Part shown: piece by piece, positions 1 through 64,000 of the stretch
Layout of the letters: every line of letters starts with the position of its first letter
Position numbering within the stretch: position 1 is the stretch's first letter
DNA from: Lasiodiplodia sp. COLG20
Taxonomy: Eukaryota > Ascomycota > Dothideomycetes > Botryosphaeriales > Botryosphaeriaceae
Direction: 5' to 3'
DNA length: 64,000 nt
NCBI GenBank assembly: GCA_009801085.1
Contig: VNWV01000001.1
Coordinates: 3,658,001-3,722,000 of the forward strand
Program-made: the position numbers and the translations under genes
The notes under the pieces: generated by a model
The model's input: the letters and a program-made list of their open reading frames with translations, nothing else
Told to the model about the DNA's origin: nothing
The model's database searches: none

Positions 1-747
1 TCTAGACCGCCAAAATGCATGCACGAAAAAAGTAAGTGTGCGGAGTGGTGGTGGAGTGGCACGAATGGGGCACAGAGATACGAAGTGCACGGCCAGGCCC
101 AGAAAGAGCCCGGTGGATCGGAGCGTGCAGAAGACGGGAATAAAACATTTGATACAAAACAGCTGCGGTTGGCTGTGATGCAACAGCAGCGCCGATATCG
201 CTCCTGCGGCGCCGTTCAGACGGCGCCGCACGAGCTTTGCCGACCACGACTTGACTCCCGAGGTCCAATGCCAGCAAAACCACCCGCATCTTCAGTCCGC
301 TGTCGGCGATGCCCCTGGCTTTGCCATGCGGATCGAAAGCCCGTGATAAGCAGGCCAGAAGCTTGGTCCACGCACAGGCGCGGCTACAACGGCAACCAAC
401 CCGCAAGAAGGCGCCCAAGCCCCAAATGCTTCGGTGATCCGCGATCCACCCGCCTCAGAGTCCACCCCGAAGTGGACTTTCATTACCATCTGTCAGAAAT
501 CTTTCAATTCACCGGTGCTAGGATCTGCATCTTTGACAACCTTCGAAATTGACTCATAAGCAAATGCATTCCTCGCCATTCGCTCGTGTTTTTTAAACTC
601 AAGTGCACTGCCTGTGGTTGATGCAACATCAGCTTGTAGCAGCTTCCATGTCTTCGTTTCCGATTCTTCATGTATAAGAAGCCTTGACCGTGATATTCTC
701 CGGTTTTATCATTTTCCAATAACAGTCTCTTGGCTGCCTCGCACGCA
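1..747. other. Intergenic, upstream of the MFS gene
   Basis: I recognise no gene here. Open frames exist on both strands (for example about 19-552 on the plus strand), but their translations are low-complexity, rich in Arg/Ser/Pro, and match no family I know. The last 150 bases carry TC-rich stretches that would suit the promoter of the transporter starting at 748. Confidence 0.5.
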
Positions 748-2618
748 ATGTCCCGCTTCGAGCCCATCTCCGCGCCCAGCGCCGCGGTCGAAGAGGGTCA
801 GGAGGACACACCCACACCACGCCCGCCTCCACAAGCAAAAGCCAAGACGTCGCCGCCCTCGGGAGCGGACCGTCGCGGATCGGACGCCGATGGCATCGAT
901 CTGGAGAAGCAAGCGACCGTCGACGAGGCCAGACCCACCCTTGAGCACACCATCTCCCATGTCCCGACGCACGACATCGCCCACGTCCCCACCACCCAAA
1001 CCGGCGGCCCGCCTATTAGCGACGAAATCTACGACAGGTTCTCGCTGACCCGCAAAAACATCATAACGGCTGACCTCTCTTTCTGCGGCTTCCTGGCGCC
1101 CATCTCCAGCACCACTGTGCTCGCAGCCATCCCCGAAGTCGCCGAGACGTACGGTAGCAATGGTACAACGATAAATATCAGCAATGCTCTGTACATGTTA
1201 TTCATGGGTGTCTCGCCCATGTTCTGGGGGCCCATTGGCCAAGTGTACGGTAGAAGATGGGTACGTACGCACAAAACACTTTTCTTTTCGCCCATGAATA
1301 TTTCGATTGAACCGCTGGTCTAATTTCCATTCCGCAGGCCTCTCTCGGCAGCGCAGCGCTCTTCACTGCCTTCTCCGTCGGCACGGCGCTGGCACCCAAC
1401 CTCGCCTCCTTCTTCATCTTCCGCATCATGACCGCCTTCCAAGGCACCTCCTTCCTGATCATCGGCTCCGCCTGCATCGGCGACATCTTCCGACCCGTAA
1501 GCCACAACTCCCTCCCCCCCTCCCCTCCTCTCCTCCCCCCACTAACACCGCTTCTCCAGACCGAACGCGGCACAGCCCTCTCCTGGTTCCTGTCGGGCAC
1601 GCTGGTCGGGCCGGCCTTCGGGCCCTTCATCGGCGGCATCATCGTGACGTTCCGGTCGTGGCGCGACATCTTCTGGCTGCAGACGGCGCTGGGCGGCTTC
1701 GGCTGCGTGCTGATTTTGTTCTTCCTGCCCGAGACGACGCACTACAAGCGGTCGGTCGAGTTCCAGGGCCTGAAAGCCGCCGACAAGGCGGCCAAGATGT
1801 GGCAGTGGACGAACCCGTTCCGCGTGCTCAAGCTGTACCGCTACCCGAACCTCATTACTGTCGTAAGTTTTGCCCCTGCCCCACCCCCCGTTGCCTCTTC
1901 CCCACCAGGCAAGTCTGACACGCGCAACCAACAGGGCCTCGCCTCCTCCTCCCTCGTCTGGAACATGTACTCGCTCCTCACCCCCATCCGCTACGTCCTC
2001 AACCCGCGCTTCCACCTCACCTCGCCCATCCAATCCGGCCTCTTCTACATCGCGCCGGGCTGCGGCTACCTTTTCGGCACCTTCTTCGGCGGCCGCTGGG
2101 CCGACCACATCGTGCACCGCTACATCCGCAAGCGCGCCGGCGAGCGCGTGCCGGAAGACCGACTCAATTCCTGCCTGCCCTTCCTCGGCGGCGTGATACC
2201 TGCGTGCATGCTCGTCTACGGGTGGAGCATCGAGATGGAGAAGGGCGGGATACCGCTGCCGGTGATAGTCATGTTCCTGCAGGGCGTCGCGCAGCTGTTT
2301 TGCTTTCCGAGTCTGAATACGTATTGTTTGGACGTCATGCAGGCGCAGAGCGCGGAGGTGGTGGCCGGGAATTATGTTATTAGGTATGTGTTTGCGGCGC
2401 TGGGCAGCGCGCTGTGTCTGCCAGCTATCGAGGTGATTGGGGTCGGGTGGTTCTCGACCATCTCGGCGGGCTTCCTGTTCGCGGCGATGGTGTTGACGTG
2501 GTTGACGACGATTTACGGAAGGCAATGGAGAGACGACGTGGATGCGAAGAAGAAGGCGAGGAAGGTCGAGGGGAGGGAGAGGAGGGAGGAGCGGAAGCGC
2601 GCTGAGGCCGCCGCGTGA
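748..2618 (+). CDS. MFS transporter, DHA1-like (drug:H+ antiporter type)
   Basis: Plasma-membrane major facilitator, probably exporting drugs, organic acids or other small molecules in exchange for protons. I place four exons at 748-1260, 1338-1496, 1560-1862 and 1935-2618, giving 552 residues, the usual length for a 12-TM DHA1 protein. The start is the ATG at 748; the in-frame TTG at 730 is not a plausible eukaryotic start. Residues 1-100 are a Pro/Asp-rich cytosolic tail. TM1 follows (FLAPISSTTVLAAIP), then the loop 2-3 motif GPIGQVYGRRW, the central segment GTLVGPAFGPFIGG and a lysine-rich cytosolic C-terminus. Introns 2 (63 bp) and 3 (72 bp) are multiples of three without a stop, so retention would stay in frame. 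The substrate cannot be told from sequence, and no biosynthetic cluster surrounds the gene. Confidence 0.85.
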
Positions 2619-5299
2619 GGTGTGAGGTTGTGGCTGAGGGCGGAAAGCCTATTGCGCCACCCGTCCCCGCGCTTCCGACCTGTTGGCGCACGCAAGCACG
2701 GGCTTTGGACTCAGAATGACCGACGGCAGCGGGCCTGATGAGGGAAGAAAAAATTGCATGGAATCGCACGAACTACGGTAAGGTAGAGGAGGATGAAAGA
2801 CATAGACTGGTGCATTTAGAGGATGGGTTCGGTTGATGTTTCATTGTCATTCGGGAAGACGATAGGTCTTCGGACTTGGTTTGTTTTCAATCTGCGTTCT
2901 GATTTCTTTTCCTTTTCTTTGCATCTGGCTTTCTATTCTCTTGCAGAGACACTGAGAGCTTTCACTTTGATTATGTTTGTAGTGAGGATACCCGGAGGCT
3001 GAACATATGACGACGACGATGCGTATGAGAATGGAAATTTATGAAATAGAAAATGGTTTAGCTTACAACTTCGTTGGGAAATCATCGTGGTGGGGCAGGA
3101 AGCCAGAGTGCAACCTCGATATGGGTGAGAGTGTGACAATGCATGCACATGTGGTCAACAGAGTTGTGTCATGAGGCTGTTCGACCACCGAGACACCGGA
3201 GACAGCCGTTGACATGCAGACCGATGGTCTCGCCCCATGATTGGTGTTGCTTTCGGGACTCCGCATTTTGCCTCTGCATCCCGATGAGGCCGAGACAAAT
3301 CTCCAGAAGGACCTCGTACCGCGTTGAGTTTTGTTCGTATCCGCTGTACGTCGGTCTCGCAGTTAGTATTAATATGAGACTGTTAATGCAGAGAAGGGCA
3401 GAGAAGTAACAGAAAGGGGGGAGAATATCAACCGGTCAACGGCTGAGGTTTGCCGGGAGTGGTGCATTTAGGAAAAGGGCGGTTGTGCAAAAGAAATAGT
3501 GGTCGCACAATCGACCTTCAGCAATTTTATTGTTGAAGACTAGAAGATGTTTGATTAGATGAATCTTCAATTGGGAAGGTTAACGCGGATCTTGCTGTAG
3601 GTGTCGCGAGGAGACGTGACACCGCGGAAGCGTGAGGCGCACGGTCCGCCCCATGTCGTGCTACTGAATTCGGGAAAGGCGGGACGGAAGGCTTGCAGCA
3701 TCTAAACCGCACCGCGGGTCCATGTTACGAAATGGCTTTGAGAGCGAGTACAGCTCCGACGCGGCAACCTGCTTGAGATGACAGCAGTTGTTTGTCCCAA
3801 GACACGAGCGGGGAAGGGTTTCGTCGGCCAGTGGAATGGATCGCTGACCTGTGCCATGTGCGACTCGACCTGGGATTCGAGGAAACAAATTGTTCAAGAT
3901 GGCATCTGTGGCCTCGTGAGACGGAATTCCACAGAATCTACCCTTGAGATTGCCACGAGATGACGAGATAAGAATAGTTCAAGATCCCTGCTGTGCTGTC
4001 TCGCCATATCTGGAATTCTCGCCTCGTCCTGTGAAGTGATGATGCCGTCTCAGGCAAGACGCACAGACGCAGGCAGGGGAGGCGATTCAAGACGAGGCTT
4101 CCTTGCGACCGATCGAACCCGTAAAAGTTAATCGCGTCAAGCTTTCGCGATCAGAGCATCGGTCGGTGTGCTCTGTGATGGGCGTGGCGGTGGTGATGAA
4201 GATTGGCGGGGGCTGGTGGAGGGGCTGGGTACGATGGAGGCGGGGCGCCAACTGGCAACGATTTCCGCGATCCACAAAAGGAGCGAGTATCAGTGGAGAG
4301 CTGCAGCCGTCAGCCCAGCCGGGAGTCGGGCCCTAGATGCGCGCACGACTCGCAGCGGCTTGTGAGCTGAGCTGCAGGAGGGCGACGCGAGATGAGCAGA
4401 TGCGACGGCACGCGCTCGCGGCAGCACAACATTGCTGGATCGCGTACTATTCTTGCCGACATTCCACGGGTGTGCGAGGGCGCGGGAGATCTGGATGCGA
4501 AGCAAACGCAAAGTAGCGGCGGCATGCTTCGCGGCCGCTATGATTTGCGCATTGAGCCGCTGAGATGAGCCAAGCGCAGAGCCAAGCCGTGGACTTCGCA
4601 CCGTCTGGGCCTGTGCCTCGTCGCCGGCCGGGAACGCGTCTGACAGTCTGCAAGGCTCACGCAGGCGACCGCTGGTTGCGGCTGCACCAGCACTCCCCAT
4701 CGCGGCTGCCGTGCTGCCCGGCGCCAATCATGACGTCGCGCCACGGCCCACGCGCGCAACGGCGCAGACAGCCCGACTCACTGACTTTGGCTGCGCCGCT
4801 GCTGTTCTCACCCGCGCCAGCGCCATTGGGCCCGGTCGCCGCTCGTTCGTCGTAGTGCTCACTCGATCTTGCAGGCCAGCGTCTGCGCGCCACGTTTCAG
4901 CGCGCTCTCCCTGCGCGCGTCGGTGAGCTGCCGCTTCCTGTTCCTGACGTGCAAAGGAGGTAGGTGCGACTAGGCAAGCGCGGGTGCGACCATCACGGTA
5001 GCACCGCAGATCCCTCCGCCAAACAACGCGCCTTCCGCGCCCTTGGGCTCTGCGTTTGCCCGTTGCGCTTCGGCAGTAAGCGCATTGATCCATCATCCGA
5101 CCATCCTTGGCAGGGCTCCACTTCCTATCCGTTCGTTCTCTAGGTCGTGCTTGCCTCCCCACAACCTCTCCACACTCTCCTTTAAATCGTCTAGCCGGCC
5201 CAGCCTCCCGCCACTCTTTTCCTTTCCTTTTCCTATATCAGCCAACGGGAGGACGCTCATCCGGCCTCTCTTTTCCCTCTTTCAAGATCCTCCGCCGCC
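2619..5299. other. Intergenic 2.7 kb
   Basis: This holds the 3' region of the transporter gene and the promoter side of the S41 protease gene. Several open frames of 60-145 codons occur (for example about 4290-4727 minus), but they overlap in conflicting frames and resemble no family. I see no tRNA, transposon or rRNA. Confidence 0.5.
5105..5299 (+). promoter_or_regulatory. Pyrimidine-rich leader of the S41 protease gene
   Basis: The plus strand from about 5105 to 5290 is strongly C+T rich, with runs such as TTTTCCTTTCCTTTTCC near 5217. It ends directly in GCCGCC followed by the ATG at 5300. CT-rich stretches just upstream of the start are a common feature of well-expressed filamentous fungal promoters, and GCCGCC is a good initiation context. 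The exact transcription start is not visible. Confidence 0.45.
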
Positions 5300-7672
5300 A
5301 TGAAGGTTCCCTCGCTCACCCTGGCGGCCGCCGCCCTGGCCACCTTGGCCGCCGCCTCTCCCTTGACCACCTCTAATGCCGCACCCTTTGCAAAGCTTCA
5401 CGCCAGGCAGAACGAGACGGGAACTCCATGCTCGGTGCTCAGCTCCGTCGTCAACAATGCCAAGTCTACTGCTACTCCCACGGTCCCGGCCTCTCTCGCC
5501 TACGACTGCCTCATGAGCGCCCCGCTCAACAAGACGGCCGCCATTGAGCTCATCGACTCCATGAAGCCCTACCTCACCTGGCAGAGCACCCAGTCCTACC
5601 TCAAGAACCCGCCCGCCGAGTACGCCGAGAAGGTCCAGCCTGCCGTCGACCTCTTCAAGGGCCTTGACGATCTGGCTGCCAAGGTCAATGCTGACGACTT
5701 CTTCGGCGAGTATGAGTTCGGCTGGGCTCTCTACACCCTCATCCTCTCTGCCCACGACGGTCATCTGGTCTACGTTCCTGACTCGGTTGGCGCCATCGTC
5801 ACTTGGGGAAGGCCTATTTCTCTCGTTTCCATCTCCGAGGACGGCAAGAAGCTTCCTGTCCCTTTCGTCTACCAAGACATCCTGGCTGCTTCATTCCCCA
5901 ATTCCACCTACACGCCCTCAGCCGTGCTGAAGATCAACGGTGAAGATGCCGCCACCTACCTCGAGAAGATCAGCCAGTACGGCTCGCTTCAGGACCGTGA
6001 TGCTCTGTACAACAACGTCATGTACAGCTTGCCCCAGATCCAGCTTGGCTCCACTGGCGCCAGCACTGGCATGTTCTCTGGAGGCGGTCGTGGTCGCTGG
6101 GTCTACCCTGGTCCCGAGACCAAGATCGAATACGCCAACGGCACCACCAAGACCTACGAGAACTTTGCCCGTGTCCTGGTCTCGTTCCGCGGTGTTGAGA
6201 ACGGCACTGCTCTGAGCGACCGCTACTTCCTCTACGCCTCCGGAGCCAGTGACCACGCCATGGCCATGGCCGCTGACGCCAAGGACAAGTCCCGTATCCA
6301 AGCTGCCAACATGAACGTCGATGGCCCCACGGATGATACTTCCGTCAATCAGAATGTGCACATCGCCGCTGCTGATGATGCTGCCGCCACGACCACCGCT
6401 CGCGCTCGTGCCACACCCGCTCCTGGCTATCCCACTCCCGTTGCCTACCAGAGAAACAACCTCATCGCCGGCTACTACCTCGAGGGCGAAGGCTACGACG
6501 ATGTTGCTGTCTTGTCCGTTCCTTCCTTCGTCAGCTCCAGCTATGCCGAACTCGAATTCCAGCGCATCGGCACCCAATTCATCCTCGGTGCCAAGGCCGA
6601 TGGCAAGAAAAAGCTCATCATCGATCTCAGCGCAAATGGAGGCGGTACCATTCTCCAGGGCTACGACATGTTCAAGCAGCTCTTCCCCTCCCTCTTGCCG
6701 TACGGTGGCACCCGTTTCAGGGCCCACGAGACTCTTGACCTTCTCGGCCAGAAGTTCTCTTACCTCTCCGAAGGCTTCCCCCGTGACCCTGAGATAGTGC
6801 AGGAGAACTACACGATGGCCGACATTGTCTCCAGCGTCTTCAACTACCGCACGGACACCGATGTTGACTACAAGCCCTTCACGTCTTGGGCGGAGAAGTT
6901 TGGTCCTCATGCGAACGAATACGACAACTTCACCTCCATCATCCGCTGGAACATGTCCGACCCGCTCAACGTTTTGAACAGCGGCGGTATCGAGATCAGC
7001 GGATATGGAAACCGCAGCAACTTCACGGATCAGCCTTTTGAGTCTACCAACATCGTCCTCCTTTACGACGGCTACTGCGCATCAACCTGTGCCATTTTCT
7101 CGGAACTGATGCGCCAGCAAGGCAACGTGTCATCCATTGTCCTTGGTGGACGTCCTCAGTACGCTGAACAACAGTCCGTTGGTGGTGTCAAGGGCTTCAA
7201 CAACTTCAACTGGGCCGCTATCCAACAGTGGGTCTATGAGGCCTATGAGTACGCCAACCCCGATGAGCAGGCCAAGTACAACGCCTCGTACCAGGCCAAC
7301 TACGCCAGCTACATCCCCTTCAACCGTGCCGCCACTGACCCCAACGTCAATGTTCGTGATGGCCTTCGTGAGGGCGATGCCGCTGGCACTCCACTCCAGT
7401 TCACCTATGAGCCGGCCGACTGCCGCATCTTCTACACCGCCGAGATGACGCTCGACATGACGGCCGTCTGGAAGGCTGCCGCTGACAGCAAGTGGAGCGA
7501 CAACAAGCACTGCGTTGCTAGTAGTGCGGGCTACAAGAGGAGCGATCAGCTTAGCAGGAGGGCCCAGGTGCCGCGCATGGCCAAGCGTGACTCCTCTTTC
7601 GAGGAGAGCCTGAAGCTCTTCACCGACGTGACTGCTATCCGCTTTGACGGTGATGCTTTCATGGCACCTTGA
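5300..7672 (+). CDS. Secreted peptidase S41 family protein (CPAF/UstP-like)
   Basis: Extracellular serine endopeptidase of the C-terminal-processing-protease type, in one intronless exon of 790 residues. A signal peptide is clear (MKVPSLTLAAAALATLAAAS, cleavage near residue 20), and many N-x-S/T sites suggest N-glycosylation. A CPAF-like PDZ-type region spans roughly residues 130-330. The S41 catalytic part is about 370-700, with the strand-loop DLSANGGGT and the nucleophile motif YCASTCAIF, where the catalytic serine is Ser595. The overall layout matches fungal S41 proteins such as UstP of the ustiloxin RiPP cluster. No precursor peptide, UstY-like or P450 gene lies nearby, so a role in RiPP maturation is not supported and general extracellular proteolysis is the simpler reading. 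The start ATG sits in an ideal context. Confidence 0.85.
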   Translation: MKVPSLTLAAAALATLAAASPLTTSNAAPFAKLHARQNETGTPCSVLSSVVNNAKSTATPTVPASLAYDCLMSAPLNKTAAIELIDSMKPYLTWQSTQSYLKNPPAEYAEKVQPAVDLFKGLDDLAAKVNADDFFGEYEFGWALYTLILSAHDGHLVYVPDSVGAIVTWGRPISLVSISEDGKKLPVPFVYQDILAASFPNSTYTPSAVLKINGEDAATYLEKISQYGSLQDRDALYNNVMYSLPQIQLGSTGASTGMFSGGGRGRWVYPGPETKIEYANGTTKTYENFARVLVSFRGVENGTALSDRYFLYASGASDHAMAMAADAKDKSRIQAANMNVDGPTDDTSVNQNVHIAAADDAAATTTARARATPAPGYPTPVAYQRNNLIAGYYLEGEGYDDVAVLSVPSFVSSSYAELEFQRIGTQFILGAKADGKKKLIIDLSANGGGTILQGYDMFKQLFPSLLPYGGTRFRAHETLDLLGQKFSYLSEGFPRDPEIVQENYTMADIVSSVFNYRTDTDVDYKPFTSWAEKFGPHANEYDNFTSIIRWNMSDPLNVLNSGGIEISGYGNRSNFTDQPFESTNIVLLYDGYCASTCAIFSELMRQQGNVSSIVLGGRPQYAEQQSVGGVKGFNNFNWAAIQQWVYEAYEYANPDEQAKYNASYQANYASYIPFNRAATDPNVNVRDGLREGDAAGTPLQFTYEPADCRIFYTAEMTLDMTAVWKAAADSKWSDNKHCVASSAGYKRSDQLSRRAQVPRMAKRDSSFEESLKLFTDVTAIRFDGDAFMAP

Positions 7673-9004
7673 GCGATGTTGAGCGATGTTCTTTTCTTCT
7701 TTTCTCTGCTTCTTCACCCAACTTCCTATTACCTTTCTTTCCTATGGACTTAATTCTCACCAGCGATTCTTCATCAGGGTAGGTAGACGGGTAGTACTGA
7801 TACCAACTTCACGAACGGAAAAGTTTTCATGCATGCATGGGAGACGAGGCTTCTAATGTTTGTTACCCTGTATTCTTTTTTTACCTGTAATGTTTACTTC
7901 TGCATGGAGTGACAGAGTGAAGGCAGAAGTGGGACAGCAGCATGGGTACTAGCTACCTTTTTGCATGAGATGATGATCATGATGGCAAGACAAACCAGCA
8001 TTCACGGTAGCCATAGAGCTCAATGATTGTCAAAACAATGATATTGATTAGACATTACCCTTTGTGTTTGCCTGAATTGTGATATTTTCGTATCTGCAAT
8101 CTTAGCTTTGAGTATGGTGGCGATCTTCTTGATGTTCTGTATCAATGCCAGAAATGCTCCGAGGCACACTACTTCTAACTAATCGAAGACTCTGCAATGA
8201 TGTGATTCTCCCCGAGGAACATATACAAAGCACAAGTCTCACCCGAATGTGTAGAGCTAGCTACCCGGTCAATTTGGGAAGCACAAAGAACACTTCGCGA
8301 CGATCGCTTCACCGACTACAATGTGAATACATAAAATCTCAATTCAACTCATTATACAAATAACATTAAACGTTCCTTTCACATCACCCATGAAGAGAAT
8401 GAAAAGGTACAAGTCAGAAGGGGGAAAAAACAATCATTACGCGAGGCGTAAATCGTCGTCGAGCGAATGAGATAGTGACAGACATACAGCAAACGGAGAT
8501 ACTGGAACCACACGAATAAAGAGAACAGCGCGTGCGAGCGTGCGAACGTGCATGCGTGCGTCTATAAGATGCTTATGAAAGACCGCGGATGGTGGGGAGC
8601 CGTTGCGAGCCGTGCATTATCATATCATCGACTTTCGTTCAGAAGCAACTCACGAAGAAAAAGAGTCAACAAAAGGAAGCGTCCCGACGTGAAGTCAGGC
8701 GCAAAAGAAGAAGAGAAGAAGAAGAAGCATAGGAATAAAGTTTTGAAGGCTGCGTGACGGCCATTAGGGCGTAAGAAGGTTGTTGGTTGTTGTATGTAGA
8801 TAGAGGTAAGGTAGTAGAGTAGGTAGGTAGTAGGTAGTAGATAGGTAGACGTCAGATGAAGACTGATCTTTCGAAAAGAACAGAGCCATGAGAAAAACAT
8901 GGCAGGATATCAAGAAAACAAATAACGAAACAGAAAAAGATTTCCCCAGGAAAAAAGATTCGATGCAGCCAACCAAGAAACTTTTCTTGAAAAAATGCCT
9001 CTTT
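7673..9004. other. Intergenic 1.3 kb between convergent genes
   Basis: This is the 3' side of both the S41 gene (+) and the serine-rich membrane protein gene (-). It is AT-rich, with a purine-rich stretch near 8640-8750 and a GTAG-type microsatellite. I see no coding potential beyond short low-complexity frames. Confidence 0.5.
8796..8849. repeat. GTAG-type microsatellite
   Basis: The plus strand is an imperfect run built from GTAG, GTAGTA and ATAG units (for example GTAGGTAGGTAGTAGGTAG near 8819). This is a simple sequence repeat in the intergenic 3' region with no apparent function. Confidence 0.75.
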
Positions 9005-11633
9005 TTACCTCGTATAAACCACTGCGAGCGCGACGACAGCCGCGATGACGCAGAGTCCGACGAAGGACATGACTCTATTCACTCTCCGCCACCATCTGGC
9101 CTTGTGCCATAATCTTTCCTCTTGAGCCCAGTCCCTCTGGTGCAATTGCGTCTTGTTTCGTAGATCCAGGCCCAGCCCCCCTTCAATATTAGTTTCATTT
9201 CCCATCATGAGGGCGCCCCCACCAGCAGCGGTGCTCGGCGCCGACGTCGGCTGCAACTCGGTTGCGCGTTCCTTGCCCTTGCCGGTGCCGCCGTGGTACT
9301 TCTCGATCATCGCCTTCTCGTTCTCCAGGCGCTCGAACTCGTCGTTGGGCCGCATCGGGAGCGGGATGATCGCCGCGATGAACCAGCACAGCGGCAGGAC
9401 GAAGCCGAGCGCGAAGAGCACGATGTATTTGTTGGCGGGCGCGCCGAGCGCCTGATCCATGCTCGGCGCCGTCCACACGCTTAGCGTGATGCTCTTGCGG
9501 TTGCGACGCAATCTCGGTGTGAAGGATTCCCTTCCGCCCGCTGTCGGAGGAACGCTCCGCGTTCCGGCCGTGTCGGCACGAGTGCGGCCGCTCGCGCCCT
9601 GAGGCTGTTGAGAGGGTTTCCGCTGCGGCGGCGCAGCGGAGATGGAATCCTGAGAATCGTACGGCATGATGTTCGATCCCAGGGAGAGGTGGCCGGAGTA
9701 AGATCCCGAGTGGTCGCGGTGGTGCGGACGGCGCCGCGGCGACCAGATGGGGTGGATGGGGAAATTGGCCTCGGTCGGTGAGCGGCTGGTGCCAGAGTGC
9801 ATGGTTGCAGAGCGGCTGGGAAGCGGGCTATTGCTTGGGGAACTGGAAGAGTCGGTGGCCAGGGAGACACGTTCGCTGCGACGGTAGTATAGCCTAAGTA
9901 AAATTAGCTCCCCTTCGTTCAGATAGCCAACCATTCCTGAGCATGTGCGACACTTACCTCGCCCATTGTGGGATGCTATTGGCGAAGAAGCTGGTGTAAG
10001 AGCTACGATCCGACGCGGCAGTGTCTGGACGCCCATCATTGGACAAGTTCCCATTCGAACCTCTCCGAAACAGACCAGACCGCTGAAGGCGCAGAGGCTG
10101 AGGATTCAGCTCTCCGACGGTATCGTTACCCTCTTCCGAATGCCGGCTTTCTAACTGACCAGTTCCACTTCTTGATCCAGCAAATACAGGGCGGGGCCAC
10201 ACTGAAAATTCGCTCGGGGTTGAGGGAACGTCTGGGCGGCTTTCGGACGAGCGATGCTCAGACGAAGTCCACGGATCAGACGAGCCGTAACTACCCATTG
10301 TCTGTCTCCTGTTTGAACGAGTCATTCCGCTGAGAGCCATTGTGCTGGCTACCGAACCGGTGCGCGGCTCGGAGACCGACTCGATGGTTGAAAGCGGAGG
10401 GCTCCATTTGTACCTCCTTGGCGGGGATTCGGGCTCTTGCATAGGAGGCGGAGGTGCGAAAAAGCGATGAGACCATTCCTCGCCAGAAGATGTGGGATAG
10501 TGTATAACAGAGTTATCCTCGATTGACCGGTTTTCATGCGAAGTGCCAAGCGGACTTGTTGCTGACCGCGGACGGCCGCTGGGCTCCCCACTGCTGAATG
10601 ACTGGTCCGAAGCTTCCCTGAGATTTGCTCTCGAGGGTCTTCTGTTAACAGTATGGGTAGAGGATAAACTGCGAACGCTGTTGGAGCCCCTAGTCGGGGG
10701 CCGCTCGGGCTCGTCGGAGTCGGAACCGTGGCGGACGTAATTACTACCGCGGGTCGGCGGTCTGTCATCGGACGCTGATCCAGAGGCGCTTGCCCAGAAG
10801 CTTTGCTGATTATCAGAGTCCTTTCCGCGGGTGGATGGTCGATCAGCTGGCGAGTCGCGTGAAGAGAAGTTTGAAGAGAAAGAGCTGAAAGAACCACGAA
10901 CCTTGTGGTGGTAGGTCAGAGTGGGGGTGGAAGCGTCGGAATTCTCAAACGAAGTTTCTGTTGTATCGTTGGAATAATCTTCAGCGAGATGCGAAGTTTC
11001 CTGGGAGGGGATAAATGACGTTTCCGCTGTTGTGGACGAAGACGGAATTACAGCACGCACAGTCGGCGCAACCGGAGGCTTCTCTTCTGCTTCCGTAAGC
11101 AACCCTAGACTTCCGATGCTGTCATGCTTCCTGTCGGAAAATGAGGGCAGAGGCGAAGTGGGCGGGGTGGTGCCTTGGGAAAAGCGGTTGTTGTAAGACG
11201 GAGATGACGGTGCAGCCAGCGTGTTCAGCGTCTCCGCAGTAGACGTCGTCGTTGACGTCGACACGCGATAAGACGCGGAAGACTGGCGTGGCTGTGATGC
11301 CGACGCCGTAGGACCCAGGCCTTCGTAGCGAGCCGCCATTCGCTGCACAAACGATCCCCGTTGCGAGTCTGCTCCAGGACTGGCGGAGCGTCCCGCATCT
11401 GAAACAGGCGAGGCGAGGCCATCCTGACGTGATCCTTGCGCGGAAGCAGGCGAGAGGATTTGCGACGGCCCTGACGAGTAGGGGGATTTTCCATAGACAG
11501 GCGAGCCTGGGTCCTCGACAATACGAATGGTGGGCCCGCCGGGGGCGGTGGTTGTGTGGGAGGCGGGACGGGCAGCGCGTGGAGTTGACGGCGGCGATGA
11601 TGAATATGAGTCGGATGTAGGCTGGGAAGACAT
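9005..11633 (-). CDS. Serine-rich two-TM membrane protein (function unknown)
   Basis: Two exons (11633-9958 and 9893-9005) joined across a 64-bp intron (donor GTAAGT, acceptor TTACTTAG) give about 854 residues. The start is the ATG at 11633 (MSSQPTSDSYSSS); the frame is open upstream only from a TTG. Residues 1-700 are disordered, rich in Ser, Thr, Pro and Arg with many S-P and R-x-x-S sites, so heavy phosphorylation is likely. Near the C-terminus lies a hydrophobic segment (YIVLFALGFVLPLCWFIAAI), then an acidic/basic linker containing FERLENEKAMIEKYH, then a second TM segment ending the protein (VMSFVGLCVIAAVVALAVVY). I recognise this as a conserved Pezizomycotina serine-rich protein with a membrane-anchored C-terminus, but know no biochemical role for it. 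Confidence 0.75.
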
Positions 11634-12607
11634 GTCTCTCCCCGGCCTACTATGGGAATGGGGCGGGGGCAAATGCTCGGGGAACAGGCGCAAGACCGGG
11701 TCGAAGAGACATTAAATTAGAAAAGCGGCGGCTGCAAAAATCCTGGGAAATAGATATGCAAGAATAGTAATAGGTGCAGAGAGCGACTTGTAGTTAGAAA
11801 AGCATTGCAAAGGGGAGAGAATTGGTCGTGTTGGCGCTGGGGGCCGCGCGAGGGAGCGAAACGACGTCTGAGGTTTTGAAAGTTTGGGGTCGGCGGGCAG
11901 CGTCTGGCTGTAAATATTCAGGAGGCCTTAGCAGCGCCGGCGCACTCTGCGAAACAGGCCTGCAGCTGCAACTAGGGGGGCACGGACGCAGGAAGAGGCC
12001 GAGGGCACGGGGCGTATGAGAGGCGCGCGCTGGACTCGGGGCGGCGCGCACACTGGAGGATGAGATTGCAAACGGGCAGCTGCGCGGACGGGACGACGTT
12101 GGAGTAAGGACGACGGCCGGTGCGAGAGAGGAGAACAGTAGATCTTCACTTGCTGGCCGGCGACAGCGAAACGTGCCTGCACGCCCTGGACGCGTGGTGG
12201 CCCAGGAGGTGCTGGTGTGCATTGGCGAGATTGGACGGACATGGCGGCCGTTATCGATACTACCAGTCGCCCGCGGGCCGGCGATTGGTGCTGCAGTGGA
12301 TGCGGAGAGATTGGCCGACACGGGACGAGTGGCTGGTGGCTAGCTGCCGAGCGGCCGAGTCTGCTGAGGCGCGCGCGCGTCTGGAGTGGGATCGTTTGGC
12401 GGTTAATCTGTGAGGCTTGAGCGCTAGCGCCGGTCGGGGCGCCTCGCTCCGGCAATTGCGGATTCGCTGCAAGGGCCAGCCGCCCACTACGACAATGACG
12501 AACGCGGATGCACAAAGAGCACACGACCCAGCGAGCGTTCTTCTGCTGCCTCCCTCCGCCTGCACTGCTCTCCGAACGGCGTAGCGCCGACCCTCGCGAC
12601 CTCCCCC
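11634..12607. other. Divergent intergenic region, 1 kb
   Basis: This is the shared upstream region of the serine-rich membrane protein gene (-) and rce1 (+). It is GC-rich. Conflicting low-complexity frames occur on both strands, but nothing recognisable as a gene. Confidence 0.5.
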
Positions 12608-13944
12608 ATGGCGCCCGTCCACTTTCTCCAGCGCCTGCGCGTCGGTCGCAGCGAGCCAGGTGCGTCTCTTCAGCAGCCGCCGCCTTACAGCACGAGTTGC
12701 AAAACTAACTTGCCTCCGTTTCATCAGTAGCCACCGGCCCTGCCATTACCCCGGGATCGGCCGCCCTGCTCTCTGTGAGTTCCTTACACCGCCCGTTCCG
12801 CATTACCTCCACCTACCGCGAAGCGCCGAGCAACCAACCATTGGCCATGCGCCGTTTTGCCCAGCACTGAGCTTCTTCTAACGTCCACTGACCAGGTGCT
12901 GTTCACCGTCATCTACGTCGTGCCCTTTTACCTTTCCAAAACCACCCGTCCTTCGCAGACCCTCCATCGAGATGCGCCCTCGGTCATCCGCGCGCGCATA
13001 CGCGCCGTCACCGCGTCGTGCATCATATGCACCCTGATTACGCTCTACATCCTCGCCCAGTCTGCACATGATAGCTTCCTGGACGCCCTACACCACCTTG
13101 GTTGGTGGCCTGTCTCAGTCGTGGATATAGTGAAGGTGCTGCTGTTGCTCTGTGTCCTATTTGCTGGACCGCTATTCGAGAATGGAATTGTAGACGGGGA
13201 CTGGCGCGACTGGGTCAAGGGAAAGCACGTCAATGAGACCTTCAGCAGCTGGATCGGCTGGCGCAACTTCGTAGCCGTAAGTGCGAACCATCACCAAGCC
13301 AGCCAGCATTATCTATGCCGCATGCGGCCGGCTTACAACCTCCAACCACAAACCCTAAAACCACCGCAGCTAACGACCATATTCGCACGCAGGGCCCTAC
13401 AACGGAAGAGCTGATCTGGCGCTCCCTCATGATCCCGCTCCACCTCTCCGCGCACGTCTCGCCGACGACGACCGTCTTCGTGACGCCGCTGTACTTCGGC
13501 ATCGCGCACGTGCACCACTTCTACGAGTTCCGCATCACACACCCGCACACGCCCGTCGTCGCCGGCATCGCGCGCTCGCTCTTCCAGTTCACCTACACGT
13601 CTCTCTTCGGCTTCTTCGCCGCCTTCGTCTTCGTCCGCACCGCCTCGCTGCCCGCCGTCGTCGTCGCCCACGCCTTCTGCAACTGGATGGGCCTGCCGCG
13701 GCTCTGGGGCCGCGTCCGCCCCGCGCGGTCTGCATCGGCCGAAGCGGTGCCCATCGGGCCGGCCGGCGTGAATGGCGAAGGGAAAAGGGCGGACGGTAGT
13801 GGCAGCAGGGCGGCGCATTATGACGACCACATCGGCTGGACCGTGGCGTACTACACGCTGCTGGTCGGCGGCGCGCTCGGCTTTTGGTGGTTGCTGTGGC
13901 CCCTGACGGAGAGCGAAAACGCGCTGGCCGGGTTCGCGGTGTGA
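12608..13944 (+). CDS. rce1: CAAX prenyl protease 2 (Rce1)
   Basis: ER membrane endopeptidase that removes the -AAX tripeptide from prenylated CAAX proteins such as Ras and mating pheromone. Four exons (12608-12659, 12728-12774, 12896-13276, 13393-13944) give 343 residues. The short first exons were placed from splice signals (GTGCGT, GTGAGT) and because joining them restores the expected N-terminal TM sequence ALLSVLFTVIYVVPFYLS. The ABI/Rce1 motifs are intact: EELIWR with Glu165-Glu166 and Arg170, His199 in FGIAHVHH, and His253 with Asn257 in AHAFCNW. Length and 7-8 TM segments fit fungal Rce1. The third intron is 116 bp, longer than most here. A stretch near residues 268-303, between the last two TM segments, is variable. 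Confidence 0.92.
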
Positions 13945-15544
13945 AAAAGGACCGGGGTGTATTTTGCCTGCATTAGCGGGAGACTTTTTTTCCAGTTATG
14001 CGGAAGGATGCTTCAAGTATAGTTGCAGGGTTTACGGCTCTGCCGCCCATCCAAAACTTGGAACCCGGTGTTTGGGCTATTTATAGAAAAAAAGGTCAAG
14101 AGTTTCCGCACCAGGATAAGAAAAAAAGGAGAAATGGTGGGTAGTGAGATGGGGGCTAGTTTTGGCAAACAACATTGGGAGAATTTTCCCTCTCGTAGAC
14201 TTTGCAGTTTATCCCCTATAATGACTACCAGATATGTAGCTGTAATGCGTAATGACGAGAACGATTAATGCCGATCGCACGGTTACAATTGCTGCCCGTA
14301 CTAGTCAATGTGCAATTAGAAAGACGAAGCTCACGCCAACGCTCCAGCGGAAATTCTCTACGGATGCGTGTGTATACCGAAGCTTTTGCGCGGCCGTCAC
14401 TACTGGTAAACGAGAAAGAAAACACCATTTGCAAAAATTCCGTGTGCGCAAAGAGAAGAAAAGAAGCGCAGAGGGGAGATCGCCAGAAAGGACAGATCGC
14501 ATCCTGAATCGGATGAAGAGGACCAAGATATTCTTACACTGTGTCCGGAAAGCAAAGCAAAAGTTCCCGAAAACTGAAGAAAATGACCAGACGTGCGTTT
14601 ACTTCGTTGAAGAAAATATCAAACGTATGCTAGTGTGCGGATTAAGTCTTCATGTGCAAGAAAGACAAGGAGAGCCGTCAAATCGTATGTAAACGCAAGC
14701 AGAAACGACTTAAAGATGAACTATGATTACATATTAACCTGGTTCATCCGCGCCTCCTATCGTCCAGCAGGAGATGGGCGAAGGAGGAACGACGGGCAAG
14801 TAAGAGAGCATTAATCGCTATACATGATGGTATGCCCCTTGAGAAAGAAGAGAACAACGACGCGCGAAGAAATTTTTTCCCTGATGAGTTGTGCAATAAG
14901 GAGAGTCGTGAATCTTTGGCTCGTAGACCGCTGAAACGTTGGAAAGCGGGGAAATGGACAACCAAGACAACTGAGCTAGACTGGACAGGAGGGAAATGGA
15001 GGAATCGACAGAGATGACGAAGATGTTCCTCAGGAAAAAAACCGCTCAAGACAGATGTTGCGGAAAGGCCGCCGGATAGGAGGAATACTTTAACGATGAG
15101 AGTGAAATCCCAAAACACCCAGTGAACTTGAAGGAAACACACTTTTGATAATTGAATGGAGCGCAAATGGGGAGAGTGTGCGAAGCCAAAAATCCTCCGC
15201 GTAACTTCGTAATTGGGGGGTTATGCTGAAGTGTTCTTTTTGCTCTTCGTCGACATGATAGCGTTTCGGAAGGAGGAGAGGTTTTGTGCTTGGTCGTCCT
15301 GCATAATTGCGTAACGTGCTTACTGGTTTTGCTTTTTTCGACAAGATATCGCCGCCCTAAGAGAGTCGTATTTTCTTGGGTCTCATTTCCTGGTGCATCG
15401 ATGTGCGACCTGAGGGGTCAATGGGGGTTCAAGCGAGGGAAATGGTGGTGCTGGTTAGTAACGAGGGTGTGAGTTGCGATGTTGATTCGGGTCCTGCTGT
15501 GCCGTGCTTCTGCTCGTCGGCGCTGGTGATGCTGCTGAAGATTG
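13945..15544. other. Intergenic 1.6 kb between convergent genes
   Basis: This is the 3' side of rce1 (+) and of the AT-hook gene (-). It is rather AT-rich with many A-runs. The longest frame (about 14744-15166 minus) is hydrophobic but resembles nothing known. No RNA gene is seen. Confidence 0.5.
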
Positions 15545-16999
15545 TTAAATGCCCACGGTGTCTTTAAACGAATGTGGCGTCGCACGGCGCTTGTGATCTT
15601 CGCTCGCTTCGCGCGGCGTCTCTCTCCCTCGCTCTTCGCCCGGGGACGAGGTTGTCGACACGGCGAGAGGAGAGCCCTGGGTCAAAAGGGTGTCGCGCCG
15701 GCCCTCTGGCGCCTGAGCTCCCGCCTTGGTCGGCGACGCGAGCAGCCCTGACCCAGCGCTCTCGCTCACGACCTCCGGCTTCGCCGTGGGCGAAACCGGC
15801 ACGTCGAGGCTGGACTGCCTCCGCTCTCGCCCATGTACCACGGCGCTACTAGACGACTCACCAAGACCACGCTCACTTGCCGCCGGCGTGGCCGCCGTCA
15901 CCATGCTGCTCACGGACATGTGCTCACCACGCTCGGGCCTGGAAGCCGTGCCAGAGCCGCCAACAGCGCCGCCCGGCGTGCTAGGACTCGCCGTCCCCGC
16001 GCCCGCCGCGCGCCCGGTGCCTGGAGCTTCCACGCCGCCTCCTCCACCGCCGCCGCCGCCGCCACCACTGCTGCTGCTCAGGGCCGACGCCATGGACGCG
16101 CGCTTCCCCGTCTTCGGCGGCGGATACGGCTCGCCCCGCGCGGCAGCTTCAGCGGCGCGCGCCTGGGCCTCTGCTTTCGTGGGACGGCCGCGGCGCTTCT
16201 TGCTCGTGCCCTCGGCGCCCAGCGTCGGCGACATTATGTACGCGGGACCGGCGGCGGCGCCCTGGTGGTGGTGGTGTTGGTGCTGCTGCTGGTGATGGAG
16301 CATGGACGACGCGGCGGCGGCGGCGGCATGGTGGTGAGCTTGTTGTTGGGCGGCGTCTCCTCCTGCTGCTCCTGCTCCTGCTCCTCCTGCCGTTGGGTAG
16401 GGATTGGGCGGGCGGGGCTGCAGCAGGCGGCCCGTCGGCGTCGACACGTCGGGGGCGAGCGGCCGCTTGCGCGGGATCTCGACGGGCGGCTGGTGGCCGT
16501 GGAAGACGGGATGCTGGTACTGTGGGTGCTGCTGGGGAGACGGTTGGTGGGCGTGGTGGTACTGGACGGGCCCCGCGCTGGCGGTGCCGGCTCCGCGGGA
16601 ATCGTGGGCGGAGAATTGCGCGATAAGGTCCTGGAATGCTATCTGAGACTGGCGCAGGGAGCGTCCTGGAAGCGAATTGAACGGGTTAACACACTCGAGA
16701 GCAGCGCTGGAGGCGGGCGATCTTTTGGGGTGGTGGTCGGTGGGCGCGATTGGCGCAGGGTTGTCAGGTACCTTGTGGGAGCGCGATCTCCGCCCACTTT
16801 GGCTGGATGCCGGCGTTCTTGATGAAATGGAACAGCGTCTCGGACGAGACGGGCGCGGCCTTCATGATCTCGGCCAGAAGGTAGACCTGGGGCAATCAGC
16901 CTGGGGGGAGGGGGGCGGCGCCGCTGGGCGGCTGTGCGGGCGGCTCTTCGCACACACCTTCTCGTGCTCAGCCCAAGGGATGTCCCTCGAGGGCTCCAT
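15545..16999 (-). CDS. AT-hook DNA-binding protein (uncharacterised)
   Basis: Three exons (16999-16958, 16886-16772, 16665-15545) give about 425 residues. Exon 1 encodes only MEPSRDIPWAEHEK. Exon 2 encodes the conserved N-terminal helix pair (VYLLAEIMKAAPVSSETLF and following, ending AEIALPQG). Exon 3 holds a His/Gln-rich stretch, a basic patch PRKRPLAPD, then an AT-hook (KKRRGRPTKAEAQ) and a long disordered Gly/Ser/Pro tail, with a run of 11 Gly from a CCG-type triplet repeat. The AT-hook core RGRP binds the minor groove of AT-rich DNA, so a nuclear, chromatin-linked role is inferred. I recognise the architecture as a conserved ascomycete protein without an assigned function. The small exons are supported by GTGTGT and GTACCT donors and matching phases. 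Confidence 0.75.
16029..16078. repeat. CCG/CTG triplet repeat inside the AT-hook gene
   Basis: The plus strand carries consecutive CCG, CCA and CTG triplets. On the coding (minus) strand these give a Ser run followed by 11 Gly. This is a coding microsatellite likely to vary in length between isolates. Confidence 0.7.
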
Positions 17000-19900
17000 G
17001 GCGAGGAATTCGGAGTAGTACGGAGGGCGTAGGGAAAGAAAGTCTCGCGTCCATACACGGGGGGTCGATGCAGCAGGACTAAATGAGTAAAAGGCGATCA
17101 CAAGGCCGTCAAGCAGGATGCAGACGCGCGCGCGATACGGCGGCAGCGCGGGCGGGACTGGAAGCAACAGGACCAAACGAGGGTGAGTGAAACGGATGAA
17201 GAAACGAGCGTGCGGGAGAGTGGTTGTGGAGATGTACAGAAAAGGAGTATGCTACATGTCTGCATGCGGCGGCCTCAGACGCGCACAGAGCGGCAGATGA
17301 AGGAACTGCTGCGAGAAGGGACGAGAAGAGAGATGGGAGAGAAAAACAGACATGGATGGAGCTGGCTTGCAGCTTCGTGACGTGCATAATTAGCTGCTCG
17401 TCAACACCACCGCGCCCACGACGGGCCAGCCGGCTGTGCTCGCCGCCTGCTGCCCGGTGCGCCTTGGTACGACGAGCGTGCTGGGCCGGTTCGGGCAATG
17501 CGCGACGGCGCAGGCGTGGGCGGAGGCTGGGAGCAGAGAGCAGAGAGCGAGCGGCTCAAGCGCCGGCCAATCAGCCGCCCCGCTGCTCAGCGCGAAACAC
17601 TGAAACTTTTTTAAGCTCGTCGCTATCGAGTTTCAAGCCCCTGGCGCGGGCGTCTCACGACTCCTCTCTGCAACACTAGGGCTCGTCGTGCCCCAAGTCC
17701 AGCCTCCGCGCCGTGCACTCCTGCGCAAAACAACGTCAGCTTCCCGCTCGCCTGCCCGAACAGGCGCTGCGAGCGCCGGAGGTGTGTCGACACGGCTATT
17801 ACGGACCGGAGGGCAGATAGGGTGCCAGGCGCCTGGGGGGCGGCGGCCTTTCTGCACACAACCCTCCCCCCACGGCCGCTCTTTATACACAGCACCCGCC
17901 CTGCCGGCTCCCCAGCTGCCCCTTCACCACGCCCAATGGCAACTGCCGAGCCTGCAGAGCCACGTAGCACCATACAGCCCGCCCTCACTCTGGGGAGCCG
18001 CCCGTGTACCTTGCAGCATCTCGTGCGCCTCCACCCTCAATCATGTCCAGGACCGCGCCCGTTAGGCGATCCGCCGCCAGATGGGCGCGCACAGATGGCC
18101 TCCGCGAGTCGCCGGCTTCGCGAGCGGCTGCTTCGAGATCGCCGCGCGGCGGAGAGATCTCCCTGGCACCATCGGTGCAACTTGATACGAGACATACGCC
18201 ACGACCACCATCGCAACGTGAGAGCTTTATCCCGTGCTGAATGATTCGCTGAGTATTGCTCCAGCACGGAGCCTGAAGCAGTCGTCCGGATCAGGCTGTT
18301 GTGGCTGTTGTTGCCCTCTGCACCCGGCTAAATGCTCCGATTACTGCTGCCGTTATTAAAATGCTGCAATGCTGTGCGAGCCCTGCGACAGAGAGGTGCG
18401 GATAGCAGTCTCGCCCTGTTGTAGGGCGAGTACAGCGCGGGGAGGGCGTCTGAGCCACAGTCGTTGGTGGATGGCCAACGATTGGACCACAGTGTCAGAG
18501 ATGTCCAGCCCGCCGTCCATGCAGAGACACCTGCTCATCCGTGAACCAGGTTCTGCTCTCGGCTTCTGGAAGTACGGCAGAAGCCGGCACAGACCAGCGC
18601 TATCTTATTGTCCGTGGCCTAGTCCCTTTCCCTATAGGGAAATATACGTCGTCCTTTTACATGGTACGACAGGCGGTGCCGCACCCAGCGTCTGAAACGG
18701 CGTGCGGGCAGGCCATTCAGCGGTCATATTTCGCAAATGGTTCCATAAAAGGCTGGGTGCTGGCGACGAATGAGCAAGGAAGTGCATCATGCACGAACCG
18801 GCTGCCGGGTTTCCCAATTCGATGTGGATGAGCAAGCCTGCATCGCCACGTTCTAGCTTTGGGCCAAGGGCGAGGTACAGAGGACGATCTCTTGAACTCT
18901 TGCTTGAGGGCGGTCTGCTGCGAATAGGCGGCCTTGGTGCCTTGGGCCGCCGAGCCTGCTCCAATCGCAGCCGAGTATTACATAAAGAGCCGACAGGATG
19001 GTCGTACCTGTACCTGGCGACAGCCCAGGATCTCGTCGGCCTAGCGCAGATCAGTCGCCCGGAACTGCAGACTCAACAACTCGGGCGAGCGGCGCGGACC
19101 GTGAAAATTGCAGATGCGGGCATGCATCGTCGGCTCAGGATGCCTCAGGACGCCGTCCGCTGCTAAGCGAGCGTGTGTCAGCCAGCTCTCACCTGCTTCA
19201 CGGGCGGGCTTCATCCTGCCGTGACGCGTGACTGTCTCTTGTCGACGCGCAGCGCATACGACCCGACATATTGCGTGAGCGACCTCACGTTGCACCGCGG
19301 CTGGACTCGAGTAGGCTTGTCGCCAGCGTAGTCCCAGTCCGGGGTGGTCTAGAGACAGAGAAGGAAGCGAGCAGCATGCTTCCTCCGCATGCCGGTCTCC
19401 GATCCACTCGCGGTCGCAGCCGCATGATGAGAACAAAAGCCGTGGCCTGGCCGGTGGAAAGCTTGCCGGTGCCGCAAGGACAGCGCAAAGTGATCGTTCA
19501 CACATGCCAATCAGGATTTATCTTTGGAGCCCTGTGGCGTACAGCCCTCACTCCAGACCCCTGCCGCATCGGAGAAGGCAATGCCGAGATGTCGCTCAAG
19601 CTACGGCTGTAGAGCCTCATGGAGGGCCGCGTCTGCAGACTTGACGCTTCTATCTATGCCACAGCCGCAGCAGTGAGCGTCTGCCCCTGCGGGAGTTATC
19701 CGGGTACAGGTAACGCTGCGCCGAACGCGTAACTGGCAGAGCATGCCGTAACGAAGAAGGGTCTTCCTGTCTCCCGCACCGCTCCTTCACTCGCCTTTCT
19801 CCTCCCCAAGTCTACCCACGCTCTCTCCTCCGCCGCCCGCCCGCCGTCCGCGCTGCCACTCGACGCGCCAATTACGCCTCTCGCGACACCCTTTCCGCCG

Positions 19901-20218
19901 TCTCGTCGCCGTTCGCTGCCCTCACCGCCGCCCGCAGACCGAGCCGGCCGCACTGCGTCGACGCGCATCTTCCGCCGCAAACCCAGCACCCGCGCACCCC
20001 AACCGCTCCCTCGGCCCAGACATCCCCCCGACGCGCATGCGCAGGTGCGGAAGAGCGACAAGAGGTCATGCTGCTGCGAGTTTGGGCCCTGAGTAGACAC
20101 GGAATCGCTTAGTGCTCGACGGGCTTGGAGCGTGGTTTTCTTCCCTTCACTCGCCGCAACCTCCCTCCCCCATCCGCCGGCACCCACCGATTTCCGTCGC
20201 CCTTTGCCGACGCCCATC
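17000..20218. other. Divergent intergenic region, 3.2 kb
   Basis: Unusually long upstream space shared by the AT-hook gene (-) and set2 (+). Numerous frames up to 224 codons are open because the DNA is GC-rich, but none is recognisable and they conflict with each other. A perfect 16-bp palindrome (TTTCCC TATA GGGAAA) lies at 18627-18642. An unannotated non-coding RNA or small gene here cannot be excluded. Confidence 0.45.
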
Positions 20219-23200
20219 ATGTCGGACAGCGACGCCGACAGCAAGGCGTCCCGCCTGGAGCCCGAGGTCCGCGACATGAAGCTGGAGCCCGACACCCCTG
20301 CGGAGGACGGAGATGCGGACGTCGTCAAGCAAAGCGTGGAAGAGGACGGGAAGGGGCGCGTCGCCGTCACGCCGAATGGCCATGCTGCATCACCGGGCCA
20401 GGCCGCGGCGTCAAGAACTCAGACCCCCATCAAGTCCGAAAGGAGCAGCGGCTCACCCGGCCAGGCTTCGGAGCGCGAGGAAATCCTCGGTGGCGACATT
20501 ACCGTCAAGATGGAGCCGGGCAAGGGCCCCAAGCTCGCCCGCTCCACGTCGCAAAAAGTCGTCTCGAGGCCGCCGCCGCTCTATTTGGACCATGAGAACA
20601 AGACCGAGGAAGCCAAGGAGACGTTCGATGTTATTGAGAGCTGCACCTATGGCAACAAGTCCATGGGTCAAACCGAGCACGCGCTCGAGTGCGACTGTGC
20701 CGAGGAGTGGGGTATGTCATCAACTCCATCATTGTCGTTAGAGCTGGCTAGTCTGACTGTCATTTGCAGATGCAGAGAGCAGGAAGAATCTTGCCTGCGG
20801 AGAGGATTCCGATTGCATCAATCGCGCAACTAAGATGGAATGCGTCGGCGATTGTGGGTGCGGCCCTAATTGCCAGAACCAACGGTTTCTCAGAAAGCAG
20901 TACGCCGACGTCACGGTCTTCAAGACAGAAAAGAAAGGTTATGGACTCCGCGCGAACACTGACCTCAAGCCCAATGACTTTGTATACGAATATATCGGAG
21001 AAGTCATTAACGAACGGACATTCCGCAACCGCATGGTTCAGTATGACCACGAAAAGATCAAGCATTTTTATTTCATGTCCCTGAGCAAGGGAGAATTTGT
21101 CGATGCGACAAAGAAAGGTAACCTCGGTCGTTTCTGCAACCATTCCTGCAATCCCAACTGCTTTGTGGACAAATGGGTGGTTGGGGACAAATTGCGCATG
21201 GGCATCTTTGCCGAGCGCCACATCAAGGCCGGCGAAGAGCTCGTTTTCAATTACAACGTCGACCGCTATGGCGCAGATCCGCAGCCATGCTACTGCGGCG
21301 AAGCAAACTGCACAGGTTTCATTGGAGGCAAGACGCAGACGGACAACGCTACGAAGCTGTCCCACGCCACAATCGAGGCGCTTGGTATCGATGATGAGGA
21401 CGGTTGGGACACTGCCGTCGCCAAGAAGCCCCGCAAGAAGAAGATTTCCGAGGACGACGAGGAATACGTCAACAACGTGCAGCCGAAGTCCCTCGATGAG
21501 GGCGGCGTCACTAAGGTCATGGCCACGCTAATGCAGTGCAAGGAGAAGTGGATTGCCGTTAAGCTGCTGAGCCGCATTCAGCGCAGCGACGACGAAAAGG
21601 TCATGAACCGCGTCATCAGGATGCACGGCTACCAAATCCTCAAGACCACTCTGAACACATTCATGGATGACCAGAATGTCGCTTTGCAGGTTCTCGAAAT
21701 CCTCGACAAAATGCCCCGGCTTTCGCGCAACAAGATTCAAAACTCAAACATTGAAGAAACCATTGAGAAGCTACAGTCATGCGAGGATGAGAGGGTTTCG
21801 AGCAAGGCATCTAGACTTCTCCATGAATGGAGCCAGCTTAAGATGGAGTACAGGATCCCCCGGGTCAAGCGCGAGCAAAACGGCCCTAGTGCTTACGACT
21901 CAAGATGGGCTGAGCGCACCGAGCGTGTTTCGAAGGAGCGCTCAGCTTCTCCAGATGCACCAAAGGGTCCTTCCAATCGCAACCCTATACCAGCTAGGCC
22001 TTTTCCAGGAGGACGAGGGCAATTCCGCCGTCCCCCTCATTTCAATCCGCTGCCCCATGGGTGGTTCATGACTCAGGATGCGGACAAGAAAACCTACTAC
22101 TACAGTGCTAGTGGAGCGACTAGTTGGCAACGTCCAACAACCCCAGCACCGCAGGCTCCTCCTCCATCTAAGGAGAAGACTCATCAGCAGAAGCTTCAGG
22201 AAATCATTCGTGAGATCACCGACGGTACCCCGAAAACTCAAAGTCCAGGAGGCAGGACTCCTCAGCCAGAATCGGCAAAGAAAGAGAAGCCTCCTAGCGA
22301 AGAAAAGTGGAGGTCCTACAGCGAGGAGAAGCAGAAGAAGATATACGAGAACACTGTATGTGGACGTCTCGTCCACTCTCGAATGCTCGCTAATGCGAAA
22401 CAGATCTTCCCGCATGTCAGTTATGTATTGAACAAATTCAGCAAGAAGCTTCCGAAGGAAGACTTGAAGCGCCTCGGCAAGGAGGTCAGTCTCCCTATCC
22501 TCTTGATCTCACCTTCTTGCTCACACTCAATAGATTTCGAAGAAGATTGTCGCTTCCGACTACAAGCGCGGCCGTGTCGATGACCCGACAAAGCTATCGG
22601 AGAAGCACGTCAAAGATATTAAGAAGCACGTCCACGAGACATTGGAGAAGGCGTGCGAAAAGAAGAAGAAGCTCGATAAACAAAAAGTGGATGGTTCGGG
22701 TAGCACCACACCTCCGGGCGATCCAGGTGCTCCAGGAAGCCAGGACAATGATATGCCTGACGCATCGGCAGGGGCGCGGGCCAAGGGTGAGACTTCAGAG
22801 GATTCTCCTGGGAACTCGAGCAAGCGCAAGAGGCATGACGAGACTTCCGTCAGCACTCCAATGGATGGAGAGGACGAATCGCCGTTCAAGAGGTTGAAAT
22901 CGACAGATGTCGATACTCCTCCCCCACCTCCTCCGCCTCCCCCGCCTGCTGACAGCACAACATTCGACGAACAAGGCGACGCGATCGACGATGCAGACAC
23001 CCCTGATGCATTTCAACAAGCTGCACTCGACTCATTTGAGAATGAGTCTTTTGAGCCACCCATCCGATACGCAACGGTTCGCGGTGCGCAAGCAAAGAAC
23101 GAGATTGGCGTGCAGGTGAACAGGGCTGTCAAGGCGGAGCTCGGAGACGTCTCGGGAGCGAATGGCCATCCCAGTCCGATGCAGCTCGCTACGCCATCAA

Positions 23201-23277
23201 CCAACGACTCGTACGACAACTTCGACGGCATGCACTCGGATCGTCTTCGCCATCTTGGTGTCGCTAACGGCAGGTGA
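20219..23277 (+). CDS. set2: Histone H3 lysine-36 methyltransferase Set2
   Basis: Nuclear enzyme that methylates H3K36 behind elongating RNA polymerase II. Exons 20219-20711, 20770-22484 and 22534-23277 give 983 residues. Order: acidic disordered N-terminus (1-135); AWS zinc-binding region (about 157-205, starting at CDCAEEW and continuing across intron 1); SET domain (about 205-325) with the SAM/catalytic motifs [11 protein letters not shown] and ELVFNYN; post-SET cysteines in CYCGEANC (about 338); WW domain (about 592-622, starting [10 protein letters not shown]); SRI domain that binds the phosphorylated Rpb1 tail (about 710-800, split by intron 2); disordered tail with a run of 11 Pro. All domains of a full-length Set2 are present. 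Introns are 58 and 49 bp. The ATG at 20219 (MSDSDADSK) is chosen; the frame further upstream opens only with a GTG. Confidence 0.95.
22916..22950 (+). repeat. CCT/CCC coding repeat (polyproline) in set2
   Basis: A run of CCN codons encodes 11 consecutive prolines in the C-terminal disordered tail of Set2. This is a coding microsatellite. Confidence 0.7.
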
Positions 23278-24210
23278 TGCAAGCTTTTCTTTCTGGAATT
23301 GGAGGCGTTGGTCCATACTTTCTCTGGTCGAAGTTTTTGATTAACACTACTCTTTCTTTTAATCCGGCATGCATTGAGTTGGTGGATCTGCTTAAGCGGT
23401 TCCAAACAAAAGGATGGCTACGGCCAAGCACCTATCCGGACGGCGTTGTGGAACTTGGTAAAGTCTTGCATTTCAGCGGCGACTGCGGGGACAGAACTGG
23501 GATTTTAGGTGTAGGTATGGTGCGCGAGAGGGCGAGAGGCGGAAGGCATTTGTCAAGGTTGCATGTCGTCCATGACGGCGGCGAATACATAAGGACAAAA
23601 ATTTGGTAATGTTTTTCGGGTGCAGGCAGCGCCGGTAGCGCGTATCATGTGCTCAGGCGGTTTGGAGTGCCGCCGTACACGCTCCGCCGCCAGATACGCC
23701 GCAGGGTGGCTCTGGGGAAGCGCAGATGGAGCGATCGCGGAGGCTTGCTGGATCTGGAGCCGTTTTAAGGCTCGCGTCGACTCTCCGAAAGCAGCTACGG
23801 CCAGTTAAATTCACCGCATTGCTCGCAACGGCGTCAAGGGCGCAAGCTTGGCTCGCGTACACCGCGCCATCCCTGCAATCGATAGCCAGCCCCGCCGCGG
23901 CCGGGGGAGCTTTAAAGCTTCACCTCTGCCTCCGCGGCTCCCACTCTTGTTTGCCATTGACTCACCGCACCGCTCGCGCCCTGCCTCATTCCTCTCCGCA
24001 GGTCCTCTTCACGCTCACTGCGCGCGCTTTTTTGTGCACTAAAAACCACCGCGTGACGAGCTCCGAAGCTCGTACCAACAGCGCATCCGCGATACAAGCT
24101 TGCGCGGAGAAGAGCGCCACGCATCCGTTCCTCACGGCAATCGGCGGCTTAAACCGAGCTTAAAGCTCAACCCTTCCCGCAACTTTTCCTCCCCAGCTCC
24201 AGCTTCCAAA
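23278..24210. other. Intergenic, promoter side of the GABA transaminase gene
   Basis: This stretch of 0.9 kb separates set2 from the transaminase gene on the same strand. The last part before 24211 is C+T rich (CTTTTCCTCCCCAGCTCC), typical of a fungal core promoter or leader. No other gene is recognised. Confidence 0.5.
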
Positions 24211-25757
24211 ATGTCTTCCGCTCTTCGCGTTGCCAACACCCTGCGGCCCTGCGCCCAGCGTGCCATTGCCCGTCCGGCCGCCGCCCTTGCCACCCGCCAG
24301 TATGCTTCGCAGGCCTTCTTCCCCGATGAGCCTGCTGGCCCTGTTGTCAAGGGCGCCATCCCCGGGCCCGAGAGCACCAAGGCCATTCAGAAGCTCGACA
24401 AGGTCTTTGACACCAGGAGCTTGAACATGATGGCCGACTACAGGCACAGCTATGGCAACTACCTTGCCGATCTGGACGGCAACGTCCTCCTGGATGTGTG
24501 AGTACCTTGATGGCACAAAATTTCATACGGGAAAACTGACAATGGAAAAGCTACGCCCAGATTGCCTCCATTCCTGTTGGCTACAACAACGCCGCCCTCC
24601 TTCTCGGCGCTAGCTCTCCCGAGATGGCTAGCGCTATCATCAACCGTCCCGCCCTCGGCAACTTCCCCCAGCATGACTGGGCCGATATCCTCGAGACCGG
24701 TATCCTGAAGGTTGCCCCCAAGGGTCTTGACCAGGTCTTCACGGCCCAGTCTGGCTCTGACGCAAACGAGTTGGCATACAAGGCGGCTTTCATGTGGAAG
24801 AGGCGTGTCCAGCGTGGCGGTCCCGACGTTGAGTTCACTGCCGAGGAGATGGAGTCGGCCATGAACAACACCGTCCCCGGTGCCCCCAAGCTGTCCATCA
24901 TGTCCTTCAAGTCCGGTTTCCACGGCCGTCTCTTCGGTTCCCTCTCCACCACCCGCAGCAAGCCCATCCACAAGCTTGACATCCCTGCCTTCGACTGGCC
25001 CCAGGCTCCCTTCCCCAGCCTGAAGTACCCTCTCGACCAGCACGCTGCCGAGAACGCCGCCGAGGAGAAGCGCTGCCTCGAGGAGACCGAGCGTCTCATC
25101 AAGGAGTTCCACAACCCTCCTGCCGCCATCATCATCGAGCCCATCCAGTCCGAGGGTGGTGACAACCACGCCTCGCCTGAGTTCTTCCGCGGTCTCCGCG
25201 AGATCACCAAGCGCAACGACGTCCTCATGATTGTCGACGAGGTCCAGACTGGTGTCGGTGCCACCGGCAAGTTCTGGGCTCACGAGCACTGGAACCTCCA
25301 GTCTCCTCCCGACATGGTCACCTTCTCCAAGAAGGCCCAGACCGCCGGTTACTACTTCGCCCGTGACGACCTGAAGCCCAACAAGCCTTACCGCCAGTTC
25401 AACACCTGGATGGGTGACCCAGCCCGTGCTCTGCTGTTCCGCGGCATCATCAACGAGATTGAGCGCCTCAACCTCGTCGAGAACACTGCCCAGACCGGTG
25501 ACTACCTGTACGCCGGCCTCGAGCGCCTGGCCTCGCAGTACCCCAACGAGATCCAGAACCTCCGTGGTAAGGGCCAGGGTACCTTCATCGCCTGGGACAG
25601 CCCCCGCCGCGACGAGGTGCTCAAGAGCGCCAAGGGCGTCGGCATCAACATCGGTGGCAGCGGTGTCGCCGCCGTCCGCCTGAGGCCCATGCTCATCTTC
25701 CAGAAGCACCACGCCGACATCTTCCTCGAGCGCCTCGAGCAGGTCATCAAGGCATAG
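24211..25757 (+). CDS. gatA: 4-aminobutyrate aminotransferase (GABA transaminase)
   Basis: PLP enzyme that moves the amino group of GABA to 2-oxoglutarate, giving succinate semialdehyde and glutamate (GABA shunt). Two exons (24211-24497, 24551-25757) with a 53-bp intron give 497 residues, standard for the fungal enzyme. The N-terminus (ALRVANTLRPCAQRAIARP) is basic and amphipathic, a likely mitochondrial targeting peptide. Class-III aminotransferase hallmarks: SGSDANELAYK (cofactor phosphate and substrate site), FKSGFHGR, EPIQSEGGD, the PLP-ring aspartate in IVDEVQTG, and the Schiff-base lysine in TFSKKAQTAG (Lys356 or Lys357). Codon use is strongly biased to C-ending codons, suggesting high expression. 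The 5' leader is pyrimidine-rich. Confidence 0.95.
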
Positions 25758-28700
25758 ATGGATGGCTGACTTGTCGTTGGACAATGGGCTTCTTTTCCGG
25801 TTCTTACTGCCGATTTTGAGCGATGGCATTTACATCCATTTTGGGAAAAACTCGTTGGCGTTTGACGCATTTGTTTTTATTTTTTGCTTATTATATTACC
25901 AAAGATACTCTGAGCGGTGGGCGGCAGAGATTAGTGCTGCGCGCCTCGTCTTGCGGGACTCGAACAGCTCATGTTGGCATGAGGATCATGTAGTACGACA
26001 AATGATACTACCAAAAGGCTAAATTGAAAAGCCTGTCACTTTACACCAGTCTCATTGATGCTTGTGATTGCTTGGAATGAAGTGAATGTTGCACCCGTTT
26101 CCATATGTCTCACGTGTGAGGCCGTTTTGAATGCAGACATGCCGGTTACCGACGGGTCTTGACCGACGGGCAGAGTGAACGAGTGGAAATAAGAGTTAAG
26201 ACAAGAGAAAAAGCCAAGTCAATATTGCGGGATATCCCTGCTTCATTTATTTGTCCGAACTCCTTTTTGTTACGTCAAGGAGGCCTGCGTATATTCCAAG
26301 ATATTAGATCTAATAGAAGGCGGAGAGCACGGTGGTTGCTTTTATATCAGCAAAAGGAGGGCTTCAGGGGGGATCGCGAATTGGCGGAAATTCGAAGTTG
26401 AAGAATACGAATGGGATTAATAGAATAAGGGAGGATCTGTGTGTGAACACAGTGTTTTGTTGCCCGGATGTTTGGTGTTTGATATGATAGTCTTTTTCCC
26501 CTGCTTCTTGGCAATGGGGCTGCAAGGGAGTTTGGTATTTGAACGCGTGCACGGTTGTGGCGCAGTCCGCTAAGAGTGGGGATATATGTTAATGGATTTT
26601 TCTTCGCTCTTGCAATTCGGATGAGCCGGTGGGGCTCGGATTCTTCAGAGAGTCAGAGGACATGAGAGAATACGAGAACGAGGGAGGGCATCGAAGATAC
26701 GCATTTTCCGCATTCAAAGCGATCGGTCAAAATGCGGTCTTTGCCTAGCGAACATAATTCAATGCGTAAGAGTACGGTGGGACGAGAAATGTGTCAAGGA
26801 ATTTGGACGCTGTTGTCTGTCTTGGTTCGGCCCCTGGGCGAGGGGACGTTTTAGGGACGTGAGACACGTTAGGATGTGATGTTCACTAAGGCACAGCTGT
26901 ACGCAGTAGACAGACGAACGCGGGATGTGACACCGACCACCTGCTGTGCCACAACGGCCTCGGTCGTGATTCGCTCGTCGATCACTTTTGAACACCTTTT
27001 TTTCCCCTTCGCGCAGTGTGTGGAGTAAGGAAGGGGGACGTGCACTCAGGTCTTTTTTAGGTGGTCGCTTCCGCAGTTCCTTGCTCTCTGACATTGCTTG
27101 CCGCCCTGAGTGTATTGTATGCGGCGCAGGCAGAAAAGGACGATCAGATCCTTGCGTAGCAGTAACGCCGGGCGGCTGCGGCTATTTGATATGTTCTGAA
27201 GAGTGGCTTGTGGCAGGATGGCCACATTCATCCGTTTTGTGCGACGTTCACTGCGCTCACCCGGCTCGAGGAGGATGGACGTGCTTGCTTGCAGTTTGGA
27301 TCGGATCTCCGGGCAATAAGTCAGCGTGCCCACTTGCGGGGCCATATGGGGGTGTGTTGCAGGGGAAGGGATGGGAGGGGAGGCTTGGCGGGCGGTGGCC
27401 CATATTGCTCTTATGGCTATCTGCGACATTGCAATCCTTGCTGTTCGCATCAGCATCGTTTCTTTTTTCTGCTCTCCTCTGCTTGGGCGGAAAGGGCCGG
27501 ATGAGGGAGGATTCGACCGGATGGCTGCTTTAGCCATGTCCGGTAGTGTGACTGTCTCTCCCGCAGGCTTATCTCCGACATAGACCAGCGGTCGTTGCCT
27601 CGTGGCGCCGGAGTTTGCGCTTGGCCTCCCGCCCCGTTGCCATTGGGCGCAAGGGCACGGAAAGCTTGGGAGGAGCAGCACCGCCTTGCACGCTTCACCG
27701 CGCCAAGAGCAGGGCGCGCTAATGGCCCTTGACTGTGTAGAAAGGATGCTTCGGGGTGGGGTTAGTAATAATGAATAAAGGTGTTTCTCCGCATTTTGCG
27801 GCGGAGATTGGGCCTGGGTGGCACCGGGAGCGGTGCCGCGACTTCGGCACTGGCTGAACGTTACCGCGCAAGGCAAGAGGTCGCGTGGTGGGAAAGTTCG
27901 AACGCCGCGTCACTTGAGCGATCACACCTCTCACCTCGCCCGCCCTCGCGCTGCCTACCAAAAAGCCTCCGGTGCGCGCTTAGCAGGTCTTGGCGTATCT
28001 GCCGACTAACCGGAAGGATTACGGCAGCAGGGCAATTGGGGCGGTGCCCGTTGCTGCTGCCTGACGGGGCCAATGGAGAGGGCTGCTCGACCTCCAGAAT
28101 CTCACGCGTTCACGCGAGCGCCTGCCCCGTTCGGGCGCCCGCAAGCTTGCGTACCCGCCCCGGGCATTGAATGATGAACGACCATCTTCTTCTTCCGCCA
28201 ACCGCCGCCCCCATGGATCCTGACGTACATGTGTCGCTCATCCGAGTGCGACTGCGCCGCACATCATAACAGCTTTATTATATCCTGGCCCCAGCCTCTC
28301 CTCCTTCTCTCCCTCTTCTTTAGCCCCGCTTGTAAACACCCCGAGTTCACGCCGCAGAAGGCTTCGCTCGCCGGCCCGCGCCTGACTGCACCACTCGTCC
28401 AACACGGCACGCCTTATTATCTTCCTCCATCCTCCTCGCCCACTGGCTAAAGCGCTGCCGGAGCCCGCCACGCCTTTCCCACTGCCGCCGGCGTCTCAAG
28501 CAAGCATTGCCTCTTTGCGTCCGCTCAATATATTCTCCCACGCCTTTGCGTCAGCGCCGCCGCGCGTCGTGCCCGTCTCCACACTACTTTACCCGCATTC
28601 CCGCAGCCTTGTGGCGCCCGCCCTTCACCGCCCTCAGTGAATCGCGCCGTCCACGCATCCTCGAGGAAAGCGCGACCGCCAACATATATTCCTGGGTCCC

Positions 28701-28842
28701 CAGCGAGACAGATCCTAAATACCGAGGCCAGGGTTCAAACAAGCGCGCATTCCTCCTGGCGTTTTTCCCGATTCCCTTTATTTCCTGAGTGACACCAAGG
28801 CGGAACTACATCCGGCGGCCTTTCTTCCGCCGCAATTCCAGA
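25758..28842. other. Intergenic 3.1 kb
   Basis: This follows the GABA transaminase gene with an AT-rich 3' region, then GC-rich DNA leading to the LicD gene. The longest frames (about 26988-27533 plus and 27046-27876 minus) overlap each other antisense and have no recognisable domain. A pyrimidine-rich zone lies at 28290-28330. Confidence 0.45.
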
Positions 28843-29909
28843 ATGAGGGTCCTCCGGTATGCTGCCGCAGTTTGTCTGCTGTTCGCCCAGCATGCCGCTC
28901 TAGCGGCCGCCGTTCCCGCCGCCCAGGAAGAAAACGTAGATCCGGGGAATCAAGAGGACGATCGTCCTAAGGGTCCAGATTTGGATCCCCTCAAGTATTT
29001 TCGTAAGTTCCACTTTTTCTTCCGTCATATTTTGATCGAGGTAACTGACTGGTTTGTAGATGAGCCTGGGTAAGTTCGAACGTCGTTAAGAGTTGTGCCT
29101 TATTCGCACTGTCTCACTGCCTTTTCGCCAATTCGCTCGACCACGATCTAACGTTCTGACGCAGCGGCAATGACATCCTCGGCCACTACGACATTCGCTA
29201 CTTCGGCGGCGTCGTCTCCGACGAGGAGCGCAAGACGACGATCCGCCACATGACGCGCGCGTACTTGACCTGGTTCCGCAAGGAGGGCCTGGAGACGTGG
29301 ATAGCGCACGGCACGCTGCTGGGCTGGTGGTGGAGCGGCCGCATGCTACCGTGGGACTGGGACGTCGACACGCAGGTCGCCGATCGCACGCTGGCCTTTC
29401 TCCGGCTCAACCACAACCGCACCCGTATCCACTACCACGCTGCTGACGGGAGCGATGTCGAGCGGACCTACCTGCTAGACGTGAACCCCTTCTCCGAGGA
29501 GCGCGTGAGAGGGAATGGTATGAATATCATCGACGCAAGGTGGATTGATGAGAGCAATGGCTTGTATATCGACATAACGGGTTTGAGCGAGACGGAGCCG
29601 GACGAGCACCCCGGCATATGGTCTTGCAAGAATAACCACAGGTATAATACGGCCGATTTGTATCCGATGCGCGAGAGCACGTACGAGGGTGTACCGGCAC
29701 TGATTCCCTACGCGTACGACAAAATCCTAGTCGAGGAGTACCAGGAGAAAGCATTGACGGCGACGGAATACGAAGGGTAAGTCCGGCAGCGTAGTCTTTT
29801 CTTTCCAGCGAATCTCGCCATGGTAACCTTGCGGAACAGACACCGATGGAACCCCGAACAGCGGCTGTGGCTCAAGGAGCCCGAAGACCCGGAGAAGCCG
29901 ATATCTTGA
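28843..29909 (+). CDS. Secreted/ER LicD family protein
   Basis: Probable phosphotransferase-fold protein of the LicD/fukutin group; fungal relatives (Mnn4-like) act in adding phospho-groups to cell-surface glycans in the secretory pathway. Four exons (28843-29002, 29060-29069, 29165-29776, 29840-29909) give 283 residues. Exon 2 is only 10 nt: it is needed to keep the frame and supplies part of the conserved FHEPGGND segment. The signal peptide is MRVLRYAAAVCLLFAQHAA. LicD signatures: WIAHGTLLGWWW (His105) followed by LPWDWDVDTQV, whose aspartates would bind metal, then the ...GLYIDITGL strand. The C-terminal exon adds HRWNPEQRLWL. The acceptor substrate cannot be deduced. Confidence 0.85.
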
Positions 29910-30784
29910 ACTTTTGCTGATGATCCATGACGAATTACGGGCTGGGGGTCAGGGTGGTTGCTGTTCTGCTTTTTTGTATATTTAATTTTTCGCACATAAG
30001 CGTGTGAGCATCTTAGGCATGATACCCGGGGTTTTTGGTTGGGGTGGCTGCATATCTTTGCCGGCGCCTTGGTTTCTATAAGCTTCTTGGCTTGCATGGG
30101 CGGCGTGACGAGACAGGGCTGGCTTCATGCGAATGGTGGTAGTAATTCTGGTAGAGGGAACGTGGGACGTCTGCTGCTGGCGTCTTCAGGTTGCTCGAGC
30201 GTAGTGTGACGGCAATCCCTGATGGATGTTGGCTGCAGGTTCTAGCGTTACCAGACTTTCAGAGCGTGAGACGGAGCTACATGGTTCCGACAAACGTCGT
30301 GCTCTGCAGTCTCAGACCAAGAAATTCAAAAGAAAAAAAATATGCACATATATGTATGTACAATGCATCGGCATATCCGGGTTCTCGGAATGCGCCGAGA
30401 AATGAGGGTGGACCGGTCCGAGTGATTCTCGGATTGCTGTTGCTTGGCTGTGCAATAATTCTAGCCTTAAGAGATGCTGCTCCGTATAAGGCAAGAATGG
30501 CATCATCGGACAAGAAGCTTATTCTCGTAGCATGCCTGACTCGTAATAGCGGAGTGGTTTGATTCCTCAGGCAGCGAACGGCGACGTCGGCTTTAGTGGT
30601 GGTGATGATGATGACAAATGAGGGCTGGATGGCGGGAGGCGAACAGCTCCGAAGCTGGGCGAACCGTGAGCTTCCCCCGACGTCCTACATAATCAAGAAT
30701 CAACCACCATGCCGCCACAACGTCCGAATAAAAGCCCACCGCCACTCACTCTCAAGCGCAAGCACAAGCTACTCTACCACAATC
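29910..30784. other. Intergenic, 0.9 kb
   Basis: This is the space between the LicD and WLM genes on the same strand. No recognised gene. The frame of the WLM gene is open upstream of 30785 and contains further in-frame ATGs from 30605, which I take to be 5' leader. Confidence 0.45.
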
Positions 30785-32065
30785 ATGGCCTCGAGCGCTG
30801 AAACGCAAGACCGCGCCCAACAAACATTACCAAACGACAACGACATGGCAAACCTCGCCGCTAACGCCGACGTCACCATGTCCTCCTCCGCCGACGCAGA
30901 ATCCTCCTCACCACCCTCTGCCGCCGCTCCCGCAGCAGCGCCCTCGGAAGGCAGCGGAGCCGACGGTGACGGCAACGACGAGGACACCCTCAGCATAACC
31001 CTCACCCACCACGGCGCAAAGCACACCCTCCACCTCCCGGCCTCAGCCACCATATCCACCCTCTCCGACGCCATCGCCGCGCAGCTCTCCATCCCACCCA
31101 CCCACCAAAAGCTCCTCATCACCCCCAAGCCGGGCCTGCTCAAACCGCCCTTCTCCGGCGACAACAACGTCAACCCGGCCGCCGCCCTCCCGCTCGCCCC
31201 ACTCGTCGCCGCCAAGCGCAAGATCGTCCTGATGGGCAGCACGCCGGCCGAAGTCTCGTCGCTGCAAGCGTCCGTCTCGCACGCCTCCTCCCAACACGCC
31301 GCGCGCGCCTCGCGCCGCTACGCCGTGACGCCAGCCACGCCCGCGCGCACGGCCGGGCGTGGGGTTCTCGGCAGCGCGAAGGCGTCCGAGGAGGCGCAGT
31401 ACACTTTCCACGCCATACGCCCGCTGGCGTACCTGCCGCGGCCGGAGCGCAGTACGGCGTTTCTGGAGAGGCTAAGGGACGATGCGGGGATAAGGGCGGC
31501 GATGCGCAGGCATAAGTTTAGTGTGGGGTTGTTGACGGAGATGGATCCGGCGATGCATACGACGCATGAGAGTCGGACGCTTGGGTTGAATAGGAATAGG
31601 GGCGAGGTGATTGAGTTGAGGTTAAGGACGGATGCGTATGATGGGTATAGGGATTATAAGACGATAAGGAGGACGTTGTGTCATGAGTTGACGCATAATG
31701 TGTGGGGGGATCATGATCGGAATTTTTGGAATCTGTGTAGGGAGATTGAGAGGGAGGTGGAGAGGGATGATTGGAGGGGTGGGAGTGGGAGGAGGGTCGG
31801 CGGCGTGGGCGGGGACGAGGTGTATGAGCCTGCGGATGATCCGGAGAGGAGAGGCGATGTGTTCGATCATGGTGGGTGGACCGGAGGGGAGTTCGTGCTT
31901 GGTGGGAGTGGTGGCGCGGCGATTGTAGGAAGTTCGGGGACCGTGACGACGGAGGCGGGGGAGGGGATGAGTAGGAGGGAGGTGCTTGCGAGAGCGGCGG
32001 AGGAGAGGGCGAGGAGGGCGAGGCAGGACAAGGGTGGTGAAAAGGGTGAGGGGGGAAAGAGTTGA
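30785..32065 (+). CDS. Ubiquitin-like/WLM domain metalloprotease
   Basis: Predicted zinc metalloprotease of the WLM (Wss1p-like) group, in one exon of 426 residues from the ATG at 30785 (MASSAETQ). A Ser/Ala-rich N-terminus is followed by a ubiquitin-like domain (about 66-145, starting DTLSITLTHHGAKH) and the WLM domain (about 205-340). The active-site motif is complete: HELTH at 300-304 plus a third ligand at His310 in GDHDRNFW. The C-terminus is a basic helix (RAAEERARRARQ). The Ub-like plus WLM layout matches the fission-yeast protein SPCC1442.07c; relatives of Wss1 cut SUMO- or ubiquitin-linked DNA-protein crosslinks, which is the inferred role. Codon third positions switch from C-rich to G/T-rich near 31450. 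Start choice is moderate: ATGs from 30605 are also in frame but would add about 60 residues before the usual N-terminus. Confidence 0.85.
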   Translation: MASSAETQDRAQQTLPNDNDMANLAANADVTMSSSADAESSSPPSAAAPAAAPSEGSGADGDGNDEDTLSITLTHHGAKHTLHLPASATISTLSDAIAAQLSIPPTHQKLLITPKPGLLKPPFSGDNNVNPAAALPLAPLVAAKRKIVLMGSTPAEVSSLQASVSHASSQHAARASRRYAVTPATPARTAGRGVLGSAKASEEAQYTFHAIRPLAYLPRPERSTAFLERLRDDAGIRAAMRRHKFSVGLLTEMDPAMHTTHESRTLGLNRNRGEVIELRLRTDAYDGYRDYKTIRRTLCHELTHNVWGDHDRNFWNLCREIEREVERDDWRGGSGRRVGGVGGDEVYEPADDPERRGDVFDHGGWTGGEFVLGGSGGAAIVGSSGTVTTEAGEGMSRREVLARAAEERARRARQDKGGEKGEGGKS

Positions 32066-32778
32066 ATAACGGAGACTGGTTTGCTCTGAGAAGAAGCGCA
32101 TATACCCCCATGCCGAGAGTTTCAATACATGGATGGCCGGCGATCTCTTGAGTAGAACGATGTTCTTGTGATTCCAAGCACGTTTGCACAGCGATATACA
32201 GATTCAGAGCCTCCGTCCTGATACAAATATGTCCATGACAATAGCGAAGCTGGGACATTAGTACTTCTACTAAGCATCTTAGCTAATTGTCGGTTGTAGC
32301 AATTCCTGAAAGACGTTCCCTTGGCTATGAGCCTCTAATCTCTTCGGGTTCTCCTGCCACCACTCACCATCTAATACTTGACTCGCCCTTGGTATCTTCT
32401 CTAAAGTTAAGTATACAACAGCATCTTAACGTAAACTTCACAACCTCCTCTATTCATACAACGTATCATCCCTTTCTAAGTTTGGTTGAGAAAGGTCAAA
32501 AATCGAAATAATTTGTATACGTAGTACAAGGATATAATGAACGAAAGGAATTTGAGAACAGTTCTTAATGAGAGAGGGGTATCAAACAAAACAGTTTCGA
32601 CACAGGTAAAGACCGTTCTCCTTACATATATACGCCCATCTCTGAAGGAAATATATGGATAGCGTAGAGGTATGGGTGGTCCAACAGGAAACTTCCTGTC
32701 CAGCACCCAAGCTCTACAGTCAAAAGAGGACATCTCTGTTTTATCGGATCTTGGACAGAGATACGAACTCCTTGGTGG
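32066..32778. other. Intergenic, left edge of the AT-rich island
   Basis: Convergent gap between the WLM gene (+) and kinase A (-). Base composition falls from GC-rich to clearly AT-rich from about 32.2 kb and stays so to about 59.6 kb. No gene, terminal repeat or transposase is recognised at this edge. Confidence 0.5.
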
Positions 32779-34966
32779 TCAAATCTGGTTCTCATTGGCA
32801 ATTCCCGGTGTGCCTGAATTGCGCAATACTAGATCTCGAGGCTCAGAATGCTTATGTTTGGTGGGAGATCCGCCGTCTTTGAATGAGACAACCTTCTTTG
32901 GGGACGTGGGGTTCTTTTGAGAAGTCATAGACTCAGACTTAGACGCAGGCGTAAGGCATGGGCGTGGATCCGGCTTGCAAAGATAGGCTGGATCTCCCTT
33001 GGCCTTCTTGATGAATTCCTGGAAGCGAAAGCAGAGTTGAGGCGCATGGATCCGTTCTCTGGCGTCGATGATGAGAAGGTCTTTCATGACAAGATCTACG
33101 AGATCGTGGATAAACTTTGAGCATTTAGCATGCGCATGCAGCTGCTGTGCCCATTCCGTCACGCCTTCGCGCACATTGGCGCTCTCTTCGCCGGTGTCGT
33201 CCCGCATCACGGTGAAGAAGTAGTCCTCGGTAAGATTGGGGTCGATGCTTGACGGACACCCTCGATAGTCTGAAAACCCTTCTATAGCGCCGAACCCCAT
33301 GACAAGCCAGGTCGCGAACTCGAGATAGAGACATCCAAGGCTCCAGAGATCGTAAGCGCGCGAGACTGGCTTGTGGAGCCTGCACTCAGGTGGCTCGTAC
33401 GTCGGGGAGCCGAACACACCGTTCGGCTGCGGCTCCGTCTTGGAGTCTCGCCCGTGGAATCGGCCAAGGCCAAAGTCAGTGATTTGCAGAATACCCAGTT
33501 CATAATCGTCCGCTCCGGTTCCCGGCGGATATAGGTGCTCTGGTATCCGCTGGAACCAGAGAATGTTCTCCGGCTTTATGTCGCCATGCCTCCCAAAAAG
33601 CTCTTCACCCTTCTTCACGCTGTACTCGACTTCACCAGTGGATGTACGGCCTTTTCCGTCGAGTGGGACGGTCACACGGAAGTTGTGAACAGTGTTCAAA
33701 GCCGTCGCGATGCCGGCCATCTGCTTCAATGCCCAAAGGAAAAGCCTATCGGTGACTGAAGGTGTCGGATTGTTGAACCAGTACTTGCGTAGGTTGCAGT
33801 CCGCTTTCGGAAAGATGAAATGGTACTTGTTTTGGTATTCGTATGTTGCCAGGAGCTTGACTAGGTGCGGATTTGCGTTTTTCTTCTTCCCAAGGATTGC
33901 AAGAATGCTTCTTTCCTTATCGAATTCCTTCTTGTCGTGATTGTGGAGCCGTTTGATTGCGACATTATGTTCTTGGTCCTGCAAGTTGACCATCAGTAAT
34001 CAAAAGTCTCGAACTGTACACAGAGTGGTAACCTACCGTTGGGAGCCAGTAGTGGTGAAACTTGTGGTGCGCAGTGTGAATGCAAGTAGTGAACACTTCG
34101 CTGTATGCACCTGCACTCGTGTGTGTCGGATCCCTCACTTCTTCTTTCCCTTCCCCTCCTTCTTCTCCTTCGTCTTCTTTGATCATGAAAGGAAGCACTG
34201 TGTTCCGGTGGAGTTTGTAGTGTTCCATATTGTCCTTGAAAACAGGCGCAATCATGTGCCATTGCTTTCGGCCCAACGACTCGAGGTCAGAGGGCTTCCA
34301 TTTGTCCAGGGCTTTGATCTGTTTACCGTCCTTCCGCAGCAACGAAAATTTGCACTTGCGGTCTTTGTGTTTGCTTCTTTCGAATGGTAGATCTTTGTCT
34401 GAAATGCCTTCTTCCAGGAATGCACAGATCGTTTCCCCCTTCCTGAGATATGCTAGAGTAGCGAACAGGTTTCTCGCTTCCTTGCGTACCTGTTTGGCCA
34501 GGTCTTTTGCACGATTGTATCCCATTTGGGGGCGCGCTGCAGAGATTTCGCTGGCAATAACTTCTTCGGTGATAATAGCATCCTTGGCACTATTAGGGAC
34601 GAAGAATTGATGCGATTCCGGTGGATATTCGACCCTTGCTTCTTGAAGCCTTGATCGCAGCTTCTCTGGGCCAGTCTCCTTCGGCTGATCCTCGTCAGTG
34701 GACTGATCAGTGCGTGAGGCGTCATCAGTCGGATTTAGATTTCCCTATTGCAGTGAGTACGGTGCAGCTCGCGGAAGAGCTATTCGTAATGTTGTTCCAC
34801 GCACCTCGGTCTGGTTTTCTCCATCTGCATGCCACCCGAATAAAGAGCCAAAGACAACCATCCTTCCAAAGTATCTTCGAAAACACCGAAAGAGGATGTT
34901 GTCGATGCCGATGATCCTGCCAATGATTTCTTTCAGGTTTCGGAAGCAGGACCGGATTCTAGACAT
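32779..34966 (-). CDS. Protein kinase, truncated paralogue A (no zinc fingers)
   Basis: Three exons (34966-34805, 34744-34037, 33978-32779) give 689 residues. The first 54 residues are basic and unlike anything in the paralogues. Residues 55-290 hold the pre-kinase region shared with copies B and C (FFVPNSAKDAIITEEVIA, RNLFATLAYLRKGETICAF) and the glycine loop GAYSEVF. The kinase continues with VAIKRL (Lys299), HGDIKPENILW (Asp423; HGD replaces HRD), DFGLGRFHG and SPTYEPPE (in place of APE). All catalytic residues are present, so activity is plausible. Compared with B and C the N-terminal conserved region and C2H2 fingers are missing, and no protease or gasdermin gene is attached. It may be a decayed or repurposed module. 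The first exon is the least certain part. Confidence 0.75.
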
Positions 34967-35603
34967 GAGTGGACGCCTAGTGGGAAAGTTGTGTAATGAG
35001 TTGTGATAGTCTGTGGAGTCGGGCCAGCATCGCGCAATGCGCGAACGCGTGTGGCGATATTATGAGCCTGTGGGCGCCTACAAGGCTACCGTCGGCAAAG
35101 ATATCTCAAGCAGCTGTGTTGGGACGCAGCCTCAGCCCAGGCGTTCAATTCGGGGGTGCATGGTCAGCCCGCAGCTACAGGCAAATCAACCGCTTCAGCT
35201 TTCTGGGGAATGTCAAGCCTCCACCAGCGAATTCAAGTCTGCCTTGGTGTGGCTTCGCCTGCATCTGCGGTGCATGACCAAGCCCCAGTGAGTCGGTATG
35301 GTGGTCAGAGAACGATTTATGTTTGGTTGTTGAGCCGCATTGCTGAAGAACGCTTCCATGTGTCCGACGCCGCCTGCTCGTCATCTCCCGATGAGGCAAC
35401 GAGGCAACGAGGCAGCGAGGCGCAAGCATCACGCAGCGTGAGATCGAGACAGCCGAGAACAGAATTAGGAAACCTCCTTTACGTTACATCATGTGCCGAG
35501 AACACCATATCTTGCCAGCCACAACAGGCGCCCCACTACCTTGCATAATCGGGACGAGGCTTGCATATTGTCCCACACCAGTGCTCTGATCCTGGTCCAC
35601 CAA
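34967..35603. other. Intergenic, upstream of kinase A
   Basis: The kinase A frame stays open for about 33 codons upstream of its ATG without another ATG. A short tandem repeat of GAGGCAAC-like units lies at 35393-35421. No other gene is recognised; it separates kinase A from the 3' end of the CorA-like gene. Confidence 0.4.
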
Positions 35604-37521
35604 TCAGCCGTCCCTGAGAGTGGTCTTTCCTGTGGACCATGTGGCTGCGTGGAGAATACCAGGTCTGACGGATTGGATCTCGGGGTTCTCGGTATCCTCC
35701 ATGCGTGATTGGCTCTTGCGCCTCCATCGCAGCGCCCACCCACCCCGACATCTACCAAGCAGACTCTTCAGTGACTTTAGTGGGGCTTGAGAGAGTTTGT
35801 ATTGTACGCAAAGCCACCATGTAGTGATTGTGAGTATTGTCAAGGGCAGTGCAATGGCCGCGAGAAGCCAAGTGTTGGCTGTCACGCTCATGTTTCCGCT
35901 TTCGTCCGTTTTAACAAACTCGGTAGAAAAGAAATTCTTGGTTTCATTAGCAGCAGTAAAGTTGGGTTGAGAAGTCATTTTGCTCACCGCGACAAATGTG
36001 GTTGGTAAGTATACCAAACCAATGATTGTCAACACCTTGACAGCTTCCGCGTCTTTCGTACTTTTCTCCTAAGGCTGTTGTGAGCGTATACTCTTTGTTT
36101 ATCTAGCAATCTACCTACCGCTAATGATCGCATCATATGATTTTCTTCTTGAGATTGCTTGTTCAGGTCTTTCAGAGCTCTTTGGTCTTCGTAGCGTAGT
36201 AGGTCCGAGAGCTGCTAGGAATCAGTCATATCCTCCATCGACCATTAGCCTGGAACATACCAACTGAGCTGTGGATACAACCCTCTCCTTCAGAGAGGAT
36301 GCTCTGTCAACGCAAAGATCTATCTCTGTGATGTATCCGTCAAATTCGTCAAGTGCAGAGGCGCAAGGGCAAGTTCCCGAATGACACGCCATTCTACAAC
36401 ACTTTTGGCAGTACTTTTGAATCCCTTCAATGGTGCTACGCAGAGTTGATAGAATGATCTGTAGATCAATGACTGCGTCTTCGGTGACTTTGAGACCCTG
36501 CCGGTCATCGACATCGAAAGTGAATCCCTCATCGCAGCCACCACCTGCTGGCTGAAGGTCTGCAAGTGTGATTCGAGTAGACTGGAACACTTGGTTCAGC
36601 AAATAAAGAGTCAGGTTAATATTTAAGCGAGAGACCTACCACTTCTTTAACATGTTTCTCGAGCCATGATATGTAACCCATCCAGCCTTTCACACTATCT
36701 GCAACGATGAGACTGTGCAAAACGCATGGATTGGCTGCGGCTTCGTTTGTGGGAGCGAGTTCAAACCAACGGCCAATTTTCTTGTCTACGGCCCTAGATG
36801 GTGAAACTAGAAGCACGGTGGACTCAAGCTTCTGTAGTCCATGTGCCACGTCCTTCTCCATTTCAGTCTCGCTTCGATCATTGTAGCGGTGATAGACTGC
36901 ACTTTGCCGAATGGACCAAGGGCTCTGCCCCTCGCCCGGCTTGCGATGATTGAGTTCCGCGCGTCTAATCACATAAGCCGACTCTGAATTCTCATTAGCC
37001 TGCTTGGACACTGGGCAGGAAACTGCGCATACCGACTGAATGTTGCCCACGCATGAAGCAGGGTCCACATGACTTGAATCCAGGAAATTCACACTCGTCT
37101 TCCTTAGACTTCTTGCCAAATGTGAACATGCATTTCCAAAACGGAGTGAACACCCCAAATATTTCAATGAAATCTTCGAACAACTCTCTGGAAATGTCGA
37201 GAGAAGTCCATGAACGCTCCTGTCGGACTACAAACACTTTCAAGAGGTCATTTAATTCCTATCTGATAGTGAGTTTGCAGTGAATGCGTCAAGAATGATG
37301 TCACATACCGCTTGTAGACTCTTGAGTTGTGAGGCATTGTGTATAACCAAATCTTGCTCAAAACACATTGCTTCACCAACCGGGACAGTGTCGATCCAGA
37401 AAAGACGACTGAGTTGCAGTTGGGGCTCGTTTGGTCTGGGTCGAAACAGATTATTTGACCTTTCATGGATTTCGGTCCGGAACTCCCAGTCTTCTTCTTC
37501 AAGACCAAGAAAGGAAGCCAT
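35604..37521 (-). CDS. CorA-like two-TM membrane protein
   Basis: Seven exons assembled by frame and splice signals: 37521-37309, 37258-37033, 36983-36640, 36581-36261, 36214-36119, 36068-35988 and 35936-35604, giving about 537 residues. The layout is that of fungal CorA-like Mg2+ transporter-domain proteins: a soluble N-terminal part with the motif PWSIRQSAVYHRY, a helical region with Cys-rich stretch KYCQKCCRMACHSGTCPC, a long helix before the membrane (LLRYEDQRALKDLNKQ), then TM1 (VLTIIGLVYLPTTFVA) and TM2 (TWLLAAIALPLTILTITTWW). A clear GMN signature is not seen after TM1, so metal transport is unproven. The last intron (51 bp) is a multiple of three without a stop and could be retained. 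Fungal members often sit in variable regions near NLR and HET genes, as here. Confidence 0.7.
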
Positions 37522-40195
37522 GGTGGGTTTAGGTCTTTGCGTCCCTTACTGACCGCCGCACACCGTATCCCTGGTTGGAGCCCAAGGTGCCTTTCACCTC
37601 AGCTGCCATGCGGCCATGACGGGCTGATTAGGGAAGCTGATCAAAGTGGGCAGTTGCGCAATTGGACGGCTGTCGCTTCACCGGTACTCGCGATTGCAGC
37701 ACAGCCTCGTTGACACAAATACCACATCGGCTGTTGCGCTACCTCAAATTGAACGCATGCAAGAGGGTTGGCCAACCATCATCGGAAGCGAAGCCGATGG
37801 CGTTCGTGCGGGGCACCGGAGATCATAAGTATGCCTTACCCCTCCCTCAGCCTGACACTTCTGGCGCTCGCGCCATGCACTCTCCACTCTCACATGAGAC
37901 GCTGCCTTGCAGAGGCGTGTTTTATGGTGGCCCCAAATTCCGCATCTGCGCGTTTTACGGAGTTGCCTACTTTGTTCAGCCTTGCGCATTGCTTGATGCA
38001 TTATGCCTTGTCAGCAGCTGATAAAGAGCCTTGCCACACCTCAATCGTTCTTTGGACGGAAAAACAACATTGAAATTAACGCTAGAACAAACTAAGGAGT
38101 GTTAATCTGCGGAATACTACTATGGTAAGATCAATCACAGGACTGATGTGTCCTGCTGATAGCCAGCAACTCATGATCACCACCCTCTACGGGGAGCTCG
38201 GCACTCGCGGATCTGATCCTGGTGGGGGTTAATTCCTCTCCCTTCATAGCCCTGCGGGTTTTGGAGAACTCATACTGCTGTCAAACTGCTCGCACTATCC
38301 TCCTGGCGGTATATTTTATAGCGGTTCAAGCGCAACTGCAGCAAATGCTCCTATTAGCACTGCTCAGATGACTCACGGGCCAGGGCAAAGACCTACTTCC
38401 ACACGGAAATTGTCCTGGCCGTAGACGTCACTGAGCAGGCCAAGGAGTTTTCGGGGATCGATGTTCCGGCCTTCAATGATTTGCATAGGCTGAGTCCCAT
38501 AGAAGTCTCCATGCCTTGTTGCAACTGAGGCCATGTCTGCAAGAAAGTGCTTGGAAAGATTGTCGAGAATGATTTTGATTTCTGCTGCAAGTTTCTGACT
38601 GAAGGAGTCGGCAGAACTGGTATAAGTGCTAACGAGCTTTTTTACGCAAGTGCGCGTATGCTTATCAGCATCCGCCTCGCAGGACCAAGAGTAAGGCAAA
38701 AAGAGGCAACTATGCTAAGCCGCAACCAGAGTCGCACCAATTAAAGAGTTCTGCATTCCCCTGCACAACATCAGTTCGGTGATGTCCGTCTGACCACCTC
38801 CATCGCGTAAAAGGGTGGCACGTACGCATGCAGCCGCGTCTCATTTCGGAGGCGCAGCCTCAGCCAGCTCGTCCTGCGAAATATAAGCAACGTGACGTAA
38901 GTTTCGTAACGAGTTTTGAGAGGAGGCAGAACTGGTCTGGACGAGGCTGTACACGTAGGTAGACGCCCTGCGAGGCATGGCTAGACAACAGCCGCCTGCT
39001 CTTAACGCCTTGAAAGCATTGCCACTTACTTCCGTAAGAGCTCGAGGCGCGCTGATCAACCATTGCGCATTCCTGATCTGCATATGTGACGAGAAGGTCA
39101 GCCCCCAAGGGTGTCCTAAGCCCTCGCTACGAGTCGTTTTCTTGGCTCTGTACATACCCTCGCGGAGTAAGTCTGTCCCGAAAAGAGGCGCCCAAGGAGC
39201 GCCATCAGCCGCTCGGCGTCGATGTATCTCGGGACCGCCGTTGTGACAACCATGATTATGATTGGGCGTTGGTCCGGGTGCAGGATGTTTCAGGCGGTGG
39301 CTTGCGGCTGCGGAAGGTGCTTCAGGTGAAGCTGAAGGCTGCAAAATCCCACGGCTGAAGCACATGGGGACAAGGCCCTTTATGCGCGACAGCGTATCTT
39401 CGACTGTGCAGCAATTGCCGCTCGCTGCAGCAGCCTGAGCGAATCCGCTGTCGCGTATGTACCCAGCCGTGTGTTGTGCAAACCTGTGGCATTTTGAGCC
39501 TCATTGTTGTCGTGGATCAATCAAAGGAGGGCACTCGGAATGAATGGCCATGGAATTGGTTGCTCGGACCAGAGAGCTCTTTAGAGCCGACGCCACGAAA
39601 GCTGGGCTAATCATACAGTATGTTAAGGGTCCGACCCACTTAAATTCTCAGCCGCTGATCACTTCACTAAATGCAGCTCTGTTACGCAAGTTAATTACCC
39701 TCCTCAAGGGTGATGAGTGTGTTCGTAATTGAGCCATTGCGGCTCCGCGACGGAGCAAGGCTGACGTGAAGACGGAAGCTACGGCCCGCGAGGCGCCGGC
39801 GCGTCACCATGAAACATACGAACGAACACACGAGAAGAATAAGTGATCGGAAGAGCAGATGAGATTGCTATAACTCAGTGACCTATTTCCATCGAGACAA
39901 TGACGCAGGCGTTGGTCCAGTCGATGTTGCCTCGGGTTCGGAAACTTTTGGAACCGTGTTTTGGAGGATCTGGCTGCCATGAAGGATTCCCTGTCATGGG
40001 GAAGGTGTTTGGTGCAATTTGCACCTAGATTTAACGGCGCGGAAGGATCTGGTATGGGTCATGCCTGAATTGTGGCGTAGCCGGCTTGGGAGCCAAGTCT
40101 CGCTGCGTATGACTGGTAGACCTGATCTCCCCGGATCAGCGATGGTGATCAATGGTAATTATTTGTCTCTAGCACATGCTGGATAAATTGGGTAC
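37522..40195. other. Intergenic, 2.7 kb, with one gene remnant
   Basis: Apart from the remnant at 38373-38699 I recognise nothing. The rest has only short frames. It separates the CorA-like gene from the 3' end of the module-B kinase and may contain the decayed remains of an earlier module. Confidence 0.45.
38373..38699 (-). pseudogene. Gene remnant with GRNIDP tail
   Basis: The minus-strand reading contains KLAAEIKIILDNLSKHFLAD, ATRHGDFYGTQ and then IIEGRNIDPRKLLGLL and NFRVEV, ending in a stop a few residues later. The same tail (VMDGRNVDPQKLMALL, AFRVEV) recurs on the plus strand at 48798-48926. The shared, protein-like sequence argues that this was coding, probably the 3' end of a longer gene. 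I cannot name the family. No clear start or full-length frame is visible upstream, so I call it a remnant, although an unpredicted upstream exon set is possible. Confidence 0.4.
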
Positions 40196-43100
40196 TCACG
40201 GGCATGGATCGAGGGCGTACCCATTGTCACCCTCGGCGCGGCTGACTAGGGCGCGCAGGTCGTTTTCGAGCGCAGCCGCAGTGGAGCGTGCACTCGGAAC
40301 GATGCAGAGAACGTCCCGCATGATGAGACTGAGGATGTCATGGATGAGCTGCGAACATTTCGGGTGCTCGTGAAGCTTCAGAACCCATTGCTCGACTCCG
40401 TCCCGTACGCCGGCGTTTCTCTTGTTCCCATCGTGAATGAGGCTCCAGAAGTAGTCGTCGCTGATGATGCCATCCTGATTCATGATGAGAGACTGCTCCA
40501 CGCGGCTTCGAGAGAAGTCGTCGATCGCCTGCCATCCATCCAGCATCCAGCTCACCCATTCGAGGAGCAGGCAGCCGAGACTCCACAGGTCGTAAGCGCG
40601 GGACACCGGCAGGTATATATGGCACTCCGGAGGTTCGTATGTTGGCGAGCTGTATATGGTGTACGGTGCTGCCTTCGTCCTTGTGTCGCGACCGTGAAAT
40701 CTTCCAAGTCCAAAGTCCGTAATCTGGCAGACATCACCTATGGAATCTCGAAACCATAGGATGTTCTCTGGCTTCAGATCACCATGTCTGCCGTATCTCT
40801 CCTCCCCACTGCTGACGCTCATCTTCGCCTTTCCTTGCGGTGTTTCCATCACCACCTTAGTTACTGAAAGCGGGATTGTGACTTGAAAATTGTGGATGAG
40901 CCGCAATCCTTGTGTGATGCCGATCATCTGTCGGAGTGACCAGAGCACCATATCTGGTACGAATTGCGGCTGGGGGTTGAGTTCCCAGTAATCCCTGAGA
41001 TTGCCCGTCGCCCGCCGGAAGACCAAATGGTAACTGCCTTTGTACTCGTACGAGAAAAGCAACTTGACAAGATGGTTGTTTGCCTTCCCCTCCAATGCAA
41101 CAAGGATCGTTCGCTCCTTTTCGAACTCTTCTTCATCATGAAAATGAAGCTTTTTGACCGCCACTGAAAGCGGCTTTAGATTCGTCCTAGTCAGCCGACA
41201 GCTATGGGATTAGAGAGAATTACTATGCCACTTACAGACTGAACAGGCCCCTGGTGCCAGTGATGATGGGCCGGGTGGATACTTGCTTCAAACACTTCGC
41301 TGTAAGCACCTTTACTAATCAATTCCTCATGAACGAAAGGCAGAATGGTGTTGTCGTGAAATATGTAGTGTTCCTTGTCCGAAAATATAGGTACAAGAAT
41401 GAACCATTGGTCTCTGACAAAAGCGAAGCGCGCAGCGCTCTGCCAGTCTCTTGAAGATCGTATCTCGGTGCCGTTCTGCCGTGTTAGAATGCCTGTGGCG
41501 GATTGGAAGACGAACGGAAGATCGGCGTCCGTCAGCCCCTCATCGATAAACGCGCATATCTCGGCCGCCTTTCCAATGTAACCGAGAATCGCGAAGAGAT
41601 TCCTGCCGAGGTTGTGCACATTTTCGACGTAACGCGAGTCAACACCGACCCGACATTGTTCCTGAATGGCAGCGAGCGTAATGATCCTACCCTTTCTATC
41701 CTCTGGGATGTAGAAGCACTGTGCTCCGGGTCGCTGCTCCATCAGCGCATCAAACAACTCGCGCTTAAGTTTAGAGGCAGCCTTCCGGCGTGCTTTAGCG
41801 GAATTTCCGACGTCAGAGTGAGGCATTTCTGGCGCAGCGCCGGAATCTGTTGCTGGATCACTCAATCCTATATCTATTTGATGGCGAAAGCGTTAGAGAA
41901 TACATATCTAACGAGGTTTGTTGCGTATTGGAGAACATGCCTGAATTTGAATAAAGGTTTTCCGGATTATTCGCGGGAGCTTGCTCTGCAGAGTCGTCGA
42001 GGGCTTCCGCCGGAGTCTGTTCCACGTTTTCTGAGGCTTCCGCACCGGGCTGTTCCCTAGAGCTGCCCGGGGCTTCCGCAACAGGCTGTTTCTTAGATCT
42101 GACCGAGGCTTTGAAGTACTGTGCTCCACGTCCCAGCTTAATCAACGGATGAAACAGCTTGTTCCCCTGAAACTTAGAGGCAGCCCTCTGGCGGGCTTCA
42201 GCGAAACGTCCGACGTCGGGCTGAGGCATTTCCGGCGAAGGCAAGGGATCTGTTACTATATTTGATGGCCAAAGCGTTAGAGGATATATGTCTGACAAGG
42301 TTTGTTGTGTATTGGTAGCTACTCTTATCACATATTGCAAGAGTATTTCGTTTCGGAGGCGTGTTGATGTTGAAACATACCTGAGTCATCTTGCGCTGAG
42401 CCTCCATTTTCGCCGCCAACATTGACACGCGGATTCTCGCAGGCATAGTCGTTGGCCCCCTGGATGGGTGTTTCAGTATCATTCACACTTTTTTCATCCA
42501 GCGCCCATAGTAATGATGTCAAAGAGAAATCATGTACATGGTCGGCTACATGGTTCAATAAAGATTCAATGTCCATGTCCATTGAAACGTTTGATTGCGG
42601 ACAAAGGGGGCAGGACCGAATTCTTGCAGGAGACGATCGAACATATGCTGACTTGAGAAAGGGTATTTCATGTGGCTGGATTGACCCATTGAGTGTCTTT
42701 TGCAAGTGAGAGATGAAGTCCTCCTCAAGCTCGAAGTCTCTTTTGTTACAGATCGTATCGGGACACCTCCAATACTTAAAACTTTCGTGTTCGGCCCGCA
42801 TATGTCTTGTCCAAGATTCTCGATTCTCGAAGAAATTCCATGGGTTTGGACAATTCTCCAAAACGCAGGTGTAAGGTTGAATGTCCTCAGCGAGGTGCTT
42901 TCTGGTGCATCACTATCAGCAATTGTCGCAGAAAATAATGCGAATTGATGAGCGAACCTCCACTTATTTTTTTGGGTAAATTCCTTTCCGAGAGATTGGC
43001 AACAACACGGACATTCGAAGAACTGTTGTCCGGGTGCCAACTTTGGCGGGTCAGGATAGTCCGCCCCAGTAGGAGTCGATGTAACTGCAGTTGTAGGCGA

Positions 43101-44018
43101 CTGTTTCACTGTCCTTACGTGTGCCTGAATCATCGAGACAGACGTAGTTGTTGAGATCCTAGTGGGTGAAACCGGCTGTGATGCTTCCATGGAGCGGGGT
43201 TGTGTGGACTGACGGACTGGCATCTTCTTGGTCGTAAGCTTCTTGGAATGAATCTGTTGATACTTAAAGCGGTTATGACGTCTCAAGTTTGCCTCTATCA
43301 GCCGCTTTTGGATTCCGCTCAGTCGAAAAGACTCCGGTTGAGATTCAGAAGCCTTATTTTCCGAGTCATGCACCATGAAGAAGTCCTGAAGGCGTGATTC
43401 CAGATCCTGGTATGTGTGAGGATCAAACTGGTCGTCTGCCTTTCGAAATCTGGAAGGGGCGTCTGTTTTTCTGATGGCAACCGTCAACCTGGTTATCTCC
43501 TTCAGAATGGCTTCAATATCGGCGATGTTTTGGTTGAGGATAGACCTCTTGCTGTCCAACACACCGGCTGTTGGTAACGTTGATACGGTCGGTGGAGTTT
43601 TCTTATGCATTACAAGATATACGTCGTCAGAATCTTCAGGTGATGCACCGTTTACGTTCGGTAGACGGAGAGGAAACATCTTCGCCATTTTTCGAGCTGA
43701 AACGTATATTATTACGTATATTCAATTGTCTGAATAATCTCGGGACTTGCCAGTTCTGCGACATTTTTTAAGGAGTGCCATCAACGTTCGTAAGAGGTTG
43801 ATGATCACGCGCTTGATATTGGGCTCTGAATCGAGCCTATGATCAAGTGAAGCTCGCTCTGTTGCAGAAGCACCTGCCCGCTCTGACCAGAGGTTGAAGT
43901 CTGCAAGCCTGTTTTCTGCCCAGTCATTCTCCGCTAGATAAGGCATCGCAATGCATTTCTCGAAAGATTTACGACAAGCAGCTGTAGCATCAAAGATGGT
44001 CGAGTACCGTGAAAGCAT
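40196..44018 (-). CDS. C2H2 zinc finger-protein kinase, module B
   Basis: Six exons (44018-43751, 43696-42958, 42901-42381, 42255-41941, 41867-41236, 41173-40196) give about 1150 residues. Order: N-terminal fungal region (1-90) with WAENRLADFNLW and SLDHRL; helical segment; C2H2 fingers (about 310-420) with CPCCCQSL, KHLAEDIQPYTC and CPDTIC...H; linker; pre-kinase region (FDALMEQRPGAQCFYIPE); glycine loop GAYSEVF; VAVKK (Lys832); HGDLKPENILW (Asp957); DFGLGRFHG (Asp978); SPTYEPPE. Catalytic residues are intact. Intron 1 (43697-43750) and intron 4 (41868-41940) use GC donors (GCAAGT, GCATGT). The linker contains a tandem duplication that carries its intron along. The gene is divergent from protease B (285 bp between ATGs). 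The domain set suggests a signalling sensor. It is one gene, not separate finger and kinase genes, since copy C joins both parts in a single exon. Confidence 0.75.
41710..42322 (-). repeat. Tandem duplication within the module-B kinase gene
   Basis: Two direct copies of about 210-230 bp (42112-42322 and 41710-41937) lie about 390 bp apart. Shared blocks include GAGGCATTTC, AAAGCGTTAGAG and AGGTTTGTTG (plus strand). Each copy contains an intron followed by an exon reading (S/A)PEMPxxDVG...AR...AASK. The downstream copy has a GC donor where the upstream copy has GT. Paralogue C lacks this duplication, so it arose after the module duplication or was lost in C. Confidence 0.8.
41965..42100 (-). 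repeat. Imperfect 11-13 residue repeat in the kinase linker
   Basis: Between the two duplicated blocks the coding strand reads three related units: AEAPGSSREQPG, AEASENVEQTP and AEALDDSAEQAP. On the plus strand this appears as repeated GGCTTCCGC-type blocks. It looks like a small coding minisatellite within a disordered linker. Confidence 0.6.
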
Positions 44019-44303
44019 GGCTCACGATGTAGCTCTATCGATCAAGAACAGACTTCGAGGCATAGGCATAGTTCGAGCGACAAAAGGTCTTTTTTTCGGA
44101 TCGTGGGGTGAAGGCACTTGATGAGGCGAGGCGAGTCATGGCGTGTGGGGTTACCTACGTGTCACACGTAACTAAACCACGGAGGGAAGTGAAGAACCAC
44201 AGCTGATACAGGCCGACTCAGCCTTCAACTCATCGTCGCCCGCACTTCCCATCCTGCCTCATTCCGGACAGTCTCTTTGATTCCTACTCTGTATCAATGA
44301 CCC
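44019..44303. promoter_or_regulatory. Divergent promoter of module B (kinase B / protease B)
   Basis: Only 285 bp separate the two start codons, so the kinase and protease genes must share control sequence. A 15-bp inverted repeat TACGTGT-C-ACACGTA lies at 44156-44170; its two ACGTG cores resemble bZIP or bHLH sites. The block TGGCGTG(T/C)GGGG is also found in the corresponding promoter of module C, but the inverted repeat is not. Factor identity is inference. Confidence 0.45.
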
Positions 44304-47195
44304 ATGGACCACGCAGATCTACGTCTTGCCAGGGAAGCCCTGCCCGTTGTGAGTGAAATTGCAACTGAATTGGGTGCTAAGCTTGCGAGCCCTCCCCTTG
44401 TTGCGTTCGGAGCGCGCCTAGCTTGTTTCGTCGCCGAGCTCCCTGGCTCAAAAGCGGGCTCGATTAACAGCCCAACTTCGGACGACGTTTTATACAGCGT
44501 CCTTAAAGAGGTCGAAAAAGCCTGCACTGTAGGTACTTTGAATAACTCTTCTGTCACAATTTTGGTGGGCTGAATCGACATGCTTGAAGTGGTCTGAGAA
44601 GCAGGAAGAACTCGATCTTTCTACTTTAAGAGGTCTAGTAAAGAGCGGAAGAAAAAGTCAAAAAATCTTTTCTTGGAAAGCATGGTTTTCCGCAAGAAAA
44701 CTGCGCAGTAATACTCGCAGACACCTGAGGGTATATGCTTCGAGCACGGCAGAATTTGCAAAAATGCTAGAAGTAATCAAGAAGGTTACTACGCCCAGAG
44801 ATGAAGACTCTCTACTCGAAACTTCCAAATACAGTCTGGTACTTGCAGGAGAGGGGGAAATATCCCCGGACTATCCCTCACGCGTGAACAGTGAGCTTCA
44901 CGATGTGTTGAGCTTTCACGTGCCCATCTGCTCTTGCCAGCATCTTACAAGGTTGCGGCTGAATCCACGAGATTGCGTTCAAGAGAGAGGGCCAATTTGC
45001 TTCGAAATGCTCTTCTCTTCGCAGACGGATTTTGCCCGTCCTCCAACCACAACTGAGTGGATGGAAACAAAGATGCTTGTTCCAAGGTACCGAAATCAAA
45101 TTACTTTTCCTAAGCTCTGTATGGGTGATTGACGTTCAGTGAAGCAAGAATCCGAGAGAATCGCGGCCTACCTGCTATGATTCCGCTGCCAATCCGTCTG
45201 CTGCTTCGGAAACATTACCGGAGAGCAATTGGATGATAATCAACGCAGGTGATTTTTGCGCGGCGTTGAAATCGTCCGTAAATACTCAGTTGTATTTTCA
45301 TATTCAGCATCCGTGGTTGAGCAAGATGGACAGAGAAGAAGCTCTCGAGCGCAAGGCCGAAGCTACGGGAAGTATCCCGCTTTACCAAGCTTTCGAGACA
45401 CGATACATGAGCCGCAAGACACGATGCATCCTCGCGTACACACTTGCTAAATCCGTTTGGCAATACTACGGCTCGGATTGGATGAAATATCCCTGGACCA
45501 GGGAGAATATCCACCTCTTGAACGATGAACTGCCACAGCGAGACTTCAGCACACGTTCATACCTGTTCAGGCCGTACTTTGCCGTAGACTTCACGGGAGA
45601 TACAAGAACTGTTCCAGAATATATTGAGGGTGGGATGCTCTGGCATCGCTATCCTCAGGTTCTGGCCCTCGGCATCTTATTGATTGAGGTAGCCAAGGGA
45701 AAGCCTTTCGAAATTCCAAACATTCTCCTCGATTACTCCGAATATTCTATCAACCAATACGTCAAGTCTGCAATGATAGCGTTGGAGAAGGACGGACTCT
45801 TTGAGAAGAAGGAAGACGACTTTGATTCGTACCGCAATGCAGTAGAGAGTTGCCTGAAATTCGGCCAATTCTTCGAGCTTCCCTGCATTTCTGGTCATCA
45901 ACAGCCAAGAGGAAGAGAAAATAGTCTAGAAGAGCGCCGAGCAATTATCTACAGGAAAATTGTTCAACCATTGAAAGAGCTGTTAAAAGGTACTTGGTGG
46001 TTAGCGGGGATTGACGAAATGAGGCAAGATCTTGGTCTTGAATTGACAAATTCCCTCAACGATACGTCCGAGATATCCCAAACAAGGCCTACCCGATCTG
46101 CCGACAACAGAAGAACCGAACCGGGTCGAGGAAATCCAAACGGCCAGCGACTTCTGCTCAATAGAATCGCTCGGTAAGAACTCTATGCCTCGGAACACTC
46201 AAAATGCTAATGGCTTCTCAGAATAACACCTTCATCGTGGATTTCTGGACTTTTGTCTATATCCGAGACCTTTTCAGAGCTCAATGCCTCCCAGCCTGTT
46301 CGCGTAGCAGTAATTGACACCGGTTGTGACCTTACCGCACCAATCTTTGACGTTTCAGGGTACGAGTCTCGCTTAAGGGGACATTGGACAGACTGGCTTG
46401 ATGGGTCTCCTCGACCACTGGATGAACACGGTCACGGGACTGAAATAGTCTCCTTGTTGCTGCGTATTCTGCCGAATGCCGAAATTTTCGTCGCGCGAGT
46501 GGCGAGAAACCAACAGGACCTTGATACGGCTGGTGAACTTATTGTTAAGGTGGGAACGCATTCCGGCAACAAGTAGAACTTTACTAAGATGCACCCAGGC
46601 AATCGACCATGCGGCGATCGAGTGGACGGCTGATATCATTACCATGTCCTTCGGGTTTCCCCGCGACGACCCGTCAATTCGACAGGCTATCCAGAGAGCC
46701 GAAATTGCTCGTCGTCAGTCTATTATCTTTTTTGCCGCAGCTGCCAACGAGGGATCAAATACGGAAGAGCTTTTCCCTGCAAACTTTGATCCCGTCATCC
46801 CTATACGTGGCACCGACTGTGCTGGCGCTTTTGTACCGCTCTACGATCCTGATGTTGCTCGTACCAGACGTGGTATGCAGTTGTACGGGACTCTCGGAGA
46901 AAACGTACCGTGGTGTTGGCCGGATATAGATAGACTCAGCTCAGGGTGTTCAATTGCGACACCCATTGCCGCTGGAATCGCCGCTTTGATCATACAATGC
47001 GTATCATCCACACCGACTTTCAATGAGAACGATCAACAAAAGATACGGACGAGAAGAGCAATTCTGGAAGTATTTTATGAAATTTCCGTTGAGAAAGCTG
47101 TCAACCGGCGCTACATTAACCCGCGCAATCTTGTAGATAATGGGGGTCAGCCAAATATGGCCATGATTCGACATGTATTAGGCAGAATTTCCTAA
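44304..47195 (+). CDS. DUF7580-like plus S8 subtilisin protease, module B
   Basis: Five exons (44304-44528, 44590-45086, 45145-46173, 46222-46549, 46599-47195) give about 891 residues. Residues 1-240 are a helical N-terminal region (start MDHADLRLAREALPVV). The middle (about 280-570) matches the fungal DUF7580 pattern: CILAYTLAKSVWQYYGSDW, ENIHLL, HRYPQVLALGILLIEVAKG, EERRAIIYRKIVQPL. The C-terminal third is peptidase S8, with Asp616 (AVIDTGCD), His655 (HGHGTEIVSL), oxyanion Asn in AAANEGSN and Ser811 (SGCSIATPIAAG), so a complete triad. There is no signal peptide, so it is cytosolic. It sits head-to-head with kinase B and ends 2 bp before the stop of the gasdermin-like gene. By analogy with Podospora HET-Q2, cleavage of that neighbour is inferred. 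Exons 2 and 5 equal those of copy C in length. Confidence 0.8.
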
Positions 47196-47197
47196 GT

Positions 47198-48049
47198 TCA
47201 CCAACTCTCTTCATCAGGGAAAGAGATACAAACGCAAACTTCCTTTCCATCAGTGAACTCAACTGCTTTCGGTGAAATATCCTTTCGATCAAGAGCCGAT
47301 AGGCTGGTTGCCGTAGCATCCGCTGTCTCCACCTCAGTCTCTGGTTCCTTCTCCTCTTTGTCCCCAAGGAAGGCAGCTTTTGACCGGAATTCCCTTGTCT
47401 CCAAAGACTTTTCTTTCCAACCCTTCAGTCGAATTTCCAGCAGCTGGTAGGCGAAGACGACATCTTCTCGGGCCCGAGATGAATCCCGCTGGCTTTTATC
47501 CCTCGTGAGTTCCACGTTGCCTGCGAGGGAAACACCTTCAACCACAGGAGCGGAGGCGCCAGCACTGATGCCCTTGTGCACCCCGCGCTCGGTGGCTATC
47601 TCCAGATTCTCGGCAATCTTGATGCCGGAGATCATGTACACGGGACATGATCTGACACGGCCGGATTGCAGCACGTTTCGAACTCTCGGAACATTCACCC
47701 GCTTGTGAAGTTCTTCCTCACTAGGTTCGGACTTGAAGTAGGTAGTCTTGAGGCTGCTCATGTTGTACTCAGTGCTGGTCTCCTTGCTGAAGTTGGTGCT
47801 CAAGTTGATGCCGACATTTGCCAGGAACTGCGCCCAGACACTGACGCTAACACCCTGTCTGGCACTGCGATGAGTGACGAAGTCGTCTTCGAAGACGGTC
47901 TCAATCTCCGGTTGGGCCGTGCCCGAGTCAGTCTTCGTGAGGACCCGGTGCGGCCGAAAAGGATCTGCAATGATGTTCCCCAACGCGATCGGTCCATCAG
48001 GGCGAAAATTAAAGTTGGGCGCAAGTAGATAGGTCCTAACGGGCGCCAT
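47198..48049 (-). CDS. Fungal gasdermin-like protein (RCD-1/HET-Q1 type), module B
   Basis: A single exon of 283 residues. The N-terminus (TYLLAPNFNFRPDGPIALGN, then ADPFRPHR) is the pattern I associate with fungal gasdermin-like proteins RCD-1 and HET-Q1, which form membrane pores that kill the cell. The length fits (about 260-280). The middle has IYMISGIKIAENLE-like strands (here VYMISGIKIAENLE) and the end of the core is FAYQLLEIRLKGW. After residue 229 comes an acidic linker (DKEEKEPETEVETADATATS) and a tail of about 35 residues; HET-Q1 is activated by removing a comparably short C-terminal piece. The gene is convergent with the S8 protease gene, with stops 2 bp apart, as expected for a protease/gasdermin pair. 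The family call rests on recognition and context, without a search; an uncharacterised fungal family is the alternative. Confidence 0.68.
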   Translation of the reverse strand: MAPVRTYLLAPNFNFRPDGPIALGNIIADPFRPHRVLTKTDSGTAQPEIETVFEDDFVTHRSARQGVSVSVWAQFLANVGINLSTNFSKETSTEYNMSSLKTTYFKSEPSEEELHKRVNVPRVRNVLQSGRVRSCPVYMISGIKIAENLEIATERGVHKGISAGASAPVVEGVSLAGNVELTRDKSQRDSSRAREDVVFAYQLLEIRLKGWKEKSLETREFRSKAAFLGDKEEKEPETEVETADATATSLSALDRKDISPKAVEFTDGKEVCVCISFPDEESW

Positions 48050-50281
48050 ATTGATGAGTGATGGATAATTGGGGACACTTTTTTGTGAAAGCAACGTAAA
48101 GAAACGTGAAGAATACTAATAAGTTCAATAACGTTAGTGCCAGAGAGGATAGCCCTGTCGTCTTAAGCAGGTCGATGACACAAAATAGGCAGCCATTTCT
48201 ACAAAAAGGCCACACAGCAGGTTTTGCAGAGAGATTTCCTACAGATCCTGTGGGGCTCTACGAAAAATGCGCTGTGCAGCCTCGGCCATAAGCTTCAATT
48301 TGTTTCCCGATTATCCTGCATGCTCGCTTACCTCGCAGCGCATGATACGTGTACGACGCTAGTAGGCCTGAGTGCGGAATCCCTCGTTCACCGGTACCCA
48401 CTTGGCCTAGATGCCATTTTCTTTTCCTTTCCGCAAGGCTGGACTAACGAGCTAGGTATGTCTTGCAAAATTGGGAGGTTACCACTTCAGAGCCCTTAAC
48501 CCATGTTAAAGCGATTCCCAGCTTAATATATGGTAATTCTAATCTCGCGCGTTGGCTCTTCTGCAGGGGTGCTCTCTGCCAGTCCGCTGATCCGACAGGT
48601 CAAGGCAACAGCAGAACACGCAACAAGGTATGATTGGCGACGTAACTAGCAATTTGGTATATAACACCTCCTTCGAGACTACCCATAGGTGCTTTGTGAA
48701 ATGTTTTTTTGCCTTAGGGCATACCTTTAGCCATTGAGCATCGTCTATCATTTTTCTACTCTTTTTACAACCGTTGATGGATTCTTTGCCGTTCCAGGTC
48801 ATGGATGGTCGCAATGTCGACCCTCAAAAACTCATGGCCCTTTTAGAGGAGAATTTTGGCAAGAACGCTTTCCGAGTTGAGGTGACAGCGTTTCCCACAA
48901 AAGCCACTGATCATGCCGTTGACTGAACAATTCTTCAGCTGAGATTGAACCGCTACAATATCTATCCCACCTCAGATCCTTCATCATGCAATCGTCTCAC
49001 TCCAGTATGGTCATGATCAACCCATTCCGCTTATGGACAAGCACATGCTAAGAGACTCATCTCAGTCACAAATACAAAATTGCCACGTAGCGCGGCGATC
49101 CAGGTCTTGAATCTTTTAGAATACAAGCAAGAGAACGACGTTTGTATTAGTCTTAATACGATCTTTATTGGAGGATGGGAGTGAGTGTAAATAGCACGCT
49201 TGCAAAAAGGAAAACGGCTTCATTGTTGTGCATTATCGGTCGGAAAATAGCCATTAGGTTAAATGGCCCAACGTATTGTCCTTCAATCATGTACGAAACC
49301 CTCTTGCAGCCGACAATTAGAACGCAATTGCATTCTCGTGAAAAATTGGGGTTCTGGCCTATCATATCACTAGAGCGAAAACATGGAAAGATTTGTGCGC
49401 TAGCATTCCGCTACATTACAACTTCCAGTTTCTCAGTAGTTACATAGTATACAAAATCTACTAGATTTGGTCAAAAAAATTGTTGCAAGGCTACAAGCGC
49501 GAATTGCAACTGCACCCGCCGAGGCGATCCTCGCGGAGAACACCCCCAAAAGGGGATAAATCAGTTGCTGATGGTGTCCCTGCGAGTGGTGGGGGCTTTC
49601 AGCATTTCAGCCGCTCGCCCCACAGCCAATAACCGCCGCATGCAATATCACTACTCAGCTGCAAGGAACACTCGGAGCCACGTATCATCATACAACTTGC
49701 TTTTCGTACCCAGGCCCCGAATGCTTCACTGGGCTGCAACTCCGGATCACAAAGGATTGTGTCAGTGCATGTAGACTTCAGGCGCGTAATAGCTATTCAT
49801 ACAATACCACCTTCTACAATGGGCAAAGGATCATGCTGACGATGTTATTTTCTCTCCGCCGCCCTATGGCTTCCATCCGCCTAGCTCAGCATCTCTGTAT
49901 GCGTCGACGCTCTCGAGCAATTTCTGGGAATCTCTGCTATCTTGCTACTGGTTGTTCAAAAGTGGAATTGAGACGACAACATTCTTGAGGTCAAAATAAA
50001 GATCATGATACCAGTGCCAAAGAAGAAACGAGATCTCCCATAGCCGAATCCGAGAGAAAGAAGTGGCAAGACTCCATTCGCATTATTCCATCATGCGGTA
50101 AAAGAAATTTGAGGAGAGAGGAGAATAGCATCTCAGGCCAAATATGACATGTATCTAGAGGTTTGAACTCAAAGCACCTCCGCAGACACTTTATTATTTG
50201 ATAAGAAAAAGTTGAGAAAGCTTTCACGGCCACTTAGAGAGCTGGTATTGAAGTTTAAGACTTCGCGTTCCCCTTAGTATC
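48050..50281. other. Intergenic between modules B and C, 2.2 kb
   Basis: AT-rich spacer. A block at 48320-48375 is about 80% identical by eye to 58470-58525 (shared core ATACGTGTAC), so sequence upstream of the gasdermin gene was duplicated along with the module. A short gene remnant lies at 48567-48926. The remainder shows no recognised gene. Confidence 0.5.
48567..48926 (+). pseudogene. Gene remnant with GRNVDP tail
   Basis: A segment after a TTCCAG acceptor reads VMDGRNVDPQKLMALL...AFRVEV and ends at a TGA at 48924-48926. It is related to the minus-strand remnant at 38373-38699. A possible preceding exon (48567 to about 48627) reads RQVKATAEHATR before a GTATGA donor, paralleling ATRHG in the other remnant. 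No full-length gene is visible, so this is probably the decayed 3' end of a gene once present in the island. Family unknown. Confidence 0.35.
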
Positions 50282-53200
50282 TTACATTTCGAAGCTTTTG
50301 TGTTGTGGTGGAAAGCTGCTACCTCTACTACCAATCGCGGGGCGTCCGATCGGATCTGGAGCTGGTGATAGCTTGAAATTCTTTCGGAATTCCTGTAGCT
50401 CAAGTATTTCAGGTTCATCAGAGAAGGCGACGCTTTCTCGACTCCTCTTCGGCTTAAGCGCTTCGTGTGATTTGATGCCGCGGACCTTACGTAGAGAAGC
50501 TTCGACGAGATATTCATCGCTCTTATTCGCCTTTTCGCGGAAGTCGTTAAAGCGCCTGCACATCTCCCCAGTTTCGATACGTTCTGTGGCGTCAACTTTC
50601 AGGAGCTCGTCCATGACCAGGTCCAGCACGTTGTGGAGGAACTCCGAGCACTTTGGCTCATTATGGAGATCTCGAACCCAAGTGTTTACCCCATCACGCA
50701 CATACGGGCGTCTCTCCCCGTTAGCCCCCTTTACGATTGTAAAGAAGTAGTCGTCGCTGAAAAAATCGATGCCTGATTGTTGACTGCGATGATCAGAGAA
50801 GGATTCGATACCTGGGGATCCTCGCAGGAGCCAAGTGACGAACTCGATATACAAACATCCAAGACTCCACAGATCGTATTTGCGCGAGACTGGCTCTTGC
50901 ATTCTACACTCGGGTGGTTCGTAGGTTGGTGAACCGACAATATGATGGGGCGGATATTCTGTCTTCGAATCTCTTCCGTGAAAGCGCCCAAGGCCGAAAT
51001 CGGTGATCTGTAGGATGCCTCTATCGCCATATTTGTTCTCAGGGGCGTGCTGAAACCAGATGATATTCTCAGGTTTGATGTCGCCGTGTCGGCTAAAGAA
51101 CTCTTCTCCGGGGGAGACCTTTAGTTTGACGTCTTTTTGTGGCGTGCGTACTTCCCCCTCGATGACGAGAGGGTGTAGAACCCGGACGTGATGTATGGTG
51201 TAGAGAGCGGTTGCAATTCCTCTCATTTGCTCAAGTGACCAGCGTAACGTAGCCTTGTCGAACTTTGGGTCCGGATGTTCTTCCCAATACGTCCGTAAGT
51301 CGCAATGTGCTCGCGGAAAAATCAGGAAGAATTCACCATCCACCTCATACGAGGCTAACATTTTGACCAGATGCAGGCGCGGTCTACTTTTATTTCCGAG
51401 TCTATAGAGGATGCTTTGTTCGTTTTCGAAACGTTTGCGGTCCTTCGTGAGGAGCTTCTTGACTGCAACCTCCAGAGTTCCATCCTAAAATATACTTATT
51501 AGTAAGACTGATCAGGTAATAATTATTGACACTTACCTTCTGTGACCACTCTTGGCAGAATCGGTGATGTGCTTTGTGTATACGTGCTGTGAACACTTCA
51601 CTATATCCTGCCACCGTCCTCCAATCATTTAGCGAGTCTCCCGGCTCGCGAGCGATGAATGGAAGAACGTGGCTCTGGTGAAGTACGTAATGTTCCATAT
51701 ATCTGAACACTGGGGAAAGCATGAGCCACTGATCTCGGCTGAAAGCTTCCCGATCCTTTGAAGACTCCCATCTTTCAGGGACTTGAACAATACCACCTCC
51801 ATTCCTACGTTTTAGTGAGAACAGACACCTGCCGCCGTTGACGCAGCGTTGTAACGGCAAGTCTTCGTCAAAGACTTGCTCATCCAAAAATTCAAGAATT
51901 TGTCCAGCCTTCCTGATGTATGCAAGTATGGCAAAGAGGTTCTTAGCACAGGAATGGACGGTCTCGGTATTTTTGTCAATGGTCGCTGCATCGAGGTTCG
52001 GATAAGCTGTCTGAAGCTCTCGCGCGATTACCTCTTTCGTTACGATCTTTTCCTTCGCACTCTCGGGGATGAAGAAGCGATGTTCGCGTGAGAGATCTTC
52101 GACGCGGGCAGCATAAAGTGCTTCGTACAGTTCGTCTGAGCTTGGCGGTGAGCTCAACCTCGAGTCCCGATCCGCCTCTATGTCGACCTCGTAGAGATCC
52201 CATGGTAAAGACCTCAGGGAGAATGAATGAACATGTTCTGCAATGTGGTCGAGCATCACATCGTGAGCATCGAACGGACAAAGCGGACAGCGTTGAGCCC
52301 GGCTCAGTATTGAACGAGCACATGCCAGTGCGATGGCTGGGAAAGCATCTGTGGGGACTGCGTCTTGATGTGTCTCTTGCAGGTGAGATTCAAACGCAGC
52401 CTCGGTCTCGAAGGTTCTTGGTACAGGACATATTGGGCATATCCAATGATTCGTGCACTCATGCGGGCTTTTCATGTGGTCCATCCAAGCAGCTCGGCTG
52501 GCGTATAACTCCCATGGGGTAGGACATCCTTCTAGAATGCAAGTATAAGGAAGAACATCGTCTGCTAAATGTTTCCTAGATACATAATTTTCAGTTATAG
52601 TTTTTTGCGATGATAGTAGATACTACAAACCTCCAATTGCTTTCTTGGGCATATTTTTGTGCAAGAGTTTGACAGCAATATGGGCACTTGAAAGAGCCTT
52701 GCCCATCCATAAGATTCGGTGGCGGAGGATATTCAACCATGGCGTTAATTGAAGACACATTGCTTGTAGCTGTCGTGGATGATGCACGGAATGAAAGTTC
52801 GATAGACGACTTAACCGGCGTCGCCGAAGTGGCCGATAAATCCTCAAAACCGTGAGAGCCTATCAATTCGTGCTTCAGGGTTCGTGTTGAGCGAGTTCGA
52901 GTGGCCCATTTCTTTACTCTGGTTACAAGGTTGTCAAGCAAAGTGGATCTCCATGGTCGTAGAATACGTATTGGTGGCGGTTCTTGTGGCTTATGTTCTG
53001 GCATCAGAAGGTCCTCTTTGGCTAACTTCTCGGAATGCCTTTGCGCGTAGATGAATCGATGTCGTCGTCGTAGATTTGCTTCTACGAGTCGGCACTGGAT
53101 GCCTGTGAGCTCAGGTGGTCTTGATTCCTGGGATTGACGCATTTGGCGAATCAGGAATTCAAGATGGACTTTTAGCTCCAGATGATCTTTCGAATCGAAA

Positions 53201-53794
53201 TATCTGTCGGCTTTTTGGAGTCTAGAGCGTACTCCAGACCTGCGGATGGATATAGTCAACTTCAAAATCTGCTTCATTACAACCTCTACATCTGCCTTAT
53301 CTTTATCTAAAGCAGTCTGACTTGATTCGAGTGTAAATCTCATTTGGCTTCCTTCTAGTTTTCGTGATCCTTGCAATTGTGTTGTTAAATGTGCATGTTT
53401 CGGCACATTCAGGAGGTTTGTGCTTCGTCCCATTGGGTTTTGCAAATGGACGTTCGAAATATGTTGAGCTGAAAAGGGCAATCAGGTTGAAATTCAGCTT
53501 CCAATCTTACAACTCATGGACTGAAAACCCACCTTTCAATTGACAATCGTCTACAAGCCTTTTCAGCGCTTGTAAAAGATTGGTGTACACTGCTTTGAGA
53601 TCATTTTCTGATGAAAGCCTCCAGTCAAATGATGCGCTTCCCGGTGCGAAGACTCCAGCCCCTGATGACCAAAGGTTAAAATCCGCGAGCCGATTTTCTG
53701 CCCATTCCCCATGCATCAGCGGTGCGAATGATAAAGACTTCTCGAAAGATGTACGACACTGTAAGGCGACATCACGAATCTGGGTGTCTCTCAT
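50282..53794 (-). CDS. C2H2 zinc finger-protein kinase, module C
   Basis: Four exons (53794-53533, 53468-52631, 52575-51537, 51484-50282) give about 1113 residues, paralogous along its length to the module-B kinase. N-terminal region with WAENRLADFNLW; helical part; C2H2 fingers (about 345-440) with CPYCCQTL, KHLADDVLPYTC, WICPICP and a final HLQETH; pre-kinase region (RFFIPESAKEKIVTKEVIA); glycine-loop equivalent AGYSEVF; VAVKK (Lys722); HGDIKPENIIW (Asp848); DFGLGRFHG (Asp875); SPTYEPPE. Exon 3 runs from the fingers into the kinase N-lobe, proving that both belong to one protein. The basic, Ser-rich tail (KPKRSRESVAFSDEPE) resembles the tail of kinase A. It is divergent from protease C, with 292 bp between the ATGs. 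Start: ATG 53794, since the upstream in-frame TTG is unlikely. Confidence 0.78.
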
Positions 53795-54086
53795 TGTCGC
53801 GACCAAGAGATCGGTGTGTATCGACTATCGACAATCAAGAAGAAGAGAGAAACTACACAACTTGGGAGCAGAACAAGGCAAGGCGAAGAAAAGGCTCGCT
53901 ACAGATTCAAGTAAGTACGAAAACATTCTTGGCGTGCGGGGCTAAGTTACACAGAGCCACGGGGTAGCCGCTGCCTAAAGAACACCGCAGTTCGCGAGGC
54001 CCTAATCCACCTTGACTACACCTTGTCTCTTTGCCGCATACATCCAATAAGAAGATTCTCAATATTTTGGCTCAACATTGCTCGTT
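53795..54086. promoter_or_regulatory. Divergent promoter of module C
   Basis: The 292 bp between the two start codons is almost the same as in module B. The block TGGCGTGCGGGG near 53931-53942 matches the module-B promoter; the inverted repeat found there is absent. The shared block is a candidate common element. Confidence 0.4.
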
Positions 54087-57015
54087 ATGAGTAATTCGTC
54101 GGACTTGCTCTATCTAACGAGGGAGGCAATCCCAGCGGTCGCACGCATCGCAGCAACACTCGCGAATGCGAACGACGCGTCGGATTCAACAACCACATCT
54201 TTCGTCAAGTTGAGCGTTTGTCTCTACATCTTCGCAAACGAAGTTGACCATGGCAATCTTCCAAAAGGCAGAGATCAGCAGTGCAAGATACATGCGGTCC
54301 TTGAAGAAGTGGAGAAGGCTTTAACCGTACGGTAGTCTCCATCTACACAATTCCACATGTAGCTAATAACTCTTTGCCTAAAGTGTCCAAAAAATAAGAG
54401 GCTAGAGCAGCTTCTTACACTACATGCAATTGCTGCAGCCAAAGAACAGAAAACCAGGAAACCTTTCTTCCAGAGATTATTGCGAAGGTCGAATCAACAT
54501 GCAACCGCTCAAGCTTCTTTGCGTAGATACCTTGTATCTGACCCTGAGCTCAAGTCTTTGCTCAACCTTACGCGAGAATTCTCAGCAGTGGGTGCGGCCA
54601 ATGTTACGCATGGCGAGTCTTTTGGATCCTATTCAATCTTCGCAACCAAATGGGACGACATTCCAGTGCATCCGCAGCGAGTCAACGCCGAGCTACATAA
54701 TGTCTTAGACCTGCACATAAACTGTTGCCCTTGCAGGCATTCAACGAGACTACGCTTGAAACCCAGCGAAATGCAGGTCAACGACATGTTCGGTTTCGAA
54801 TTTCTCTTCTCAGCCTCGCCCCCTCCTCTACCTTCCACTTGCCCTATAGGATGGCGAGAAGTCAGAATCCTCATTCCAAGGTAAATCATCCATTTGATAA
54901 ACCGGCACATCGCGTGAGCTAAATCTTCAAAATAAAGGAGGGACCCCCTTAAAAAGCAAGTCAAAATTCTGAATCTAGCACCACATGGACCTCTCCGAAC
55001 CACCTTCAACACGCCCTTCGAGGTCATAAGGCCTGGAAAATTCTGTGAACTATTGAACGAAAGTAATGGCCGTATACCGTGTCTCCGGATCGACAACCCA
55101 ACCTTAGGGAAAGTTGATGGTGGAACATTTCCAACTCCCCGAGTGGAAGTTGAGCCGGTAGAAAGTACCCCACTCTCCAACGCTCTGAGATTACGCAGAA
55201 TGTCAAGAAGAAACAAGTGTGTACTCGCCTTCACGCTAGCAAGATCTGTCTGGCAATACTACGAGTCAAAGTGGATGAAACTGCCCTGGACTCACGAAGA
55301 TATTCACCTTCTTGACGACAAGAACGCCACATCAAGCGAAGCAAATGACGCTTACAGGACATGGAGACCATACCTTTCGATGTCTTTTGATAACCAAGGC
55401 CAAGAAATTCCGGAATACTATGCCGCCGAGGGCGTCATGCATCGATATCCAAAAGTCCTTGCCTTAGGGATTTTGCTCATTGAGATATTACAGGGCAGCC
55501 CTGTGGTGCCACGAAGCGGAAACATAAACTTTGATCCGCAAGGTGTCATTGATCTTTACATATCAGGCTGGATTACTGTCTGCCGCGGCATCCTCAGGCA
55601 TGAAGATACCTATCCCGCGTATGCTTATGCGGTAGAGGCCTGCCTTGACAGTCACCTCTTCGCCGGGGTTCCTTGTTCATCAGAGACGAACGAAGGCTTG
55701 GAAGAACGAAGAGCGATCCTGTACCAGCGCGTGGTGGTCCCGTTGAAAAGGCTTCTTGAAGGTACCGGATGGTCTCACAAATTGGACGAAAACAAAAAAG
55801 AATTGCTACCTCACCCTACTGAAATCCCATCGATCTCTCATTCAACGTCTACAATTCCTGTAGATTCAGCTGTAGCCTCACGCCCAGAGGAGTTCACACA
55901 GCCGTACGTCGATGGTGGAGTTCAACGTTTGGATGAAGCAGCTTCTGAGGCCGGCTTACTTGGACAATTGAGGACGTAAGATATCCCACCGATGTCCCCT
56001 GTTTCGCATGAGAACTGACCAGGCAAAAGCCATTCACCAGAAGCTTGGTTGAAGAGATTTGAACGAGTCAGTCGTTACGTGAAGTCCACTACTAAGGGCA
56101 ATATCCCTGTTAGGATTGCAGTTTTGGATACAGGGTGTGACTTAGACGCATCAGTATTCCGTGTCCCGGGAACAAAGCAAAGTATCACAGACCGTTGGAA
56201 GGACATGGCTGGCACTGAGAAGATGCCAATCGATAAAGACCCTGGGAAACATGGCACACGAATTGTTTCAGTATTGCTGCGGATCGCGCCAAATGCTGAA
56301 ATATTCGTCGCCCGGGTTGCTTCTGATAAAGAAATGCTGCAAAAGTCCCACCGACACATCGCCGATGTAAGTTCTCCAGATAATGGTCATTGAAACCATA
56401 ATTCTAAGGCAAAGTCAGGCAATCATCTATGCTGCAAAATATTGGAATGTTGATATCATTTCGATGTCTTTCGGATTCGAACAAGAGATCGACGTCATCC
56501 GACATGCAATTGATGAAGCGCAAACCATCAAAGACCAGTCGATAATTCTTTTGGCAGCAGCTGGAAATGACGGCGGCAACTCATCAGAGCTATTCCCAGC
56601 TTGGTTAAGCTCTGTCATATCCATTCGAGGTACCGATCACAGTGGGGATTTTGTTTCCTCATTCAATCCCAGCAATCATGACTTCAACTCAGGGCAGCCA
56701 GCGTATGGCACTCTGGGGGTGAACGTGCCTTGCTCATGGCCATCTGAGTCTGGCTTAGAAGAGATGACCGGCTGCTCTATCGCCACTCCGATCGCTGCTG
56801 CAATCGTAGCTGTGATCATAAACTGTGCATCTGAGAGCGATCAAAAGCTGTTACGCACACAGAGGGCCATTTTGACGGTCTTCAAGAGAATGGCAGCCGA
56901 GCGGTCGAACGGGCTATGGTATCTTGCACCATGGCAACTTGTCCATACAGATGATCAGGAGGGTCAAAAATCATTTTTGAACGGTGCAATCCAGAAACTT
57001 CCTAGACGACACTGA
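54087..57015 (+). CDS. DUF7580-like plus S8 subtilisin protease, module C
   Basis: Five exons (54087-54326, 54384-54880, 54938-55975, 56030-56366, 56419-57015) give about 902 residues, with exons 2 and 5 exactly as long as in copy B. N-terminal helical region (start MSNSSDLLYLTREAIPAV), DUF7580-like middle (CVLAFTLARSVWQYYESKW, EDIHLLDD, HRYPKVLALGILLIEILQG, EERRAILYQRVVVPL), then S8 with Asp625 (AVLDTGCD), His666 (GKHGTRIVSV), Asn in AAAGNDGGN and Ser824 (GCSIATPIAAA). The triad is intact. Cytosolic, with no signal peptide. It lies between a divergent kinase and a convergent gasdermin-like gene (110 bp between stops), so cleavage of that neighbour is the inferred role. The GTACGG donor of intron 1 is weaker than the GTAGGT used in the other copies. 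Confidence 0.8.
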
Positions 57016-57124
57016 AGCTTTTAGTGGTATTTATAGGCTCATTCATGTAAATAAATTTTGGTCTATATTCTTCGTGATGACAAACTGTATGATTGAGTGA
57101 CTTCCTTGTATGTTCTCATTCCGA

Positions 57125-57982
57125 TCAGACATTCTTAAAAACAACTTCGGTAATTTCATCTTCTCCATCTTTCATGCTGATTTTTGCCACCGTGACACTT
57201 CCTGCGACGGCATTTAAAATATCTGACGAAGTGGCAACGCTGACGTCGGCTTCCAAAAGCTCATCATCTTCCTCGTCCGAACTATCACTAAGAAAGGCCT
57301 GTCTAGATTTGAACTCATCTACTGCAAGATTCTTCTCTCTCCAGCCCTTCACGCTAACCTTCAGTAGCTTGTAGGCAAACACCACATCGGACCCAGCTCG
57401 AAAAGAATCCGTCCGGCCTTTACCTCGTGACATATCCACATTCGCACCCACGACTATACCCTCAACGACCGGAACCGTTGCACCGACGCTCCCTCCCTTC
57501 ATTGAGAGCTTCTCAGTCGTAGCTTCCAAGCCTTTGGCAACCTTGATTCCGGTGATCATGTAAATGGGGCGGCAGAAGGCGCTGTTGTATTGCATGATGT
57601 TTCGCACGAGCGGATCCTTGAGCCGTTCAGTGACCATTGCATCCGTAGGTTCAGTCTTGAACATGATGGTCTCGAGCGATTGCATCTTGTACTCCGTGTT
57701 CACCTCCTTGCCCTGCTGAGAGCCGACATTTCCTCCAATGGTGCTGACAAATTGTGCCCAGATGCCCACGCTAATATTTCGGCCGGAGCTTTGGTTGAAA
57801 GTGTAGTCGTAATCAATTCTGGATGTGATGTCGGGATGAGGCTTGTTGGTTTCGAGGGTGGTCAGAGGCCTGTGCGGCTCGAACGGGTCCGCGAGGATGT
57901 TTCCGAGTGCTATCGCGCCGTCCGGAGCGAAATCGAAGTTTGGAGCAAGTAGATAAGTCTTCTTAGCTGTCACGCTCATCAT
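57125..57982 (-). CDS. Fungal gasdermin-like protein (RCD-1/HET-Q1 type), module C
   Basis: A single exon of 285 residues (MMSVTAKKTYLLAPNFDF), paralogous to the module-B protein over its whole length: PDGAIALGNILADPFEPHR, IYMITGIKVAKGLE, VVFAYKLLKVSVKGW. A very acidic linker (DSSDEEDDELLEAD) at residues 233-246 precedes a tail of about 40 residues, the place where an activating protease cut would separate the pore-forming part from a short inhibitory tail if this is a HET-Q1-type gasdermin. It is convergent with protease C. The two copies differ most in linker and tail, as might be expected for protease-specific or recognition-driven change; that last point is inference. Confidence 0.68.
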   Translation of the reverse strand: MMSVTAKKTYLLAPNFDFAPDGAIALGNILADPFEPHRPLTTLETNKPHPDITSRIDYDYTFNQSSGRNISVGIWAQFVSTIGGNVGSQQGKEVNTEYKMQSLETIMFKTEPTDAMVTERLKDPLVRNIMQYNSAFCRPIYMITGIKVAKGLEATTEKLSMKGGSVGATVPVVEGIVVGANVDMSRGKGRTDSFRAGSDVVFAYKLLKVSVKGWREKNLAVDEFKSRQAFLSDSSDEEDDELLEADVSVATSSDILNAVAGSVTVAKISMKDGEDEITEVVFKNV

Positions 57983-58754
57983 AAGCTTGTTTGCGAAAGA
58001 GGCTCGAGGCGGTAGTGAGGTGCGGAGAAGGTAGTGGGGTAGGCGAGCAAGATCTTAACGAGAGAGAGCACGAGAGAGGGGCACCTCTCTTATTGAGAAC
58101 ACTGCGGCGCATGATTACTGAAATTTAGGCAACAATTGCCAAGATATTACACTGCAGATTATGTACTCTCAGCCACCTTATTGCAAACGAAAGATAATTT
58201 TGGCCAAAATTACAACTCACGAATGGAAGGCTCCATGGAGCCTTCCATTCGTGAGTTGTGATGCCTTGTGCCGGGAATTGCAACACTCGCTAGATTTGAT
58301 TCCAAAGCAACCTTATTTTTTGGTCATTATAAGCCGAGAATTAGGGGCAAACTGCTGTCATGAACCTGCCCTACCACAATGTGGGCTGCAGCAAGGCTTG
58401 GTGGGCGGGACACCTCGTTGACCAATCCAAAAGGAGTGGAACGCGCAGAAGTCTTGCAAAGATCCCCACGTTGCTCGTTTACTTTGCAGCTTATCATACG
58501 TGTACAACTCCAACAAGGCTGAAGGCTTAAGCTGAAGCCCTCAGCTACCTGCGCGAGAACCCATTACATGTTATATACAAAGAGTGAAGCTTTAACACGT
58601 GACTAGCATGTGACTTGCTACCTCAACACATGCTTAGCCAAGAAACGAGGCGACGCGGCCAGGAAGTCAGCTTTCTCCGCATCTCTCTTCGAATTTCTCA
58701 GTTCACCCCTCCACGAACAGCTTCCATGATATCCGTCTTCTCCCTGTCGACTCC
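57983..58754. other. Intergenic, between gasdermin C and the truncated protease copy
   Basis: This contains the perfect 48-bp palindrome at 58212-58259 and the block at 58470-58525 that is similar to the spacer following gasdermin B. The order gasdermin, shared block, DUF7580 gene suggests that a further module began here and was truncated. Confidence 0.5.
58212..58259. repeat. Perfect 48-bp palindrome
   Basis: The sequence from 58212 to 58259 equals its own reverse complement, with arms of 24 bp starting ACAACTCACGAATGGAAGG and a CCATGG centre at 58233-58238. There is no spacer, so it could extrude as a hairpin. The bases beyond (T at 58211, G at 58260) break the symmetry. It is not inside a recognised gene. 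Confidence 0.9.
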
Positions 58755-59411
58755 ATGGATTACTCCAATCTATCCCTTGCCCGAGAAACCTTGCCCGTTG
58801 TAAGTAATATTGTGACCGAACTGGCTACTGCCGTTATAAGCGCTCCCCTAGTAAGCGTTCCTCTTGTGCTGTTCGGCGCACATCTGGCTTTCTTCGCTGC
58901 CAAGCTTCCCAGCTCAGCACGCGGCTTGAAAGACAAGCGAAGCCTGGACGATGTATTATGTAAGGTTCTTGAAGAAGTCGAAAGGGCCTGCACGGTAGGT
59001 TCTTAGCTTGGCACCATTCTACTGTTGCGATGACGGTCCGCTGGGCTGACACAACTGAAGTGGCCCAAAAGAAAAGAAACTCCGGATCTTTCCACTTTAA
59101 AACTGCTGGCAAAGAGAAGAAAATCAAAACAGAGAACCTTTTTTTGGGCAAAGTTGTTTTCTTCAAACTCATTGCACAGTAAAGTTCGCGAATGTTTAAG
59201 GGAATATGCCTCGAACCCTGTCGAATTTGCGAAAATGCTGGACGTGATCAAGGAAGCTGAAGGTTGCCTGAAATCCGGCCAGTTCTCCGATTTCCCCTAC
59301 GTTGCTGGACAGCAGGAACACAAGGAGAGTGATAAGAATCTGGAAGAGCATCGCGCCATCATCTATCGAGACGTTGTTCAACCATTACAGGAGGATTCTG
59401 AGAGGTACTAG
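58755..59411 (+). pseudogene. Truncated DUF7580-S8 protease gene copy (D)
   Basis: Exon 1 (58755-58994, start MDYSNLSLARETLPVV) and exon 2 (from 59061) are clear homologues of the protease genes in modules B and C, with the same intron position. After EFAKMLDVIKE the reading jumps straight to AEGCLKSGQFSDFP, which in copy B lies hundreds of residues later, so about 1 kb of the DUF7580 region is deleted in frame. Near 59398 an extra base relative to copy B shifts the frame into a TAG at 59409-59411. Recognisable homology continues to about 59460 and then ends at the 3' side of the LamB/YcsF gene. The S8 domain is absent. The remaining 196-residue frame is open, so expression as a small protein cannot be excluded. 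Confidence 0.75.
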
Positions 59412-59602
59412 ATGGTTTACAGGGATCGGCAAGCTAAAGCAAGATCTTGATCATTGATCAACGATAGTGCAGAGTGTATCTGCATTCGCGATTGGGCGAA
59501 AAGGTTCGTATTGAATGACAGAAATAAGGACGCCACTTGCTCGCCAATCAAGATACATTTGTACTCAGCGCTTACATTTTGAATCAGGTATTGGTCCAGT
59601 AC

Positions 59603-60889
59603 TCATGAGAAGGTCTTCGCGTTGAACTCATCAATGATAGCTCTCGACGCCTTGACAATCTCCATGCAGCCTGGCGAATCTGAATGACAGCACAGCGAAA
59701 CCTCGTGCTCACCCAGCGGCAGATCGATCTTCTCGCCCGTCACCGCCGTCACCGCGCCCTCATAAACCTGCGACGTGACATGCGCACGCGTCTCCTCCGG
59801 CGTCCACGGCCTGCTGCAGCGTCAGCAACAAAACAACCCCCCAAACAGCACAAAAAACGCAAAACGCGCAACTCACTTCTTCTTCCGATCAATCACCAAC
59901 GTCCCATCCCCATTATACTTCACATCCCCATACAACTCCGCCACAAACGGCAGCCCCATCTCGCGCGCCACCTGCTCATGCACCGTGCCAGCCAGTCCAA
60001 ACACCGGCACCCCCTTCGGCACCCCCGCGTACACGGCGCGGCATACCTCGGCGTCGCGGTACATCATGCCGTACAGCACGCCGTGCGGCTTGACGTGGTG
60101 CAGCGGCAGGCCTTCGGCGTCGAGGAAGGCCTTGAGCGCGCCGACTTGGTAGCGCGTCATGGCTGTGAGCTCTTCGGCGGACATTTTTATCTCGCGCCGG
60201 CCGAAGCCTTGGATGTCGGGGAGACCGGGGTGCGCGCCGATGGCGATGGAGTGCTGGGCGCAGAGGCGGACGGTTTGTTGCATGATTAGGGGGTCGCTGT
60301 GGAGGGAATGGAGACGGAATGTCAGTGGGTGTTTGCTTCTTAATTCATGGAGATTGAGATTTTTGTAGGGGAGGAGGAGGTTGGGGATTCGAGGATGATG
60401 AGGGATTTCAACATTGCCCGAGTGCACGTCGTGGGAGGTATTGTACTCTTCTCGCGCTAGGGGCTGGTGTCCGTACCCAAGACGCAGTACAGTGGTAGAT
60501 CGATTCTGATTCAACCCCCCGATATGCGGTTTGGCTACATCGTGGAGCGTGGTCGCCAGCAGTGAATTGAAGAAAGGGGGGAATGGAAAGCCTCGCAATA
60601 TCCGCTGCAAGCAGAATTGATCCCCTTCCACTTTTCTTTTTCTCTCTTTTAAGTTTTTTTCCTTCCATGCTCTTTTCTCTTTCGTGGTAGAGTTATGAAG
60701 AAGGAAAAAGTAATGTAAAGAGGTGCTCAAAAAATTGGTGTTGCATTTTACTTACCCGGCGTGGAAACCACATGCTACGTTTGCATGGTCAATGAGCGGG
60801 ATGAGCTCCTCATCCGGGCCGCACTTGAAGTTGCCGTAGCCCTCGCCCAAATCAACGTTGATCTTGACCCTGTGCTTCGAAGGCGCCAT
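59603..60889 (-). CDS. LamB/YcsF family protein (PxpA-like 5-oxoprolinase subunit)
   Basis: Three exons (60889-60756, 60296-59877, 59810-59603) give 253 residues, the normal family length. Family motifs: [15 protein letters not shown] at the N-terminus, [15 protein letters not shown] across intron 1, [25 protein letters not shown] and [15 protein letters not shown] near the end. In bacteria PxpA works with PxpB/PxpC (KipI/KipA) to cleave 5-oxoproline with ATP; the divergent neighbour at 61553 carries the KipA part on a biotin carboxylase fusion, so the two probably act in one amide or lactam pathway. Intron 1 is 459 bp, very long for this genome. The acceptor of intron 2 is CAGCAG: exon start 59810 gives KKKPWTPEE, the family-like reading, while 59813 would give one different residue plus one extra. 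Confidence 0.88.
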
Positions 60890-61552
60890 GGTGTTGTTCT
60901 GCGGGGTAAAAGAAAAATGTAGTGGCCGGAACCAGCGGACAAACAATCGATAAATTTAAAAACAAAAATGTCAGAAACAAAGACGGATAAAAAGCCCAGG
61001 TGTCAATGTTCTAAAAATGCTATCCAAAGGTGGGAGACAGTCTGGCGATAGATAGGGGGATGCTCGGGTTTGGGTGGGTGGAGCTACCCCGCGTTGATAG
61101 CGGAGCTTTATCAGTGGTCAATTAGACCAGCTACCCCTCCAACACTGTCGCTCATGACTACATCACCGTGCCGATCTGCTGCCTGCCATTTGCCCACACC
61201 GGCTGACAGGGGCCAAGATCCGAGTCCATGGTATGACAGGTTGTACGATCGTCCCCGGCGGGAGGGGTTTGGTTCTGCCGCCCATAGCGCCCAGGACGTG
61301 ATAAAGCTGTTGCTCCGCATGTCCGGCGCAATCAGGCCAACCAGCACCTGGTCTCGTGGTCCCCGGAGGTAAAGCGTTCCTGGCGCCGGTGGATTGACTA
61401 TCGCTGTTGGAAGTCTCCGGATCCGCGGATCTGCTTTCTGGGCTGAAGAGTGGTGGTGTATCAGCAGCATCTGCGTGATTTTATATATTCGTCAACTACT
61501 TCCCGCGTGAACCCACGAGCGAGCTGCAGCAGCTTACTGGCATGCAACCAAA
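60890..61552. promoter_or_regulatory. Divergent promoter, LamB/YcsF and biotin carboxylase fusion
   Basis: About 660 bp lies between the two start codons, long enough to hold shared control. Candidate GATA-type sites occur (for example AGATA or TGATAG cores near 61050 and 61090), which would fit nitrogen regulation, but such short motifs are common by chance. No gene is recognised inside. Confidence 0.4.
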
Positions 61553-64000
61553 ATGGAATCCATCAAGACGCTGCTAATCGCCAACCGGGGCGAGATCGCT
61601 GTACGTGACCCCATCCCAACCCATCCCCAATCCGAATGCGGCAACCATACAACACCAACCACCTCACCACCACTAACCCCCCCAACAGACCCGCATAATC
61701 GCCACCGCCCACACCCACTCCATCCGCACCATCGCCATCTACACCCCCGCCGACTCTGCCTCCACCCACGTCTCCACCGCCTCCCTCGCCCTCCCCATCC
61801 CCTCCTACACCGACGCCTCCGCCATCCTCGCCGCCGCCACCGCCCACGCCGCCGACGCCCTCCACCCCGGCTACGGCTTCCTCTCCGAGTCCGCTTCCTT
61901 CGCCGCCGCCGTCCTCGCCGCCGGCATAACGTGGGTCGGCCCCGCGCCATCCGCCATCAGCGCGTTTGGCGTCAAGCACGTCGCGCGGCAACTAGCCGCG
62001 AAAGCTGGGGTGCCGGTGGTACCCGGGTCGAAGGGCTTGGTTGGGGATGCGGAGGAGGCGGTTGCCGCGGCGGAGGGGGCGTGTGGGGGGTATCCGGTTA
62101 TGCTGAAGGCGACGGGGGGCGGGGGCGGGATGGGGTTGGCGGCGTGTGGGGATGCGGAGGAGGTGAGGGGGAAGTTTGGGGCGGTGGCGGGGAGGGGGGA
62201 GGCGTTGTTTGGGGATGCGGGCGTGTTTGTGGAGAGGTTTTATCCGAGGGCGAGGCATGTGGAGGTGCAGGTGTTTGGGAATGGACGGAAAGTTGAGGAT
62301 GGTGGGGCGGCGGTGTATTTTGGGGAAAGGGAGTGCTCGATTCAGCGAAGGCATCAGAAGGTGGTGGAGGAGTGTCCGAGTCCGTTCGTTGAGGCGAGGC
62401 CTGGGTTGAGGGAGAAGCTGGGCGAGGCGGCGGTGATGCTGGCGGAGTCGATTGGATATGGGAGTGCGGGGACGGTCGAGTACTTGGTTGATGATGAGAC
62501 GGGCGAGTTTTTCTTCCTCGAGATGAATACGAGGTTGCAGGTCGAGCATGGCATCACGGAGCTCTGCTACGGCGTCGATCTGGTCGAGATGATGCTGAAG
62601 CAGGCGGATGCGGAGCGCTCGGGCAAGGGCGGCTTGGACGGCCAGTATCTGAAGTCGCTGCAGCCGAAGGGGCCGAATGGAGCGGCTATTGAGGTCAGAG
62701 TTTATGCCGAGAACCCGGTCAGAGACTTCGCTCCTTCGCCGGGCCTGTTGCAGCACGTTGAGTGGAATGAGATTCCGGGCACTCGGATTGATACTTGGGT
62801 GTTTACTGGGTCGAGGATCACTCCAAACTACGGTAAGATTATCCCATTTTCAACCCTCAGGGGCAAGAGCTGGACTACACTTGAGCAGAACCCACCTGAA
62901 TTCCAAACCGTGGACATGAAAGAGACACCACCTACCTGGAGGTATAACCCCAATCACACTCACTAACTCACCTCCCAGACCCCCTAATCGCCAAAGTCAT
63001 GCACCACGCCCCGACCCGCGCCCTCGCTATTGAAGGCCTCTCAACAGTCCTCTCGCACTCCAAGCTCTGCGGGCCCGCCACGAACCTCGAATTCCTCTCG
63101 GCCATCCTACACAGCGCCGACTTCCACGCCGGCCGCACCTTAACCAGCTTCCTCCAATCCTTCTCGTTCCAACCGCACGCCATCGACGTCCTCTCCGCCG
63201 GCGCCTACACCCTCGTCCAGGACCTCCCCGGGCGGCCTGCCGTCGGCAAGGGCATCCCACACGCCGGCCCCATGGATCCCTTGACCTTCCAACTCGCCAA
63301 CATGCTCGCCGGCAACCCCCGTACAACCGAGGCCCTCGAGATCACGCTGTCCGGGCCGGAGCTGCGGTTCCTGGGGCCGGCCGTCGTCGCGCTGTGCGGG
63401 CCGCTGATTGAAGATGTCACGCTGGACGGCAAGCCCTTCCCGATGTGGACGCGGGTGCGGATTGCCGCAGGGCAGCGGCTGAAGATCGGGAAGATAGCGA
63501 TGGACGGAGGCGGGTGTCGAGCGTACCTGGCGCTGAGGGGCGGCTTGCCGGGCGTTGCGAGTTATTTTGGCAGCAAGAGCACGTCGCCGGCCGTCGGCAT
63601 CGGCGGGTATCAGGGGCGGCAGCTGGCGCCGGGAGACCTGCTCGAGATCGTCGACGTCTCCTCTGAGGGAGAAGAAGAAGAGGCCGCACCAGTCAGCCTC
63701 CCCCCGCGCCTGCGGCCCGCCTACACGCGCGACTGGACGATCAAAGCCATGGTCGGGCCGCACGAAGACGGGTACCTCCTCCCCTCCGACGTCTCGATGA
63801 TCTACAGCACAACGTGGAAGGTCAGCCACAACGCCAGCCGCAGCGGGATCCGGCTGCTGGGCCCCGTCCCCAAGTGGGCGCGCGCCGACGGCGGCGAGGG
63901 CGGCGCGCACCCGAGCAACCTGGTCGAGTACGGCTACCCGCTCGGCGCGCTGAACTGGACCGGCGACGACCCGTGCATCTTCCCCGTCGACTGCCCCAAC
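61553..64000 (+). CDS. Biotin carboxylase-KipA (urea carboxylase type) fusion, 3' end outside window
   Basis: Exons 61553-61600, 61689-62832 and 62979 onward; the reading is still open at the window edge, so the gene is partial. Residues 1-450 are a biotin carboxylase: LLIANRGEIA (16-residue exon 1), HPGYGFLSES, ATP-grasp loop KATGGGGGMGL, and signature FLEMNTRLQVEH, with YDPLIAKV after intron 2. From about 500 follows the AHS2/KipA domain (VLSAGAYTLVQDLPGRP, GIPHAGPMDPL, LRGGLPGVASYFGSKST); AHS1/KipI and a biotinyl domain would be expected beyond 64000. This is the order of urea carboxylase. It starts directly with the carboxylase and lacks the amidase of fungal Dur1,2, so either urea is not its substrate or allophanate hydrolase is separate. 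The divergent PxpA-like neighbour points to 5-oxoproline or a related lactam. Third codon positions switch from C to G near 62000. Confidence 0.85.

What the first reader, a model, noticed from the sequence alone, without database searches (positions are those of the whole stretch)
40196..57982. Duplicated kinase / S8 protease / gasdermin module: candidate multi-component fungal cell-death system
Seen: two consecutive units (40196-48049 and 50282-57982) share gene order and orientation: C2H2-kinase (-), divergent DUF7580-S8 protease (+), convergent protein of about 284 residues (-). Splice positions and exon lengths are conserved and catalytic residues are intact. Known: in Podospora anserina the gasdermin-like HET-Q1 is cut by the adjacently encoded S8 protease HET-Q2, causing cell death in non-self recognition. 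Inferred: each unit is a self-contained death circuit in which the kinase protein senses or licenses, the protease cuts, and the gasdermin forms pores. The constant kinase partner and the tandem duplication of the entire unit are, as far as I know, not described.
Basis: partly seen in the sequence, partly recalled or inferred. Interest (0 to 1): 0.95.

Follow-up and report, generated by a model that had tools for sequence, protein, structure and literature searches.

The report
Three-gene fungal gasdermin death unit
A fungus carries two neighbouring copies (and a third elsewhere) of a gene trio that looks like a built-in cell-suicide switch: a pore-forming protein, the enzyme that probably cuts it into action, and a head-to-head partner gene that may control the enzyme.

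Summary
In detail: both units have the same gene order, orientation and splice positions, with catalytic residues intact. The small proteins are fungal gasdermins: a 37-row profile matches RCD-1 and HET-Q1 and the predicted fold matches RCD-1 first. A protease beside a gasdermin is a known pair, and fusion of such proteases to kinase-like domains is mentioned in print. New is the third gene, and it is not a constant kinase: a third intact unit on another contig has the same C2H2 module without a kinase. What stays constant is a head-to-head pair of a C2H2-module gene and a DUF7580 gene; 14 of 16 C2H2-module loci found in this genome sit that way, 2.0-3.3 kb apart. The three units share a 15-base element between K and P that has no fourth exact copy in 43.5 Mb. 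The trio duplicated as a unit, long ago. Best reading: a three-component variant of the HET-Q1/HET-Q2 design in which the C2H2 protein controls a protease that cuts the gasdermin. Function is untested, and other fungal genomes could not be surveyed.

The parts
40196..44018 (-). KA, C2H2-module protein kinase, 1151 aa; exons 43751-44018, 42958-43696, 42381-42901, 41941-42249, 41240-41867, 40196-41186
   Evidence: splice model; Pkinase E 1.6e-15
44019..44303 (.). 285-bp stretch between the KA and PA start codons; shared element TCATGGCGTGTGGGG at 44136-44150
44304..47195 (+). PA, helical N-terminus - DUF7580 - S8 protease, 891 aa; exons 44304-44528, 44590-45086, 45145-46173, 46222-46549, 46599-47195
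   Evidence: splice model; Pfam; catalytic motifs
47198..48049 (-). GA, gasdermin, 283 aa, single exon; stop codon 2 bp from that of PA
50282..53794 (-). KB, C2H2-module protein kinase, 1113 aa; exons 53533-53794, 52631-53468, 51537-52575, 50282-51484
   Evidence: splice model; Pkinase E 5.1e-17
53795..54086 (.). 292-bp stretch between the KB and PB start codons; shared element TCTTGGCGTGCGGGG at 53927-53941
54087..57015 (+). PB, helical N-terminus - DUF7580 - S8 protease, 902 aa; exons 54087-54326, 54384-54880, 54938-55975, 56030-56366, 56419-57015
   Evidence: splice model; Pfam; catalytic motifs
57125..57982 (-). GB, gasdermin, 285 aa, single exon; conserved Phe230 followed by a 55-residue tail
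   Evidence: model and fold matches
32779..34744 (-). K3: linker and kinase of the KA/KB type without the C2H2 module, 47-51% identical in the kinase
58755..59448 (+). broken relic of a PA-like protease gene (matches PA 1-140 and 475-537 only; no S8 part found)

Best explanation
Each unit encodes a three-part cell-death switch. P is an intracellular subtilase whose front half (helical region plus DUF7580, a domain related to protein kinases without catalytic motifs) keeps it off. K is its head-to-head partner, probably expressed from the same stretch of promoter; its C2H2 module, and in A and B its kinase, receives a signal and acts on P. Active P cuts G near a conserved Phe at the end of the gasdermin core; the acidic tail of about 55 residues is lost and G forms pores in the plasma membrane. 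Shown by sequence: gene order, domains, intact catalytic residues, gasdermin identity, co-duplication, shared element. Inferred: cleavage and its site, pore formation, that K controls P, and in which direction.
For: Gasdermin identity. Intact S8 and kinase motifs. Unit C repeats order, orientation and splice pattern. A, B and C group together for P (100/100) and for the K module (93/90). K-P start distances of 285, 292 and 303 bp and a shared element with three exact places in the genome, one per unit. C2H2 module and DUF7580 head to head at 14 of 16 loci. P0151 joins DUF7580-S8 and C2H2 module; two Trichoderma proteins join C2H2 module and S8. A Phe followed by 55-56 residues with 27-29% Asp+Glu ends GA, GB and GC; HET-Q1 is reported cut at F238 with loss of 40 residues (PMC10989679, passage).
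Against: No functional or expression data. Unit C has no kinase, so kinase action cannot be general. Another gasdermin of this genome (C56) has an S8 protease and no C2H2 partner, so K is not needed for every pair. The shared pattern was built from the three stretches themselves. DUF7580 core versus kinases directly: only 7.6%; its structure model was poor. The Phe is not invariant in the wider alignment: Leu, Tyr and other residues occur.
Confidence: 0.55

Rival explanations
1. A standard two-gene protease-gasdermin death pair. K acts only on expression: its C2H2 fingers bind the shared promoter element and set the level of K and P, and the kinase serves something else.
For: Shared G-rich element in the K-P stretch of all three units; the two-gene design is the known one (PMC10197012, passages).
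Against: The C2H2 module occurs in proteins with NACHT/NB-ARC, WD40, kinase, phospholipase C and S8 domains and joined to DUF7580-S8 in P0151, which fits signalling better than transcription.
Confidence: 0.2
2. Cleavage-independent death by mixed pores: diverged gasdermins GA, GB and GC activate each other, as RCD-1-1 and RCD-1-2 do, and the proteases are secondary.
For: Closest solved fold is RCD-1; two gasdermins 43% identical lie in one cluster; RCD-1 works without cleavage (PMC12881547, passages).
Against: Each gasdermin keeps an adjacent protease with intact triad and a long acidic tail; GA and GB occur together in one genome, so their meeting cannot by itself be the signal.
Confidence: 0.08
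3. A decaying cluster left by gain and loss of defence genes, without a present function in most copies.
For: Protease relic and module-less kinase beside the units; broken C2H2 and gasdermin pieces together on C34; KA needs two GC-AG introns.
Against: The nine gene models of A, B and C are open and keep catalytic residues at 38-50% identity; GB groups with two Diplodia proteins (100/99), so it has lasted across genera.
Confidence: 0.1

Closest known systems
HET-Q1/HET-Q2 of Podospora anserina and HET-Q2-like protease/gasdermin two-gene clusters
   Same: Gasdermin with short C-terminal tail next to an intracellular-type S8 protease; about 60% of fungal gasdermin genes are reported near S8 protease genes (passages).
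   Different: A third, head-to-head gene duplicates with the pair; P carries DUF7580; three related units in one genome. HET-Q2 is a 388-residue S8 protein, and het-Q1 and het-Q2 are alternatives at one locus (passages).
Gasdermin-controlling proteases fused to predicted kinase-like domains (mentioned in PMC12881547, passage)
   Same: PA, PB and PC probably belong here.
   Different: The passage names no third gene and no C2H2 partner; no details seen.
RCD-1 of Neurospora crassa
   Same: Gasdermin fold; best structural match.
   Different: RCD-1 is not controlled by cleavage (passages).
RIPK3/MLKL necroptosis (kinase acting on a pseudokinase)
   Same: Possible kinase-to-pseudokinase step between K and P, by analogy only.
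   Different: P ends in a protease; no HeLo or 4HB domain was found in P; unit C has no kinase.
Head-to-head sensor/helper NLR pairs (plants; rare in Sordariales: 13 of 225 clusters of two NLRs, PMC12258605, passage)
   Same: Divergent pair with a short shared stretch.
   Different: Pfam finds no nucleotide-binding domain in K or P.

Membership tests
Fungal gasdermin (fGSDM) | Sequence relation to known gasdermins | tested here: met
   37-row profile: RCD-1 8.8e-24, HET-Q1 2.1e-14; single GA found nothing, single GB 0.003
Fungal gasdermin (fGSDM) | Gasdermin fold of the pore-forming domain | tested here: met
Fungal gasdermin (fGSDM) | Pore formation and killing | not testable with these tools
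   needs experiment
HET-Q2-like protease/gasdermin cluster | S8 protease gene with intact catalytic residues within 10 kb of a gasdermin gene | tested here: met
   units A, B and C
HET-Q2-like protease/gasdermin cluster | Protease removes the gasdermin C-terminus | not testable with these tools
   candidate site Phe227/230/227 only
Protein kinase (K) | Kinase domain with Lys, catalytic Asp and DFG | tested here: met
   KA and KB, both with HGD in place of HRD; KC has no kinase match
Pseudokinase (DUF7580 of P) | Kinase fold | tested here: inconclusive
   same stretch of L057 and L058 hit by DUF7580 and Pkinase; profile link in two steps 98% and 98%, directly 7.6%; structure model poor
MLKL-like HeLo-pseudokinase protein | HeLo/4HB N-terminal domain in P | tested here: inconclusive
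   profile comparison of P N-termini with HeLo stretches gave 0.1%; no HeLo match by Pfam in PA, PB or PC
NLR | Nucleotide-binding domain (NACHT or NB-ARC) | tested here: not met
   no such Pfam match in KA, KB, KC, PA, PB or PC

The most novel reading that the evidence does not exclude
The head-to-head pair of a C2H2-module gene and a DUF7580 gene is an undescribed two-protein receptor design of filamentous fungi, present many times per genome, with exchangeable effector ends (S8 protease, nucleoside-phosphorylase-like domain, kinase). In units A and B a kinase partner acts on a kinase-like-domain protease that cuts a gasdermin, so that a kinase-to-pseudokinase step, as in necroptosis, feeds a protease-to-gasdermin step, as in pyroptosis, within one 8-kb locus.
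Probability: 0.3. Interest if true: 0.88.

Novelty: new variant of a known kind. Interest (0 to 1): 0.72.

Why it matters
What controls the proteases that switch on fungal gasdermins is named as open in a 2025 review (PMC12881547, passage). A third gene that duplicates with the pair, keeps a head-to-head place in three units and recurs beside DUF7580 genes across this genome is a concrete candidate controller that can be tested in yeast. If the pair is a general receptor design, it adds a class beside NLRs to fungal immunity.

Tried and rejected
Single-sequence searches against solved structures: GA nothing, GB E 0.003; the profiles settled it. The homologue search with the protease alignment gave one protein at E 1e-10 or better, P0043, among 7,993 scored candidates, so adjacency by locus tag could not be tested for P. 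Locus tags seen for C2H2 hits (120 of 204 listed) and gasdermin hits (42) showed no adjacent numbers by eye; Cercophora newfieldiana has both on contigs of equal length, which proves nothing. No close K relative from Diplodia or Lasiodiplodia is among the 120 listed. The model of P0043 from 8 rows had mean pLDDT 44.6; I did not search with it. HeLo-likeness of P or K N-termini: 0.1%. Exact 8-mers common to the three K-P stretches: none; the shared element varies at two places. In the window the element pattern with up to 2 mismatches is found twice, against a mean of 0.46 in shuffles, 6 of 100 shuffles reaching 2. Repeat-induced point mutation: indices of the units do not stand out. Own-genome family scans for Pkinase and S8 score only part of the candidates, so I draw no absence from them. 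Loci L034, L035 and L036 were fetched and not studied. A fold search in the viral library was not run.

Papers: Clave 2022 (PNAS) is not held and was not read, so I cannot exclude that DUF7580-S8 or a C2H2 neighbour is described there. Searches for DUF7580 and PF24476 found no paper; searches combining gasdermin or fungal NLR with C2H2, zinc finger, kinase or subtilisin (titles and abstract starts of listed papers) showed none on such a trio. Of five papers opened (PMC12881547, PMC10197012, PMC10989679, PMC12258605, PMC9815663) I saw passages only.
Full report
WHAT IS THERE. The window is C1:3658001-3722000 of a 43.5 Mb genome in 88 contigs. The closest named gasdermin relatives are from Diplodia seriata, Lasiodiplodia theobromae and Diplodia corticola, genera of the Botryosphaeriaceae (family recalled). 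Two units, A (40196-48049) and B (50282-57982), each hold a C2H2-kinase gene K (-), a divergent DUF7580-S8 gene P (+) and a small gene G (-) convergent with P. Splice models give KA 1151, KB 1113, PA 891, PB 902, GA 283 and GB 285 residues. Catalytic motifs of kinase and protease are present. Pfam's C2H2 matches in K are below the curated cut-off.

A THIRD UNIT. The own-genome searches with GA and with GB each found the same 7 places: GA, GB and five others. C2:690603-691436 belongs to an intact third unit C (C2:684973-691436) of the same order and orientation, KC (-), PC (+), GC (-). KC has the N-terminal module and fingers but no kinase; its C-terminus shows further Cys/His pairs (by eye). 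C56:1670618 has an S8 protease gene about 1.9 kb away, with TPR-like repeats by eye, and no C2H2 partner. C1:459375 and C1:126921 contain stops; C34:2475840 is a 40-residue piece about 0.7 kb from a broken C2H2 piece.

A HEAD-TO-HEAD PAIR ACROSS THE GENOME. I compared places of C2H2-module matches (18 matches with an exon of KB, 2 dropped because they match only the linker before the kinase) with the 20 places of DUF7580. Fourteen of 16 C2H2 loci have a DUF7580 locus 2.0-3.3 kb away and all 14 are divergent. Random placement gives 0.9% per locus within 10 kb, and P 3.6e-27 for 14 or more; common descent of the pairs makes this a loose figure. The two without a partner are the broken C34 piece and the weakest match. 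Six of 20 DUF7580 loci have no C2H2 match near them. At C12:1842-1846 kb the DUF7580 protein ends in a nucleoside-phosphorylase domain (PF01048, 2.7e-7), and the C2H2 gene is followed by an S8-like stretch seen by eye that Pfam does not recognise.

OUTSIDE SUPPORT. The K alignment matched 204 proteins, 120 of them listed. P0151 of Conoideocrella luteorostrata carries a DUF7580-S8 protease (about residues 21-899) followed by the C2H2 module (about 890-1452), and two Trichoderma proteins carry C2H2 module plus S8. P0151 may be a true fusion or two neighbouring genes merged by annotation; in either case both parts lie together in another fungus. By hand count of the precomputed Pfam columns of the 120, 15 carry nucleotide-binding (NACHT/NB-ARC type), 12 WD40-type, 10 kinase, 7 phospholipase C and 3 S8 domains (domain names partly recalled).

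SHARED HISTORY AND PROMOTER STRETCH. Trees group A, B and C for P (100/100, 6 rows) and for the K module (93/90, 16 rows, with long branches that the tool warns of). In the G tree (16 rows) GB groups with two Diplodia proteins (100/99), while the order of GA, GC and P0006 is open. So the trio most likely duplicated as a unit before those genera split. The K and P starts are separated by 285, 292 and 303 bp. B and C share the 17 bases TTCTTGGCGTGCGGGGC, and A has a close form. The pattern TCWTGGCGTGYGGGG has three exact places in the genome, one in each unit; 31 places have one mismatch and 472 have up to two, against 265 for the reversed control. The pattern was made from these three stretches, so the test is only that no fourth exact place exists.

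DUF7580. Pfam hits DUF7580 and Pkinase on the same stretch of L057 and L058, which also carry HeLo domains; in L056 the kinase match is weak (0.036). Profile comparison links the DUF7580 core (17 rows) to these three distant members (98%), and these to kinases (98%), but the core to kinases directly at 7.6%; controls gave 0.1-0.2%. Motif scans of P found no HxD-type loop or DFG that fits. I take DUF7580 as a probable, not proven, pseudokinase. A 2025 review already mentions gasdermin-controlling proteases fused to predicted kinase-like domains (PMC12881547, passage), so this part is not new.

MECHANISM AND LIMITS. The likeliest working is HET-Q1/HET-Q2-like: P cuts G behind the core, pores form, the cell dies. 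In GA, GB and GC a Phe in AFL/TFL is followed by 55-56 residues with 27-29% acidic residues; in the wider alignment Leu, Tyr and others stand there. K is the candidate controller. Kinase action is possible in A and B but not in C, so the C2H2 module is the better candidate for the general function. Nothing here shows expression, cleavage, killing or a trigger, and the trio could not be looked for in other species.

ARRAY DYNAMICS. Beside A lies a kinase gene without the module (32779-34744); beside B a broken PA-like relic (58755-59448). The cluster has 46-51% G+C between flanks of 57-60%. This fits gain and loss of units, as reported for fungal gasdermin genes (PMC10197012, passage).

Noticed in passing
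G000 contigs C1, C2, C7, C9, C12, C23, C34, C40, C67 (places): C2H2-module genes and DUF7580 genes lie head to head at 14 of 16 C2H2 loci; only three of these pairs are the gasdermin units.
   Followed up: partly
G000:C12:1841-1847 kb (L033, L048): A pair whose DUF7580 protein ends in a nucleoside-phosphorylase domain instead of S8, and whose C2H2 gene is followed by an S8-like stretch seen by eye.
   Followed up: partly
58209-58262: A 54-base, 96% palindrome about 230 bp upstream of GB; no second place in the genome was found.
   Followed up: partly
41713-41931 and 42113-42315: A 71% identical direct repeat inside KA that looks like a duplicated intron-exon piece.
   Followed up: partly
47195-47198; 57015-57125; G000:C2:690586-690590: Stop codons of the convergent P and G genes lie about 2, 109 and 1 bp apart, so transcripts of A and C very likely overlap at their 3' ends.
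   Followed up: no
P0030, P0031, P0034: Three gasdermin-profile matches carry a precomputed patatin domain (PF01734), perhaps gasdermin-patatin fusions.
   Followed up: no
L056, L057, L058: Distant DUF7580 proteins with HeLo N-termini and a kinase-like region, an MLKL-like architecture.
   Followed up: partly
G000:C1:456843-460175: A broken gasdermin copy beside a gene that reads by eye like a HET-domain protein.
   Followed up: no
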